Shown: positions 1 to 64,000, counted from the first letter of the stretch. The stretch is 64,000 nt of DNA from Spartobacteria bacterium (GCA_003167555.1 PMSN01000012.1:1-64000), one strand, 5' to 3'. The notes: generated by a model from the sequence alone, not told the origin. Program-made: numbers and translations.

Positions 1-110
1 GCCATCCGCTTGTCATCGCTGGAGCAGAGTCCCCGTCTATAACAGTCGAGCCCATGCTTAATGGTGCTTAAGTTTCTGACCGGATCCACCTTTTCGAGCC
101 ACTTAGAGAG

Positions 111-430
111 TTAGTCCGAGGGCTTGTTTCCTGTGTTTAGTTTATTGCTGTTGGTCTGTCCATCTTCGACGCAGGGAGGGCGGAGCCCGACCGGAGTCGG
201 AGATGGGGTGAGTTGTTGGGCAAAGCGCACCGGGCTTTGGTAGCCCAGCTTACGGTGCGGCCGGCGGTGGTTGTAGCGGTGCCGGTAGTCTTCGATGACC
301 ACGCGGGCTTCGGTCAGGGTCCAGAGTTGTTCGCGGTTGAGGCACTCGTCGCGGAAGCGGCCATGGAAGCTCTCGACGAAGCCGTTCTGCCAGGGACTGC
401 CGGGATCGATGTAGTGCGCTACCAGCGCCA
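111..430 (-). mobile_element. IS3-family transposase C-terminal fragment (integrase core remnant)
   Basis: Minus-strand frame reads HYIDPGSPWQNGFVESFHGRFRDECLNREQLWTLTEARVVIEDYRHRYNHRRPHRKLGYQSPVRFAQQ, typical of the IS3-family OrfB C-terminus; the N-terminal catalytic part is absent. Confidence 0.85.
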
Positions 431-992
431 GTTCCCGGGTGAGCTTATCCATTTCGACATCAAAAAGCTCGGCCGCATCGTGCGCACAGGCCATCGCGTC
501 ACCGGCAATCGCCGCAACCATACTCCAGGAGCCGGTTGGGAGTTCGTCCACGTCGTGATCGACGACGCTTCGCGCCTCGCTTTTGCCCAGATCATGCCCG
601 ATGAGCGCCACACCAGCGCCGTCGCCTTCCTCCACCGCGCCCTGGCTTACTTCGCCTCCCTCGGCATCAAGGTCCAACGTCTCATGAGCGACAACGGCGC
701 GTGCTACCGCTCTCATCCTTTCCGCGCCGCCGTCCGCCAACTCGGCCTGCGCCATATCTTCACCCGACCCTACACTCCCAGGACCAATGGCAAAGCCGAG
801 CGCTTCATCCAAACCTCCTTACGCGAATGGGCCTATGCACAAGCCTACTCTCACTCCGCGCACCGCGCCGACCACCTCCAGCCCTGGCTCCGCCGCTACA
901 ACTGGCACCGACCCCACTCCGCTCTCCAACTCCATCCCCCAATCTCAAAACTCAACTTGACCCTGAATAACCTATTGAGCCTCCACACCTAG
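430..992 (+). mobile_element. IS481-like transposase C-terminal fragment
   Basis: Plus-strand frame reads PGELIHFDIKKLGRI...WEFVHVVIDDASRLAFAQIMPDE...SDNGACYRSHPFRAA...TRPYTPRTNGKAERFIQTSLREWAYA...YNWHRPHSAL; the HTH N-terminus is missing. Confidence 0.85.
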
Positions 993-1150
993 GTTCCACC
1001 AATTTCGCGACGCGAAATTCATTCAGTGAAGAGAGGGATGAGAACGCTGCGCAAGATTCGCCCACGGAATGACAAGAAAAGAAGAGCGGCGGGACGGCAC
1101 TGCTCATTAGGGTTCGGGCAAGCGCAAATTAGCGGAGAAGGAGTTTCACC

Positions 1151-1288
1151 ATGAAAAAATTACTAGCTTTCACCTTTGGGTGTCGCAGTGCTGGCAACGC
1201 GCCGCGTTCCCGGGTAAATGCGCGAAAGTTTAATCACCATCGAACCGGAGCTTTGCTGCGGCCTTTTGGGAATTCCCCTCATCCGTAG
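1151..1288 (+). pseudogene. Truncated/frameshifted start of a secreted-protein gene
   Basis: GGAGAAGGAG upstream of ATG AAA AAA TTA CTA GCT TTC ACC TTT GGG...; removing one G restores MKKLLAFTFGVAVLA, a signal-peptide-like stretch, but a stop follows soon in that frame too. Confidence 0.35.
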
Positions 1289-1333
1289 CCGTGAGCTCAA
1301 AAAGGGACGCGCCCACAGGAAAATATTAAGCTC

Positions 1334-4300
1334 ATGAAACGACTACGAACAACTCTAACCCTCTGCGCGGCCGTCATTGCGGTGAATTTTACAGCAGGCA
1401 CTGCTTCCTCTGGAACGCCGCCGGGAACAAACCTAACCGGCACGATTGACCTGTCGCCCGGACCGGACGTTTACACTCCGGGGGTTTTTAGCCTCAACCA
1501 TAACACCCACAAGCTCTACACCATCGGGGCTCCTGGCTACGACATCTACGCCATGAAAGTGGTGGATATCAATGCCAGCCGCGTCCTGACCGGCATCGAC
1601 TTTGGCACCTATAGCCTCATTGGTAATCCACCGAGTAACTACCCGTTTCTGCCCGCCGGCGTCGCCGTCGATGAAAGCACAGTCGCAGCCGGCAACAAGG
1701 TTTATGTCGTCGGACAAATCGGATGCAGTTTTTGCGGAACTTCGCAGGTCGTGCTTCGGACGGTCGATGGAGCGACGGACACAAACCTTACCGATCAGAG
1801 CAGCGACGTTGTGCTGCCGATCTTTTCCACTCCGGGTACCATAGGCGGGTCCAATATCGTGGCGAATCCGGTCACGCATAAGGTGTACGTCAGCGACAGC
1901 AATGGAAACCTGGTTGTGGTTGACGGACCTGGCCGCACAGTCTTGAAGACAATTGCTCCGGCACCGAATGCCCAGGTCTACGCAGTCAACACCGCCGGAA
2001 ACAAGGTCTTTGTCTTTGGCGATAAAGGAGGGACGATCATCGATGGGGTCAGTGACGCCCTGACAAATTTCAGCACGACTTTTTTCCCTTTCGACGCAGT
2101 CGCTGATTCGGCGGGAGGCCGTATCTACTGTGTAGGTCAGGACAGGAATAATGGGGCCCCGGGGATTTATGTGCTGGATGCAAATTCCGGCGCAACGCTC
2201 GCTTCTAACACTATTGATGTTCCGCTTAATGCAAATGCCATCACCGTCGATGCAGCGACAAGCACGGTTTACGTGGGCACGCCAAGCAGCGGAGGTGGCA
2301 CGACTGGTTTTGTCACCGCGTTTGCTGCGAGTAGCCTGACGGTAAAGAAGACAATTAATACGGGCGCGGCAAAGCTCGGATTCGACTCTGCAAACGGTGG
2401 GCGCTTAGCGGTCCTCGATTATGGCCTCAATAGTGGTTCGTCGAATGGAACCCTGAGCAATATGGTAGGGATTTTGAACCCTATCGATGGGACTCTGGCG
2501 AAGTTGACCGTCGGTTATTCGCCGCACGGCCTGGCCGTTAATCCGAAGTCGGGCTTGCTCTATGTCGCAGACCAAAGGGCACCGGAACTTACCATTCTCG
2601 ATTTAAACTCTCATAAAGTACTGACGCGCGCGGCGGTTAACCCGGCGACCGATGACGGGGGAGTCCAGCCACGTGAAGTCGCTGTGAGTGTGGGTTTGAA
2701 CCGCGTTTACCTACTGCGAGTTAGAAACGCGATCGCGGTGCCAGAGTCAGATTTGGATGTGTTGGATGGAACGACCGGCTCGTTGATCCAATCAATCACT
2801 TTGAACACGGACAACAACTTCGTTCCGACCGGTCATGTCGCCATCGATGAAACGCGCGCGCGTGTTTACATCACCGGACGAACCAGCAATCAAACGTCGC
2901 TATTGTTTGTTGTTGACGCGAACACCAACGGGCTCGTCAGCACGATCACTGTGCCGGATCTTGCGGACGCCGATGTCGCGGTCAATCCGGTCACGGGGCG
3001 CGTCTATCTCTCGAACAGTTCACCTTCCGGCAAAGTAGTTATCGTTAACGGCATCACCGGCGCGGTGGTAGCTGATGTGGACGCCGGCGCGATTCCGGGT
3101 CCGATGGCCGTCAACAGCAAGACAAACAAGATTTATGTAGGCAGGATTGGCCAGGGCGATGCTTCCGCGGTTGACCTGGTAACGGTCATCGACGGCGCGC
3201 AGGACAAGGTGGAAAGCTCGTTCTCCAACACAACTAACGGTAACGTCACTTCGCTCGCCATCGATGAGACTAGCAACACTTTGTTTATCGGCGATGATGG
3301 CAACGGTCATACGGCTAACGGCCACGTCACCGCTTACAACCTCGCGAATAATGCTTTACTTGGCCAATTCGACGTCGGCCACTTTCCGCATGGCATGGTT
3401 TTCGATCAAGCTTCGCGCCAGCTTTTCGCAGCGGAAGATGCAGATGGAACAATAACAGCCTTTCAGGATGGTGCGTCCACGCTGCTTCCCCCACCGCATG
3501 GCGGACTCTCCGCGACAATCTTCACAGTGAACGGTAGCGATTCACCGACCGCCAACGTAACAGACACGGCCTTGCGTTTCGCGGCGCAGCAAACCGGAAC
3601 GCCGGCCGGGCTAAGCGTGCGGGTGCAGGCGACCCAAACGCCCAATCCCAATGATTCAAGTAACACGAGCTGGACAGATCTAACGACTGGAAGCAATGGC
3701 CGGATGGTATATGATATCACGGCATCGGAATTTGTCCTTAACTCCACAGCCTATTCATCACTAAATGGTGTTTACTTCCGTGCCGTCTCTTCCGCCAGCG
3801 GTTACCCCGACAGCATCTCCAATGTTGTCGGACCCTTCAACCTCGCCAGTAATGCGCCTCGCATCGGCGCCACAACCCTGATTTTTGCGGGTAATAGTGA
3901 CATAGCGGACTTCTATTTTAAAGCCATCGAGTCGGCAACGCCATCGGGCATATCGGTTCGCGTCCAGGCAACTACTACGCCAGGCGACGAAGGGAGCTGG
4001 ACTACTTTGAACGACGGCACTGCCGGCCAAATGACTCAAAGCACCGACCCGAGCCAATTCCTTCTTCTCGTCAACAATTATCCGACCACTAAAGGAATCT
4101 ACTTCCGCGCGATCGCGAGCGCGTCCGGTTTTGTGGATAGCTTATCGAATGTCACGGGACCATTTGATGTTACCCAAGACGTTCCACCAGTTGTGACGGT
4201 TTACACCCCACCAGGATTGGTGGGCAGCGGAGATGGACACGACGCCGAGCATCCCATCATCGTACCGTCGGACAGCGCGGCCTTTACCGCAGGCGTGCAG

Positions 4301-6559
4301 AGCGCACGTACCATCAAGAAGGTGCAGCTCCAGGTTGATGGACACACGGTCAGCGAATACCCTGGGACAGGCGACCCGAACACTCGTTACCTGGCATTGT
4401 TCACTACTGACGTCGGAGACCACGTCTTCGAGGCAGTAGCGGTCGACGATCTTGGCGCGCGACCACGCGCCGGAACTGGCGCGACGTACGTTCGAGTTGT
4501 GCCGGGCGGTAGCAACTTAAAGGCTGCGCGCGCAGACGGGAACAGTGCCTCTGCCGCAAGCACCGATCGGGTATTTACTGCCGTTCGGGATGGTGGCTGG
4601 AGAGATCCTGCTACATGGGACCGGAATAACGGCTATCCTGGGGACGGCGGCGAGGGTAGCGCCTCTGGGGCCGACTTCGCAATCATCGGTGCGCACACTG
4701 TGCGCCTGGATTCCGACACACCGGTCAATTCCGTCTCGATCAATGGCGGTCACATCATTGGCTCGAATGTTGGATCAAACCTGAGTGTTTTCCAGGTGAT
4801 CACAATTTTTGGAGGCACCTTCGAGAACTGCTTCCTTAACAACTATGGCATTTGTGAGTTGCTCAACCCTGCTGACATTAACTTTGGCGGTAAGCTCGTC
4901 AACCATGGTACGCTCAACGTGCACGGCAGCGGAGGGCTGGTGGGTGCGAATGTGTTCGAAAATGATGGAACTGTTAACTGGCTGACACCACTGCAAATGC
5001 CCCCTAATGCTGCTGTCGATCCTAATGCCGCGTCTCGAATCATTCAGGGGATCTCGGTTACGAATACGGGGAGAATAGCCGGTAGTATCAGCACGCTATT
5101 AACTTCGGATGGCGCCAGTCTCATTGGCCACGACGGCGCGAGTGTGATTGCTCAAGGCGGCGGTAATATCATTGCGCAAGGCGGGGGTAATGTCATTGCA
5201 CAAGGCGGCGGAAATGTCATTGCGCAAGGCGGCGGAAATGTCATCGCCCAAGGCGGCGGAAATCTCGTCAGCACAAACGGGGGCAATTTTAGCCGCGCAA
5301 GCAATGTGCATGGCGAGATTGCTACCACTCCCTCTGGCTACATACAAACCGGCGGGCAAACGGACCTGACTTCGTTCAATATCGTCGGACCGGTTACTCT
5401 CAATGGCGGCACACTTAGTGGCGCCGGCTTCATCCAAGGCGACCTGACGAATAACAGCGGTTACATTGCGCGTGGATCTTCGGCCGGTCTGCCTGGCATA
5501 ACCGGCAATTTCGCTCAGGGTGCAAGCGGCACGCTAATTGTGGAGAGCGGCGGCAAATTGCCGTCGCAGTTCGATCACTTACAGGTTGGCGGCACGGCCA
5601 GCCTCGGCGGCAAATTGGACATTCGCGACGTCAATGGTTACACGCCCGATCCGGCGGACACCTTCAGTCCTCTGGGCTATGGTTCAGCTACCGGATCGTT
5701 TTCCTCGGTAAGCTCAAATGCGCAGGTAACGGTTACTTCGAACGGGCTGCTGACATCGGTCGATCCCACAAAGCCTAACCCGACGACGGGTCAACCGCTA
5801 AACATCGCCACACGTCTTCAGATTCAAAGCGGCGATAATGTGCTCATCGCCGGTTTCATTATCACTGGACCCGCTGGTTCAACCAAAAAGGTGCTAATTC
5901 GAGGGATAGGTCCATCCCTGGCGAACTTCGGCGTCGCAGGAACAATCCCCGATCCTCTCCTGGAGCTCCATAGTCCAGACGGAAGTGTCATAACTAACGA
6001 CAATTGGAAGCAAGCTCCTAACGCGGCAGACATCCCTGCTGGGTTTGCGCCGAGCAATGATCTCGAATCAGTCATCTACACCACCCTGGCTGCCGGTAAC
6101 TACACCGCTATCTTGAAAGGGGCCCACGGCGAGACTGGCGTTGGCCTTGTGGAAGTCTATGACTTCGACACCGCGTCGACAGCGAAACTGGCTAACATAG
6201 CCACGCGTGGGTTTGTCAATACGGGGGACAACGTTATGATCGGCGGCTTTATTGTAGGGGGAGGGGAGCCCGCGAAGATATTGGTGCGCGCAATAGGTCC
6301 TTCGCTTGCCGCCTTTGGTGTCCAAGGCGCGTTACCAGCAACAACTCTGGAACTGCACGATGCCAACGGCGCCGTGATCAGCAACGAAGGCTGGCGCAAC
6401 ACCCAGGAGGCCGAAATCATCGCCACCACCATCCCGCCAAGCAACGACAACGAAGCCGCGATCCTGGCCACGCTGGTTCCCGGTAACTACACGGCTATCG
6501 TCCGAGGCAAGAACAACACGACCGGCATTGGGTTGGTTGAGGCCTACAACATTCAATAG
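1334..6559 (+). CDS. Large secreted YVTN/NHL-type beta-propeller protein with 8-aa tandem repeats and two C-terminal GIGPSL-type domains
   Basis: Signal peptide MKRLRTTLTLCAAVIAVNFTAGTASS; many VNPVTGRVYLSNSS / VNSKTNKIYVG repeats; (N/S)VIAQGGG repeats; two about 120-aa C-terminal repeats starting at 5801 and 6194. Confidence 0.9.
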   Translation: MKRLRTTLTLCAAVIAVNFTAGTASSGTPPGTNLTGTIDLSPGPDVYTPGVFSLNHNTHKLYTIGAPGYDIYAMKVVDINASRVLTGIDFGTYSLIGNPPSNYPFLPAGVAVDESTVAAGNKVYVVGQIGCSFCGTSQVVLRTVDGATDTNLTDQSSDVVLPIFSTPGTIGGSNIVANPVTHKVYVSDSNGNLVVVDGPGRTVLKTIAPAPNAQVYAVNTAGNKVFVFGDKGGTIIDGVSDALTNFSTTFFPFDAVADSAGGRIYCVGQDRNNGAPGIYVLDANSGATLASNTIDVPLNANAITVDAATSTVYVGTPSSGGGTTGFVTAFAASSLTVKKTINTGAAKLGFDSANGGRLAVLDYGLNSGSSNGTLSNMVGILNPIDGTLAKLTVGYSPHGLAVNPKSGLLYVADQRAPELTILDLNSHKVLTRAAVNPATDDGGVQPREVAVSVGLNRVYLLRVRNAIAVPESDLDVLDGTTGSLIQSITLNTDNNFVPTGHVAIDETRARVYITGRTSNQTSLLFVVDANTNGLVSTITVPDLADADVAVNPVTGRVYLSNSSPSGKVVIVNGITGAVVADVDAGAIPGPMAVNSKTNKIYVGRIGQGDASAVDLVTVIDGAQDKVESSFSNTTNGNVTSLAIDETSNTLFIGDDGNGHTANGHVTAYNLANNALLGQFDVGHFPHGMVFDQASRQLFAAEDADGTITAFQDGASTLLPPPHGGLSATIFTVNGSDSPTANVTDTALRFAAQQTGTPAGLSVRVQATQTPNPNDSSNTSWTDLTTGSNGRMVYDITASEFVLNSTAYSSLNGVYFRAVSSASGYPDSISNVVGPFNLASNAPRIGATTLIFAGNSDIADFYFKAIESATPSGISVRVQATTTPGDEGSWTTLNDGTAGQMTQSTDPSQFLLLVNNYPTTKGIYFRAIASASGFVDSLSNVTGPFDVTQDVPPVVTVYTPPGLVGSGDGHDAEHPIIVPSDSAAFTAGVQSARTIKKVQLQVDGHTVSEYPGTGDPNTRYLALFTTDVGDHVFEAVAVDDLGARPRAGTGATYVRVVPGGSNLKAARADGNSASAASTDRVFTAVRDGGWRDPATWDRNNGYPGDGGEGSASGADFAIIGAHTVRLDSDTPVNSVSINGGHIIGSNVGSNLSVFQVITIFGGTFENCFLNNYGICELLNPADINFGGKLVNHGTLNVHGSGGLVGANVFENDGTVNWLTPLQMPPNAAVDPNAASRIIQGISVTNTGRIAGSISTLLTSDGASLIGHDGASVIAQGGGNIIAQGGGNVIAQGGGNVIAQGGGNVIAQGGGNLVSTNGGNFSRASNVHGEIATTPSGYIQTGGQTDLTSFNIVGPVTLNGGTLSGAGFIQGDLTNNSGYIARGSSAGLPGITGNFAQGASGTLIVESGGKLPSQFDHLQVGGTASLGGKLDIRDVNGYTPDPADTFSPLGYGSATGSFSSVSSNAQVTVTSNGLLTSVDPTKPNPTTGQPLNIATRLQIQSGDNVLIAGFIITGPAGSTKKVLIRGIGPSLANFGVAGTIPDPLLELHSPDGSVITNDNWKQAPNAADIPAGFAPSNDLESVIYTTLAAGNYTAILKGAHGETGVGLVEVYDFDTASTAKLANIATRGFVNTGDNVMIGGFIVGGGEPAKILVRAIGPSLAAFGVQGALPATTLELHDANGAVISNEGWRNTQEAEIIATTIPPSNDNEAAILATLVPGNYTAIVRGKNNTTGIGLVEAYNIQ
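5141..5260 (+). repeat. In-frame tandem repeat, 5 x 24 bp, encoding (N/S)(V/I)IAQGGG
   Basis: Units at 5141, 5165, 5189, 5213, 5237; near-identical DNA with synonymous changes. Confidence 0.95.
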
Positions 6560-7160
6560 CCTTTCGCGGTAGCGAAAGAGACCATGATTTGGCCACAATG
6601 ATAAAATGGGTCCGGAGGGGGTTCGACCCTCGAGGAATCACCGTCTCAAAGTCCGATTTCTCCGCGTTTTGAAGCGCAAATGACAAAAGGGGAGTGAACC
6701 CCCTAGACTCCACGGAGTCTTTGTTCGTTAGGCGAATCGAGTAAATCATCTGTGCCGAATTAGACCAGACAGACAACTATCGAATGAAATATGTGTTCGG
6801 AGCAATTGAGAATCCCGTGATCAATAGAGCAATTGTCAATGTCCTCGAAGGCACTATGCCAGCGTTCGATGATCGCGATTCAAAATACTTCTAGGATGAT
6901 CGGCGGGTGCGGAGAGCGTGGTGTCATTCCTTCCACGCTGGCCTTCATTTCGTATGTCATTTCGACTACATTATAAGAATGGGAGCCGCCTTTGGAACGG
7001 ATGAAAGACACCCGAAGGAGGATCGTTTTGGTCACTGGGGTCCCAGTTTGTTCGACCGCTGCAGCAAATCGCTAATTATTATTACATTAAATTATTACGG
7101 CGTGAAATTTATACGATGGATAGAAGCGTAGTTGCGTTTCATCGCTGGTAGGCATTTTTT

Positions 7161-7234
7161 GGTAGGGCGAGACTCCGTCGAGCCGCGAACGTCAATGAGC
7201 GTAAGGCTACGGCTCAGCGGAGCTTCGCCCTACC
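7161..7234. repeat. Palindromic repeat (GGTAGGGCGA family) overlapping the fdhD stop codon
   Basis: ggtagggcgagactccgtcgagccg ... cggctcagcggagcttcgccctacc, imperfect 25-bp inverted arms. Confidence 0.8.
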
Positions 7235-8084
7235 TGTCGAACGCGACGCGCTCGATGTGCGAATACACATTGAATGTCGGCGGACGCAAAAAACCGATGA
7301 GCGTCTGGCCGCTTTCGCGGGCAAAGTTTACTGCGAGTGAGGAAGGCGCGGAAACGGAGGCGACAATCGGAATTCCTGCGGCCAGCGCTTTCTGCACGAT
7401 CTCGAGCGAGGAACGGCCGCTGACGAGCAGGATGTGGTGGCTGAGCGGGAGGACGCCATCGAGAAACACGCGGCCAATCGCTTTGTCGACCGCGTTGTGG
7501 CGTCCGATGTCTTCGCGCAGAACAATCAGCTGGCCATCGAGATTGAAGATCGCGGCGGCGTGGATGCCGCCGGTCCTGGCGAAATTCGCCTGGGCATTCC
7601 GCAACGCTTCCGGCAGCGCGAGCAACTTCGCGGCCTCGATTTGAATCCGCGTGAAGGAATCGATCGGCGGAAATTGTTGCCGGATGAATTCGATGCTCGT
7701 CTTTCCGCACAAGCCGCAGCTCGTCGAGATCGTCCCGAAACGGTGCGCCGCTGCCGGATTGAATTTTGCACCGGGAGAAAGCGTCACGTTCAGAACGTTC
7801 CCGAGCGAGGCCGGCAGCGTGCAATGAACGATCTCGCGCAGATCAGCGCGCGCGCGCACGATTCCCTCGGAGAGAAGAAAGCCGGCGGCCAGTTCCTCGT
7901 CGTTCCCCGGCGTGCGCATCGTGACGGCAATCGGGTCCTGTCCGATTCGGATTTCCAGCGGCTCTTCGATCGTGACCTCATCGGTGATGCATTCATAACC
8001 GCCGTCGGCTTTGCGGCGCACGACGCTGCCGGCGCCGATGCCGTGGAGTTCAGCGGGCGAAGGATTCATGCGGAATGATCGCAC
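7230..8084 (-). CDS. fdhD: FdhD, formate dehydrogenase accessory sulfurtransferase
   Basis: STSCGLCGKTSIEF (CxxC), ARTGGIHAAAIF, LREDIGRHNAVDKAIG, SGRSSLEIVQKA motifs. Confidence 0.95.
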   Translation of the reverse strand: MRSFRMNPSPAELHGIGAGSVVRRKADGGYECITDEVTIEEPLEIRIGQDPIAVTMRTPGNDEELAAGFLLSEGIVRARADLREIVHCTLPASLGNVLNVTLSPGAKFNPAAAHRFGTISTSCGLCGKTSIEFIRQQFPPIDSFTRIQIEAAKLLALPEALRNAQANFARTGGIHAAAIFNLDGQLIVLREDIGRHNAVDKAIGRVFLDGVLPLSHHILLVSGRSSLEIVQKALAAGIPIVASVSAPSSLAVNFARESGQTLIGFLRPPTFNVYSHIERVAFDR

Positions 8085-8152
8085 GAAAGGCGGATGCGGC
8101 GAGACGGTCGAACAATCTCGCGGAGGAGTTGCACCGGTGATAGCGTGGAGCC

Positions 8153-8626
8153 GTGGAGATCGCGCATCTTTACATTTCGCCGGCGCACAATTATTTCGGG
8201 CATCACGGTCGGCCCCCGGATCAGCATCCGGCCATCGAAGTGCCGCGGATCCAATGCGTGGCCGGACACGGAATTATGGGCGATCGTTATTTCGATTACA
8301 AAAATCAATACAAAGGACAGGTCACTTTCTTTTCCTTCGAAGTTTTTCGGGAGCTGTGTGACGCGCTTAACCTGTCCGGAGTTCCGCCATCGGCGGCACG
8401 GCGAAATGTGATCACGCACGAGGTCGATCTGAACGATTTGATTGGGACGAAGTTTGAAGTCCAGGGCGTCCAGTTCGAGGGCACGGAAGAATGCCGGCCG
8501 TGTTATTGGATGGACCAGGCGTTCGCTCCCGGGGCGCACCGATTTCTCGAGGGTCGCGGCGGATTGCGCGCGCGCATCTTGAGCGACGGCGAATTGCGGG
8601 TCACGCAAGTCGCGGCCGTGCACTAG
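8153..8626 (+). CDS. MOSC domain-containing protein
   Basis: IQCVAGHGIMGDRYF, ARRNVITHEVDLNDLIGTKFEVQGVQFEGTEECRPCYWMD; sits between fdhD and mobA. Confidence 0.85.
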   Translation: MEIAHLYISPAHNYFGHHGRPPDQHPAIEVPRIQCVAGHGIMGDRYFDYKNQYKGQVTFFSFEVFRELCDALNLSGVPPSAARRNVITHEVDLNDLIGTKFEVQGVQFEGTEECRPCYWMDQAFAPGAHRFLEGRGGLRARILSDGELRVTQVAAVH

Positions 8627-9196
8627 ATGACGCTGAGCGCGGTTCTGCTCGCCGGCGGAGAGTCGCGCCGCATGGGCACGGACAAGGCGACGATTGTGTT
8701 TCGCGGCGTTCCGCTTTGGGAACGGCCGCATGGAATTCTGCGCGACCTTCACCCGGAGAGAATTTTCGTTTCCGCCCGCGTGGATCCGTCCTGGAGGCCG
8801 CTAGAGACGGAATTGCTTTTGGACGAGCCGCCGTCGCGCGGTCCGCTCAGTGGCCTAACGAGAGCTTTGGAACGAATGGAAACGACGCATCTCGCCGTGC
8901 TGGCTGTCGACATGCCGTTCATCACGACAGAGCAGATGCGTCTTCTTTTCAATCTGGCGGCGCCCGGCTGCGGCGTTGTGCCGGTGATTGGCGAGCACGC
9001 CGAGCCGCTCGCTGCGATCTATCCGCGAGAGGCTGCGCCGGATTTCGCCGCGGCTCTGGCCGGACGCGATTATTCGCTGCAAGGGTTAGTGCGGAATCTC
9101 GCGACAGCCAACAAGGTCCTGATGTTTTCGGTTCCGGAGAAGGATCGGCATCTCTATCGAAGCGTGAACGAACTGAGTGGCTTCCTTGCAAAGTGA
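8627..9196 (+). CDS. mobA: Molybdenum cofactor guanylyltransferase MobA
   Basis: LSAVLLAGGESRRMGTDKATIVFRG NTP-transferase motif; VLAVDMPFITTEQMRLL; start abuts the MOSC gene stop. Confidence 0.92.
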   Translation: MTLSAVLLAGGESRRMGTDKATIVFRGVPLWERPHGILRDLHPERIFVSARVDPSWRPLETELLLDEPPSRGPLSGLTRALERMETTHLAVLAVDMPFITTEQMRLLFNLAAPGCGVVPVIGEHAEPLAAIYPREAAPDFAAALAGRDYSLQGLVRNLATANKVLMFSVPEKDRHLYRSVNELSGFLAK

Positions 9197-9265
9197 CGCT
9201 TCGCGGAATTCGCCGCCCGAATTCCGTTGATGCGTGACACGCGGGACCGCACGTAGTCTGCAGTC

Positions 9266-9733
9266 ATGAAAACATCGAACTTTCGAATCGTTCCGCTCCG
9301 CACGGAAATCGCGGAGGCGGCGCGCGTCGCTGCCGCAGCAGGCGCTGCGGACCATCGCGTCGTGACCGCGGATTCGCCACGCGGTTATCCGTGCCGGCAC
9401 TGCCTTCAGTGGGCGCAACCTGGCGAGCGCATGATTTTGTTTCCCTTCGACGCCATCCCGCCCGGCCGTCCTTATTCGGAAAGCGGCCCGATCTTTGTCC
9501 ACGCTGAAGCGTGCGAACGCTACCGGGCCACGGAAGAATTTCCGGCCGCGTTTCGCGAGGGCCGCGTGCTGCGTGCCTACAATTCGCAGCACGATATCAT
9601 CGCGGCGGAGGTGGCAAATGGCGCTGGGCCGGAAGCAGTGATTGAAAGGTTTCTGCAAAAGCCTGAAACTGCTTTCGTTCATGTCCGCAGCGCGAGCCAC
9701 GGATGCTACACCATGGAGATCGAACGCATATGA
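9266..9733 (+). CDS. DUF1203 family protein
   Basis: GYPCRHCLQWAQPGERMILFPF...SGPIFVHAEACERY...AYNSQHDIIAAE...FVHVRSASHGCYTMEI. Confidence 0.8.
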   Translation: MKTSNFRIVPLRTEIAEAARVAAAAGAADHRVVTADSPRGYPCRHCLQWAQPGERMILFPFDAIPPGRPYSESGPIFVHAEACERYRATEEFPAAFREGRVLRAYNSQHDIIAAEVANGAGPEAVIERFLQKPETAFVHVRSASHGCYTMEIERI

Positions 9734-10833
9734 AAGCGATGGAACTTCTTCCGCCCTCCGACATGATGTATCGCGCGCTGGTCAACCGCGATTCGAGTTT
9801 TGAAGGAATCTTTTTCGTCGGCGTGCGCACCACCGGAATTTTCTGCCGGCCCACGTGCTCCGCGAAAAAGCCGGCCCGTCAGAACGTCGATTTTTTCGCG
9901 ACGCCGAGCGAAGCGCTCCACGGCGGTTACCGCCCCTGCCTGCGTTGCCGGCCAATGGATCCGGGAGAAAAGCCGCCGGAGTTGATCGAGCGGCTGCGCG
10001 CGGAAGTCGAACGCGCTCCCGGCGGACGCCTGACCGACAAGGAACTCGCGGCGCTTTCGATCGATCCATCGACGGCGCGCCGGCAATTCAAGCGCCATTA
10101 CGGAATGACCTTCCAAGCGTATCATCGTGCCCGCCGAATGGGACTCGCGTTGCGCGAAGTGCGGCGTGGCGGGCGCGTTGACGAAGCGAAAAACGGCAGC
10201 GGTTTCGAATCGGCCAGCGGTTTTCGCGAAGCGTTCACCCGGATTTTCGGCGATCCGCCCACGGCGGCAAAGGCGCGCGCCTGCATGTTTGCCGAACGAA
10301 TCGAGACGCCGCTCGGCGCAATGCTCGCCGTCGCGGATGATCAAGGGTTGCGCCTGCTCGAATTCGCCGACCGGCGTGCGCTTGAAAGCGAGTTATCGAT
10401 TTTGCGCCAGCGCCTGAAGACGAACGTCGTGCCGGGAGAGCATCGTTATCTCGACGCGATCCGCGAACAACTCGCGCGTTATTTCGCCGGCGAAAATCTC
10501 GAGTTCGATATCCCTCTCGCGCCGATCGGATCGGATTTTCAAATGCGAGCCTGGGAGATCCTGCGCTCGATTCCCGTGGCGGAAACACGCTCCTATTCCT
10601 GGATGGCGGAACGCCTCGGCATTCCGAACGCGCGCCGCGCCGTCGGCCGCGCGAACGGCACAAACATGCTCTCGATTATCATTCCCTGTCACCGCGTCAT
10701 CCGCGCCGACGGCTCGCTCTGCGGTTACGGCGGTGGCCTCTGGCGAAAAAAATGGCTGCTCGATCACGAGCGGAAGTGGAAAAAAGTGACGAGTGACCAG
10801 CCTTCGCCCGGCTACGGCTTGGCAAGCAAGTGA
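9730..10833 (+). CDS. ada: Ada: methylphosphotriester/O6-methylguanine-DNA methyltransferase and AraC-type regulator
   Basis: GVRTTGIFCRPTCSAKKP...YRPCLRCRP (Zn/Cys N-domain), HTH, IIPCHRVIRADGSLCGYGGGLWRK active site; ATGA overlap with the upstream gene places the start at 9730 rather than 9703. Confidence 0.95.
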   Translation: MKAMELLPPSDMMYRALVNRDSSFEGIFFVGVRTTGIFCRPTCSAKKPARQNVDFFATPSEALHGGYRPCLRCRPMDPGEKPPELIERLRAEVERAPGGRLTDKELAALSIDPSTARRQFKRHYGMTFQAYHRARRMGLALREVRRGGRVDEAKNGSGFESASGFREAFTRIFGDPPTAAKARACMFAERIETPLGAMLAVADDQGLRLLEFADRRALESELSILRQRLKTNVVPGEHRYLDAIREQLARYFAGENLEFDIPLAPIGSDFQMRAWEILRSIPVAETRSYSWMAERLGIPNARRAVGRANGTNMLSIIIPCHRVIRADGSLCGYGGGLWRKKWLLDHERKWKKVTSDQPSPGYGLASK

Positions 10834-10856
10834 CCAGTGACAAGTTGATGATGAAC

Positions 10857-10930
10857 CGCGCCCAGGAGGACTCGAACCTCCGACCGTCGGATTAGAAATC
10901 CGATGCTCTATCCGGCTGAGCTATGAGCGC
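10857..10930 (-). tRNA. tRNA-Arg (anticodon UCU)
   Basis: Reverse complement GCGCTCATAGCTCAGCCGGATAGAGCATCGGATTTCTAATCCGACGGTCGGAGGTTCGAGTCCTCCTGGGCGC: 7-bp acceptor, D-arm, anticodon loop TTTCTAA (TCT), T-arm GGTTCGAGTCC. Confidence 0.96.
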
Positions 10931-11012
10931 TGGACGGGAATTATTCCGCTGCGCGCGAACAGAAATCCAGTCTTATCAGAGGCAGATGCCTCGACCTGGG
11001 CGAAAGGACGAC

Positions 11013-11084
11013 CTGTAGCGGCAGGCGTGTCGCCTGCAAGGATATCGCGCCACTCGCGGGCAGCCGACACGGCTGCCACTACAG
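11013..11084. repeat. Palindromic intergenic repeat (CTGTAGCGGCAG family)
   Basis: ctgtagcggcaggcgtgtcgcctgc ... gcagccgacacggctgccactacag, imperfect inverted arms. Confidence 0.75.
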
Positions 11085-11282
11085 CTAATCGGTGATGCGG
11101 TGCTTCAGCTCCCAGACACGGAGAGCCGCGAGCAGGAGACTTTTCGTGCGCGTGAGCGTTCCGACGGCGGCCGGCTCGCGCACTCCGTTTTCCTGGATCT
11201 TCCGGGGACGGCCACGGCGCGCTTTCGTTCTTCCCGCCCCGCGCGTTTTCTCGCTCAACGGGAGGTGACCGATGTTGTTCAT
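11085..11282 (-). CDS. Small hypothetical basic protein with an AT-hook-like RRGRPRK motif
   Basis: 65-aa ORF MNNIGHLPLSEKTRGAGRTKARRGRPRKIQENGVREPAAVGTLTRTKSLLLAALRVWELKHRITD in the tRNA-sppA gap, directly after the palindromic repeat. Confidence 0.35.
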   Translation of the reverse strand: MNNIGHLPLSEKTRGAGRTKARRGRPRKIQENGVREPAAVGTLTRTKSLLLAALRVWELKHRITD

Positions 11283-11412
11283 GGTTTCCCAAAAAGCACG
11301 TTGCGCGCCAGCGGTGGAAAAGGAGTCAGGGAGAATGGAGGATAGAGGATGGAAGGGGAGCGTTGGGAAATCCCTTGTGCGGCTGACCGTTCTCCGCAAA
11401 TTTCCCCCGGTC

Positions 11413-12414
11413 ATGGCTGCCAATCGGAAACTCGGCTGTCTCAGCATTTTTTTGTTCGTTGCCCTCTGCGCGAGCTTATTCGCGAATTTTGTCTTCGCGG
11501 TCATGGCCATCAGCCGCTTGAGCGGCAGCTCGCGACAGGAAGAGGCGCCGCCCCGCTTCCGCGAAGTGATTGTGCAGCGCGGCAACAACGACAAGATCGC
11601 GGTCATCACGATGCGCGGGCTGATCAGTTCGTCGCTGCCGGGCAACGTTGGTGATTCGATGGTGGACGACATGCGGGCGGCTTTGCAGCAGGCGCGCGAC
11701 GACGACAACGTGCGAGCGGTCGTGCTCGAGATCGATTCGCCCGGCGGCGAAGTCACCGCCTCGGATGTCATCTACAATTGGGTGGTGAAAACACGGGCAA
11801 AGAAACCGGTCGTGGTCTACATGGATTCGCTCGCGGCTTCCGGCGGCTACTACGTGGCGTGCGGCGGAAAATATTTGATGGCGAACGAAACGACGATCAC
11901 CGGCAGCATCGGTGTCATCATTCAAACGCTGAACTACGAGCAGCTCTTCAATAAAATCGGGCTCGCCTCGGTGGTTTTCAAGAGCGGCAAGTTCAAGGAC
12001 ATGCTCAACGGCGCCCGGCCGATCACGCCGGAGGAGCGCGATTATGTCCAGAGTTTCGTCATGAAAACCTACGACAAGTTTCTCGGGATCGTTGCGAAGG
12101 AGCGCAATGTGCCGGCGGATGTTTTGCGCAACACGGTCGCGGACGGGCGCATTCTCTCCGGCAAAGACGCGCTCGATAACAAGCTGATCGATGGTCTCGG
12201 CCAAATCGAAGATGCCTACGCGAAGGCAAAGGAACTCGGCAACGCGCGCGGGGCGACGATCGTGAAATATGGGCCGCCCTTTTCCTGGAGCCGCGTCTTC
12301 CGCGCCTTCAGCAGCGTCGGCGATTCGAAGATTGAGTTGACGCTCCCGAAGCAGCTCGTTCCGCAATTGGAATCCGGCCGCGCTTATTTTCTGCCGAGCT
12401 TCTACGCTCCCTGA
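11413..12414 (+). CDS. sppA: Signal peptide peptidase SppA (S49 family)
   Basis: VVLEIDSPGGEVTASDVIYNWV, MDSLAASGGYYVACGGKYLMANETTITGSIGVI; start at MAANRKLGCLSIFLFV (TM segment). Confidence 0.93.
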   Translation: MAANRKLGCLSIFLFVALCASLFANFVFAVMAISRLSGSSRQEEAPPRFREVIVQRGNNDKIAVITMRGLISSSLPGNVGDSMVDDMRAALQQARDDDNVRAVVLEIDSPGGEVTASDVIYNWVVKTRAKKPVVVYMDSLAASGGYYVACGGKYLMANETTITGSIGVIIQTLNYEQLFNKIGLASVVFKSGKFKDMLNGARPITPEERDYVQSFVMKTYDKFLGIVAKERNVPADVLRNTVADGRILSGKDALDNKLIDGLGQIEDAYAKAKELGNARGATIVKYGPPFSWSRVFRAFSSVGDSKIELTLPKQLVPQLESGRAYFLPSFYAP

Positions 12415-12429
12415 GGCCAGCGCCGGAGC

Positions 12430-13239
12430 ATGTCGCCAGAGAGTTTTCTTCCGGCACTCGGTGCTGTCGTCCAGGCGCTGTTCCTGGTCGCGAGCGTTTA
12501 TATTTATGTCGCGCTGGCCCGGCAAATCAGCGTGCGCGCCGTTGATCCAGCCGCGGCCACCATCCGTAATTTTGGCTGGCCCGAGGCGGTTCTCGCGGCC
12601 CTGCTCTTTTTCTGGCTCCTGCGGGTCGCCGGATTGTCGTCTCAACACACCACGCAGATGGGAACGCGCGATCTCATCGCGAGCGGTATCCTCACGGTCG
12701 GTCTCCTGCTTTTTGTCGCGATCTTTCTTCGGCTGCGGCGGATCGATCTGAATTTCTTAGGCGGTTTTTCCAAGATCGGATTCTGGCGCACGGCCACGAC
12801 GGGCGTCGTGTTGATGGTGGCGGCGTATCCGTTGATCCTGCTCGCCGACGTCCTGACGCTAAAATTCCTTCGGGGCGGGAATGAGAAGCAGGCGATCATC
12901 GATCTCTTTAACTCCTCGAACACATTGGAGCAGCGAATCCTGATCATCGTCCTGGCGGTGACGATCGCACCCGTGGCCGAGGAATTTCTTTTCCGTTTCT
13001 TTCTTTATGGCGTGGTGAAGCGCTACCTCGGCCGACTTGTCGGGATCGTGGTCAGCGCGTTGCTTTTCGCCGCGGTCCACGCTCATCTCCCATCCTTTGC
13101 GCCGCTTTTCGTTCTCGGCGCCTGTTTCGCCATCGCCTACGAGTGGAGCGGCTCCATTCTCGTTTCAATGACGATGCACGCGTTTTTTAATGCGATCACT
13201 TTGACCGCGCTCGCGTTTCCCGAATTGAATCCCCCATGA
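12430..13239 (+). CDS. CPBP family intramembrane metalloprotease (Abi)
   Basis: PVAEEFLFRFFLYG (EExxxR), LLFAAVHAHLPSF, SMTMHAFFNA; multiple TM segments. Confidence 0.92.
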   Translation: MSPESFLPALGAVVQALFLVASVYIYVALARQISVRAVDPAAATIRNFGWPEAVLAALLFFWLLRVAGLSSQHTTQMGTRDLIASGILTVGLLLFVAIFLRLRRIDLNFLGGFSKIGFWRTATTGVVLMVAAYPLILLADVLTLKFLRGGNEKQAIIDLFNSSNTLEQRILIIVLAVTIAPVAEEFLFRFFLYGVVKRYLGRLVGIVVSALLFAAVHAHLPSFAPLFVLGACFAIAYEWSGSILVSMTMHAFFNAITLTALAFPELNPP

Positions 13240-14132
13240 ACCTGAGTGCGCTCGGCGAAGACAAGTTGCTCGCGCGACTCTTGCCGATGCTTACCCGCCA
13301 CGGCGCGGTGGTCGTCGGCGCCGGCGACGATTGCGCTGTTGTTGCGGGTCCGCGGCGGGGCGCGCTCCAACTGCTCAAGACGGATTGCATCGTGGAAGGA
13401 ATCCATTTTACCAGCAAAAGCCCTCCCGTATCGGTCGGGTGGAAAGCAATGGCGCGGCCGTTGAGCGATTTCGCCGCGATGTCCGGCCTGCCGCGGTTTG
13501 CGCTCGTGACGATGATTGTTCCGGCGGAACGCACCGTCGATTGGACCCGGAAAATTTATCGCGGTTTGGAAAAGGCGGCGCGCGCATTCGATGTCGCGAT
13601 TGTCGGCGGCGAAACGAGCAGCATCAAAGGCCCCGCGGTGATTTCCGTGAGCGTGACCGGCTTCGTCGAAAAGGGACGCTGGGTCGGCCGCGGCGGAGGA
13701 AAGGCGCGCGACGAATTATTTGTGACGGGTCGGTTAGGCGGCTCCCTGCGCGGACGGCATCTGAAATTCACGCCGCGGATTGAAGAGTCGCGCTGGCTGA
13801 CGAAAAACTTTCGCATCCACGCGATGATGGATTTGAGCGATGGACTCGGCGCGGACCTGCCGCGTCTCGCGCGCGCGAGCGGCGTCGGCTTCGAAGTGAA
13901 CGAGGCCGTGCTGCCGTTGAATCGCGGCTGTACGACGGAGCAAGCCATCTCCGACGGCGAAGATTATGAATTGCTCTTCGCGATCTCGCCGAAAGATTCA
14001 CGCTCGCTGCCAGCCCGCTGGCGCAAGATCTTTCCGCATCTACCGCTCACTCGGATCGGGCGCTTAAATCCAAAATTCAAAATCCAAAATCCAAAATGGC
14101 CACCCGGTTATGTTCATTTCAAACAGCGTTGA
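13236..14132 (+). CDS. thiL: Thiamine-monophosphate kinase
   Basis: GAGDDCAVV, LLKTDCIVEGIHF, GWKAMARPLSDFAAMSG, MMDLSDGLGADLPRLARASGVGFEV. Confidence 0.92.
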   Translation: MNLSALGEDKLLARLLPMLTRHGAVVVGAGDDCAVVAGPRRGALQLLKTDCIVEGIHFTSKSPPVSVGWKAMARPLSDFAAMSGLPRFALVTMIVPAERTVDWTRKIYRGLEKAARAFDVAIVGGETSSIKGPAVISVSVTGFVEKGRWVGRGGGKARDELFVTGRLGGSLRGRHLKFTPRIEESRWLTKNFRIHAMMDLSDGLGADLPRLARASGVGFEVNEAVLPLNRGCTTEQAISDGEDYELLFAISPKDSRSLPARWRKIFPHLPLTRIGRLNPKFKIQNPKWPPGYVHFKQR

Positions 14133-14526
14133 AGAAACAATCGCGGCCGGCCGGGCTCGCGGACAAACGGCGCGGCAGGGCGATGTGTTCGCGTTGACGG
14201 GAGATCTCGGCGCGGGGAAAACGCAATTCGTCAAAGGTTTCGTGGCCGGTCTGGGAAGCCGCGCCGAAGTAACCAGCCCCACGTTCGTGCTCGTGCACGA
14301 ATATACGGACGGACGCCTGCCCGTTTACCATTTCGATTTTTACCGGATCGAAGATCGCGAAGCCCTTCTCCGGCTCGGATTCGATGATTACATTTTCGGT
14401 GACGGTGTCTCGCTCATCGAGTGGGCCGACCGTTATGCCGATCTCATTCCGGAGGACGCGCAGTGGATTTTCTTCGCCCTGCAAAGCGAAAACAGCCGGG
14501 TGATCACGAACTCGGAGCCGCGATGA
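14110..14526 (+). CDS. tsaE: tRNA threonylcarbamoyladenosine biosynthesis ATPase TsaE
   Basis: ALTGDLGAGKTQFVKGFVAGLG, TSPTFVLVHEY, YHFDFYRI, SLIEWADR. Confidence 0.93.
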   Translation: MFISNSVEETIAAGRARGQTARQGDVFALTGDLGAGKTQFVKGFVAGLGSRAEVTSPTFVLVHEYTDGRLPVYHFDFYRIEDREALLRLGFDDYIFGDGVSLIEWADRYADLIPEDAQWIFFALQSENSRVITNSEPR

Positions 14527-15149
14527 AAATTCTCGCTCTGGAACTTTCAAGTGTGCAGGGGAGCATCGCGTGGCTCGACGGCGAACGCGATCCGTTCGCT
14601 GTCAGCTTTTCGAACGACCGCAAGCACTCCGGATTGTTCTTCGAAAATCTGCAACTCACTTCGCAACAATTCGGCGCGCCCGATCTCATCGTCGTGGGTC
14701 TTGGTCCGGGTTCGCACGCCGGTGTGCGCATCGCGGTCGCGACGGCGGTTGGGTTGCGGATGGCGTCGGGGGCAAAGTTGATGGGGGTTCCCTCCATCTG
14801 CGCGATCGATGCCGAAGCTCGCGAGTATTGCGCAATCGGAGACGCGCGGCGGCATTCATATTATTTTGTCCGAGTGAGCGCGGGTAAGCTGATCGACGGA
14901 CCATCGCTTCATTCCGCGGGGGAACTGGAGGCGAAAATCAGAGACGGGCCGCTCCCGGTTTATGCCTCTGAGTCGCTCGCTCAATTTCCTCAGGCGATCG
15001 TCGCGTTTCCTTCCGCGCGAAGATTGGGGGAACTGGCGCGCGATCAGGCGGATGAAATAAGCGACAGCCAACCGCTCGAACCGATTTATCTTCGCGAGCC
15101 ACACATCACGACACCGAAAGCCTCGCGCCCATCCGCCCTCATTTCATGA
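14523..15149 (+). CDS. tsaB: tRNA threonylcarbamoyladenosine biosynthesis protein TsaB
   Basis: MKILALELSSVQGSIAWLDG; VVGLGPGSHAGVRIAVATAVGL; start overlaps the tsaE stop. Confidence 0.88.
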   Translation: MKILALELSSVQGSIAWLDGERDPFAVSFSNDRKHSGLFFENLQLTSQQFGAPDLIVVGLGPGSHAGVRIAVATAVGLRMASGAKLMGVPSICAIDAEAREYCAIGDARRHSYYFVRVSAGKLIDGPSLHSAGELEAKIRDGPLPVYASESLAQFPQAIVAFPSARRLGELARDQADEISDSQPLEPIYLREPHITTPKASRPSALIS

Positions 15150-16252
15150 ACGCCGAAACCACCTACCGCTGTTGGGCTGAAATCGATCAAAGCGCGCTGC
15201 GGCACAATGCCGGAGTCGTGCGCGAGCGAATTGGGTCGAGGGTCGAATTGCTCGCCGTCGTCAAAGCGAACGGGTACGGGCACGGCATGGTCGGCGTAGC
15301 CAAAGCGCTGGCGCAGGACGCGCAATTCTTCGGCGTCGCGAATCTGGAAGAGGCCGCGACTCTGCGCAAAGAAGTCTCGCAGCCGATCATTATTCTCGGG
15401 CCTGCTTTGCCGGAGGAAAGACAGCCCATCGCCGAGGGTGGATTCATCCCGTCCGTCTCGACGTTCGACGAAGCGCAGGCTTTCGATCGCGCGGTGACGA
15501 AGTCTCCGATCGCCATCAATTTTGTTATTGATACCGGAATGGGGCGAATGGGAATTCCACAAGCGGAAGCAATCGCGCTCTTCCGGAAAGTCGCGGCGTT
15601 GCTGAACCTGAAAGTCCACAGTCTCTCGACGCATCTCCCGGTTTCAAATGAAGACGCGGATTTTACCCGGGCCGAGCTTTTGGACTTTGCTGATCTGGTG
15701 AAGAAACTTCGCGCGGAATTCCCGGGCGATTACAAAATCCACGTTTTGCCCAGCGCGGGCGTGCTCGCCTTCTCCGATCAGCCGTTCGACGTCGTGCGCG
15801 CGGGCCTGATGCTCTACGGCATCTCGCCGTTGGCCGATTCCCAAAAACTGTTGCGGCCGGTGATGACCTGGAAAACGCACATCGCGCTCATTCGCGATAT
15901 GCCGGCCGGACATGGCATCAGTTACGGCCGGACTTTCATCACGCCGCGGGAGATGCGCGTGGCCACGCTCTCGGCCGGTTATGCCGACGGATATCCGAGA
16001 CATCTTTCGAATCGCGATGCAACCGTGCTGGTGCGGGGCCGGCGTTGTGCGCTGCTCGGCCGCGTCACGATGGATTTGATGATGATCGATGTTTCGCACC
16101 TCGAAGAAGCGGAGGTGGGCGACGAGGTTGTCCTAATGGGCCGGCAGGGCGACGACGAAATTTCCGCGACAGAACTGGCGGACCGCGCAGAGACCATTTC
16201 CTGGGAGATCGTGACGCGGATTGGCAGTCGGGTGCGGCGCGTGTATCTGTGA
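15146..16252 (+). CDS. alr: Alanine racemase
   Basis: VVKANGYGHGMVGVAKAL, DTGMGRMGI, VRAGLMLYGISPL, GHGISYGRTFITP, DLMMIDVSHLE. Confidence 0.95.
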   Translation: MNAETTYRCWAEIDQSALRHNAGVVRERIGSRVELLAVVKANGYGHGMVGVAKALAQDAQFFGVANLEEAATLRKEVSQPIIILGPALPEERQPIAEGGFIPSVSTFDEAQAFDRAVTKSPIAINFVIDTGMGRMGIPQAEAIALFRKVAALLNLKVHSLSTHLPVSNEDADFTRAELLDFADLVKKLRAEFPGDYKIHVLPSAGVLAFSDQPFDVVRAGLMLYGISPLADSQKLLRPVMTWKTHIALIRDMPAGHGISYGRTFITPREMRVATLSAGYADGYPRHLSNRDATVLVRGRRCALLGRVTMDLMMIDVSHLEEAEVGDEVVLMGRQGDDEISATELADRAETISWEIVTRIGSRVRRVYL

Positions 16253-16258
16253 GCAGCG

Positions 16259-16624
16259 ATGTTTCAGATCATCTTCAACGAATTGAGCGCCGCGGAGATG
16301 TCGGCGTTGCCTAAGACCTTGCAGCTTGATTTGCTCGCGGAGTTCCAGATTCTGCCCGAAGACCTCGATAATCTCGATGCGAGCCGTTTCGGCGTGATCG
16401 AGCGCGCAGGAAAAAAACTGCATCGCTACCGCGCAAAAGATTACCGGATTTATTTCGAGAAGCGCGCGGAGGGAATCACCGTCCACCGCGTCCTGCACAA
16501 GAACACGTTTCGCGATTTTCTTTTCCGCAGCAAACTGCCCATGGCGGAAGACGATCAGCTCGGCAAGACGCGCGAATTCTGGAAGTTGATCGAGCAAGGC
16601 GAGCGGACCAGCAAAGCGTCGTGA
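16259..16624 (+). CDS. RelE/ParE-like fold protein, solitary
   Basis: GKKLHRYRAKDYRIYFEKRAEGITVHRVLHKNTFRDFLFR resembles RelE-superfamily strands; no antitoxin ORF adjacent. Confidence 0.55.
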   Translation: MFQIIFNELSAAEMSALPKTLQLDLLAEFQILPEDLDNLDASRFGVIERAGKKLHRYRAKDYRIYFEKRAEGITVHRVLHKNTFRDFLFRSKLPMAEDDQLGKTREFWKLIEQGERTSKAS

Positions 16625-17784
16625 TCGCGCAGCTCGCCGCGGACGAGGCGTTGCGCCGGCGGGAGTTTCCCATTTGTGCGCGCAAAATTTATTGCGCCCA
16701 CGCGGCGGATGCGCCTCTGCCGCGACGCGTCGCCGATGCGATGCGGGATTCGATCGAGCGCGCTTCAACCGATGCGCGGCAATATGAGATGGAGCTTGCC
16801 GCCATCGCCAAGACACGGGAGGTCGTCGCGCGCCTGCTCGGCGCACAGGTGGACGAGATTTCTTTCACCGGTCCCACCTCGAGCGGGCTCAACGTCATCG
16901 CGAATGGTCTCGATTGGGAAAAAGGCGACGAGGTCGTCTGCTATCTCGATGATTATCCGGCGAACGTTTATCCCTGGCTCGCGCTCGAACGGCATGGCGT
17001 GAAGCCGGTCCTGCTGGAAACCGCGCGCCTCGGCGAGATCACGCCTGAAATTATGGAGCGGGCGCTGACGGATCGGACGAAACTCGTCGCCCTCTCCAGC
17101 GCGAATTATTGCAGCGGCTACCGGATCGATCTGGATGGGATCGGTGCGCTTTGCGCGGAGCGCGGCGTTTTGTTTTCAGTCGATGCGATCCAAACGCTGG
17201 GCGTTTTTCCAGTGGCGCTGGAGCGGATCGATTTTCTCAGCGCCGGAGCGCAGAAGTGGATGCTCGGTCCATCGGGCGCGGGAATCTTGTTTGTGAAAAA
17301 GAGCCGGCACGAGCTGTTGCGCCCGACGACGATCGGCGGCTGGAACGTGCAATCGCCGAACTTCATTGCTCAACGCGAAATCCGCTATGCACCCGGCGGC
17401 CAGAAATTCGAGCCGGGCGCTTACACCCACAATGCGATCGCCGGCTTGGGCGCGGCGGTGGAGCTTCTTCTGGAAGCCGGGCCGGCGGAAGTCGAGGAGC
17501 AGATTCGAGCGCTCACGCAGTTGCTCCGCGATCAGATTGCACCGGCGGGTTTCGAATTTCTCAGCCCGAGCGACGAGAAAGATCGTTCGGGGATTGTAAC
17601 GTTTCGCCATCCGCGAATTTCGTCTGAGCAATTTGCAGAGGCGCTCGCGAAAAATGACATCGTCGCGTCCTTGCGCTTCGATCGCGCGGACCGCGCCTGG
17701 CTGCGGGTCAGTCCGCATTTTTATAATACAACAGCCGAAATCGACCGATTGGCCGAAGTGTTAGCCGGAGCCGTCCGCAGATAG
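16621..17784 (+). CDS. Class V aminotransferase / cysteine desulfurase-like protein
   Basis: SFTGPTSSGLNVIANGLDWEKGDEVV, LVALSSANYCSGYRIDLDGI, FSVDAIQTLGVFPVAL..GAQKWMLGPSGAGILFVKK (PLP-Lys), LRVSPHFYNTTAEID. Confidence 0.88.
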   Translation: MIAQLAADEALRRREFPICARKIYCAHAADAPLPRRVADAMRDSIERASTDARQYEMELAAIAKTREVVARLLGAQVDEISFTGPTSSGLNVIANGLDWEKGDEVVCYLDDYPANVYPWLALERHGVKPVLLETARLGEITPEIMERALTDRTKLVALSSANYCSGYRIDLDGIGALCAERGVLFSVDAIQTLGVFPVALERIDFLSAGAQKWMLGPSGAGILFVKKSRHELLRPTTIGGWNVQSPNFIAQREIRYAPGGQKFEPGAYTHNAIAGLGAAVELLLEAGPAEVEEQIRALTQLLRDQIAPAGFEFLSPSDEKDRSGIVTFRHPRISSEQFAEALAKNDIVASLRFDRADRAWLRVSPHFYNTTAEIDRLAEVLAGAVRR

Positions 17785-17796
17785 AATCCGCGCTCC

Positions 17797-20700
17797 GTGA
17801 AATACTGGGCGTTCATTAGCTACAGCCACACGGACTGGCAATGGGGAGACTGGCTGCACAAAGCTCTGGAGACATATCGCGTCCCGCGCCGACTGGTTGG
17901 GCGTGAATCACGCGACGGATCCATCCCGGCGCGGCTGTTCCCGATTTTTCGCGACCGAGAAGAGCTGCCGGTATCGGCCGATCTAAATACAAATATCGAC
18001 CAGGCGCTGCGGGAATCGCGTTATCTGATCGTGGTTTGTTCGCCGCGCGCGGCTTCCTCGCGCTGGGTCGGCGAGGAAATCAAGACTTTCAAACGGCTCG
18101 GCCGGGAGGATCGAATCCTCGCTTTGATCGTGGAGGGAGAACCGAACGCGAGTGGGGGAAAGCCGGGATTCAAAGTTGAGGACGAATGTTTTCACGAAGC
18201 GCTTCGGTATCGCTGGTCGGAGACGGGCGAGATCTCGGATCTACCGAGCGAACCAATCGCGGCCGATGCACGCGAAGGAAAAGATGGGAAGGCCAACGCG
18301 AAGCTGAAGCTCCTGGCGGGTTTGTTGGGGGTTAACTACGACGAACTCAAACAACGCGAGCACGAAAGGCGGCTGCGGCGCGCGCGCAGAATCGGGATCG
18401 CGGCATTTATCCTGGTAGCTGTTTTCGCGGGCCTCGCTCTGTGGGCGATCCTGGCGGCGCAGGAAGCGGCGCGGCAAAAGAAACAAACGCAAAGGTTGTT
18501 GGTTGCGACGGACAGTGTCCGCGCTCAGGAATTATTCGATCGGGGTGATGCCGCGACCGCGGTGGCGTACCTCGCTCGCGCGGTGGAACAGGATCCGGAT
18601 GAGCCCAGTGTGGTGGCCGAGCGTCTTTGGTTCGCGTTAACGCAACGGTCGTGGCCCATGCCAGCCGGCGCCCCCATGCGTCACTCCGGTCCCATTGCGA
18701 GTGTTTGTTTTTCGCCCGACGGCGCGAAAGTATTAACGGCGTCGCAGGACACGACCGCGCGCTTGTGGGATGCGTCGTCTGGAAGGCCGGCCGGTGATCC
18801 GCTGCAACATCCACGAGCTCTCCGGCGCGCTCTCTTCACACCCGACGCTCGGCGCATCATCACGGTATGCCTCGATGGGGCCGTGCGGGTGGGCGAGGCC
18901 GACTCGGGGAAATGGAACCGGCCGCGGGAGTTTAAGAATCCGGATTCGATCAACGCCGTGGCGGTGAGTGCCAAAAGTAATTACCTCGCCACGGGCTCAG
19001 TCGATGGAACGGTCCGATTCTGGAATACCGAGAGCGGACAATCTCTTGGCGAAATCAAGCAAGCCGAGAACGTTCACACCCTGGCCTTCCATCCGTTCGA
19101 CGAAACGCAACTGCTCGGCCTAAGCGGCAACGTCGCGACCCTGTGGAAAATGCCGGGAGGCGTTCCCGTTTTTGAATGTCGCCACGACGACGAGATCAAT
19201 TCCGCGGAATTCGACGCGGAAGGCCGCCACATTCTCACAGCCAGCAACGATCACACCTGCCGCCTTTGGGAGGTTGCGACAGGACAATTCACCGGCGTTC
19301 AGTTGATGCATGATGGTCCGGTGGTGAAGGCAAGTTTTAGCCCGAACGGTCAGCTCGCCGCCGCGATCGTCGGAACAAAGGTGTGGGTGTGGCAACTGCG
19401 GGACCAGGGAGTTCTCAAGCAGAAACTCGCGCACGAGGCTGTCGTTACTTCTGTGCAATTCAGCCGCGACAGCCTCGCCCTCTTTACCGCTGCGGCCGAC
19501 GGAAAAGTTCGCGAATGGAACCTGGCGAACGGCAAAACCGTGGGTGAACCGATCCAGGAGGAGAGCGGCATTGTTGCGATGGACATCGATCCATCAGGGC
19601 GCCGTCTGCTTTTGGGAACCGCTAACGGCACCGCTCGCGTTTGGCGGCCTCCGCCGCGCTACCCGATCGCGAATCGTCTCGTTCATCAAGGCGAGATAGA
19701 GTCAGTGAATCTGTCGCCAGACGGCCGGATGATTTTGACTGCTTGTGATGACGGCCAGGCGCGCCTGTGGGATTTAGGCCGGACGGAAACGCCTAGGACT
19801 TCATTGCCTCACAAGGCAGCCGTGTTGAATGCGGTTTTCAAGCCCGACGGGACCTTCGTCCTGACTGGAGGCGCCGATGCGACTGCGCGAGTGTGGCAAA
19901 CTCAGTCCGGCGTTGCCGTGGGTGCTCCGCTTCTCCACGCGACGACAGTCTCCCACGTGGCTTTTCGCCCGGATGGAGAATTGTTTGCCACAGCAACCGA
20001 GACCGGCATCGCGCAACTTTGGCAGACGGGCTCGAGAGAACGGATCGGCCAACCAATCCGGCATGAACCCCGCATCAGCGCGATCGAATTCAGCCGTGAC
20101 GGCAAACTATTCATGACCGCGGGATGGGACGGCAAAGTTCGATTGTGGAACGCGGCCACCGCAGAATCAGCCGGAGCTGCGTTCGGAACGGACAAAGAGA
20201 TCACGTGTGCTCGTTTTGCTCCAACGGGTAACGCGATTGCGACCGGCCATCGTGACGGCGCCGTCAACCTTTGGTCGATCTCCGGCAATCTGCTGCAGCG
20301 AATGTCGCATAAGAAAGGAATCACCGACCTCGCGTTCAATCCCTCCGGACAATATCTCGTCACCGGCTCGGAGGACGGAACCGCTTCCGTGTGGGACGTG
20401 GCGACGGGGCGTCCGTTAGGCGATCCGCTCTTGCACGCAGCGCCAGTTGTTGCGGTCGTATTCGATCCAGCCGGCAATCGCGTAGCAACCGCGGCGGATG
20501 ATGGGACAGCCAGAGTATGGCGCTGTCCGACAGGCCAGCCGATCACTGAAACGTTGCGCCATGACAAGGCCGCCACCTCGCTGGCATTTAGTCATGACGG
20601 CAAAACCCTTTTCTCCGGGTCCCGCGACCGAACGGCTAGAATTTGGGATGTGAGCGCGAGCCTGACCACTGCCGACCGGAAAGCACTCGTGAGATTGGCG

Positions 20701-20970
20701 CGCGCAATTTCGCCGGTGGGACTCCAAGCATCCGGCCGAACTGCCATGCGAACCGTCGAATCGATGGCCGATATGCAATCAGACGATCCTGATGGGAAAG
20801 GCGCGGTGGCTCTATTACGAAAATGGTTCTTTGGCGACGAGCTGGAACGGCCGCTCACGCCGTTCGCCACCATCAATTTGCGCTCCTTCATTGACCACCG
20901 CCTGAAGGAAAACTCCGCCGGCGCTACGGAAGAAGCGCTCTTTTGGAAGAATGCCGACCGAACGCAGTGA
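17797..20970 (+). CDS. TIR domain - transmembrane - WD40 beta-propeller protein
   Basis: N-term AFISYSHTDWQWGDWLHKALETYRVPRRLVG...RESRYLIVVCSPRAASSRWVGEEIKTFK; TM IGIAAFILVAVFAGLALWAILAA; about 16 WD40-like repeats. Confidence 0.9.
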   Translation: MKYWAFISYSHTDWQWGDWLHKALETYRVPRRLVGRESRDGSIPARLFPIFRDREELPVSADLNTNIDQALRESRYLIVVCSPRAASSRWVGEEIKTFKRLGREDRILALIVEGEPNASGGKPGFKVEDECFHEALRYRWSETGEISDLPSEPIAADAREGKDGKANAKLKLLAGLLGVNYDELKQREHERRLRRARRIGIAAFILVAVFAGLALWAILAAQEAARQKKQTQRLLVATDSVRAQELFDRGDAATAVAYLARAVEQDPDEPSVVAERLWFALTQRSWPMPAGAPMRHSGPIASVCFSPDGAKVLTASQDTTARLWDASSGRPAGDPLQHPRALRRALFTPDARRIITVCLDGAVRVGEADSGKWNRPREFKNPDSINAVAVSAKSNYLATGSVDGTVRFWNTESGQSLGEIKQAENVHTLAFHPFDETQLLGLSGNVATLWKMPGGVPVFECRHDDEINSAEFDAEGRHILTASNDHTCRLWEVATGQFTGVQLMHDGPVVKASFSPNGQLAAAIVGTKVWVWQLRDQGVLKQKLAHEAVVTSVQFSRDSLALFTAAADGKVREWNLANGKTVGEPIQEESGIVAMDIDPSGRRLLLGTANGTARVWRPPPRYPIANRLVHQGEIESVNLSPDGRMILTACDDGQARLWDLGRTETPRTSLPHKAAVLNAVFKPDGTFVLTGGADATARVWQTQSGVAVGAPLLHATTVSHVAFRPDGELFATATETGIAQLWQTGSRERIGQPIRHEPRISAIEFSRDGKLFMTAGWDGKVRLWNAATAESAGAAFGTDKEITCARFAPTGNAIATGHRDGAVNLWSISGNLLQRMSHKKGITDLAFNPSGQYLVTGSEDGTASVWDVATGRPLGDPLLHAAPVVAVVFDPAGNRVATAADDGTARVWRCPTGQPITETLRHDKAATSLAFSHDGKTLFSGSRDRTARIWDVSASLTTADRKALVRLARAISPVGLQASGRTAMRTVESMADMQSDDPDGKGAVALLRKWFFGDELERPLTPFATINLRSFIDHRLKENSAGATEEALFWKNADRTQ

Positions 20971-21843
20971 TCATGGGTAGGGGCGCTCGTTAGAGATATA
21001 CGGCTCGGCCGCTTCACTGAGCCAATCCGGTTCGCTAACGGGCGGACCAAACAGGACCTGGGTGAGATCCAATTTGGCGACAAGGTACCCGAAACCTTTG
21101 CGCTTCCCGCCGAGCGCATCAATGGTCGCCTTGGCCAACATCGCCGCCTGCTTATCGCCGGTCGCGCTGACCTCGCGTAGAGTTGGGATGCTTTGATCGC
21201 CTAACAAAAGGAATAGCCTCACCGCGCGCGACGCGTTGTAGCGAACCTGGTCCTGCTTCAAATTCGCCGCTGCCCTGCGCAACACCTCCGGCGTGAATAA
21301 AGGCGCATACTCGCCCAGGATGCCGCGTCGTTTCGCCAGCCACGCCGCACCCCAGAGAACAAAGGCGCTCTCGGTCGTCCCGATTTCCGTTTTCACATAC
21401 GGCTCGAACAACTGGAAGTGATCGTCGGCGAAACGCCATGCTTCCCAGTGGGCCCCGCTCCAAGCCAGCCGGTCCAGCGGATCCTTGAAGATCATGTTCG
21501 ATTTCACGTAGCGATCCTCCTCAGCGAGTCGCGCAAAAACGAAACGGAGGAAACGTTCATCCGGCTGAAAGGATTCTGTGTTGAACAGGACATGAAGAAT
21601 CGCGTCGCGCCCCTGACGATCGGTCCGGTAAAGTTCGGCCAGCAGATCTTCTTTCAATTCGTCGCGGTACTTGAGGAGCCATTCCGTGGCGTGTTCGCAA
21701 TTGTGGGGAACATCGTCGCTGCGAATATCCGCGAAGGCGCGGCGGAGTTCCTCCGGTGGCGGAGCTGCCAGCATATCCGTGTGGATCAACCCGCAAAACG
21801 CGAATGGCCACAGAAAAAACAGTCGAGTCCGGGCCGCTGCCAT
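20971..21843 (-). CDS. Hypothetical secreted alpha-helical (HEAT-like) protein
   Basis: Signal-like MAAARTRLFFLWPFAFCGLIHTDMLA; the upstream extension to 21885 uses a non-ATG start; convergent with the TIR-WD40 gene. Confidence 0.6.
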   Translation of the reverse strand: MAAARTRLFFLWPFAFCGLIHTDMLAAPPPEELRRAFADIRSDDVPHNCEHATEWLLKYRDELKEDLLAELYRTDRQGRDAILHVLFNTESFQPDERFLRFVFARLAEEDRYVKSNMIFKDPLDRLAWSGAHWEAWRFADDHFQLFEPYVKTEIGTTESAFVLWGAAWLAKRRGILGEYAPLFTPEVLRRAAANLKQDQVRYNASRAVRLFLLLGDQSIPTLREVSATGDKQAAMLAKATIDALGGKRKGFGYLVAKLDLTQVLFGPPVSEPDWLSEAAEPYISNERPYP

Positions 21844-21953
21844 TGGAGCCCTATCCCATCCGAAGCGACCGAGTCCGTCAAGCAATGCCGCCGCTGCAGT
21901 CCTATCGCCAGATCGTCATTGTTTCGGCGGCGGAAAATTGATTAGATAAACGA

Positions 21954-22601
21954 GTGCGCCCATGGCGGAGTAATTTCGGACTCCTGACACGGTTGTTTGC
22001 CTTGCTGGTTTTCGCGGCCAGTGGGCGAATGGCCGTAGCCCAAAGCGGGATTACGCCACGAGAAGCGGATCAGGAGCTCAACGCCAGTTATCAAGAAGCG
22101 ATTCGCGCCTTAACGCCGGCTGTCCGCGAAAATCTTCGGAAGGCGCAGAGAGCCTGGCTGGTATTTGTCGAGAAAAACGCAGCGGCGATGCGCATAGCGG
22201 CGCAACCGCTCGGGATTCCTTCCGCCAAATGTCAGGAGATCGAGGTGCGCGAAGTGGTAAACCGGTCGGTTGACTTCGCCTTTTCGAAAGCGCCCGATGC
22301 CGGCGAGTCGGTCAAGGCCCACTTCCAGCGTGTGGACGCGGACCTAAACGCTGTTTACGGACGCTGCTTCGCCGTGTTGTCTCCCGCAGGCCAAGCCGTG
22401 TTACGCGACGCGCAAAGGGCTTGGGTCGGCTATCGAGATGCGAACGGCCCCTTCGGCTGGGAGTTTCTCGCCGGCCTGACGGTGCGACGCGCTGACCAGT
22501 TAACGGAGTTTTACATCGGGTCGACGACGATGCCGAGTATCGCGAAAGCTCCGTCCAAGCCAGAACCCTCGCCGCCCGATCCATTCGCGCGCGCTCGATA
22601 A
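21954..22601 (+). CDS. Protein with two LprI-like (DUF1311) repeats
   Basis: EADQELNASYQEAIRALTPAVRENLRKAQRAWLVFVEKNAAAMR and DADLNAVYGRCFAVLSPAGQAVLRDAQRAWVGYRDAN. Confidence 0.8.
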   Translation: MRPWRSNFGLLTRLFALLVFAASGRMAVAQSGITPREADQELNASYQEAIRALTPAVRENLRKAQRAWLVFVEKNAAAMRIAAQPLGIPSAKCQEIEVREVVNRSVDFAFSKAPDAGESVKAHFQRVDADLNAVYGRCFAVLSPAGQAVLRDAQRAWVGYRDANGPFGWEFLAGLTVRRADQLTEFYIGSTTMPSIAKAPSKPEPSPPDPFARAR

Positions 22602-22609
22602 CCCGTCAG

Positions 22610-22849
22610 CTACTTCATCAGCAGCACGGAACGGCTGCGTTTGATCTCGCGCGTTATCTTGCGGTGCATATGCGCGGGCATGCCGGTGACGCGACGCGGC
22701 AAGATCTTTCCGCTCTCGGTCACGAACTTCTTCAACAGATCTGGGTTCTTGTAGTCGATGGCTTCCGTCGCAATGTCGATGCGGCGGCGCGGCATGGTGC
22801 GGTTGGCGCGGCGGAAAGCGGAACGGCGTTTGGCGGTCTTCGGTTGCAT
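22610..22849 (-). CDS. rpsR: Ribosomal protein bS18
   Basis: [48 protein letters not shown]. Confidence 0.96.
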
Positions 22850-22855
22850 GGATGA

Positions 22856-23029
22856 TTACCTCGTTTCGCGATGGAGCGTGTGCCGTTTCAGGAAAGGGTT
22901 GTATTTCTTTTTTTCGAGCCGGTTCGGCGTGCGCGGGCTCTTCTTATTGCGCGTGCTCATGTAACGCGAGACCGGCTGGCCGAGCGCCTTGGCTTCCGTG
23001 CATTCGAGCGTGATGATTTCCTGCGCCAT
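22856..23029 (-). CDS. rpmG: Ribosomal protein bL33 (absent from the supplied ORF track)
   Basis: Reverse-strand translation [57 protein letters not shown]. Confidence 0.95.
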
Positions 23030-23032
23030 ACT

Positions 23033-23839
23033 TTAATCCTTCGTGTCTTCAGTCTTCGCTTCTTCCTCTTCGCCTTCGGCGCCTTCCTCATCGGTCAGAC
23101 CGAAAAGCGAAGTGACCGATTGCCGGACGCGCGAAGCCTTGTTCTGCTTCTCGAGCTGTGACTGGCATTCGACCGTGAAACGCGCGAACGGGATCGCCTC
23201 GAGCCGGGCGTGGGAAATTGGTTTACCGGACATTTCGCAAACTCCGTAGGTCCCGAGCTCGATCCGCTTGAGCGCCTGATCGATTTCGTAAAGCGCATCT
23301 TGTTCCTGGGAGAGAAGACTCAAGGCGAAGTCGCGATCGTAAGCGTCGCTGCCGGCATCGGCCTGGTGCATTCCAAAGGCCGAGGCTTCGCTGCCTTCCG
23401 CGCGCGAGCGCAGGTTATCTTTCGCGACGCCGGCCATTGAGTCGACCATCGCGTCGCGCAACTGGAGCAATTTATCCTTTTGCCCGCGAGTGAAAGGATC
23501 GAGCCGCTTTTGTTTGTGATTCGTGGGGAGGATCGTTGTCTTGGAATTGTTGGCGTTGAGATGTTTTCGGGCGCCGTTTGTTTTGACTGGCTTCTCCGCG
23601 CGGACCGGCGTCTTTTTCGCTTTGGCCGGGGCTTTCGCTTTGGCCGGGGCTTTGGCAGCAGACTTCTTTGGCGCAGCCGCGATTTTCTTCGCGGGCTTGT
23701 GCTTCTTCGCCCTGGCTGCCGATGCTTTAGGGCGCGCAGCTTTTTTCGCCCGAGCTTTCGGTTTCACAGGTTTCTTCGGAGCTTTTTTCCTCTGGGAGCT
23801 GGCCATATCTTCGGTGGCGCCTTTGGTTTCCGGGCGCAA
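23033..23839 (-). CDS. DksA/TraR-like protein with a long Lys/Ala/Pro-rich (histone H1-like) N-terminal extension
   Basis: KKAPKKPVKPKARAKKAARPKASAARAKKHKPAKK... followed by LSLLSQEQDALYEIDQALKRIELGTYGVCEMSGKPISHARLEAIPFARFTVECQSQLEKQ. Confidence 0.85.
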   Translation of the reverse strand: MRPETKGATEDMASSQRKKAPKKPVKPKARAKKAARPKASAARAKKHKPAKKIAAAPKKSAAKAPAKAKAPAKAKKTPVRAEKPVKTNGARKHLNANNSKTTILPTNHKQKRLDPFTRGQKDKLLQLRDAMVDSMAGVAKDNLRSRAEGSEASAFGMHQADAGSDAYDRDFALSLLSQEQDALYEIDQALKRIELGTYGVCEMSGKPISHARLEAIPFARFTVECQSQLEKQNKASRVRQSVTSLFGLTDEEGAEGEEEEAKTEDTKD

Positions 23840-23931
23840 GCGGAGGCTTAATTAAGGGCTTTTCGCCATTGGCGCAAGGAGAGATTTCCCCGCGAAAAAC
23901 GAGCAAATCCCAACCTCGCCAGGGTCACTTT

Positions 23932-24726
23932 TCAGGAGCTGGCGCTCGAGTAATGACGCAGGGCAAAACGCCAGAAGACGCGGGACAAACAAAACGCGAT
24001 CAAGCCGGCCAGGACGAGATGGAGCATGAGCCAGCCGGGTTGTCCGAGCGGTTTGATGAGGAGGCGCGCGGGAATGTTCGCCACGATCACGACCGGAATG
24101 ATCCAGCCAAAGATGAAGCGAAATACTCGCGGGAAAATGACGTCGGGATAGCGCGCGATATGGAGGAAATTGAAGTAGCCGTAGACGAGCCCCTGCGCGC
24201 GCACGATCCAAAAACTGAACGCGGCAAGACTGAGCATGATCGAGTAATGCACCGCGACGCCGAAGCCCACCGCGACGATGTAAAGCAGGACCGCGCTCAC
24301 ACTCGGCGTGACGTGAAGGTTCGAGAGGGCGACGATGACGACGACTCCGCCGAGGATCGCATTGAGCACGCTATCAAGGCCGAACTGTTTCGTGGAGACG
24401 GCGAATTGGCTGTCGATCGGCAGGACGAGGAGCGAATCGAGTTTTCCGGTCCGGACCAACTCGGGAATATTCGAAACGTTCACGAAGAAAAACGCCTGGA
24501 ACAATTGCGCGATCATCTGATGGGTCCCGACGAGCAGAATGACTTCCCACTTCGTCCAATCGCCGATCCGGTCGACCTGTCCGAAGATGATGCTGAAGAA
24601 AACGATCTGGCCGCAGAACCAGAGCACTTCCACGATCATCCAGAGAATGAAGTTCGCTTTGAAACTCAGCTCGCGAATGAGCGAGTTGCGCAACATGATT
24701 CCCCAGATCTCGAGATAGCGGCGCAT
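23932..24726 (-). CDS. ABC-2 family transporter permease (DUF990-type)
   Basis: MRRYLEIWGIMLRNSLIRELSFKANFILWMIVEVLW...LVRTGKLDSLLVLPIDSQF...; six-TM pattern. Confidence 0.85.
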   Translation of the reverse strand: MRRYLEIWGIMLRNSLIRELSFKANFILWMIVEVLWFCGQIVFFSIIFGQVDRIGDWTKWEVILLVGTHQMIAQLFQAFFFVNVSNIPELVRTGKLDSLLVLPIDSQFAVSTKQFGLDSVLNAILGGVVVIVALSNLHVTPSVSAVLLYIVAVGFGVAVHYSIMLSLAAFSFWIVRAQGLVYGYFNFLHIARYPDVIFPRVFRFIFGWIIPVVIVANIPARLLIKPLGQPGWLMLHLVLAGLIAFCLSRVFWRFALRHYSSASS

Positions 24727-24820
24727 CGCTGGATGCTTTCTAGCGCGGCACGCGAATAGTCAAATCTTGGGGAGATGCGGGCGTGGCCATGGAGGACAGA
24801 AAAGGAGAGGCGACGACTGC

Positions 24821-24977
24821 TGTCATCCCGAGCTGCGCAGACAGCGAGGGACCCACAACTGCAATTTGTATCGGCTTGTGCTCTACAAACCCGGAAGCAT
24901 GGGCGACGAGACTTTCGCGGAAGCATCCGGGTGCCCTTGTGCGAGGTCCCTCGCTGTCTGCGCAGCTCGGGATGACA
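24821..24977. repeat. Dispersed palindromic repeat, TGTCATCCCGAG family, copy A
   Basis: Perfect 33-bp inverted arms TGTCATCCCGAGCTGCGCAGACAGCGAGGGACC flanking about 91 bp. Confidence 0.95.
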
Positions 24978-25089
24978 ACGCGGTCTTAGCGCCAGCGGGA
25001 TCGGTGGCGGCGAATCAGCGAATGCAACTTCGACGCGCTCTCGCGGTTGTATTAACTTCAACCGCGATCATCGTTGTCGAGAACCCAAC

Positions 25090-26292
25090 ATGTTGAAACG
25101 ACCTCTCCCTCTCATCGTCGGCGCCGTCGTGCTCATTCTCATCGGGCTGCTGGTGCGGAAATGCAGCACTGGCTCGAGCGCGACTTTCCAAACCATTGCG
25201 GTCACGCGCGGGCCGATCACGCAGGCTGTTACCGCTACGGGCACCCTTAACCCGGTCGTCAACGTGCAAGTGGGCAGTCAGGTTTCAGGAAACATTCAAA
25301 AGCTCTTTGTCGATTTTAATTCCAAGGTAAAAGCTGGCGATGTTGTGGCGCAGATCGATCCTGTTTTGTTTCAGGCGGCGGTCACGCAGGCCGAGGGCGA
25401 TCTGGCCAGCGCGCAGGCGGGACTCGAACTGGCCAGGGTCAGCGCGACGCGCACGCAACAGCTCTTCGCGAACAAGAATTCCGCGCAGGCCGATGTCGAT
25501 CAGGCAATCGCCACTCTCCATCAAGCGGAAGCCAATGTGAAAATCAAACAGGGTGCGCTCGACAAAGTGAAGGCCGACCTCAACCATTGCACGATTACCT
25601 CGCCGGTGGACGGCGAAGTGATTTCGCGCAGCGTCGATGTTGGACAGACAGTCGCCGCCAGCTTGCAAGCGCCGATCATCTTCACGATCGCCAACGACCT
25701 CACCAAGATGCAAATCGACTCGAATGTGGCCGAGGCCGATGTCGGCGTGGTGGAAAACGATCAGACGGTCGATTTCACGGTGGACGCGTATCCGACGCGA
25801 ACGTTTCATGGGAAAGTGGTGCAGGTGCGCAACGCGCCGATCACGGTGCAAAACGTGGTCACGTACGACACCGTCATCGGTGTGAGCAATGCGGATTTGA
25901 AATTGAAGCCGGGGATGACCGCGAATGTGTCCATTATCATCGCGCATCGCGACGATGCGTTGAAAATCAGCAACTCCGCGCTGCGCTACCGGCCGCCGGA
26001 AGGTCCGACGCCCGAAGCGAAGGCTTCGCCCAGCGCGAGTCGCTCTCCTGGGTCTGGCCCGCGTCCGCGCGAGGCGGCTGGACGCGAACGCCGGGTCGAG
26101 CGGACGGTCTATGTGCTTTCGCCCGGCGAGAGCCAACCGAAAGCAGTGCAAATCAAGACTGGAATCAGCGACAACATTTCAACCGAGGTAACCGAAGGTT
26201 TGCATGAAGGCGACCGGGTTGTTGTCGGCGCCACCGGAACGACCGCGAATCCCGCGTCGACGAATCCGTTCAGTGCGCAACGCCGGTTCTAA
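25090..26292 (+). CDS. Periplasmic adaptor (HlyD/MacA-like) of an efflux system
   Basis: TGTLNPVVNVQVGSQVSGNIQKLFVDFNSKVKAGDVVAQIDP, long coiled coil, ITSPVDGEVISRSVDVGQTVAAS. Confidence 0.92.
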   Translation: MLKRPLPLIVGAVVLILIGLLVRKCSTGSSATFQTIAVTRGPITQAVTATGTLNPVVNVQVGSQVSGNIQKLFVDFNSKVKAGDVVAQIDPVLFQAAVTQAEGDLASAQAGLELARVSATRTQQLFANKNSAQADVDQAIATLHQAEANVKIKQGALDKVKADLNHCTITSPVDGEVISRSVDVGQTVAASLQAPIIFTIANDLTKMQIDSNVAEADVGVVENDQTVDFTVDAYPTRTFHGKVVQVRNAPITVQNVVTYDTVIGVSNADLKLKPGMTANVSIIIAHRDDALKISNSALRYRPPEGPTPEAKASPSASRSPGSGPRPREAAGRERRVERTVYVLSPGESQPKAVQIKTGISDNISTEVTEGLHEGDRVVVGATGTTANPASTNPFSAQRRF

Positions 26293-26313
26293 ACCAGGAG
26301 GAACGGAGCGCAC

Positions 26314-27099
26314 GTGTCGGAAGGCAACCAAAGCAACGGCGTCGTGGTCGAACTCGATGACGTGCACAAGATTTATCGCAGCGGCGACATGGAAGTGCAT
26401 GCCGTGTGTGGTGTGTCGTTGAAGATTCAGACCGGTGAATTCGTCGCCCTCATGGGCTCGAGCGGCTCGGGGAAATCGACGCTCATGAACATACTCGGCT
26501 GCCTCGATCGCCCGACGCGGGGCCGTTATTTGCTTGACGGCCAGGACGTCTCCCATCTCGAGCGCGATCAGCTGGCCGATTATCGCAACAGCAAACTCGG
26601 TTTCGTTTTTCAAAGCTTTAATCTCCTGCCGCGCACTTCCGCGCGCGAGAACGTCGAATTGCCGCTGCTTTACGGCGCACGCCGACTAACGAATGCCGAG
26701 CTGCGCGAGAAGTCCGATGAGGTTCTCAAATCTGTCGGGTTGGCTGGCCGCGAAGATCACCATCCGAGCCAGCTTTCCGGCGGGCAGCAACAGCGCGTCG
26801 CGATTGGGCGGGCCTTGATCAACGACCCGGAAGTATTGCTCGCCGATGAGCCGACGGGAAATCTCGACAGCCGCACCAGCGTCGAAATCATGGAAATTTT
26901 TCAACGGCTGAACGATCACGGCATCACGGTCATCATGGTGACGCATGAAGCGGACATTGCTTCGTACGCGCGCCGCAACGTTGTCATGCGCGATGGTCTC
27001 GTGAAGACGGACCGCGCCGTCACCCAACGCTTCATCGCTGCCGATGAAATGACAAAGCTCGGCAGGCTCGAACCGGAAGCCGACGAAACTCAATCATGA
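26314..27099 (+). CDS. MacB-type ABC transporter ATP-binding protein
   Basis: [57 protein letters not shown]. Confidence 0.96.
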
Positions 27100-28313
27100 G
27101 GCTTGGCGCTACTTTCAAAGTTGCCGGACGCGCCTTGCGCAAGAATAAACTCCGTTCCGTTCTCACCGCCCTCGGCATCATTATCGGTGTCGGCGCCGTC
27201 ATCGCGATGGTCAGCATCGGTAACGGCGCGAAAGCGCAGGTCCAGGCGCAAATCGCAAGCCTTGGTCAAAACATTCTCCAGGTCTTTTCCGGCAGCGTCA
27301 CCGCGAGCGGTATTCGCACCGGATTCGGTGGCGCCGGCACTTTGAAGATCGAAGACGCCGAGGCAATCCGCCGTGAAGTCCCGGGTGTCGCCGCCGTCAG
27401 CGAAGAAGTTGCCTCGACTGCGCAGGTCGCCGCGGGAAATCAAAACTGGTTCACGCGTATTCTCGGTGAATCCGCCGAATACTTCGACATCCGGCAATGG
27501 CCCCTCGCCGATGGCGCGTCTTATTCATCACAGGACGTGCGTAGCGCGAACAAGGTCTGCGTCATTGGACACACCACCGCCTACAACATCTACGGCGACG
27601 AAGATCCTGTCGGCCAGGTTCTTCGTATCAAGGGCGTCCCATTCGTCGTCACCGGCGTGCTGACGCAGAAAGGATTCAGCCTTCAGGGCACCGACCAGGA
27701 CGACGTCGTCATCATGCCCTTTACCAGCGCGATGAAACGCGTCGCCGGCGGCACCACCTTGCGCAACATCAACGTCCAGATCGCCTCCGAGGATCAAATC
27801 GAGTCCGCGCAGCAACAGATCGTGTCCCTCCTTCGCCAGCGTCACAATATCCGTTCCGGTCGCGATGACGATTTCACCGTGCGCAACCAGCAAGAAGTCG
27901 CCGACACCGCCAACGCTACTGCCGACGTCATGACTGGTCTTCTCTTTGCCGTCGCTTGCGTTTCGCTCGTCGTCGGCGGCATCGGCATCATGAATATCAT
28001 GCTCGTCAGCGTTACGGAGCGCACCCGCGAGATTGGGGTTCGCCTGGCCGTCGGCGCGCATGGCCGAGACATTCTCACTCAATTCCTCATTGAAGCCGTC
28101 GTCTTGAGCGCCATGGGCGGCGTCATCGGCATTGTGGCCGGTATCGTTGCCTCGAAAGTCATCTCGATGGTCAAAAACTGGCCGACCGTCATTTCTCCAC
28201 TCTGGATGCTGATCGCATTTCTCGTCAGCGCGGCCGTCGGCATCTTCTTCGGGTTCTATCCGGCGCGGGAAGCTTCACGACTCGATCCGATTGACGCGTT
28301 GCGCTACGAATAG
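27096..28313 (+). CDS. MacB-type ABC transporter permease (FtsX-like)
   Basis: KLRSVLTALGIIIGVGAVIAMVSIGNGAKAQVQAQI; GGIGIMNIMLVSVTERTREIGVRLAVGA; GFYPAREASRLDPIDALRYE*. Confidence 0.95.
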   Translation: MRLGATFKVAGRALRKNKLRSVLTALGIIIGVGAVIAMVSIGNGAKAQVQAQIASLGQNILQVFSGSVTASGIRTGFGGAGTLKIEDAEAIRREVPGVAAVSEEVASTAQVAAGNQNWFTRILGESAEYFDIRQWPLADGASYSSQDVRSANKVCVIGHTTAYNIYGDEDPVGQVLRIKGVPFVVTGVLTQKGFSLQGTDQDDVVIMPFTSAMKRVAGGTTLRNINVQIASEDQIESAQQQIVSLLRQRHNIRSGRDDDFTVRNQQEVADTANATADVMTGLLFAVACVSLVVGGIGIMNIMLVSVTERTREIGVRLAVGAHGRDILTQFLIEAVVLSAMGGVIGIVAGIVASKVISMVKNWPTVISPLWMLIAFLVSAAVGIFFGFYPAREASRLDPIDALRYE

Positions 28314-28397
28314 TCATCCCGAACGCAGTCGAGGGATCCCGAATTGTAAGCTTTAAGGTTAGTTCGCGGGATCCCTCGACTACGCTCGGGATGACTA
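28311..28397. repeat. Dispersed palindromic repeat, TAGTCATCCCGA variant, copy B; carries both convergent stop codons
   Basis: tagtcatcccgaacgcagtcgagggatcccg ... cgcgggatccctcgactacgctcgggatgacta. Confidence 0.95.
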
Positions 28398-29528
28398 CGA
28401 CCTCGGAATGCGGATGCGCTTCGAGGGGACCCACTCGTCCCATTTCGAGTCGTAATCGGTGTAGTGGATGAGATGAATTCCGGCCTTCGCTTGCAAGACC
28501 GTGGCGGGATACCAACGCTTCTTCCAGACGACTTCCACCTCCGAGCCGGCGGCGTACTGCGTTGGCTTGATCGGTTTCAAGTCCTCCGGCGCGACCCACG
28601 CATCTTCGTCCTCTTCGTAACCAATGAAGTGGATTTTGAATTTGTCGTCGCGCGCTTCCACGATCCGGCACGTGTACCAATCGCCGTGTTGGTCCTTGGC
28701 CTTGGCGCGCTCGCCGATTCGCGGATGAGCGAGCGGCTTCGCGTGCGCCAAAATCATTTCTTCGTCGAACCCTTTCGTCGTCGCGAAAGTGGAGAGCTGT
28801 TCTTCCGCCTGGCTCATGTCGGCTTCCACGTGGGCGGCGAATTCCCGCAACGTGATCGCGCCATCGTGGTTGAGATCGACGTAAGCCGCGCCGCGGAGCG
28901 AATCGAGCAGTGCTTCGGTAAACGTCCAGTGCTCGGTCGAAGATTCGCTCGCGGCCGACGCGGTCACGCAGGCGTAAGCGGGGCCATCTTTCTGTTTCGT
29001 CAGCGCGACTGCTGCCTGACCTGAGTAACAGCAATCAATAAACCACAGGACCCGCGCGCATTTGCTGTTGTTCTTGATCGTGTCGGGAATCGAATTGACC
29101 GACCAGCCGGGCACCTCGTCGTCGCCCGCGTCGTAGGAAGCGAGATAAACATCGTCGCGCTTCTCCGATTCGTAGCCGTGCCCGGCGTAGTAGACGATCA
29201 GGAGATCGTTCGGCCCCAGCTTTTTCAGCTGCGTCTTAAAGGCCGCATCGATGTGTTGTTGCGTGGCCTGTTTGTCTTGCAGATAAGCGATCTGCGTTTC
29301 CGGCACTCCGCTTTTCTTGAAGAAATCAACGAGTGCGGCGTCGCGGCGATTTTTCACCGGGAAGGAACCAAATGTTTCTTTGTGTTTCCAGCTCAACGCG
29401 CCCACGACGAAGAGCCAGGTTTTCGCCGGTTGCCAGCCGAGACCGGTCGCGGGCGCTGCGGAGGAAGCAGCGAACTGGAGCGCTAGAAAAATGATGGAGC
29501 AGAGAGCGACGCGCATTTTCATCGGCAT
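28395..29528 (-). CDS. Secreted caspase-family (C14) protease with EF-hand and C-terminal Tudor/chromo-barrel-like domains
   Basis: Signal MPMKMRVALCSIIFLALQFAASSAA; YYAGHGYES and WFIDCCYSGQ (His/Cys dyad); DLNHDGAITLREF; DQHGDWYTCRIVEARDDKFKIHFIGYEEDEDAWVAPEDLKPI and VEVVWKKRWYPATVLQAKAGIHLIHYTDYDSKWDEWVPSKRIR. Confidence 0.9.
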   Translation of the reverse strand: MPMKMRVALCSIIFLALQFAASSAAPATGLGWQPAKTWLFVVGALSWKHKETFGSFPVKNRRDAALVDFFKKSGVPETQIAYLQDKQATQQHIDAAFKTQLKKLGPNDLLIVYYAGHGYESEKRDDVYLASYDAGDDEVPGWSVNSIPDTIKNNSKCARVLWFIDCCYSGQAAVALTKQKDGPAYACVTASAASESSTEHWTFTEALLDSLRGAAYVDLNHDGAITLREFAAHVEADMSQAEEQLSTFATTKGFDEEMILAHAKPLAHPRIGERAKAKDQHGDWYTCRIVEARDDKFKIHFIGYEEDEDAWVAPEDLKPIKPTQYAAGSEVEVVWKKRWYPATVLQAKAGIHLIHYTDYDSKWDEWVPSKRIRIPRS

Positions 29529-29598
29529 TATCTTTGTGACTTCGGTGCGCGAATGTCCAACAAAGTTGACCTTGGCTTGCTGAGGACGACCCTCAAGA

Positions 29599-29967
29599 AT
29601 GGAACAGCCCAATCGTTTTCAAAAACTCGTCGCCGCCGCGAAACAGAACATCACGGAGATCTCCGCCGCCGACGCGAAGAAACAAGCAGAAGCGGGCGAG
29701 GCGATTCTGATCGATGTGCGCGAAGAGGACGATTGGAGAGATGGCCACGCGGAAGGGGCGAAGCATCTCAGCCGTGGCGTCATCGAAATGGAAATCGAGG
29801 ACGCTGCTCCCGATTTGAAGAAGCCGATCATTTGCTATTGCGGTGGCGGGAGCCGCTCCGCGCTCGCCGCGGAGAGCCTGCAAAAAATGGGCTACGAGAA
29901 TGTGCGGTCGCTCGCCGGGGGATTCCGCGCGTGGAAGGAAGCGCGGCTGCCGAGCACGACCGAATAG
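29599..29967 (+). CDS. Rhodanese-like domain protein
   Basis: AILIDVREEDDWRDGHAEGAKHLSRG, PIICYCGGGSRSALAAESLQKMGYENVRSLAGGFRAWKEA. Confidence 0.93.
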   Translation: MEQPNRFQKLVAAAKQNITEISAADAKKQAEAGEAILIDVREEDDWRDGHAEGAKHLSRGVIEMEIEDAAPDLKKPIICYCGGGSRSALAAESLQKMGYENVRSLAGGFRAWKEARLPSTTE

Positions 29968-29985
29968 TTTGGACGCGTCAATCGC

Positions 29986-30151
29986 TGTCATCCCGAAGCG
30001 CGCAGACGCTGAGGGACCTCGCAACTGCAAATTGCGCTTCCTTGAGCCTTCGGAAGAGCCACATCGAAAAGACCGCATCGCAATTTCTGCTTTGTCGTGA
30101 CGCACCATGCTATTGGGAGGTCCCTCGCCGTCTTCGCGGCTCGGGATGACA
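29986..30151. repeat. Dispersed palindromic repeat, TGTCATCCCGAG family, copy C
   Basis: tgtcatcccgaagcgcgcagacgctgagggacctc ... gaggtccctcgccgtcttcgcggctcgggatgaca. Confidence 0.9.
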
Positions 30152-30172
30152 TGTATTCGCGTGCGTATCGCA

Positions 30173-30973
30173 TCACCCGCCCACCGCCTGATAATGCCCG
30201 AGCCCGCGCTTCCACATGAAGCGCGCAGCTGCCCAAGTTAACCACACCCAGCCGGCTTGAATGGCCAGCGCCTGCGCCATGTCCGCGCCGCGCAGGCGTT
30301 CCATGAAGATCGCGATCGGGCAAAATAGCTCGTAATAAAACGGCAGCCATTTCATCACCGCCTGGATCCCCGCGGGCATGATGTCGACCGGAAACATCTG
30401 GCCGCCGAGAAAATATTCGAACGAGTAAACGATGAAGACGATCGTGGAAATTTCCAGGATCCAGAAGGCCATCATCGCAAGGCTGTAGGTGATGAAGAAT
30501 TGCATCAGCGCCGCCATCACGAGCGAGAGCAGCGCGCAAACGTAGGTGAGAACGCTGGAGGGCAGCGCCAGGTACGCGCGGAAATAAAATAAGATCACGG
30601 CGACCGGCAGCACGGTCACCGCGGTGAAAACCAGGCGGCCGCTCAGGAAAATACTGAACCGATACGCGAGGTAGTTGACCGGCTTGGTCAGGAAGGAATT
30701 GATCTGGCCCTCGCGAATGTCGGAGGCGATCTGCCATTCGTCTTCGGTCGGCGTGACGAGGTTCGAGACGATGATCGTGAGCAGATAATAATAAATCATC
30801 GAGCCGTAGTCGTAGCCGTGCATGCCGCCTCCCGGCTCTCGAAAAACCGCGCGCCAGAGAAAGACCGTGCCCGCGAGCGGAATCAATCCGAAGACAGCGC
30901 GCAGGAAATAATTCCAGCGGTAAACGAAAGTGTTCTGGAGCCCGAGATTGAAGACGGTGATGTATTTCCTCAC
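30173..30973 (-). CDS. ABC-2 family transporter permease (DUF990-type), paralogous to 23932..24726
   Basis: MRKYITVFNLGLQNTFVYRWNYFLRAVFGLIPLAGTVFLWRAVF...IREGQINSFLTKPVNYLAYRFS. Confidence 0.85.
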   Translation of the reverse strand: MRKYITVFNLGLQNTFVYRWNYFLRAVFGLIPLAGTVFLWRAVFREPGGGMHGYDYGSMIYYYLLTIIVSNLVTPTEDEWQIASDIREGQINSFLTKPVNYLAYRFSIFLSGRLVFTAVTVLPVAVILFYFRAYLALPSSVLTYVCALLSLVMAALMQFFITYSLAMMAFWILEISTIVFIVYSFEYFLGGQMFPVDIMPAGIQAVMKWLPFYYELFCPIAIFMERLRGADMAQALAIQAGWVWLTWAAARFMWKRGLGHYQAVGG

Positions 30974-31602
30974 GGCGCGGCTCCTTCGACGCGCTCGAGT
31001 TTACGGAGCGCGCGATTGTGAAGATGGGAAAAAAACACAAGCGCGCAAACCGCTCCGATCAATGCCATGAGCATGTCAGCCTGCGTGTCCCAGACATCGC
31101 CCTGGCTGCCGATAAAATCGTTCGCGGCCGTGCCGCTCATCGTGGCGGCGAGCCATTCGAGCAATTCGTAGGAAGCGCTGATCGCCAGACAAATCGAAAG
31201 AACAAGAAACGGAAGCCATTTTTCCTGAGCCAGGATGTTGAGACGAAGGAACAACTCGCGCGCGATGATCGCCGGCACAAATCCCTGGAGAAAATGGCCG
31301 AACCGATCGTACTCGTTGCGCTGCCAGCCGAAGATGGGGCGCAGCCAATCGAATGCGGGCACGCGCGCGTAGGTGTAATGCCCGCCCACGCAGAGAACGC
31401 AGATGTGGAGAGCGATGAGCGTGTAGACCAAGCTCGTGAATTGAAATCGGCGGTAGGTCGTGAGCAGGACCAGGATGCCAACGAGACCAGGCGCGACTTC
31501 GAGCCACCAGGTAAAACGATCGTAAGGCCGCCAGCCCGACCAACCCAAAACCACGGCGACGAGGCAGAGAAGCGCGAAATGAAAACGGCGCGCGTTCCTC
31601 AT
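30970..31602 (-). CDS. DUF2238 (YjdF-like) membrane protein
   Basis: CVGGHYTYARVPAFDWL...RNEYDRFGHFLQGFVPAIIARELFLR...SASYELLEWLAA...QGDVWDTQADMLMALIGA. Confidence 0.88.
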   Translation of the reverse strand: MRNARRFHFALLCLVAVVLGWSGWRPYDRFTWWLEVAPGLVGILVLLTTYRRFQFTSLVYTLIALHICVLCVGGHYTYARVPAFDWLRPIFGWQRNEYDRFGHFLQGFVPAIIARELFLRLNILAQEKWLPFLVLSICLAISASYELLEWLAATMSGTAANDFIGSQGDVWDTQADMLMALIGAVCALVFFSHLHNRALRKLERVEGAAP

Positions 31603-32516
31603 GCTTGTTTCGCGGAAGCCGCATGCGCGAGTTCCACCGCGAGATTGATCGCGGCGATCATACTGTCGGGGCGCGCGATGTCCTGGCCGGCGATTGCGAA
31701 GGCAGTGCCGTGATCCGGGCTGGTCCGCGGGAACGGAAGTCCCAGAGTCACATTCACGCCTTGATGGAAAGCATGCAGCTTTAGCGGAATGAGGCCTTGA
31801 TCGTGGTACATGCAGAGCACTGCGTCCCAGTCGCCATCGGCGGCATGATGAAACACGGTGTCGGGGGAGAAAGGTCCGGCAAAGATGCTGTGCGACGCGC
31901 AATTTTCTCGAAGCTGCGCGATGGCCGGCGCGATGATTTCAATTTCTTCCCGACCGAGCGCGCCGGATTCGCCCGCGTGTGGATTGAAGCCGGCGACGGC
32001 GATCCGCGGTCTTTGAATGCGGCGGCGACGCAGAAAATCCTCGAGCAATAAACCGACGCGCACGATTTCGTCCTTGCTCAAAACGGCAGCGACTTCACGG
32101 AGCGGCAAGTGAGTCGTGACGAGCGCCACGGTCAATTGCCCGCCCGTGAGAAGCATCGCAAAATTCTGCACGCCACAGCGGTCCGCAAAGAACTCGGTCT
32201 GGCCCGGAAATTTGAAACCGATTTCATACATGCGCGCCTTATGGATCGGTCCGGTCACGATGCCATCGATTTCACCGCGCCGTGCGCGGGCGACGCCTTC
32301 CTCCAAAGCTTCCAGCGCGGCGCGCGCCGTCTCCGAGGTCGGTTGGCCTAACGAGCAGTTAACCGGCCGGCCGATCACTGAGTATTCGGCCGTATCGGGG
32401 ATTTGTCCCGAAGCGAGCGCGGCGCGGACGATTTCCGGACCGATGCCGGCAGGATCGCCAAGGGTGATGCCGATGCGTTTCAAAATAGCGCGAGCTTCCA
32501 GCTTGCGTTCTAGCAC
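31599..32516 (-). CDS. pdxA: 4-hydroxythreonine-4-phosphate dehydrogenase PdxA
   Basis: RIGITLGDPAGIGPEIVRAAL, TGPIHKARM, GQTEFFADRCG, NPHAGESGALGREE, MYHDQGLIPLKLHAF, TSPDHGTAFAIAG; a start at TTG 32483 (MKRIGITLGDPAG) is plausible. Confidence 0.94.
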   Translation of the reverse strand: MLERKLEARAILKRIGITLGDPAGIGPEIVRAALASGQIPDTAEYSVIGRPVNCSLGQPTSETARAALEALEEGVARARRGEIDGIVTGPIHKARMYEIGFKFPGQTEFFADRCGVQNFAMLLTGGQLTVALVTTHLPLREVAAVLSKDEIVRVGLLLEDFLRRRRIQRPRIAVAGFNPHAGESGALGREEIEIIAPAIAQLRENCASHSIFAGPFSPDTVFHHAADGDWDAVLCMYHDQGLIPLKLHAFHQGVNVTLGLPFPRTSPDHGTAFAIAGQDIARPDSMIAAINLAVELAHAASAKQA

Positions 32517-32540
32517 AATCGCAAGCTGGAAGCTCGCGCT
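32487..32540. repeat. Palindromic repeat with 21-bp perfect inverted arms (AGCGCGAGCTTCCAGCTTGCG)
   Basis: agcgcgagcttccagcttgcg ttctagcacaat cgcaagctggaagctcgcgct in the surA-like/pdxA junction. Confidence 0.92.
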
Positions 32541-32546
32541 CCTCCG

Positions 32547-33527
32547 TTAAAAGATGCGGATGTAAGCCTTCTGTCGCAGGCCGGCCAGCCAGAGTTCCTG
32601 CTGCCGTTGCGAATCTTCCTGGAGCAATTTCTTCTCGATCTCCGGCCGCATCTTTGCGAGCGTGGGCGTGTCTCCGCCGCGTTTCTCGTCCACTTTCAGG
32701 ATGTAATAATTTGGCCCCACCTCGATGACGTGGCTGACCCGTCCCGGCGGCAAATTAAACGCGACCTTCTCCAGCGGCGCGGCCAGGGTCTTGCGCTCGA
32801 TCCAGCCCCAATCGCCCCCACTATCGCGGGTCGCGTCTTCCGAGTACATTTGCGCCATCCGATCGAAGGGCGCGCCGTCCGCGAGCTTGCCGAGAATTTC
32901 CTCCGCGATCGCTTTTTGCGCCGCTGAATTTCCCTCCGCCGCGCGGGTGGGGATCATGATCATGCGCAGCTTCACCTGTTCCTTCACCGTGAATTCCGAC
33001 CGGTGCTGGTCGTAATACTCCTTCACTTTCGTCGGGGAAATAATCGTGTTCATTTTCACGTTCTTGCCCCGCATGGCCTGGACGATGATCTTCTCCATCT
33101 CCATCTTCTTGAATTCAGTCAGCGAAAAATTCTGGGCCTGAAGGGTCTTGATAAAGGCGTTGCGATCGCCGCCGAAGTCGTCGCGGATGATATCGCTGAC
33201 GTGCTCATCCACGAAATGCTCCGGGATCTCATACTTTTCCTTGCGGAACGATTGCACGATCAATTGGCGGTCGATCAAATCCTTCAGCGCGGCCTCGCGA
33301 GCCGCCTTGATCTGTTTCGCGAGCTCTTCGCCCTTGAATTGCGAGAGCAGCAATCTTTCCCGCGGCGCCGACAATGCCCGGACCTGTGAGTAGGTAATCA
33401 CGTCTCCGTTTACGATCGCCGCGATTCCGTCGATGACCCGGCTCTCCTCGGCGAGCGCGCCCTGGCAGAGGGGCGAAAACGGCAGCACGGACGCCGCGAG
33501 CAATGAGATGAATAAGCGACGACCCAT
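32547..33527 (-). CDS. SurA/PpiC-type peptidylprolyl isomerase
   Basis: Signal peptide; VIDGIAAIVNGDVITYSQV; PFDRMAQMYSEDATRDSGGDWGWIERKTLAAPLEKVAFNLPPGRVSHVIEVGPNYYILKVDEKR. Confidence 0.92.
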   Translation of the reverse strand: MGRRLFISLLAASVLPFSPLCQGALAEESRVIDGIAAIVNGDVITYSQVRALSAPRERLLLSQFKGEELAKQIKAAREAALKDLIDRQLIVQSFRKEKYEIPEHFVDEHVSDIIRDDFGGDRNAFIKTLQAQNFSLTEFKKMEMEKIIVQAMRGKNVKMNTIISPTKVKEYYDQHRSEFTVKEQVKLRMIMIPTRAAEGNSAAQKAIAEEILGKLADGAPFDRMAQMYSEDATRDSGGDWGWIERKTLAAPLEKVAFNLPPGRVSHVIEVGPNYYILKVDEKRGGDTPTLAKMRPEIEKKLLQEDSQRQQELWLAGLRQKAYIRIF

Positions 33528-33532
33528 GCGAT

Positions 33533-36500
33533 TTAGATTTTCTTGATCAATTCCAAAACCTCCGCGAGCTGGCGATCGATTCTACCAGTACTTATGCGAG
33601 GGAATTTTCCTCCCACAAGTATAAAATCGCCGCGCCGCGTAAGCATCAGCTTTTCCTCGCGCACCTCCACTCGGGTGACGCCGGCCTTGGCCGCGGCGAG
33701 CTTGACTTCGGTGAGAGTGAGCAAATTGTCAACCGCCGGAGGAAACTTTCCGAACCGATCGCGCCAATCTTTCCGGAGCCGGTCCCACTGCTCGCGCGTC
33801 GTAATTTCCGCCAGATGCCGGTAGGCCTGGATGCGTAGCGCGGGATCGGCGATGTAATTCGTCGGAATGAACGCGGGCACCCGCGCCTCGGGGCCGCGTT
33901 GCACGAACTCCGCTTCATTGGTCGCGACGAAATCGAGCCGGACTTCAACTTCGAGGCGGGTCCGCGATTTTTCTCCCTTCAATTGGGCGACGGCCTGGCG
34001 CAGTAATTGACAATAGAGATCGAACCCGACCGCCATAATGTGCCCGCTTTGGGCGGTGCCGAGGATGCTGCCGGCGCCGCGGATTTCGAGATCGCGCATG
34101 GCGATGCGGAAACCGGCGCCTAACGAGCTGTATTGTTTGATCGCGTTGATCCGTTTCCGCGCGGCGCCCACCGTCATCATCTCGCGCGGAAGAAGCAGAT
34201 ACGCGTAAGCTTTGTGCTCCGCGCGTCCCACGCGCCCGCGCAACTGGTAAAGATCCGCGAGGCCGAACCGGTCCGCGCGGTCGATGACGATGGTGTTCGC
34301 GTTCGGAATATCGAGGCCGCTCTCGATGATGGTGGTGCAAACGAGGACGTCGATTTTTCCCGCGACGAAACGCGCCATGACGGATTCCAGTTCGTCCGAA
34401 TCCATCTGGCCATGGCCAAACTCGACCCGCGCCTGCGGACAAAGCTCGACGATCCGGTCCCGCACTTTCTCAATCGACTGGACCCGATTGTGCAAGAAAT
34501 AAACCTGGCCCTGCCGCTCGAGCTCGCGGTTGATGGCGTCGCGAATGATCCGCTCATCGTAACCGCACACGACGGTCTCAACGGGCAGGCGATTGAGCGG
34601 CGGCGTCTCGATCGTGGACATGTCTTTCACGCCCACGAGCGAGAGATAAAGCGTGCGCGGGATGGGCGTGGCCGAGAGCGTGAGCACATCCACGAGCTTG
34701 AAAAGTTCCTTGAACTTTTCTTTGTGCAGGACGCCGAAGCGCTGCTCTTCGTCGATCACGACCAGGCCGAGGTCCTTGAAAATGACGTCGCCGGAAATGA
34801 GCCGATGCGTGCCGATGACGATGTCGACGCCGCCGTCGCGCAGGAGTTGGATGACTTTGCGCTGCTCGGCATGCGAACGGAAGCGGCTGAGCATCTCGAT
34901 CCGGACCGGGTAATCGAGCATGCGCTGCCGGAACGTTTCGAAATGCTGCTGCGCGAGGACCGTCGTCGGGGCGAGGACGGCCACCTGTTTTCCTTCCATG
35001 ACGGCTTTGAAGGCGGCGCGAATGGCAACTTCCGTTTTGCCGAAGCCGACGTCGCCGCAAATCAGCCGGTCCATCGAGCGCGGCAGCTCCATGTCGCGCT
35101 TGGTCGCGGCGATGGCGGTGAGCTGGTCGGGCGTTTCGCGAAAAGGAAACGAATGCTCGAACTCGCTTTGCCATTTTGTGTCGGGGCCAAAGGCGTGGCC
35201 GAGCTGGGTCTCGCGTTCGGCCTGGACGGCCAGCATCTTGCCGGCGTAATCAAAAATCGAGGCCACCGCGTTTTTTTTCGCGCGCGCCCATTTTGCGTCC
35301 GCGAGCGAACTGAGCGGCGGCGATTTTTTCCCGACGCCGACATAGCGCGAAACGAGATAGGCCTGTTCGAGCGGAACGTAGAGCCGCGAGTCGTTCGCGA
35401 ATTCGAGCACGAGCGCTTCCTGCATCTCGCCGTTCGGCGAAGGCACGCGTGCGAGCTGAAGAAAACGGCCGACGCCATGTTCGAGATGAATGACGAGGTC
35501 GCCTTCATTGAGTTCGCTGAAGTCGATTTGGGCGCGGTTGCGGCTGAGCTTCTCCGCGCGTTGCAAGCGCCGCCGGCCGTGCGCCGGATATCGGCCGAAC
35601 AGCTCCGCGGCGGAAAGGACGACGAGCTTTCCATCCGGAAAAACGAAACCGCGCGGAAGGGTACCCTCGAGAAGTTCGATCCCTTCCAGATCAGCCTCTC
35701 CCATAATTTCGCGGAAGCGTTCGATTTCGCCCTCCGTCTGGAAATAAATGACGATGCGAAATGCCCCCGCGCGCCAATCCCGCAAACGCGCGGAGAACTG
35801 CGCGCGTTTGGCCTCGACCAACATGAAGTCGCCGACGGCAAAATCTCCGATGTCGCAGTTGTCGAACGCGCCGCCGAAATCCTCGGGTTCATCGCCGCCG
35901 AGCCAGCCTTCGCCGAGCAAAACATCGGCGGCGTCGCGCTCCTCGGGTTCAATCGCGACGCGCAGGTGATCGGGCGCGACGTAATCGCGGACGGTTCCCG
36001 TTTGTTCTTCCGCGGCGGCGAGCAGGATTTCGACGCTCTGCAAATTCCGCACCGATGTTTGCGTATCGACGTCGAACTCGCGGAGCGATTCGATGTCGTC
36101 ACCGAAGAACTCCGCGCGCACGGGGCGGACGGCCTGCCAGGAAAACAAATCGAGAATTCCACCGCGCACGGCGAACTGGCCGCGCGTTGTGACCTGCGCG
36201 ACGCGCTCATAGCCGGCGGTCACGAGCGTTTCGATGGTGTGTTCCATGGGTTCGTTCGCACCACGGCGCAGTGCCATCGCCGCCGAGCGCAACGCAGCCG
36301 GCTCGGGCGCCGCCTGGTCGAGCGCGGCGCGCGTCGCGATGATGAGGTGCGGGCCTTTCTCGCGCTGGACCCGGTTCAGGAGCGCGAGCCGTTCGGCCGC
36401 GAGCTCCGGATCGGGCAGAATATTTTCGACGGCCGCGAACTCCGCCTCCGGCAGGAAGAGCGCGTTTGGCATCCAGTTGAGCAGACTTTCGTAAAGCAGT

Positions 36501-36706
36501 TCCTGCGACCGGACATTCGGACATACGACCCAGAAAGTTTTGCGAATCTGGCCGGCGATTGCCGCGACAAGAAAAGCCTGCGCCGGTTCGGTCACATGCG
36601 AAAATGCGACCGGCCGCACGCCCTTTTCGATCGCGCGCAGTTTTTGCGAGATGGGTTCCGCTGCCGCTACAACTGCGGGCAGCGAATCGCTGGCTGAATC
36701 TTCCAC
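33533..36706 (-). CDS. mfd: Transcription-repair coupling factor Mfd
   Basis: [104 protein letters not shown]. Confidence 0.97.
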
Positions 36707-36759
36707 CGGCCATGTTTCGCCGGATCGCGCCGAACTTCAATGCTTGTGGCCGATTACCG

Positions 36760-36918
36760 TGTCATCCCGAGGCGCGCCGACGCCGAGGGACCTCACAACA
36801 ACTCACGTGGCCGCTTCCGCGAAACACCGGTCGAGCACATTTTCGGCGCGACAAGGTGCAAGCAAATCTGCATTGCAACTGCGAGGTCCCTCGCCGTCTC
36901 TCGCGGCTCGGGATGACA
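36760..36918. repeat. Dispersed palindromic repeat, TGTCATCCCGAG family, copy D
   Basis: tgtcatcccgaggcgcgccgacgccgagggacctc ... gaggtccctcgccgtctctcgcggctcgggatgaca. Confidence 0.92.
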
Positions 36919-36935
36919 TCGTAAGCAACCGCGCG

Positions 36936-37952
36936 CTACAAATCCCGGCCAACGGCATTGGCCACGGCACGCAAACGAGGCACGAGCTTGTGCAGCATGT
37001 CGGGGGTGAGCGCCTGTTCGCCATCGCTCTTGGCCACATCGGGAGAATCGTGCACCTCCATCATGATGGCGTCCGCGCCGGCGGCGACCGCTGCGAGCGA
37101 CATTTGCGGAATGAACGCGCGGAGTCCCACGCCGTGAGTCGGGTCGACCACGACGGGCAAATGCGTTTTCGCTTTCAAAATCGGGACCGCGTTCAAGTCG
37201 AGTGTATAACGCGTGGCCGTCTCGAAAGTCCGGATGCCGCGCTCGCAGAGCAGCACGTTCATGTTGCCTTCACTCAGAATGTATTCGGCGCTCATGATGA
37301 ACTCGTTGATCGTGGCGCTAAAGCCGCGCTTGAGCAAAACCGGCAGATGACTGCGTCCGACTTCCTTCAGAAGCGAAAAATTTTGCATGTTGCGCGCGCC
37401 GATCTGGAGGCAATCCGCGTAGCGCTCGACGATCGGCAGATCGCGCGCGTCCATGATCTCGGTGATAACCGGCAGGCCGGTCTCGTTCCGTGCGTCGGCG
37501 AGGAAGCGGAGGCCGTCTTCGCGCAAACCTTGAAAGCTGTAGGGCGAAGTCCGCGGCTTGAACGCGCCGCCGCGCAGAATTCTCGCGCCGGCATCCTTGA
37601 CGATCCGTGCGATGGACAGGAGTTGCTCGCGGCTTTCGACCGAACACGGACCGCAGATCAGCGCCACGGCGGAATCTCCGCCGATGCTGACGCCGCAAAT
37701 TTCCACCGTGGACGCTGCGCCCCGAGATTCGTAGGAGGCGAGCTTGTACGGTTTGAGGACTGGAACGATCGCCTCGACTCCCGGCATGGCGGCGAAAGGT
37801 TTTTCGCGGAAGGAATCGTCCGCGCCCACTACTCCGATGATGACGCGGGACGCGCCCCGGCTGACGTGCGCCTCGAGGCCGAACTCGCGCACCCGCTCGA
37901 CGACACGTTCGATCTGTTCTTCCGTGGCGTTCGGTTGAGTGATGATGATCAT
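36936..37952 (-). CDS. aroF: 3-deoxy-7-phosphoheptulonate synthase (DAHP synthase)
   Basis: [77 protein letters not shown]. Confidence 0.95.
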
Positions 37953-38030
37953 GGCGCGGAGAGCGAAACCACGATCATGTCGCCGGGACCGGCGAAGTGC
38001 AAGCAGGGAGCCGCGGGATTTTCCCGACGT

Positions 38031-38639
38031 CTAATGACTGATGCTGACGGGCGTGCCAGTGGAGACGGACTTAAAGAAGTTTTCCGCCATGAATTCCGGC
38101 ATGCGAATGCATCCATGGGAAGCGGGATAACCCGGCAGATACCCCGCGTGCATTCCGATGCCACCCACGATGCGCATGAAATACGGCATCGGCGCGCCTT
38201 TGAAATGGGTCCCCGGCGGCTTCGGATCTTTTCCCACGTCGACATTCGGCACGACGACATTGTCGGCGGAATCAACGTAGTCGCCGAATTGGCTGGAGAC
38301 GTGCGCGACATCCTTTTGGATGATGGAATAGGAACCGCTTGGCGTGCCCAAGCCTTCGCGGCCGGTCGAGAGCTGCGAGATGCCGACCAATTGCCCGCCT
38401 TTGTAAAAATACGCGCGCTGTTCGGCCAGCTTGATTTTGACGGAAGGCTTGCCGGAAACGCCGTCGCCGTCCCAATAAGAAACGCTGTCCCGTGGAGCGG
38501 AGGTAGAGACCGGATTATTCCCGTAAACGCCGCCCATGTACTGCGATTGGGCGGGGCCCGTCTCCTCGCAAGCGCCCAACAGGAGAGCAAGCGAACCGGT
38601 CGAGACGAGCAGTGCGAAGCGGAAAAATGGATGAGACAT
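38031..38639 (-). CDS. L,D-transpeptidase (YkuD) lipoprotein
   Basis: Lipobox LLLGAC; LAEQRAYFYKGGQL; IGMHAGYLPGYPASHGCIRMPEFMAENFF (HGCIRM active site). Confidence 0.93.
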   Translation of the reverse strand: MSHPFFRFALLVSTGSLALLLGACEETGPAQSQYMGGVYGNNPVSTSAPRDSVSYWDGDGVSGKPSVKIKLAEQRAYFYKGGQLVGISQLSTGREGLGTPSGSYSIIQKDVAHVSSQFGDYVDSADNVVVPNVDVGKDPKPPGTHFKGAPMPYFMRIVGGIGMHAGYLPGYPASHGCIRMPEFMAENFFKSVSTGTPVSISH

Positions 38640-38771
38640 AAAGCGGAATTTCGAACGTCGCCTCTAACTCTCGCGCCCTTGAAAGTCAAGGTGACGGGGC
38701 AGCGTGCTGGCTTGTATTCTGCTCTTTTTGACGGAGAATTGCGACCGTTCGCCGCCTGCCGGACGCATTCC

Positions 38772-39125
38772 ATGCCCACTTACGAATACTCATGCGAGAA
38801 GTGCGGGAAAAACTTCGACACTTACCAATCGATGCGCGATGAACCCCTCCGTGAGTGTCCGAAAGAACTTTGCCGGCAAAAGAAATGGGGACACGGGAAA
38901 GTGAAACGTCTTCTCGGCACCGGCGCAGGCTTGATCTTCAAGGGCTCGGGCTTTTACACCACCGATTACCGGAGCAATTCTTACAAGGAAGGGGCAAAGA
39001 AAGATGCGCCCGCTGCGCCGGCCGCCACCGGAGAAAAATCTTCCGCGGCGAAAGAAGGCAGCGCAAAACCAGCGCCCGCTTCCAAGTCCTCGGAATCCAA
39101 ACCGAAAAAGCAATCTGTCGAATGA
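38772..39125 (+). CDS. FmdB-type zinc ribbon protein with Ala/Lys/Pro-rich tail
   Basis: MPTYEYSCEKCGKNFDTYQSMRDEPLRECP...GTGAGLIFKGSGFYTTDYRS; start internal to the listed 861-aa ORF. Confidence 0.92.
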   Translation: MPTYEYSCEKCGKNFDTYQSMRDEPLRECPKELCRQKKWGHGKVKRLLGTGAGLIFKGSGFYTTDYRSNSYKEGAKKDAPAAPAATGEKSSAAKEGSAKPAPASKSSESKPKKQSVE

Positions 39126-39859
39126 TAAAATTAATTTGTCCGGAATGCCGGCGCGAAAACGAGCCCGAGCGGATTTATTGTCACGATTGTGGCGCGCGCC
39201 TCGATCGCTCGGCGCTGGCGAAAGTCGTGCCGAAAGGCGAGGAGCCGGAGGACACGCAGCGGCGGCTGCGATCGATGCTCGATCCGCAGCGCGTCAAGAT
39301 TCGCATGATGTTTTTCAAGGTGAGCAAGCTCATCCTGGGCTCGTGCGCGCTGGCCGCGCTCGTTCAAATGCTCTTGCCGCCGGATGTGCCGCCGCGCGTG
39401 AAGAGCGTCGATTTTCCGCCGCAGATCAACCTCGAGCTCGAGAATGCCTCGATGAACCACAGCGTCACGCCGTTGCGCTACACGGAAGCGCAGGTCAATG
39501 CCTACCTGGGCAACGCCTTGAAAAGCAAACAGACCGCTTTGAGCAAGCTGCTCCAATTTGAGCGGGCTATCGTGAATTTCGACGAAGGCGTTTGCCGGAT
39601 CACGGCCGAGCGATCGCTCTATGGCTATTCGATTTTCACCGCGACCTCCAGCAAAGTGACACTCCAGGACGGAAAGGTCGTTGCCTCAAATAACGGCGGA
39701 AGCATCGGGCGCCTCCCGATTCATCCTGCGCTGATGAAATACGGCGACCTCATCTTTAGCGATTTGTGGACGGCGCTGGAGCGCGAAAAGAAATCGACCT
39801 CGAAGATGGGCGCGATCGAATTTCATCCGCAAGCGGTGGTCTTGAGTCCGAAGCAGTAG
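39122..39859 (+). CDS. Zinc-ribbon-anchored hypothetical membrane protein
   Basis: MIKLICPECRRENEPERIYCHDCGARL; one TM; ATGA overlap with the FmdB-like gene. Confidence 0.75.
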   Translation: MIKLICPECRRENEPERIYCHDCGARLDRSALAKVVPKGEEPEDTQRRLRSMLDPQRVKIRMMFFKVSKLILGSCALAALVQMLLPPDVPPRVKSVDFPPQINLELENASMNHSVTPLRYTEAQVNAYLGNALKSKQTALSKLLQFERAIVNFDEGVCRITAERSLYGYSIFTATSSKVTLQDGKVVASNNGGSIGRLPIHPALMKYGDLIFSDLWTALEREKKSTSKMGAIEFHPQAVVLSPKQ

Positions 39860-40034
39860 AAAAAAAGACGGCCGACGGGTCGCGACTTTCGCCGCGAGCC
39901 CGCCGACCGCCACCCAAGAAATTGCTGGTCGTCAGTCGAGACCATCGCCGCCAATACTTGCCGATCGATTCGTTCGTTATTAGTTAGACACCGCTAGCCG
40001 GCAAAAGTTTCGCTCGGGCAGGGAAAATATTTCC

Positions 40035-41390
40035 GTGGTTTCCGGCTCGCCTTCGGCGTGTGTTTTTGGGATTCTCTCGCGCCTCCGCCGAATGATCTCC
40101 GACTCCCGCGTCCCTTTCGTTGTCCTCGGCTTGTTGCTGGCCTTCGCGTCTTCAAGCCAGGCCGCGCGTGCCGAACGAAGTGTGAGCACGTCTCGCCAAT
40201 TCATCGTCTACGGCAGCGAGCTTCGGGTGCGCGGCGCCATCTGCGAGCTGGCCGAGCAAACCAAACACGACCTGCTTCTGCTCCTCGATCAGCGTGACGA
40301 CTGGACGACGTCGATCGTGATCAACGTTCAATATCCGCAAGCGAATCTGCCGGAAACGCCCCGGACCGCGTTGAACTTCAGCCAGAGCGGCTTTGGCTTG
40401 AAACTCCAGCTCGATCTGGTGCTCGCCGCCGATCTCAACCCTTCCCAAGTCCGACGCGATCTGCTTCGCGCCATCCTGCTGGAAGAAACCTATCGCCTCG
40501 AACCGAAGGTGCCGGCCGGAACCGCCTACGTTTCGCCGCCCGATTGGATTCTCGATGGTTTGCTCGCGCAACAATCGGAGCTCGAGCCCCGCGCCGCCTT
40601 GACCGATCTCCTGGCCGCGCCGGTGGCCGCACAAAAAATTCTTTCACTCGAAGAAATCTTGCGGCAGCGGCCCGAGTTGCTCGACGCGCCGGGCCGTTCC
40701 CTTTATCGCGCTTATTCGTTTGCGCTCGTCGATCTTCTTCTGCATGCGCGGGACGGCCGGCATCGCCTCGGGAGTTTCATCGTGGATCTTCCCTCCGCGT
40801 CGAACGATCCGGTGGCGGATCTCCGTTCGCATTTTCCAGAGCTGGGCAGCGACGAGAAAGCATGGACCTCGCAAATCGTGCATCTCTCGAGCGGCCAGCC
40901 CTATCAATTGCTGGGCGCCGTCGAGACGGACCGGATGCTGGAGGAAATTCTGCGTCTCAAAATTTCCGATGCCGATGCGGAAAAGAATTACTCGCTCGAT
41001 GAATTCCAAAAATTTCCGCGCAACGCCTCCGCCTTCGTCGCGCTCGCCCAGGCGCGACGGGCTTTGAGTGCTCTCGCCCTTCGCGCGAATCCGATTTTTC
41101 GGCCCATCGTTCTCGAATACGCGGAAATCACCACACGGCTTGCCCGCGTCAAAACGAATGGTCTCACGGATCGGCTCGCGCGAGTGCGAACAGTGCGCCA
41201 GCGCCTCATCGCTCAGATGGAAAAGATCGAGGATTACATGAATTGGTTCGAGGCCACGAACTCGCGCGGCCCGAGCGGCGCGTTCGCCGATTACATGAAA
41301 GCCGCCGAGCTGGCGGCTCACCCCGAACAAACCCGGCGCGATCCGATTTCCGTTTACCTCGACGCGCTCGAAAGCCAGTTTCAGGATTAA
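40035..41390 (+). CDS. Hypothetical secreted protein
   Basis: Signal-like VPFVVLGLLLAFASSSQAARA; long ORF with codon structure; start uncertain (GTG 40035 or an internal ATG). Confidence 0.7.
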   Translation: MVSGSPSACVFGILSRLRRMISDSRVPFVVLGLLLAFASSSQAARAERSVSTSRQFIVYGSELRVRGAICELAEQTKHDLLLLLDQRDDWTTSIVINVQYPQANLPETPRTALNFSQSGFGLKLQLDLVLAADLNPSQVRRDLLRAILLEETYRLEPKVPAGTAYVSPPDWILDGLLAQQSELEPRAALTDLLAAPVAAQKILSLEEILRQRPELLDAPGRSLYRAYSFALVDLLLHARDGRHRLGSFIVDLPSASNDPVADLRSHFPELGSDEKAWTSQIVHLSSGQPYQLLGAVETDRMLEEILRLKISDADAEKNYSLDEFQKFPRNASAFVALAQARRALSALALRANPIFRPIVLEYAEITTRLARVKTNGLTDRLARVRTVRQRLIAQMEKIEDYMNWFEATNSRGPSGAFADYMKAAELAAHPEQTRRDPISVYLDALESQFQD

Positions 41391-41396
41391 ACCGCC

Positions 41397-41756
41397 ATGC
41401 ACAAATCGATTCCCAAAACGATCGACTACATCGAGATGCCTTCGAAAGATCTCGCTGCCACCAAGAAGTTCTTCACGAACCTTTTCGGATGGTCCTTCCA
41501 GGATTACGGCCCCGATTATTGCGCGTTCGATGACGGCCGCATGGCCGGCGGCTTCTTTGCGTCAGAAAAGACGAGCAGCGTCGATGCCGGCGCTCCGCTC
41601 GTTGTGTTCCATCATCCGGAACTCGAGAAGACCTGCTCCGAAGTCACGCGTCTCGGCGGCAAAATCACCCGCGAAATTTTCGAATTCCCCGGCGGCCGCC
41701 GCTTCCACTTCGAAGCTCCCGGCGGCGGCGAGTTCGCGATCTGGGGCGATGCGTAG
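41397..41756 (+). CDS. VOC family (glyoxalase/bleomycin resistance-like) protein
   Basis: IDYIEMPSKDLAATKKFFTNLFGWSFQDYG...FEFPGGRRFHFEAPGGGEFAIW. Confidence 0.9.
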   Translation: MHKSIPKTIDYIEMPSKDLAATKKFFTNLFGWSFQDYGPDYCAFDDGRMAGGFFASEKTSSVDAGAPLVVFHHPELEKTCSEVTRLGGKITREIFEFPGGRRFHFEAPGGGEFAIWGDA

Positions 41757-41918
41757 CTATCTCAACTCCGAACCGTGCTTCGAGAACTCGTACCCAGCAA
41801 TCAGGAATCGGGATCCGGTCGCAGAACCCCGCACTGAATCTGTGCCGAATCTGATCACAGCTTGACTTTCATTTGCAATCCTCGCATCTCTTGAGCTTCA
41901 ACGTTTCCCCACGGCTCG

Positions 41919-44015
41919 ATGCAAGAAGAGACTCTTAAGTTCAAAGTTTCCCCCCACGTCGTAGAAGATTTGGGTGTAAATCTTTATACGACACTTAGCC
42001 GCGTGCTCGTCGAGTTCGTAGCGAATGCCTACGACGCGGATGCGACATTCGCAAAAATCAAAATGGACAGCGATGCCATTGATAAAGCGCGAAGTATTCT
42101 CCAAAACCAATTTGAGATAGACAAAACAAACAAGGCGAACCCGCTAATCCCTTTGTCGAAACGAACATTGCCGCCGGATATTCGAATCGAAGTGGAAGAC
42201 GATGGGCATGGAATGAGTCGATCCGATTTGGAGGAAAAATTTCTCATAGTTGGACGGAGACGGCGAGAGGAGGAAAACCGCGTCCGTTCAGAGGGGAAAC
42301 GGATCCTGATGGGACGCAAGGGGCTCGGTAAATTGGCGGGTTTCGGCGTTGCCCACAAAGTCGAGATCATTTCTAGAAAGAAAGGCGAATCTCACGCCAC
42401 GAAAATTGTACTCGATTTTCCGAAATTAGTCGCCAAGAGGGTGTCCGACGAAGTGCGGGTGCCAGCCGTGACGTTGGAGAATGGTGCGGGCTTTAAGAAG
42501 CAAGGAACAAGAATCCTGCTTTCGCTTCTCGTTCACGATTCAGTGCGAGGTAGCAAGCAAGACGCGATCGATACGCTGCTTGACCACTTCGCCTTCATCA
42601 AGCCAGAGGAGTTTGCGATTCACCTGAATCGCACGGTCCTTAAGCCCATTACGCCGAAGTTTTTTTTCTCCTATCCGACCGTGACGCCAAAAAACAACGC
42701 TACACTGGTGAGGCACACACAAATGATTGAAGGGGAGAACCGCGTATTCTCGTACCGAATACGATTTACCGAGCCCGGTCAGCATCTGCCTAGTGTGAAA
42801 CGGGGCATTCGCGTTTACGCGCACAATCGCCTGGCCTCTGCACCCGATACGTTTGAACTCAAAACAGGTGTTCATGGCTTTCAATACCTCAGTTACATGG
42901 ACGGAGTGATGGTTGCGGATTTTATTGACGACCAGCCGGTCGATTATATTGCGACCGATCGTCAAAGCCTCCGATGGGAGACTCCACTGCTTACCCCGAT
43001 TCGAGAATTCTTGACGACCGAAATGATCAAAGCGCTCAAAGCGCGTGCCGATATGGGCGAAAAAAAGATCAGAGCAAAGATCAAAGAAGACCCGTTTACA
43101 AAGAAGACCATCGCCGACGCGAAACTGCCACCGCAACGAAAATCCACGGCCTTTAAAATAGCAGCTGCGCTCGCTCAAAGTAAGGCGGAAAACCTTAACG
43201 ACTTATTTTACAAGAAGGCTCTCCCTCAAGTTGTGAAGGGCCTTGGACATGGCGCGCTCTTCAGTGCCATTTCAGATTTGGCGGCAGCAAACATTCCGAA
43301 CTTTCAGGAGCTAATTAAGACGATTACGCGCCTAACAGCCGAGGAATTTGATGAGTTCATGATTTTCATTCACAGCCGCCTCGACGCGATCGACGCGCTC
43401 GGAAAAATTTACCGTAGTGTCGAATTCAAGGCCGGTAAAAATGAAAAGCAGTTGCATCTGCTGTTTAAGAAAAATCCGTGGCTGATTAATCCAATGTTCA
43501 CCCAGTTCTTAACATCCGACGCAACAGAGAATGAAATGCAAGAGCGGCTCGCCAAATATCTCCAAATTGACCGACATCCTCCGCCTAAGTATTCGCCCAC
43601 GAGCGACGATGAAACAGCAGCTTTCAGTAAGAACAAGCGTCCAGATTTGGTCTTTCTACTTGGCAATCGCAGCTTGAAGCGAATGGTAATTGTTGAGTTG
43701 AAAGCACCCAATACGCCCCTGCACAACGACCATTTGACGCAGTTAAAGGGCTATATTGATCGCGCGGAAGGATGGATGAAAGAACATCCGCCCAACCAAG
43801 ACACGCAAGTCGATGGTTTCTTGATTGGAAGCAAGGCAGATCCGAGTTCTCGGAACGAGAAGGTCGCTGCCCTTCGTTATGAGATTAAGAGCAATCCTCG
43901 GGCAGGATGGAAGGTGTACGATATTGGGGAGATACTCGATCAGACGCGTGAAGCTCACCATGAACTGCGAGATATTTATAATCGTGCTGCGAAGCGAATA
44001 GACAAAAACAACTAA
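41919..44015 (+). CDS. GHKL (MutL/Hsp90/MORC-like) ATPase fused to a C-terminal PD-(D/E)XK nuclease domain
   Basis: N-term EFVANAYDADA, VEDDGHGMS, GRKGLGKLAGFG (GHKL motifs); C-term KQLHLLFKKNPWLINPMF...KRPDLVFLLGNRSLKRMVIVELKAP (D...ExK), reminiscent of Shedu/DUF4263. Confidence 0.85.
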   Translation: MQEETLKFKVSPHVVEDLGVNLYTTLSRVLVEFVANAYDADATFAKIKMDSDAIDKARSILQNQFEIDKTNKANPLIPLSKRTLPPDIRIEVEDDGHGMSRSDLEEKFLIVGRRRREEENRVRSEGKRILMGRKGLGKLAGFGVAHKVEIISRKKGESHATKIVLDFPKLVAKRVSDEVRVPAVTLENGAGFKKQGTRILLSLLVHDSVRGSKQDAIDTLLDHFAFIKPEEFAIHLNRTVLKPITPKFFFSYPTVTPKNNATLVRHTQMIEGENRVFSYRIRFTEPGQHLPSVKRGIRVYAHNRLASAPDTFELKTGVHGFQYLSYMDGVMVADFIDDQPVDYIATDRQSLRWETPLLTPIREFLTTEMIKALKARADMGEKKIRAKIKEDPFTKKTIADAKLPPQRKSTAFKIAAALAQSKAENLNDLFYKKALPQVVKGLGHGALFSAISDLAAANIPNFQELIKTITRLTAEEFDEFMIFIHSRLDAIDALGKIYRSVEFKAGKNEKQLHLLFKKNPWLINPMFTQFLTSDATENEMQERLAKYLQIDRHPPPKYSPTSDDETAAFSKNKRPDLVFLLGNRSLKRMVIVELKAPNTPLHNDHLTQLKGYIDRAEGWMKEHPPNQDTQVDGFLIGSKADPSSRNEKVAALRYEIKSNPRAGWKVYDIGEILDQTREAHHELRDIYNRAAKRIDKNN

Positions 44016-45064
44016 GGTAGGAGTAGCTTCTTTATAGCCTTGGCAACTGCGCGACCCAGCAAAGGTGGAACGCTATTTCCGATTTGTCGTGCGATCTGAT
44101 ACGGCGTTCCGCAAAACCGCCAACTGTCTTGGATGCTTTGCAACCGCGCACCCTCTCGGAGTGAGATTACGCGATTCTGTTGCGGATGTATGTAACGGCC
44201 CTTTGACGGGTTGAGAAATTCTGTTCGAAGAGTGTTGCATGGGGCATCCCATTGCATACGCCCCCAAATATCAGTGACCTCACCAGGTGTTTTCCACCAT
44301 GATGGCGGTGCGAGCTGCGGAGCGTTTGCCATGATATCACGCTTATCGCCGCCGCGTGGAATAACGAGCATTCTTGCGAGGGCGAGTTCGGATGGCGTTG
44401 CTGAATAATGGTGATTCTTGCCGTCCGGTCTTCGCGGCAATCCCGAGAAACAATCGCGCACTGTGGTCGGAACGTTTTTCCTAGAGGAACGAATTACGGG
44501 AAAGCCTATTCGCGTTGCGATCGTGAATGATCTTAGCCGCAATTGAGCGACGCCAAAATCCACCGCATTGAGAACGAATGGCCTAACGTCGTAACCCAGT
44601 TTCCTTAATCGGCGATAAAGTGTGTCCCACTGAGGCGAGTCAAGAAATGCAACAACATTCTCGACCACGATGACGAGCGGCTTAGCACTTCGAGCCCAGC
44701 GAGCGACTTCCAAACACAATGTGTTTCGAGGATCGGCTTGATCACGGCGCCCGAGCGTCGAAAAACCTTGGCAGGGTGGGCCCGAAATTAGGACATCGCA
44801 TTCCTGTGCCGGCACCGCCCGCCGCACATCCATAACGTCAATCCTAGATCGCAGGTTATTTACGTGAGTGGCCGCGGCGACTGGGTCCTCTTCGACTGCG
44901 TGGATGATGTCGAATCCCTCCTGTTCGAACGCGTGAGCAAATAGGCCGGCCCCCGAAAATAGATCGATCACCCGCGGCCGCCACGGCGCGCTCCTTTCTA
45001 AGGAGTTCTTGATCTGGGGTAGCAAGTCAGTTACCATATACGCAATTAATTGCCTATATAGCAT
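44012..45064 (-). CDS. DNA (cytosine-5) methyltransferase
   Basis: DLFSGAGLFAHAFEQEG (I), ISGPPCQGFSTLGRRD (IV), VVENVVAFLDS (VI), GVAQLRLRSFTIA (VIII), ARQIGNSVPPLLGRAVA (X). Confidence 0.97.
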   Translation of the reverse strand: MLYRQLIAYMVTDLLPQIKNSLERSAPWRPRVIDLFSGAGLFAHAFEQEGFDIIHAVEEDPVAAATHVNNLRSRIDVMDVRRAVPAQECDVLISGPPCQGFSTLGRRDQADPRNTLCLEVARWARSAKPLVIVVENVVAFLDSPQWDTLYRRLRKLGYDVRPFVLNAVDFGVAQLRLRSFTIATRIGFPVIRSSRKNVPTTVRDCFSGLPRRPDGKNHHYSATPSELALARMLVIPRGGDKRDIMANAPQLAPPSWWKTPGEVTDIWGRMQWDAPCNTLRTEFLNPSKGRYIHPQQNRVISLREGARLQSIQDSWRFCGTPYQIARQIGNSVPPLLGRAVAKAIKKLLLP

Positions 45065-45107
45065 AGAAATTGCGCTTATAGAAATATTATCTTCATGGTG
45101 AGCAGGT
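45037..45107. promoter_or_regulatory. Divergent AT-rich control region with palindromes CAATTAATTG and CTATATAG
   Basis: Lies between the methyltransferase (alternative ATG at 45037) and the HTH gene; perfect palindromes at 45043-45052 and 45054-45061. Confidence 0.45.
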
Positions 45108-45401
45108 ATGTCTTGGGATCGAAGTCATCATTTGATCAACGCCCTTGTCGCGAACATCCATGCTCACGAAGGTCGGCGGGTAGCGGGAAAGGAGATCGCC
45201 GACTATCTGCGTGTTAGGCCAGCGACATTGTCGAAATGGTTGAACGCTCGCACGCGGTTGGAGCAAGTAGAGTGGCTGCTCCGCCTAGTCGAACGGTTGC
45301 CCGAAGATCGTTGGGTCAAAGAATTCAAAGACGCGCTCATGCGCGGGAAACCCCGCTCGAGAACACCCGCAAAGCGCCGCATTCGGATAACAAAGCGATG
45401 A
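45108..45401 (+). CDS. Small HTH (XRE-like) protein, candidate R-M controller
   Basis: NIHAHEGRRVAGKEIADYLRVRPATLSKWLNARTRLEQVEWLLRLVERL; divergent from the methyltransferase. Confidence 0.7.
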   Translation: MSWDRSHHLINALVANIHAHEGRRVAGKEIADYLRVRPATLSKWLNARTRLEQVEWLLRLVERLPEDRWVKEFKDALMRGKPRSRTPAKRRIRITKR

Positions 45402-45432
45402 CCGATCAACGTTTGAACCAGTGCGGGTGCCG

Positions 45433-45840
45433 CTAGCGCCCGAGATGTTTTCGCAATTTCGACAAAAAGGGCTGCGGTCGCGAAAGGCTGTGTTGCCAGA
45501 TTCGGAGCACAATCCATCCAGAAGCACGCAAGATTGCGGTGTTTCGGCGGTCGCGGTTTCGGTTTCGACGGATTTTGGCATTCCAGAACGTGGAGTTTGT
45601 TTTCGGAATTCTTTTGCAGCGGGTGCATCCGTGCCAGAAACACCCATCGACAAAAATCACGAGGCGCGCGTTCGGAAAAACAAAATCTGGATTCCCAAAT
45701 AGAGGGTAATTGCGACGCCAGCCCTTCATGCCGGAAGCTCGCAGAAGCGCCAACATCTTGAGTTCGGTTCTGAGATTTCCGGACGAGCGGATCCGTGACA
45801 TTATGTAAGAACGATGGCTTCGTGAGAAAACGTCGGCCAC
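45433..45840 (-). CDS. vsr: Very short patch repair endonuclease Vsr
   Basis: SRSHRSYIMSRIRSSGNLRTELKM, YPLFGNPDFVFPNARLVIFVDGCFWHGCTRC, FWNAKIRRNRNRDRRNTAILRASGW; GTG start. Confidence 0.94.
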   Translation of the reverse strand: MADVFSRSHRSYIMSRIRSSGNLRTELKMLALLRASGMKGWRRNYPLFGNPDFVFPNARLVIFVDGCFWHGCTRCKRIPKTNSTFWNAKIRRNRNRDRRNTAILRASGWIVLRIWQHSLSRPQPFLSKLRKHLGR

Positions 45841-46010
45841 CCATCAAGTTGTCCACGCGACACGTAATCGCAACTCCTACGTCAGCGAGAAGAAGCCTTC
45901 GCGTTTCAGCATGTAGTGGAGCATCAAACATAAGGATCTATTAGCCAACAGTTGCTCGCGCGGGCGATGGTGCTTATCATAGGCGGCGCTCACGAAATGG
46001 GCGGTTCATC

Positions 46011-46451
46011 ATGCAGAAAATAGGATTTGCCGAAGCTCTCGATTCGATCGTGGCCAGCGACCCGCGCTATCACCGGGATGCTTACGTTTTTTTGCGCGAT
46101 GCCCTCGATTACACGACGAAACAACAGAAGAAAACCAAAGGTGCCTCCGTCCGCCACGTCGCGGGCCCCGAACTTCTCGAAGGCGTGCGGCAATACGCGC
46201 TGAAAGAATTCGGCCCGATGGTCGTGACGGTTTTGTCGTACTGGGGAGTCCGCTCGTGCGAAGATGTCGGCAACATGGTTTTCAATCTGATCGGCGCCGG
46301 CATTTTCGGGAAGACGGAGGAAGATTCGATCGATGATTTCAAGAACGTCTTCGATTTCCAGGAAGCTTTTGTGAAACCGTTCGCGCCGGAGAAGCGCGCT
46401 CGTCTCGATGCACCCAATGCGTTGCCAGCACCCGCCCCGAAACTTTCCTGA
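46011..46451 (+). CDS. Minf_1886 family protein (Planctomycetes/Verrucomicrobia conserved)
   Basis: DPRYHRDAYVFLRDALDYTTKQ...VRHVAGPELLEGVRQYALKEFGPMVVTVLSYWGVRSCEDVGNMVFNLI. Confidence 0.85.
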   Translation: MQKIGFAEALDSIVASDPRYHRDAYVFLRDALDYTTKQQKKTKGASVRHVAGPELLEGVRQYALKEFGPMVVTVLSYWGVRSCEDVGNMVFNLIGAGIFGKTEEDSIDDFKNVFDFQEAFVKPFAPEKRARLDAPNALPAPAPKLS

Positions 46452-46468
46452 ACCGAGCCGCGCCTCCC

Positions 46469-49084
46469 ATGGCGCCGCTGCTCGCCGCTATGTTCTCTGC
46501 CCATCTTAAAGCCGCGCCGGTCGACAACAGCGCGGTCATCACGTTCCCGCCCAGCTCCGCGCAGAAACGCGTTCTGCCCAACGGCCTCACGATCGTCGTG
46601 CAGGAGGACCGGAGCGCGCCGGTCGTAAGTGCGCAGGCGTGGTGCGGCACTGGTAGCGTCGATGAGAACGAGCATCTCGGCGCGGGCTTGTCGCACATCC
46701 TCGAGCACATGCTTTTCAAGGGAACGAAAACGCGCACGACGAATCAGATCGCGCAAACGATCCAGGACGTGGGCGGTTACATCAACGCCTACACGTCGTT
46801 CGACCGGACCGTTTACTGGATCGATGTGCCGAAAGCCGGCACGAACGTCGCGCTCGACATCCTTTCCGATGCGGTGATGAACTCGACGCTGCCGGCCGAG
46901 GAATACGCGAGGGAACAGGAAGTGATCCGGCGCGAATTTGCCATGGGCATGGACGATCCCGACCGGATGGCGGGGCAATTACTTTTCGCGACCGCGTTTC
47001 AGCGCCATCCCTATCGGCTGCCCGTGATTGGCCAGATCGATGTCTACAACCAACTCACCCGCGATCAGGTGATGCAATATTACAAGGCGCGTTACGTGCC
47101 GAATAATCTCACGTTCGTCATCGTGGGCGATGTCGACGCGGAAGCGGTCTATCGGCAACTGGGCGATTCCTTCAAGGACCATCCGGCCCGGTCGCTCCAG
47201 CCGGTTTACATTCCGAGCGAGCCGCTGCAGCTCGGTCGCCGTATCGTTCACGAGGAATTCGCGACGGAGCTGACCCGCCTCTCGCTTGCCTGGCATATTC
47301 CGGAGATCACGCATCCGGACGTTCCGGCGATTGATCTTCTCTCCACGATTCTCGGAGACGGGCGCAGCTCGCGGCTCTACCGGCGCGTGCGCGAGGAAGC
47401 TGGTCTTGCCTACGGGATCTCGGCGTTTTCTTACACGCCGGGCGATCCCGGCTTGCTCGGGATCGACGCGACCGTCGATCCGGCCAAACGCGACGCGACC
47501 GAGGATCTCGTCTTGAAAATTCTCGACGAGATCAAACGTGAAGGCGTGAGCGCCGACGAACTGGCGAAGGCGAAGAAGATTTCATTGAGCCATCATCTCG
47601 CCTCGCTCACGACAATGCGCGGCCAGGCTTCGGACCTCGGCTCGAATTGGTTCCTCACGCGCAATCTCAATTTCACCCGCGACTATCTCGCGGCTGTCCA
47701 AAAAATTACGGAGGACGACATTCGCCGCGTCGCGGTCAAATATCTCACGGACGATAATCTGACCATTGTCTCCTTGAATCCGAAGGGAGCGCTCGCGGCG
47801 AAGACCGAATCCGCCAAGACGATCGCGGCCGGCGAGATTCAAAAGATCGAACTGTCGAATGGAATGCGGCTCCTGGTTCGCGAAGATCCGCGGCTGCCGC
47901 TCGTTTCGATGGTGGCTGTGTTCCGCGGCGGGTTGTTGGCGGAAACGCCGCAAACCAACGGCATCACCCGGCTGATGGCGAAAGTGCTGTTGAAGGGAAC
48001 GGAGACGCGCACCGCCGAACAGATTGCCGACACGGTCGAAGCCGTGGGCGGCAGCATCGCGAGCGATGCGGGGAACAACAGTTTCAGCGTTTCGCTCGAT
48101 GTCACTCAGCCGGATTTGGAGCTCGGCGCCGAGGTGCTCTCCGATGTCCTGCTCAACGCGACGATGCCGGAGAAGGCGGTCGCGCGGGAAAAGGAAGTGC
48201 AGCTCGCCGGAATCAAGGAAGACGAAGAGCAATTGACGACGGTGGCGCGCAATATTTTGCGCGAGGCACTTTTCCCCGAGCATCCTTACGCGCTCCGCGG
48301 CAAAGGCTCGGTCGATTCTGTCGCGAAGCTGACTCAGAAGGATCTGCTCGACTTTCGCGATCGTTATCTCGTGGCGAAGAACGGCGTGATTTCCGTTTTC
48401 GGAAACGTGAAGGCGGCGGAAGTGAAGGAAATTTTCGAGCAAGCGCTCGCCGGAATGAATCCGGGCACGCTCGCGCTGACCGATCCGCCGAAGCCGTCGG
48501 CGCTGACGAAGACGATCCCGGTGGAAAGTTTGAAGGACAAGGCGCAGGGCGTAATCATGGTGGGCTATCGCGGCGCGGATATGTTCAGTCCGGATCGGCA
48601 CGCGCTCGAGTTGCTCGATGAAGCCAGCAGCGATCTCGGCTCGCGTTTTTTCGTGCGCATCCGGGAGGAGATGGGTCTGGCCTATTTTGTCGGGGCCAGC
48701 CAGATGCAGGGTCTCGTGCCCGGACTTTTCCTTTTTTATCTCGGGACCGATCCGCAAAAAATCGAGCAGGTGAAGACGGCGCTGCTCGATGAAATTCACA
48801 AACTCGCCGCGGACGGCCTGACGAAAGACGAGCTGACGCGCGCGAAGAAGAAATTGCTCGGGCAACAGCAGATCGCGAATCAAAGCAACGATTCCTTCGG
48901 CTACATGGCCGCGCTCGATGAACTCTACGGGCTCGGCTTTGCGCATTACAAAACCGTCGAGCGCGAAGTGGAGGCGGTGACGCTCGAAGACGTGAAGCGT
49001 GTCGCGATGAAATATTTTCAAAAACAACCGTACGTGCTCGCGACCGTGCGGCCGCCGGACAAACCCGCGCCGAAAGGAAAGTAG
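46469..49084 (+). CDS. M16 family zinc metallopeptidase, two-domain
   Basis: AGLSHILEHMLFKGTKTRT (HxxEH inverted zinc motif), second non-catalytic half GGLLAETPQTNGITRLMAKVLLKGTETRT. Confidence 0.94.
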   Translation: MAPLLAAMFSAHLKAAPVDNSAVITFPPSSAQKRVLPNGLTIVVQEDRSAPVVSAQAWCGTGSVDENEHLGAGLSHILEHMLFKGTKTRTTNQIAQTIQDVGGYINAYTSFDRTVYWIDVPKAGTNVALDILSDAVMNSTLPAEEYAREQEVIRREFAMGMDDPDRMAGQLLFATAFQRHPYRLPVIGQIDVYNQLTRDQVMQYYKARYVPNNLTFVIVGDVDAEAVYRQLGDSFKDHPARSLQPVYIPSEPLQLGRRIVHEEFATELTRLSLAWHIPEITHPDVPAIDLLSTILGDGRSSRLYRRVREEAGLAYGISAFSYTPGDPGLLGIDATVDPAKRDATEDLVLKILDEIKREGVSADELAKAKKISLSHHLASLTTMRGQASDLGSNWFLTRNLNFTRDYLAAVQKITEDDIRRVAVKYLTDDNLTIVSLNPKGALAAKTESAKTIAAGEIQKIELSNGMRLLVREDPRLPLVSMVAVFRGGLLAETPQTNGITRLMAKVLLKGTETRTAEQIADTVEAVGGSIASDAGNNSFSVSLDVTQPDLELGAEVLSDVLLNATMPEKAVAREKEVQLAGIKEDEEQLTTVARNILREALFPEHPYALRGKGSVDSVAKLTQKDLLDFRDRYLVAKNGVISVFGNVKAAEVKEIFEQALAGMNPGTLALTDPPKPSALTKTIPVESLKDKAQGVIMVGYRGADMFSPDRHALELLDEASSDLGSRFFVRIREEMGLAYFVGASQMQGLVPGLFLFYLGTDPQKIEQVKTALLDEIHKLAADGLTKDELTRAKKKLLGQQQIANQSNDSFGYMAALDELYGLGFAHYKTVEREVEAVTLEDVKRVAMKYFQKQPYVLATVRPPDKPAPKGK

Positions 49085-49087
49085 TTT

Positions 49088-49525
49088 ATGGCTGAAGTCC
49101 AAACGAACACGCAAACAGGAGAGCTCTCGCAGCGCTTCATCGAATTCGTCATGATGCAGGCGCAAAACGCCGCGCTTTTTCTGGGTCAGATTCCGAACCC
49201 GCAGACCGGGCAGGGCGAAGTGAACCTGGAACTGGCCAAGATGTTCATCGATCAGCTCGGGATGATTCAGGAGAAGACGCGCGGCAATCTCACGAACGAA
49301 GAGTCGACGGTCCTGCGGAATACGCTTTCGAATCTCCAGATGGCGTTCGTGGAAGTGTCGCGCGACGTGAAGAGCGGCGGCGCGCCGGCGGCGCCCGAGC
49401 CGCCCGCGGCGCCGGCAGCAGAGCCGCCGACTGCATCAGCCCCCGCCGAAAAGAGTGAGGCGCCCGCGGCTCCTGTTTCCGAGAGCGAATCGCGCAAGAA
49501 ATTCACGAAGAGCTACGGCGCGTGA
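49088..49525 (+). CDS. DUF1844 family protein
   Basis: RFIEFVMMQAQNAALFLGQIPNPQTGQGEVNLELAKMFIDQLGMIQEKTRGNLTNEE. Confidence 0.85.
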   Translation: MAEVQTNTQTGELSQRFIEFVMMQAQNAALFLGQIPNPQTGQGEVNLELAKMFIDQLGMIQEKTRGNLTNEESTVLRNTLSNLQMAFVEVSRDVKSGGAPAAPEPPAAPAAEPPTASAPAEKSEAPAAPVSESESRKKFTKSYGA

Positions 49526-49542
49526 CAGAATCAATTAACGAA

Positions 49543-49565
49543 TTAGCGATTTACTCAATCGCTAA
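49543..49565. terminator. Hairpin in the DUF1844/topoisomerase IB intergenic region
   Basis: TTAGCGATT tactc AATCGCTAA 9-bp stem; no clear U-tract. Confidence 0.4.
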
Positions 49566-49632
49566 GTCCGCTCAGTCGTTAATTCGCTAAGTCATTTGCG
49601 GCCTTCCATCGCACCGCACACGTATTGCTTTC

Positions 49633-50727
49633 GTGCCGAAGAAAAAAAAGAAGATCGCAAAGATCGAGATTGCGCCTGATCCCGTCGAGGTCGCGGAAGA
49701 AGCCGGGCTTCGTTACGTGACCGACGATCAGCCGGGGTACACGCGCAAAGCGAAGGGCGACGATTTTGAATTCTACGATGCGGACGGCAAACGCATCCGC
49801 GACGAGACGCGCCTGCTCCGCATCCGGCGGCTCGCGATTCCGCCGGCGTACAAGGACGTCTGGATTTGCCCGTCAGCGAATGGGCACATCCAGGCCACCG
49901 GGCGCGATGCGCGCGGCCGGAAGCAATACCGTTATCACGAGCGCTGGCGGGAGGCGCGTGCTGAAAACAAGTATGATCGCATGCTCGTTTTTGCCCAGGC
50001 GCTGCCGAAAATTCGCAGGCAGGTGAACAAGGACATGGGATTGCGCGACTTGCCGCAAAACAAGGTCCTGGCGACGGTCGTGCAGTTGCTCGGACGGACG
50101 TTCATTCGCATCGGGAACGAAGAATATGCGCGAGAGAACAAGTCGTTCGGCCTAACGACCATGCAGGACCGTCACGTCGACGTCAAAGGCGCGAAACTTA
50201 GTTTTAGTTTTCGTGGGAAGAGCGGTGTGAAGCATGAAATCGACGTGAACGACCGGCGGCTCGCGAACATCATCCGAAAGCTGCAGGACTTGCCCGGCCA
50301 GGACATCTTTCAGTACGAAGACGAAGCGGGCGAAGTGCGAAATGTGACTTCAGAGGACGTGAACGGTTACCTGGGGGAGATCACCGGCGAAGAGTTCACC
50401 GCGAAAGACTTTCGCACCTGGGCGGGGACGGTACTCACGGCGATGGCGTTGAGTGCGCAGGGCCCATTCGAGAACGAGACGCAGGCGAAACAAAACATTA
50501 AGGTTGCGATCGCGGCCGTGGCCAAAATTCTTGGCAATACGCCGACTGTTTGCCGGAAATGCTATGTGCACCCCGTGGTGCTGGAATCTTATCTCGACGG
50601 CGACATGATCGAGGGACTCCGGCGCAAGACGGAAGAAGCTCTCTCGGAAAATCTGGAGGACCTGCGGGCGGAGGAAGCCGCCGTGATGTCGTTTCTCCAG
50701 GAAAGACTGACGAAATTGAAACCGTGA
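49633..50727 (+). CDS. DNA topoisomerase IB
   Basis: RIRRLAIPPAYKDVWICPSANGHIQATGRDARGRKQYRYHERWR; GNEEYARENKSFGLTTMQDRHV; GEEFTAKDFRTWAGTVLTA; GTG start. Confidence 0.94.
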   Translation: MPKKKKKIAKIEIAPDPVEVAEEAGLRYVTDDQPGYTRKAKGDDFEFYDADGKRIRDETRLLRIRRLAIPPAYKDVWICPSANGHIQATGRDARGRKQYRYHERWREARAENKYDRMLVFAQALPKIRRQVNKDMGLRDLPQNKVLATVVQLLGRTFIRIGNEEYARENKSFGLTTMQDRHVDVKGAKLSFSFRGKSGVKHEIDVNDRRLANIIRKLQDLPGQDIFQYEDEAGEVRNVTSEDVNGYLGEITGEEFTAKDFRTWAGTVLTAMALSAQGPFENETQAKQNIKVAIAAVAKILGNTPTVCRKCYVHPVVLESYLDGDMIEGLRRKTEEALSENLEDLRAEEAAVMSFLQERLTKLKP

Positions 50728-50754
50728 TGGAGAAGAGGGCTCGCGCCTTCCGGA

Positions 50755-51774
50755 TCACCGCGTCCGCGGCGCGGGCGTGGGCGAGGGGCGCCGCTGCGTT
50801 TTCGTCGTCTTCTTCACCGTGATCGTGTCCGGCGGATTCGTCTGATTGTCTTCCGGATATTTCTTGGTGCTGGGCCAAACCAGTCGCCACGGCTGCGACT
50901 TCACCGTCTGGGTCAGCTCCTTGACGTTTTCACCGCTCGCTTTGAGATCGGGCCCGAGCTGATTGAGATTGCCCATGATCGATTTCAACTTCTCGGAGGA
51001 CTCGCGAAAATTATCCAGCGTGAGCTTGATGTTGTCGTTGGCCGCCAGATCGCTGCTGATTTTTTGGACATTCTTGAGGGCCAAGTTCAGATCGCTGTCC
51101 CGGCCGGTCATGTTCGTGAGATTTTCGGCGAACGTGCGCATCTGGGCCAATGACATATTCAATTGAGAGTTTTCGTCGGTGATCCGGCTGAGATTCTGCG
51201 CGGTGGTCTGAAGTTCTTTCAATGTGTTGGTGGCTTCCAGCGCCACCGGCTTCACGATATCGAGCATTTTCGCGATCGATTCGCCAAAGTCGGGGACGCG
51301 CTCGCCGGCAAACATCTCGCCGTCGCTGGCCCGGCCCGAGCTTTCATTTCCCTGCGTGATGTCGATCGCGGTTTCGCCGAGCAGACCGAGCGTGATGAGA
51401 CGCGCCTTGGCGTCTTTGTAAACTAGCGCGGTCTTGTCCACCTTCACGTCGATGCGCGCTTCGTATTTCGGCTTCGCCTCGGGGGTCGTCGGGTTCGCAT
51501 CGCCGGAGTGAAGCGCCTGCGCGGCGGCCTCGGCGCGTTGCGCGTCTTCTTTCGAGACGGGCGAATACAACTTGTCGACCTGGCCGATCTTGCGCCCCGC
51601 GAGCAACACCGGCGCGCCGAGTTTAATCCCGGCGGCGTTGTCGAGATAAATGCTGTAGGTGACGAGCGGACGGAAGAGGCCGGGCGCGCCGAGCAGGATC
51701 AAAATTCCCGTCACGATCGCGATCGTGGCCAGCACGAGCAAACCGGTCAGGATTTCATTTCGTTGCAATTGCAT
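50755..51774 (-). CDS. MlaD/MCE domain protein
   Basis: N-term TM, SIYLDNAAGIKLGAPVLLAGRKIGQVDKL, ARLITLGLLGETAIDI. Confidence 0.9.
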   Translation of the reverse strand: MQLQRNEILTGLLVLATIAIVTGILILLGAPGLFRPLVTYSIYLDNAAGIKLGAPVLLAGRKIGQVDKLYSPVSKEDAQRAEAAAQALHSGDANPTTPEAKPKYEARIDVKVDKTALVYKDAKARLITLGLLGETAIDITQGNESSGRASDGEMFAGERVPDFGESIAKMLDIVKPVALEATNTLKELQTTAQNLSRITDENSQLNMSLAQMRTFAENLTNMTGRDSDLNLALKNVQKISSDLAANDNIKLTLDNFRESSEKLKSIMGNLNQLGPDLKASGENVKELTQTVKSQPWRLVWPSTKKYPEDNQTNPPDTITVKKTTKTQRRPSPTPAPRTR

Positions 51775-52546
51775 CTTGGGTTCCTTCCAGAATCGGGCCT
51801 TCGGTGCTTCCGCTCAAGAACTGAGCGACCACCGGGTTTTCAGATTGCTTCAATTGCTCGGGCGGACCGCTCTCGATAATTTTCCCCTGATAAAGCATGG
51901 CCATTTTTGTGCCAATCCGAAACGCGCTGTCCATTTCATGGGTGACAATAATCGACGTGACCTTCGAAGTTTCCGTCAAGCTGATGATCAATTCGTCGAT
52001 GACCGAGCTTATCACGGGATCGAGCCCAGCCGAAGGTTCGTCGAACAAGATCAGCTCCGGCTCCATGACGAGCGCGCGCGCCAGGCTCACGCGTTTCCGC
52101 ATGCCGCCGCTGAGCTCCGAAGGCATGTCATGCTTCGCGCCGAGCATCCCGACCATTTCCAGTTTTGCGTCGACGATCTTGTCGATCTCCTCGCGGCTCT
52201 TGGTCGTCAATTCCTCCAGCGGCAGCGCCACGTTATCGCGCACGTTTCGCGAGCTGAGCAGGGCCGAATATTGATAGACCATTCCGATTTGGGAGCGCAC
52301 CTGTTGGAGCTTGCGCCGCGTCAAGCGTGAGATTTCGAACTGCTTGAAAAAAATCGAACCGCCCGTGGGCGGGAGAATTCCCAGGATCAAACGCAGGATG
52401 GTGCTTTTGCCGCTGCCGCTCTGGCCCATGATGACCACGCGCTCGAGCGGTTCGATCTCGAGGGAGACGCCCTCGAGAACTTCTTTTTCGTCGAACCGGA
52501 GCCGCACATCGCGGAGTTCGACCACTGAAGGAGTCGGCGCGCTCAT
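51755..52546 (-). CDS. MlaF-type ABC transporter ATP-binding protein
   Basis: MGQSGSGKSTILRLILGILPPTGG, ELSGGMRKRVSLARALVMEPELILFDEPSAGLDPV. Confidence 0.94.
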   Translation of the reverse strand: MSAPTPSVVELRDVRLRFDEKEVLEGVSLEIEPLERVVIMGQSGSGKSTILRLILGILPPTGGSIFFKQFEISRLTRRKLQQVRSQIGMVYQYSALLSSRNVRDNVALPLEELTTKSREEIDKIVDAKLEMVGMLGAKHDMPSELSGGMRKRVSLARALVMEPELILFDEPSAGLDPVISSVIDELIISLTETSKVTSIIVTHEMDSAFRIGTKMAMLYQGKIIESGPPEQLKQSENPVVAQFLSGSTEGPILEGTQDAIATK

Positions 52547-53397
52547 GTCGGAGAGAAGACGACGTAAACGACGTTAAAGAGCGTGTCGAAACCGATCACA
52601 GTCGTGATGGCTGTGACGACGCTGGAGGTGGTCGCTGTTCCCACGCCGGCCGCGCCGCCCGTGACGTGCAGACCGCGGTAACACGCGATCGCCGAAATCA
52701 GCAGGCCGAAGAGAAAACTCTTGGCGATGCCGGTGACGATGTCCCGGATCAGGAGCGCGTTGAGGACGAGATCGTTGAAGTAAACGAAAGCGATGTTGAA
52801 ATACCAGCGCGAGATCAGGCTCGTCGCGATGATGGCCGCCAGGCTCGAGATGACGGAAAGGCAGGGCATGAGCAGAAAAAGCGCGAGCATCCGCGGCGCG
52901 ACGAGGAAGCGCAGCGGACTGATGCCCATGGCCTCGATCGCTTCCACTTCTTCGGAAACTTCCATCGTTCCCAGCTCCGCCGTGAAGGCCGCGCCGATCC
53001 GCGCCGCGAGCATGATCCCAGTGAGCAACGGCCCCAGCTCCCGCGTGAAAGCGATCGAGACCAGACCCGGCACGAGGCGTTCCGTCCCGAAGCGCTCCAA
53101 TTGATAACCCGTCAAAAGCGCCATCGTGAGCCCGAGGAAAAACGAAACCATCGCCACGAGCGGGACCGAGCCGACACCGGCGCGCTCGGTGTGCCGGAAA
53201 AAACTCGCAGCGCGGAAGGGCGCGCGCCCGCGCCGCATGTTGTCGACCGTTTCCGTGAAGGTCTGGATAATGAACCAGAACATCCCACCCACTTCGCGCA
53301 GGAACCCGCGGCCCTTTTGCCCGATTCCCTGGACGACAACGACCGGGTTGGTCTCGATGGTTCCGCCTGAATCCGCCTCGCGCTGCTCGTCGGCCAT
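52543..53397 (-). CDS. MlaE-type ABC transporter permease
   Basis: AFTRELGPLLTGIMLAARIGAAFTAELGTMEVSEEVEAIEAMGISPLRFLVAPRMLAL. Confidence 0.94.
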   Translation of the reverse strand: MADEQREADSGGTIETNPVVVVQGIGQKGRGFLREVGGMFWFIIQTFTETVDNMRRGRAPFRAASFFRHTERAGVGSVPLVAMVSFFLGLTMALLTGYQLERFGTERLVPGLVSIAFTRELGPLLTGIMLAARIGAAFTAELGTMEVSEEVEAIEAMGISPLRFLVAPRMLALFLLMPCLSVISSLAAIIATSLISRWYFNIAFVYFNDLVLNALLIRDIVTGIAKSFLFGLLISAIACYRGLHVTGGAAGVGTATTSSVVTAITTVIGFDTLFNVVYVVFSPT

Positions 53398-53520
53398 GTT
53401 CAGGGAAGTTGCCTTAGTTCCCTCGCGTGCAAAGGGGAAAATCCCGTGGCGTGGGCGTCCACGAGAAAATAAAGCTGGCAGGCGAGTTGCCCGCAGGCCA
53501 AAAGCGAATCAAGACGAACA

Positions 53521-54471
53521 ATGGAAACACGGGAGAGAAAGATCGGGTTGGTGATTCACGGAGGCGCGGGCACGATCGCTCCGAGCAAAATGACGCCGGA
53601 GATAGAGCGCGATCTTCGCTCCGGTTTGCAGCGCTCGCTCGAGGCCGGCTCCGGCATTTTGAAAAATGGCGGCTCGAGTCTGGATGCCGTCGCCGCCGCG
53701 GTGCGCGTGATGGAGGACGATCCGCGTTTCAACGCGGGCCGCGGGGCCGTTTTCACCAGCGCCGGCACGAATGAAATGGACGCGGCAATCATGGACGGAA
53801 AGACGCTGAAGGCCGGATCGGCGGGAGCTCTCACGCACGTTCGGAATCCCATTACGCTCGCGCGCGCCGTCATGGATCGGTCGCCGCACGTCATGTTCGT
53901 GGGAGAAGGCGCGGAAGCTTTCGCCCGCCAGACCGGCATCGAGCTGGTCGACGAGAAATATTTTTATACCGAAGAACGTTGGAATGCGTTGCAACACCTG
54001 CAGAAAGCCGAGGCCGACGCCCGCGCGACGGGAAAAGAATTCGCCGTCTCCGACCAGGACCGGCACGGGACGATCGGCGCGGTGGCGCTCGATCAGGCCG
54101 GCAACCTGGCCGCCGCTACTTCCACCGGCGGCAACACGAACAAACGGCCCGGACGCCTCGGCGACACGCCCATTATCGGCGCGGGCACTTACGCGAACAA
54201 TCGCACCTGCGCGATGTCGGGCACGGGCGACGGCGAATATTTCATGCGTCTCGTCGCCGGCCACGAGATTTCGGCCTTGATGGAACATCGCGGCCTGCCG
54301 CTGGCGCAAGCCGCTCAAACGGTCCTCGATCAGATTACCGAACTGGGCGGCGCGGCTGGCTTGATCGCGATCGACCGGAACGGAAACGTCGCGCTTCCTT
54401 TCAACACCACCGGGATGTATCGCGGTTACGTCGATGCCAAAGGCAACGCGGTCGTCGGCATCTACAAGTAG
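53521..54471 (+). CDS. Isoaspartyl peptidase/L-asparaginase (Ntn hydrolase)
   Basis: LVIHGGAGTI, RHGTIGAVALDQAGNLAAATSTGGNTNKRPGRLGDTPIIGAGTYA (catalytic Thr). Confidence 0.95.
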   Translation: METRERKIGLVIHGGAGTIAPSKMTPEIERDLRSGLQRSLEAGSGILKNGGSSLDAVAAAVRVMEDDPRFNAGRGAVFTSAGTNEMDAAIMDGKTLKAGSAGALTHVRNPITLARAVMDRSPHVMFVGEGAEAFARQTGIELVDEKYFYTEERWNALQHLQKAEADARATGKEFAVSDQDRHGTIGAVALDQAGNLAAATSTGGNTNKRPGRLGDTPIIGAGTYANNRTCAMSGTGDGEYFMRLVAGHEISALMEHRGLPLAQAAQTVLDQITELGGAAGLIAIDRNGNVALPFNTTGMYRGYVDAKGNAVVGIYK

Positions 54472-54485
54472 CGCGCGATTGCGGC

Positions 54486-55199
54486 ATGCTCCCGGCATTT
54501 TCACTCGTCATCCCCGCTTTTAACGAGGCGGAACGAATCGAACAGAGCCTGCGCGACGCGCTCCTCTATTTGCAAACCAACAGCCCGGAAAGCGAATTGA
54601 TTGTCGTGAACGATGGCTCGACCGACGCAACCTCCGAAATCGTGCGCGAAGTTTTCGCTGCCACCGGCTCGATCGCGACGCGGTTGATCGAGCATTCCCC
54701 CAATCGGGGCAAAGGCGCGGCCGTGCGCGATGGTTTGCTGGCCGCGACGAAACCGATCGCATTGTTTTCCGACGCAGATTTATCGACACCCATCGAGGAA
54801 ACGCCGAAGCTGATCGAACCGATCGCGGCCGGCGAGATCGACATCGCCTTCGGTTCGCGCGCACTCGATCGCCGGCTCATCGGCCATCGGCAACCGTGGC
54901 GGCGCGAGCAGGGGGGCCGCGTTTTCAATCTGCTCGTGCGTCTGGCTACAGGTCTTCCATTTTGGGACACGCAGTGCGGGTTCAAGGCCTTTCGCCTCGA
55001 TGTTTGCCGCCCGATTTTAGAGAAAGCGCAGACCGAAGGATTCGGCTTCGATGTCGAGCTGCTTTACCTCGCGAAGAAAGCAAATCTTCGCATGCGAGAA
55101 GTCCCCGTGCGCTGGGATCATCACGAAGGAAGCAAGGTGCAGTTCGCGCGCGACAGCATCCGGATGCTGCGCGAAGTGCTGGCGTTGCGCGCAAGGTAG
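54486..55199 (+). CDS. Family 2 glycosyltransferase (dolichyl-phosphate glucosyltransferase-like)
   Basis: MLPAFSLVIPAFNEAERIEQSL, LIVVNDGSTDATSEIV, ALFSDADLSTPIEE, FWDTQCGFKAF; start internal to the listed ORF. Confidence 0.92.
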   Translation: MLPAFSLVIPAFNEAERIEQSLRDALLYLQTNSPESELIVVNDGSTDATSEIVREVFAATGSIATRLIEHSPNRGKGAAVRDGLLAATKPIALFSDADLSTPIEETPKLIEPIAAGEIDIAFGSRALDRRLIGHRQPWRREQGGRVFNLLVRLATGLPFWDTQCGFKAFRLDVCRPILEKAQTEGFGFDVELLYLAKKANLRMREVPVRWDHHEGSKVQFARDSIRMLREVLALRAR

Positions 55200-55248
55200 G
55201 GTCGTCGCGCTGCGCCGTCCGCGGTCATCGCAACGCGACGGCGCTACC
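55195..55248. repeat. 54-bp GGTAGGG palindromic repeat, copy 2 (supplies the glycosyltransferase stop)
   Basis: ggtagggtcgtcgcgctgcgccgtccgcggtcatcgcaacgcgacggcgctacc, alignable without gaps to 59264..59317. Confidence 0.9.
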
Positions 55249-55250
55249 AA

Positions 55251-55661
55251 TTATTTCTTAACGATCTCGGCGTTCTCGAGCAGCGGGATGCCGCCGTTGG
55301 TGGCCAGCTTGCCTTTCAACGTTACGGTTTTGCCCGCGTATTCGGCGAGCTGATCATTCATCGGCTTGTGATCGCCCACGACGAGATAGGTTTTCCCGTC
55401 GCTTAGAATCCCCACCGGTCCGCCGCCTTTAATGCATTTCGCGGCGCACGTCGCATGCTTTTCGCCAGAGGCGTTGTGATCCGCGTAGCACATCAGGTCG
55501 ACGATTTCGCCCGTGATCGTTTTCTCGGCGGCGGCGTCGAGTTTTTCCTTGCCCGGTTCCTCAGCGGCGAGGGCCAGCGGGGAAACAATCAACGCCGCGG
55601 AGAAACTGATCGCGACGGTCAACTTCAATAACTTCGAACTGCCATCAGGAGAATAAAACAT
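55251..55661 (-). CDS. Hypothetical secreted protein with a Cys-containing DLMCYADH...CAAKCIKGG motif
   Basis: Signal peptide; TITGEIVDLMCYADHNASGEKHATCAAKCIKGGGPVGIL. Confidence 0.7.
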   Translation of the reverse strand: MFYSPDGSSKLLKLTVAISFSAALIVSPLALAAEEPGKEKLDAAAEKTITGEIVDLMCYADHNASGEKHATCAAKCIKGGGPVGILSDGKTYLVVGDHKPMNDQLAEYAGKTVTLKGKLATNGGIPLLENAEIVKK

Positions 55662-55743
55662 CCCTGAACGTCCGCCCCGATTCGGCCACCGTCAATTGCG
55701 CCGATTGTATATGGCGGGTGGCATCGGCATAACGGGAACGCAT

Positions 55744-55905
55744 TGTCATCCCGAGGCTGGCGAAGCGCGCCGAGGGACCTCGCAACTGGTCGCCGGCTAG
55801 CTTGCGCAAAAACAACGTCTTCGATGGTGAAAGCGTCTGTAGGGCGCAAGCTGATCGGAACGACAGTTGTGAGGTCCTTCGCCGTCTGCGCGGCTCAGGA
55901 TGACA
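55744..55905. repeat. Dispersed palindromic repeat, TGTCATCCCGAG family, copy E
   Basis: tgtcatcccgaggctggcgaagcgcgccgagggacctcgcaac ... gttgtgaggtccttcgccgtctgcgcggctcaggatgaca. Confidence 0.9.
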
Positions 55906-55909
55906 GCGT

Positions 55910-64000: not shown

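Follow-up and report, generated by a model that had tools for sequence, protein, structure and literature searches.

Does a protein that joins a GHKL ATPase to a nuclease, encoded next to a cytosine-5 methyltransferase (MTase) gene, act as a restriction enzyme, as a self-sufficient defence protein or in DNA repair? The question is raised by four consecutive genes in a 64,000-nucleotide stretch of a Spartobacteria bacterium genome (GCA_003167555.1 PMSN01000012.1:1-64000), the whole of which is referred to here as the window. We read the locus, at a probability of about 0.72, as a laterally acquired Type II-like restriction-modification-Vsr cassette in which a paraMORC3/Shedu protein serves as the restriction enzyme.

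Gene layout and probable acquisition of the locus

The features of the locus are the following.

41919..44015, plus strand: GHKL ATPase-nuclease gene, 698 aa, open ORF
44012..45064, minus strand: C5 cytosine MTase gene, 350 aa, open ORF
45036..45059, no strand: 24-bp palindrome, candidate operator at the MTase/HTH junction
45108..45401, plus strand: HTH protein gene, 97 aa, open ORF
45433..45840, minus strand: Vsr gene, 135 aa, open ORF
41750..45945, no strand: segment unmatched in congeners, about 4.2 kb, holding just the four genes

The genes of the ATPase-nuclease and the MTase are convergent, and their stop codons overlap (44012-44015). The HTH gene diverges from the MTase gene, and the Vsr gene lies beyond it on the minus strand. 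The sequence-only reading had placed four consecutive genes in this order and orientation at 41919-45840, and all four reading frames are indeed open at these positions. It had also described an AT-richer patch between ordinary genes, which agrees with a GC content of 0.48-0.55 in the four-gene patch against 0.57-0.62 in the flanks; a VOC/glyoxalase-fold protein is encoded on one side, and the opposite flank encodes a 146-aa protein as well as an M16 peptidase. Promoter and terminator scans of the locus returned no more than expected by chance. An origin of the locus as a fossil or an artefact was considered and rejected: every motif is intact, the genes recur in unrelated genomes, and chance is excluded because the conservation crosses phyla.

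The ATPase-nuclease is absent from all seven genomes of the same genus that were examined. Nucleotide homology to these congeners ends at 41749 and restarts at 45946 with sharp edges, and the flanking genes are conserved in congeners up to both edges of the insert. The absence from seven congeners, the sharp homology edges and the low GC content argue that the four-gene set was probably imported. No direct repeats flank the insert and no tRNA gene is found at it. A clean empty site was not found among the congeners; the insertion point is a variable spot instead, because one congener (G003) holds 12.5 kb of other DNA at the same junction. This DNA (L134, ORFs 3819-12437 and 14982-16115) includes a 2872-aa ORF that looks like a secreted protein, together with an IS110-family transposase.

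Elsewhere in the window, a 1057-aa protein encoded at 17797-20970 on the plus strand combines an N-terminal TIR domain, with TIR_2 and ThsB_TIR matches above the Pfam cut-offs, and a long array of WD40 propeller repeats; it may be a second gene with a role in defence or signalling. A 1741-aa ORF at 1334-6559, also on the plus strand, has only weak Pfam matches to beta-propellers (Lactonase/NHL).

The ATPase-nuclease and its family

The 698-aa protein consists of a GHKL ATPase, an S5-like middle domain, a helical region and a C-terminal PD-(D/E)XK nuclease. The ATPase domain matches HATPase_c_3 (PF13589) with 63 bits and carries the N-box residues E32, N36 and D39, the D94xGxG motif and the GRKGLGK loop at 132-138; the nuclease motif reads D576...E593-x-K595. 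The residues E32, N36, D39, D94, G96 and G98, the GRKGLGK loop and the catalytic D576/E593/K595 vary little or not at all among 22 relatives. An AlphaFold model, built from an 18-row alignment with the plasmid rows left out (mean pLDDT 78.6), matches the ATPase modules of Hsp90/TRAP1 and MORC3/MORC4 in a PDB fold search. These alignments span about 400-450 columns, covering the GHKL domain and the S5-like domain that follows it, so that the N-terminal two thirds of the modelled protein fold like Hsp90/MORC. The C-terminal 202 residues, modelled alone (pLDDT 84.3), find their best fold match in the nuclease domain of Bacillus cereus Shedu (8ti9_C) with an E-value of 1.6e-4 and a probability of 1.00, at a TM score of only 0.44-0.47; the next unrelated entry has an E-value of 0.03. 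A PDB sequence search with the same domain gave nothing significant, whereas the fold search did match. The GHKL ATPase and the Shedu/DUF4263-like nuclease, both of which had been proposed from motifs, are borne out by conserved motif residues and by predicted fold, the ATPase also by domain match. At the sequence level the C-terminus scores 23.7 bits against SduA_C in the protein scan and 25.1 bits in the genome scan, both below the Pfam cut-off of 27 for this domain (SduA_C/DUF4263), which marks Shedu type I-D.

Scans of genome contigs and viral contigs with the window protein as a single sequence gave no match. In 388 genomes of the phylum, a profile search recovered a few full-length homologues. 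A pattern scan based on a two-row alignment covered about 85,000 species genomes and yielded 59 related GHKL loci, nine of which hold close relatives of full or nearly full length. The maximum-likelihood tree places the window protein in a clade of 12 members (support 100/100) that is separate from the ten remaining sampled members of the family. The clade comprises seven proteins of the PVC group (Verrucomicrobiota, Planctomycetota, Lentisphaerota) and five alphaproteobacterial ones.

Several relatives depart from this architecture or setting. A related GHKL ATPase of Kribbella (L061, 6983-8674) carries a C-terminal Hypoth_Ymh (HEPN) domain in place of the nuclease, like the described paraMORC-Ymh fusions, and L062 resembles it in length. 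On a Streptococcus agalactiae plasmid (L007, 3893-9093), the GHKL-nuclease gene and its own C5 MTase lie directly beside a HaeIII-type restriction-modification pair. In a family member encoded among phage-like genes on a Pantoea plasmid (L006, 5965-7947), the catalytic ExK reads EFM (K to M), and its nuclease is possibly inactive. A planctomycete relative at a contig end is split into two ORFs (L056, 6965-8750), a possible pseudogene or assembly error.

The architecture has precedents. The paraMORC3 proteins were defined by Iyer, Abhiman and Aravind in 2008 by a GHKL ATPase, an S5 domain and a nuclease of the restriction endonuclease fold; they were described there as prevalent in proteobacteria and Bacteroidetes, and cytosine methylases and Vsr were reported in their neighbourhoods (PMC2292703). 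The window protein displays the GHKL ATPase, the S5-like domain and the C-terminal D-ExK nuclease of paraMORC3, and shares its cytosine methylase and Vsr neighbours. It differs from paraMORC3 as reported in the PVC and alphaproteobacterial composition of its clade, in the mostly convergent orientation of the MTase and in a longer insertion that precedes DDGHGM. Related GHKL genes accompanied by C5 methylases and Vsr were also described in 2021, including in Akkermansia (PMC8011034). Among NCBIfam families, the best match is the BbrUII/HgiDII restriction enzyme family (NF050001), which is matched by all 22 family members. The window protein is homologous to BbrUII/HgiDII in the GHKL and later stretches and likewise adjoins a C5 MTase, but it scores 195.1 bits against an equivalog cut-off of 550 and belongs to the separate 12-member clade. 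For the methyltransferases M.BbrUII and M.HgiDII, the reported recognition sequence is GTCGAC (PMC5005818; PMC5867850). Since the score falls far below the cut-off, neither this site nor the behaviour of BbrUII/HgiDII is transferable to the window protein. HgiDII itself came to light as a plain isoschizomer of SalI, and this would speak against ATP being strictly required.

VcSduA of Vibrio cholerae, a paraMORC3-like protein classified as Shedu type I-D, stops phage as a standalone gene, and its defence is abolished by either E27A or K557A, so that both the ATPase and the nuclease are needed (2025 study, PMC12137116). It is built like the window protein, with a GHKL ATPase at the N-terminus and a DUF4263/Shedu nuclease at the C-terminus; the window gene, unlike the standalone VcSduA, is accompanied by linked genes for an MTase, an HTH regulator and Vsr, and its match to SduA_C stays just below the Pfam cut-off. 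The suggestion that the locus represents an under-described system does not survive this comparison: paraMORC3 with methylases and Vsr dates from 2008, BbrUII/HgiDII are annotated restriction enzymes, and VcSduA was phage-tested in 2025. The kind of system is already described, and the window holds a well-preserved member of a distinct, little-studied branch.

Linkage to the methyltransferase, the regulator and Vsr

The MTase matches PF00145 with 180 bits and contains the motifs PCQGF, ENV, QxRxR and GN. A C5 MTase adjoins the ATPase-nuclease in all 12 clade members, convergently as in the window in nine of them, and in 21 of the 22 family members, L063 being the exception. Compared with its counterparts in the wider family, the window MTase shows only about 23-34% identity. 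Pairwise distances of the MTases and the ATPase-nucleases correlate with r = 0.87 over 19 loci and 0.89 within the clade, and none of 5000 permutations gave a correlation as high. At the level of sequence comparison this shows the MTase and the ATPase-nuclease to move and diverge as a unit, with shared descent of linked genes contributing to the correlation. Between two subclades, the MTases are 43% identical and the ATPase-nucleases down to 29%; because MTase identity holds while that of the nuclease drops, the target site of the MTase appears to be conserved between the subclades.

This linkage bears on the possibility that the locus works as a Shedu type I-D-like system, in which the ATPase-nuclease, like known Shedu systems, would sense a structure of phage DNA or a phage protein and cut whatever the methylation, the MTase and Vsr being separate or merely stabilising. 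VcSduA shares the domain architecture and defends on its own, with both active sites required (PMC12137116), and the nearest solved fold of the nuclease domain is that of Shedu; since no MTase takes part in the action of VcSduA, gating by methylation is not a necessary assumption for the nuclease. An MTase that adjoins the gene throughout the 12-member clade and in all but one of the 22 family members, and that diverges together with it, stands against such independence, and we consider this explanation unlikely.

The 97-aa HTH protein has only weak matches to known HTH families. Another Verrucomicrobiota genome (L044) encodes a 47%-identical HTH protein that likewise diverges from the MTase gene next to it, and the window protein is probably a local regulator. 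Small HTH proteins flank the MTase start in five loci (the window, L044, L005, L054 and L058); among them, only that of L044 is recognisably homologous to the window's. The palindrome ATATAcGCAATT/AATTGCcTATAT (24 bp, 45036-45059) has zero gap and 11 of 12 pairs matched, and overlaps the annotated MTase start; translation of the MTase may in fact begin at the inner ATG at 45037. No other 24-mer of the 64-kb window matches 11 or more of its 12 pairs without a gap, and among 2000 random sequences of similar composition one contains such a palindrome. The palindrome is a likely operator for the HTH protein.

Vsr scores 115.6 bits against TIGR00632, above the curated cut-off of 97.85, and its conserved core motifs PDFVF and GCFWHGC are intact. 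The identities proposed for the convergent C5 MTase, the divergent small HTH protein and Vsr hence agree with the PF00145 match, the L044 counterpart and the TIGR00632 match. The expectation that the whole neighbourhood would recur was confirmed for the MTase, present throughout the clade, and only by half for Vsr, found nearby in 6 of 12 members (the window, L044, L052, L054, L058 and L005/L064), a count that may be low as some neighbourhoods are cut by contig ends. All four genes are present in L044, and an alphaproteobacterial plasmid repeats the set of Vsr, ATPase-nuclease and convergent MTase. The classical role of the Vsr family is repair at deaminated 5-methylcytosine, in T:G mismatches of the MTase's own site. 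Such a repair function at the MTase site is a more economical reading of the window Vsr than that of a second nuclease. A C5 MTase with a Vsr-type endonuclease nearby is likewise seen in the Dcm-Vsr pair of Escherichia coli; the window pair differs in forming part of a cassette that also encodes a dedicated nuclease.

A further explanation would be a role in repair rather than defence, with a MutL-like ATPase-nuclease acting together with Vsr and the MTase in mismatch repair directed by 5-methylcytosine. The fold of the ATPase-nuclease is MutL-like, Vsr of E. coli works with MutL (cited in PMC2292703), and NucS/EndoMS appears, not significantly, in the profile search with the nuclease. The absence of Vsr from about half of the clade, where the MTase is never missing, and a patchy distribution that includes plasmids make a repair system highly improbable.

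A probable restriction-modification cassette

The restriction-modification-like logic that had been proposed for the locus gains support from the conserved MTase linkage, from the co-divergence of MTase and nuclease (r = 0.87) and from a nuclease domain with its catalytic residues. In the cassette as we envisage it, the C5 MTase would mark a specific short site on host DNA. The 698-aa protein would be the restriction enzyme, engaging DNA as a dimer through its MORC/Hsp90-like clamp, and ATP binding or hydrolysis would license the PD-(D/E)XK domain to cleave DNA not carrying this methylation. Both the ATPase and the nuclease would be expected to matter because VcSduA needs both (PMC12137116), and the MTase linkage and the BbrUII/HgiDII family name suggest that the nuclease would spare methylated DNA. 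The HTH protein would bind the palindrome at the MTase promoter and time MTase expression in the manner of a controller protein, and Vsr would repair the T:G mismatches that arise where the 5-methylcytosine of the MTase site deaminates.

Site avoidance was assessed in a host sample of about 0.43 Mb against 0.40 Mb of a congener without the genes. GTCGAC displays an observed/expected ratio of 0.92 in the host sample and 0.73 in the congener; it is not avoided in the host sample, which holds no genomic trace of restriction at this site. No palindromic 4- or 6-mer in the host sample is host-specific so as to name the site. The lack of GTCGAC avoidance in this sample, and the existence of other modification-dependent restriction systems, would fit a methylation-dependent (Type IV-like) enzyme or one directed against phage modifications, with another role for the MTase. 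In a host with an adjacent C5 MTase, such an enzyme would attack its own genome unless it recognised a different modification, and we regard this explanation as extremely improbable.

In the ATPase-nuclease we see no distinct domain for sequence recognition. A tentative and rather unlikely variant would couple a Shedu-type nuclease to methylation by way of an ATP-operated MORC-like clamp without a classical recognition domain. The MTase would define self, the clamp would load on or slide along DNA testing its methylation, and Vsr or the nuclease would make an entry nick; such a system would be neither plain Type II nor structure-sensing Shedu.

The cassette links two literatures, that of the MORC-like ATPases associated with restriction-modification (paraMORC3, BbrUII/HgiDII) and that of Shedu type I-D defence (VcSduA). 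If its nuclease proves to behave as an ordinary Type II enzyme, the ATPase module can persist in an enzyme with simple site-specific cutting. If it is methylation-gated and ATP-dependent, it would provide a direct bacterial model of a MORC-type GHKL clamp reading DNA methylation, a matter that also concerns the MORC silencing proteins of eukaryotes.
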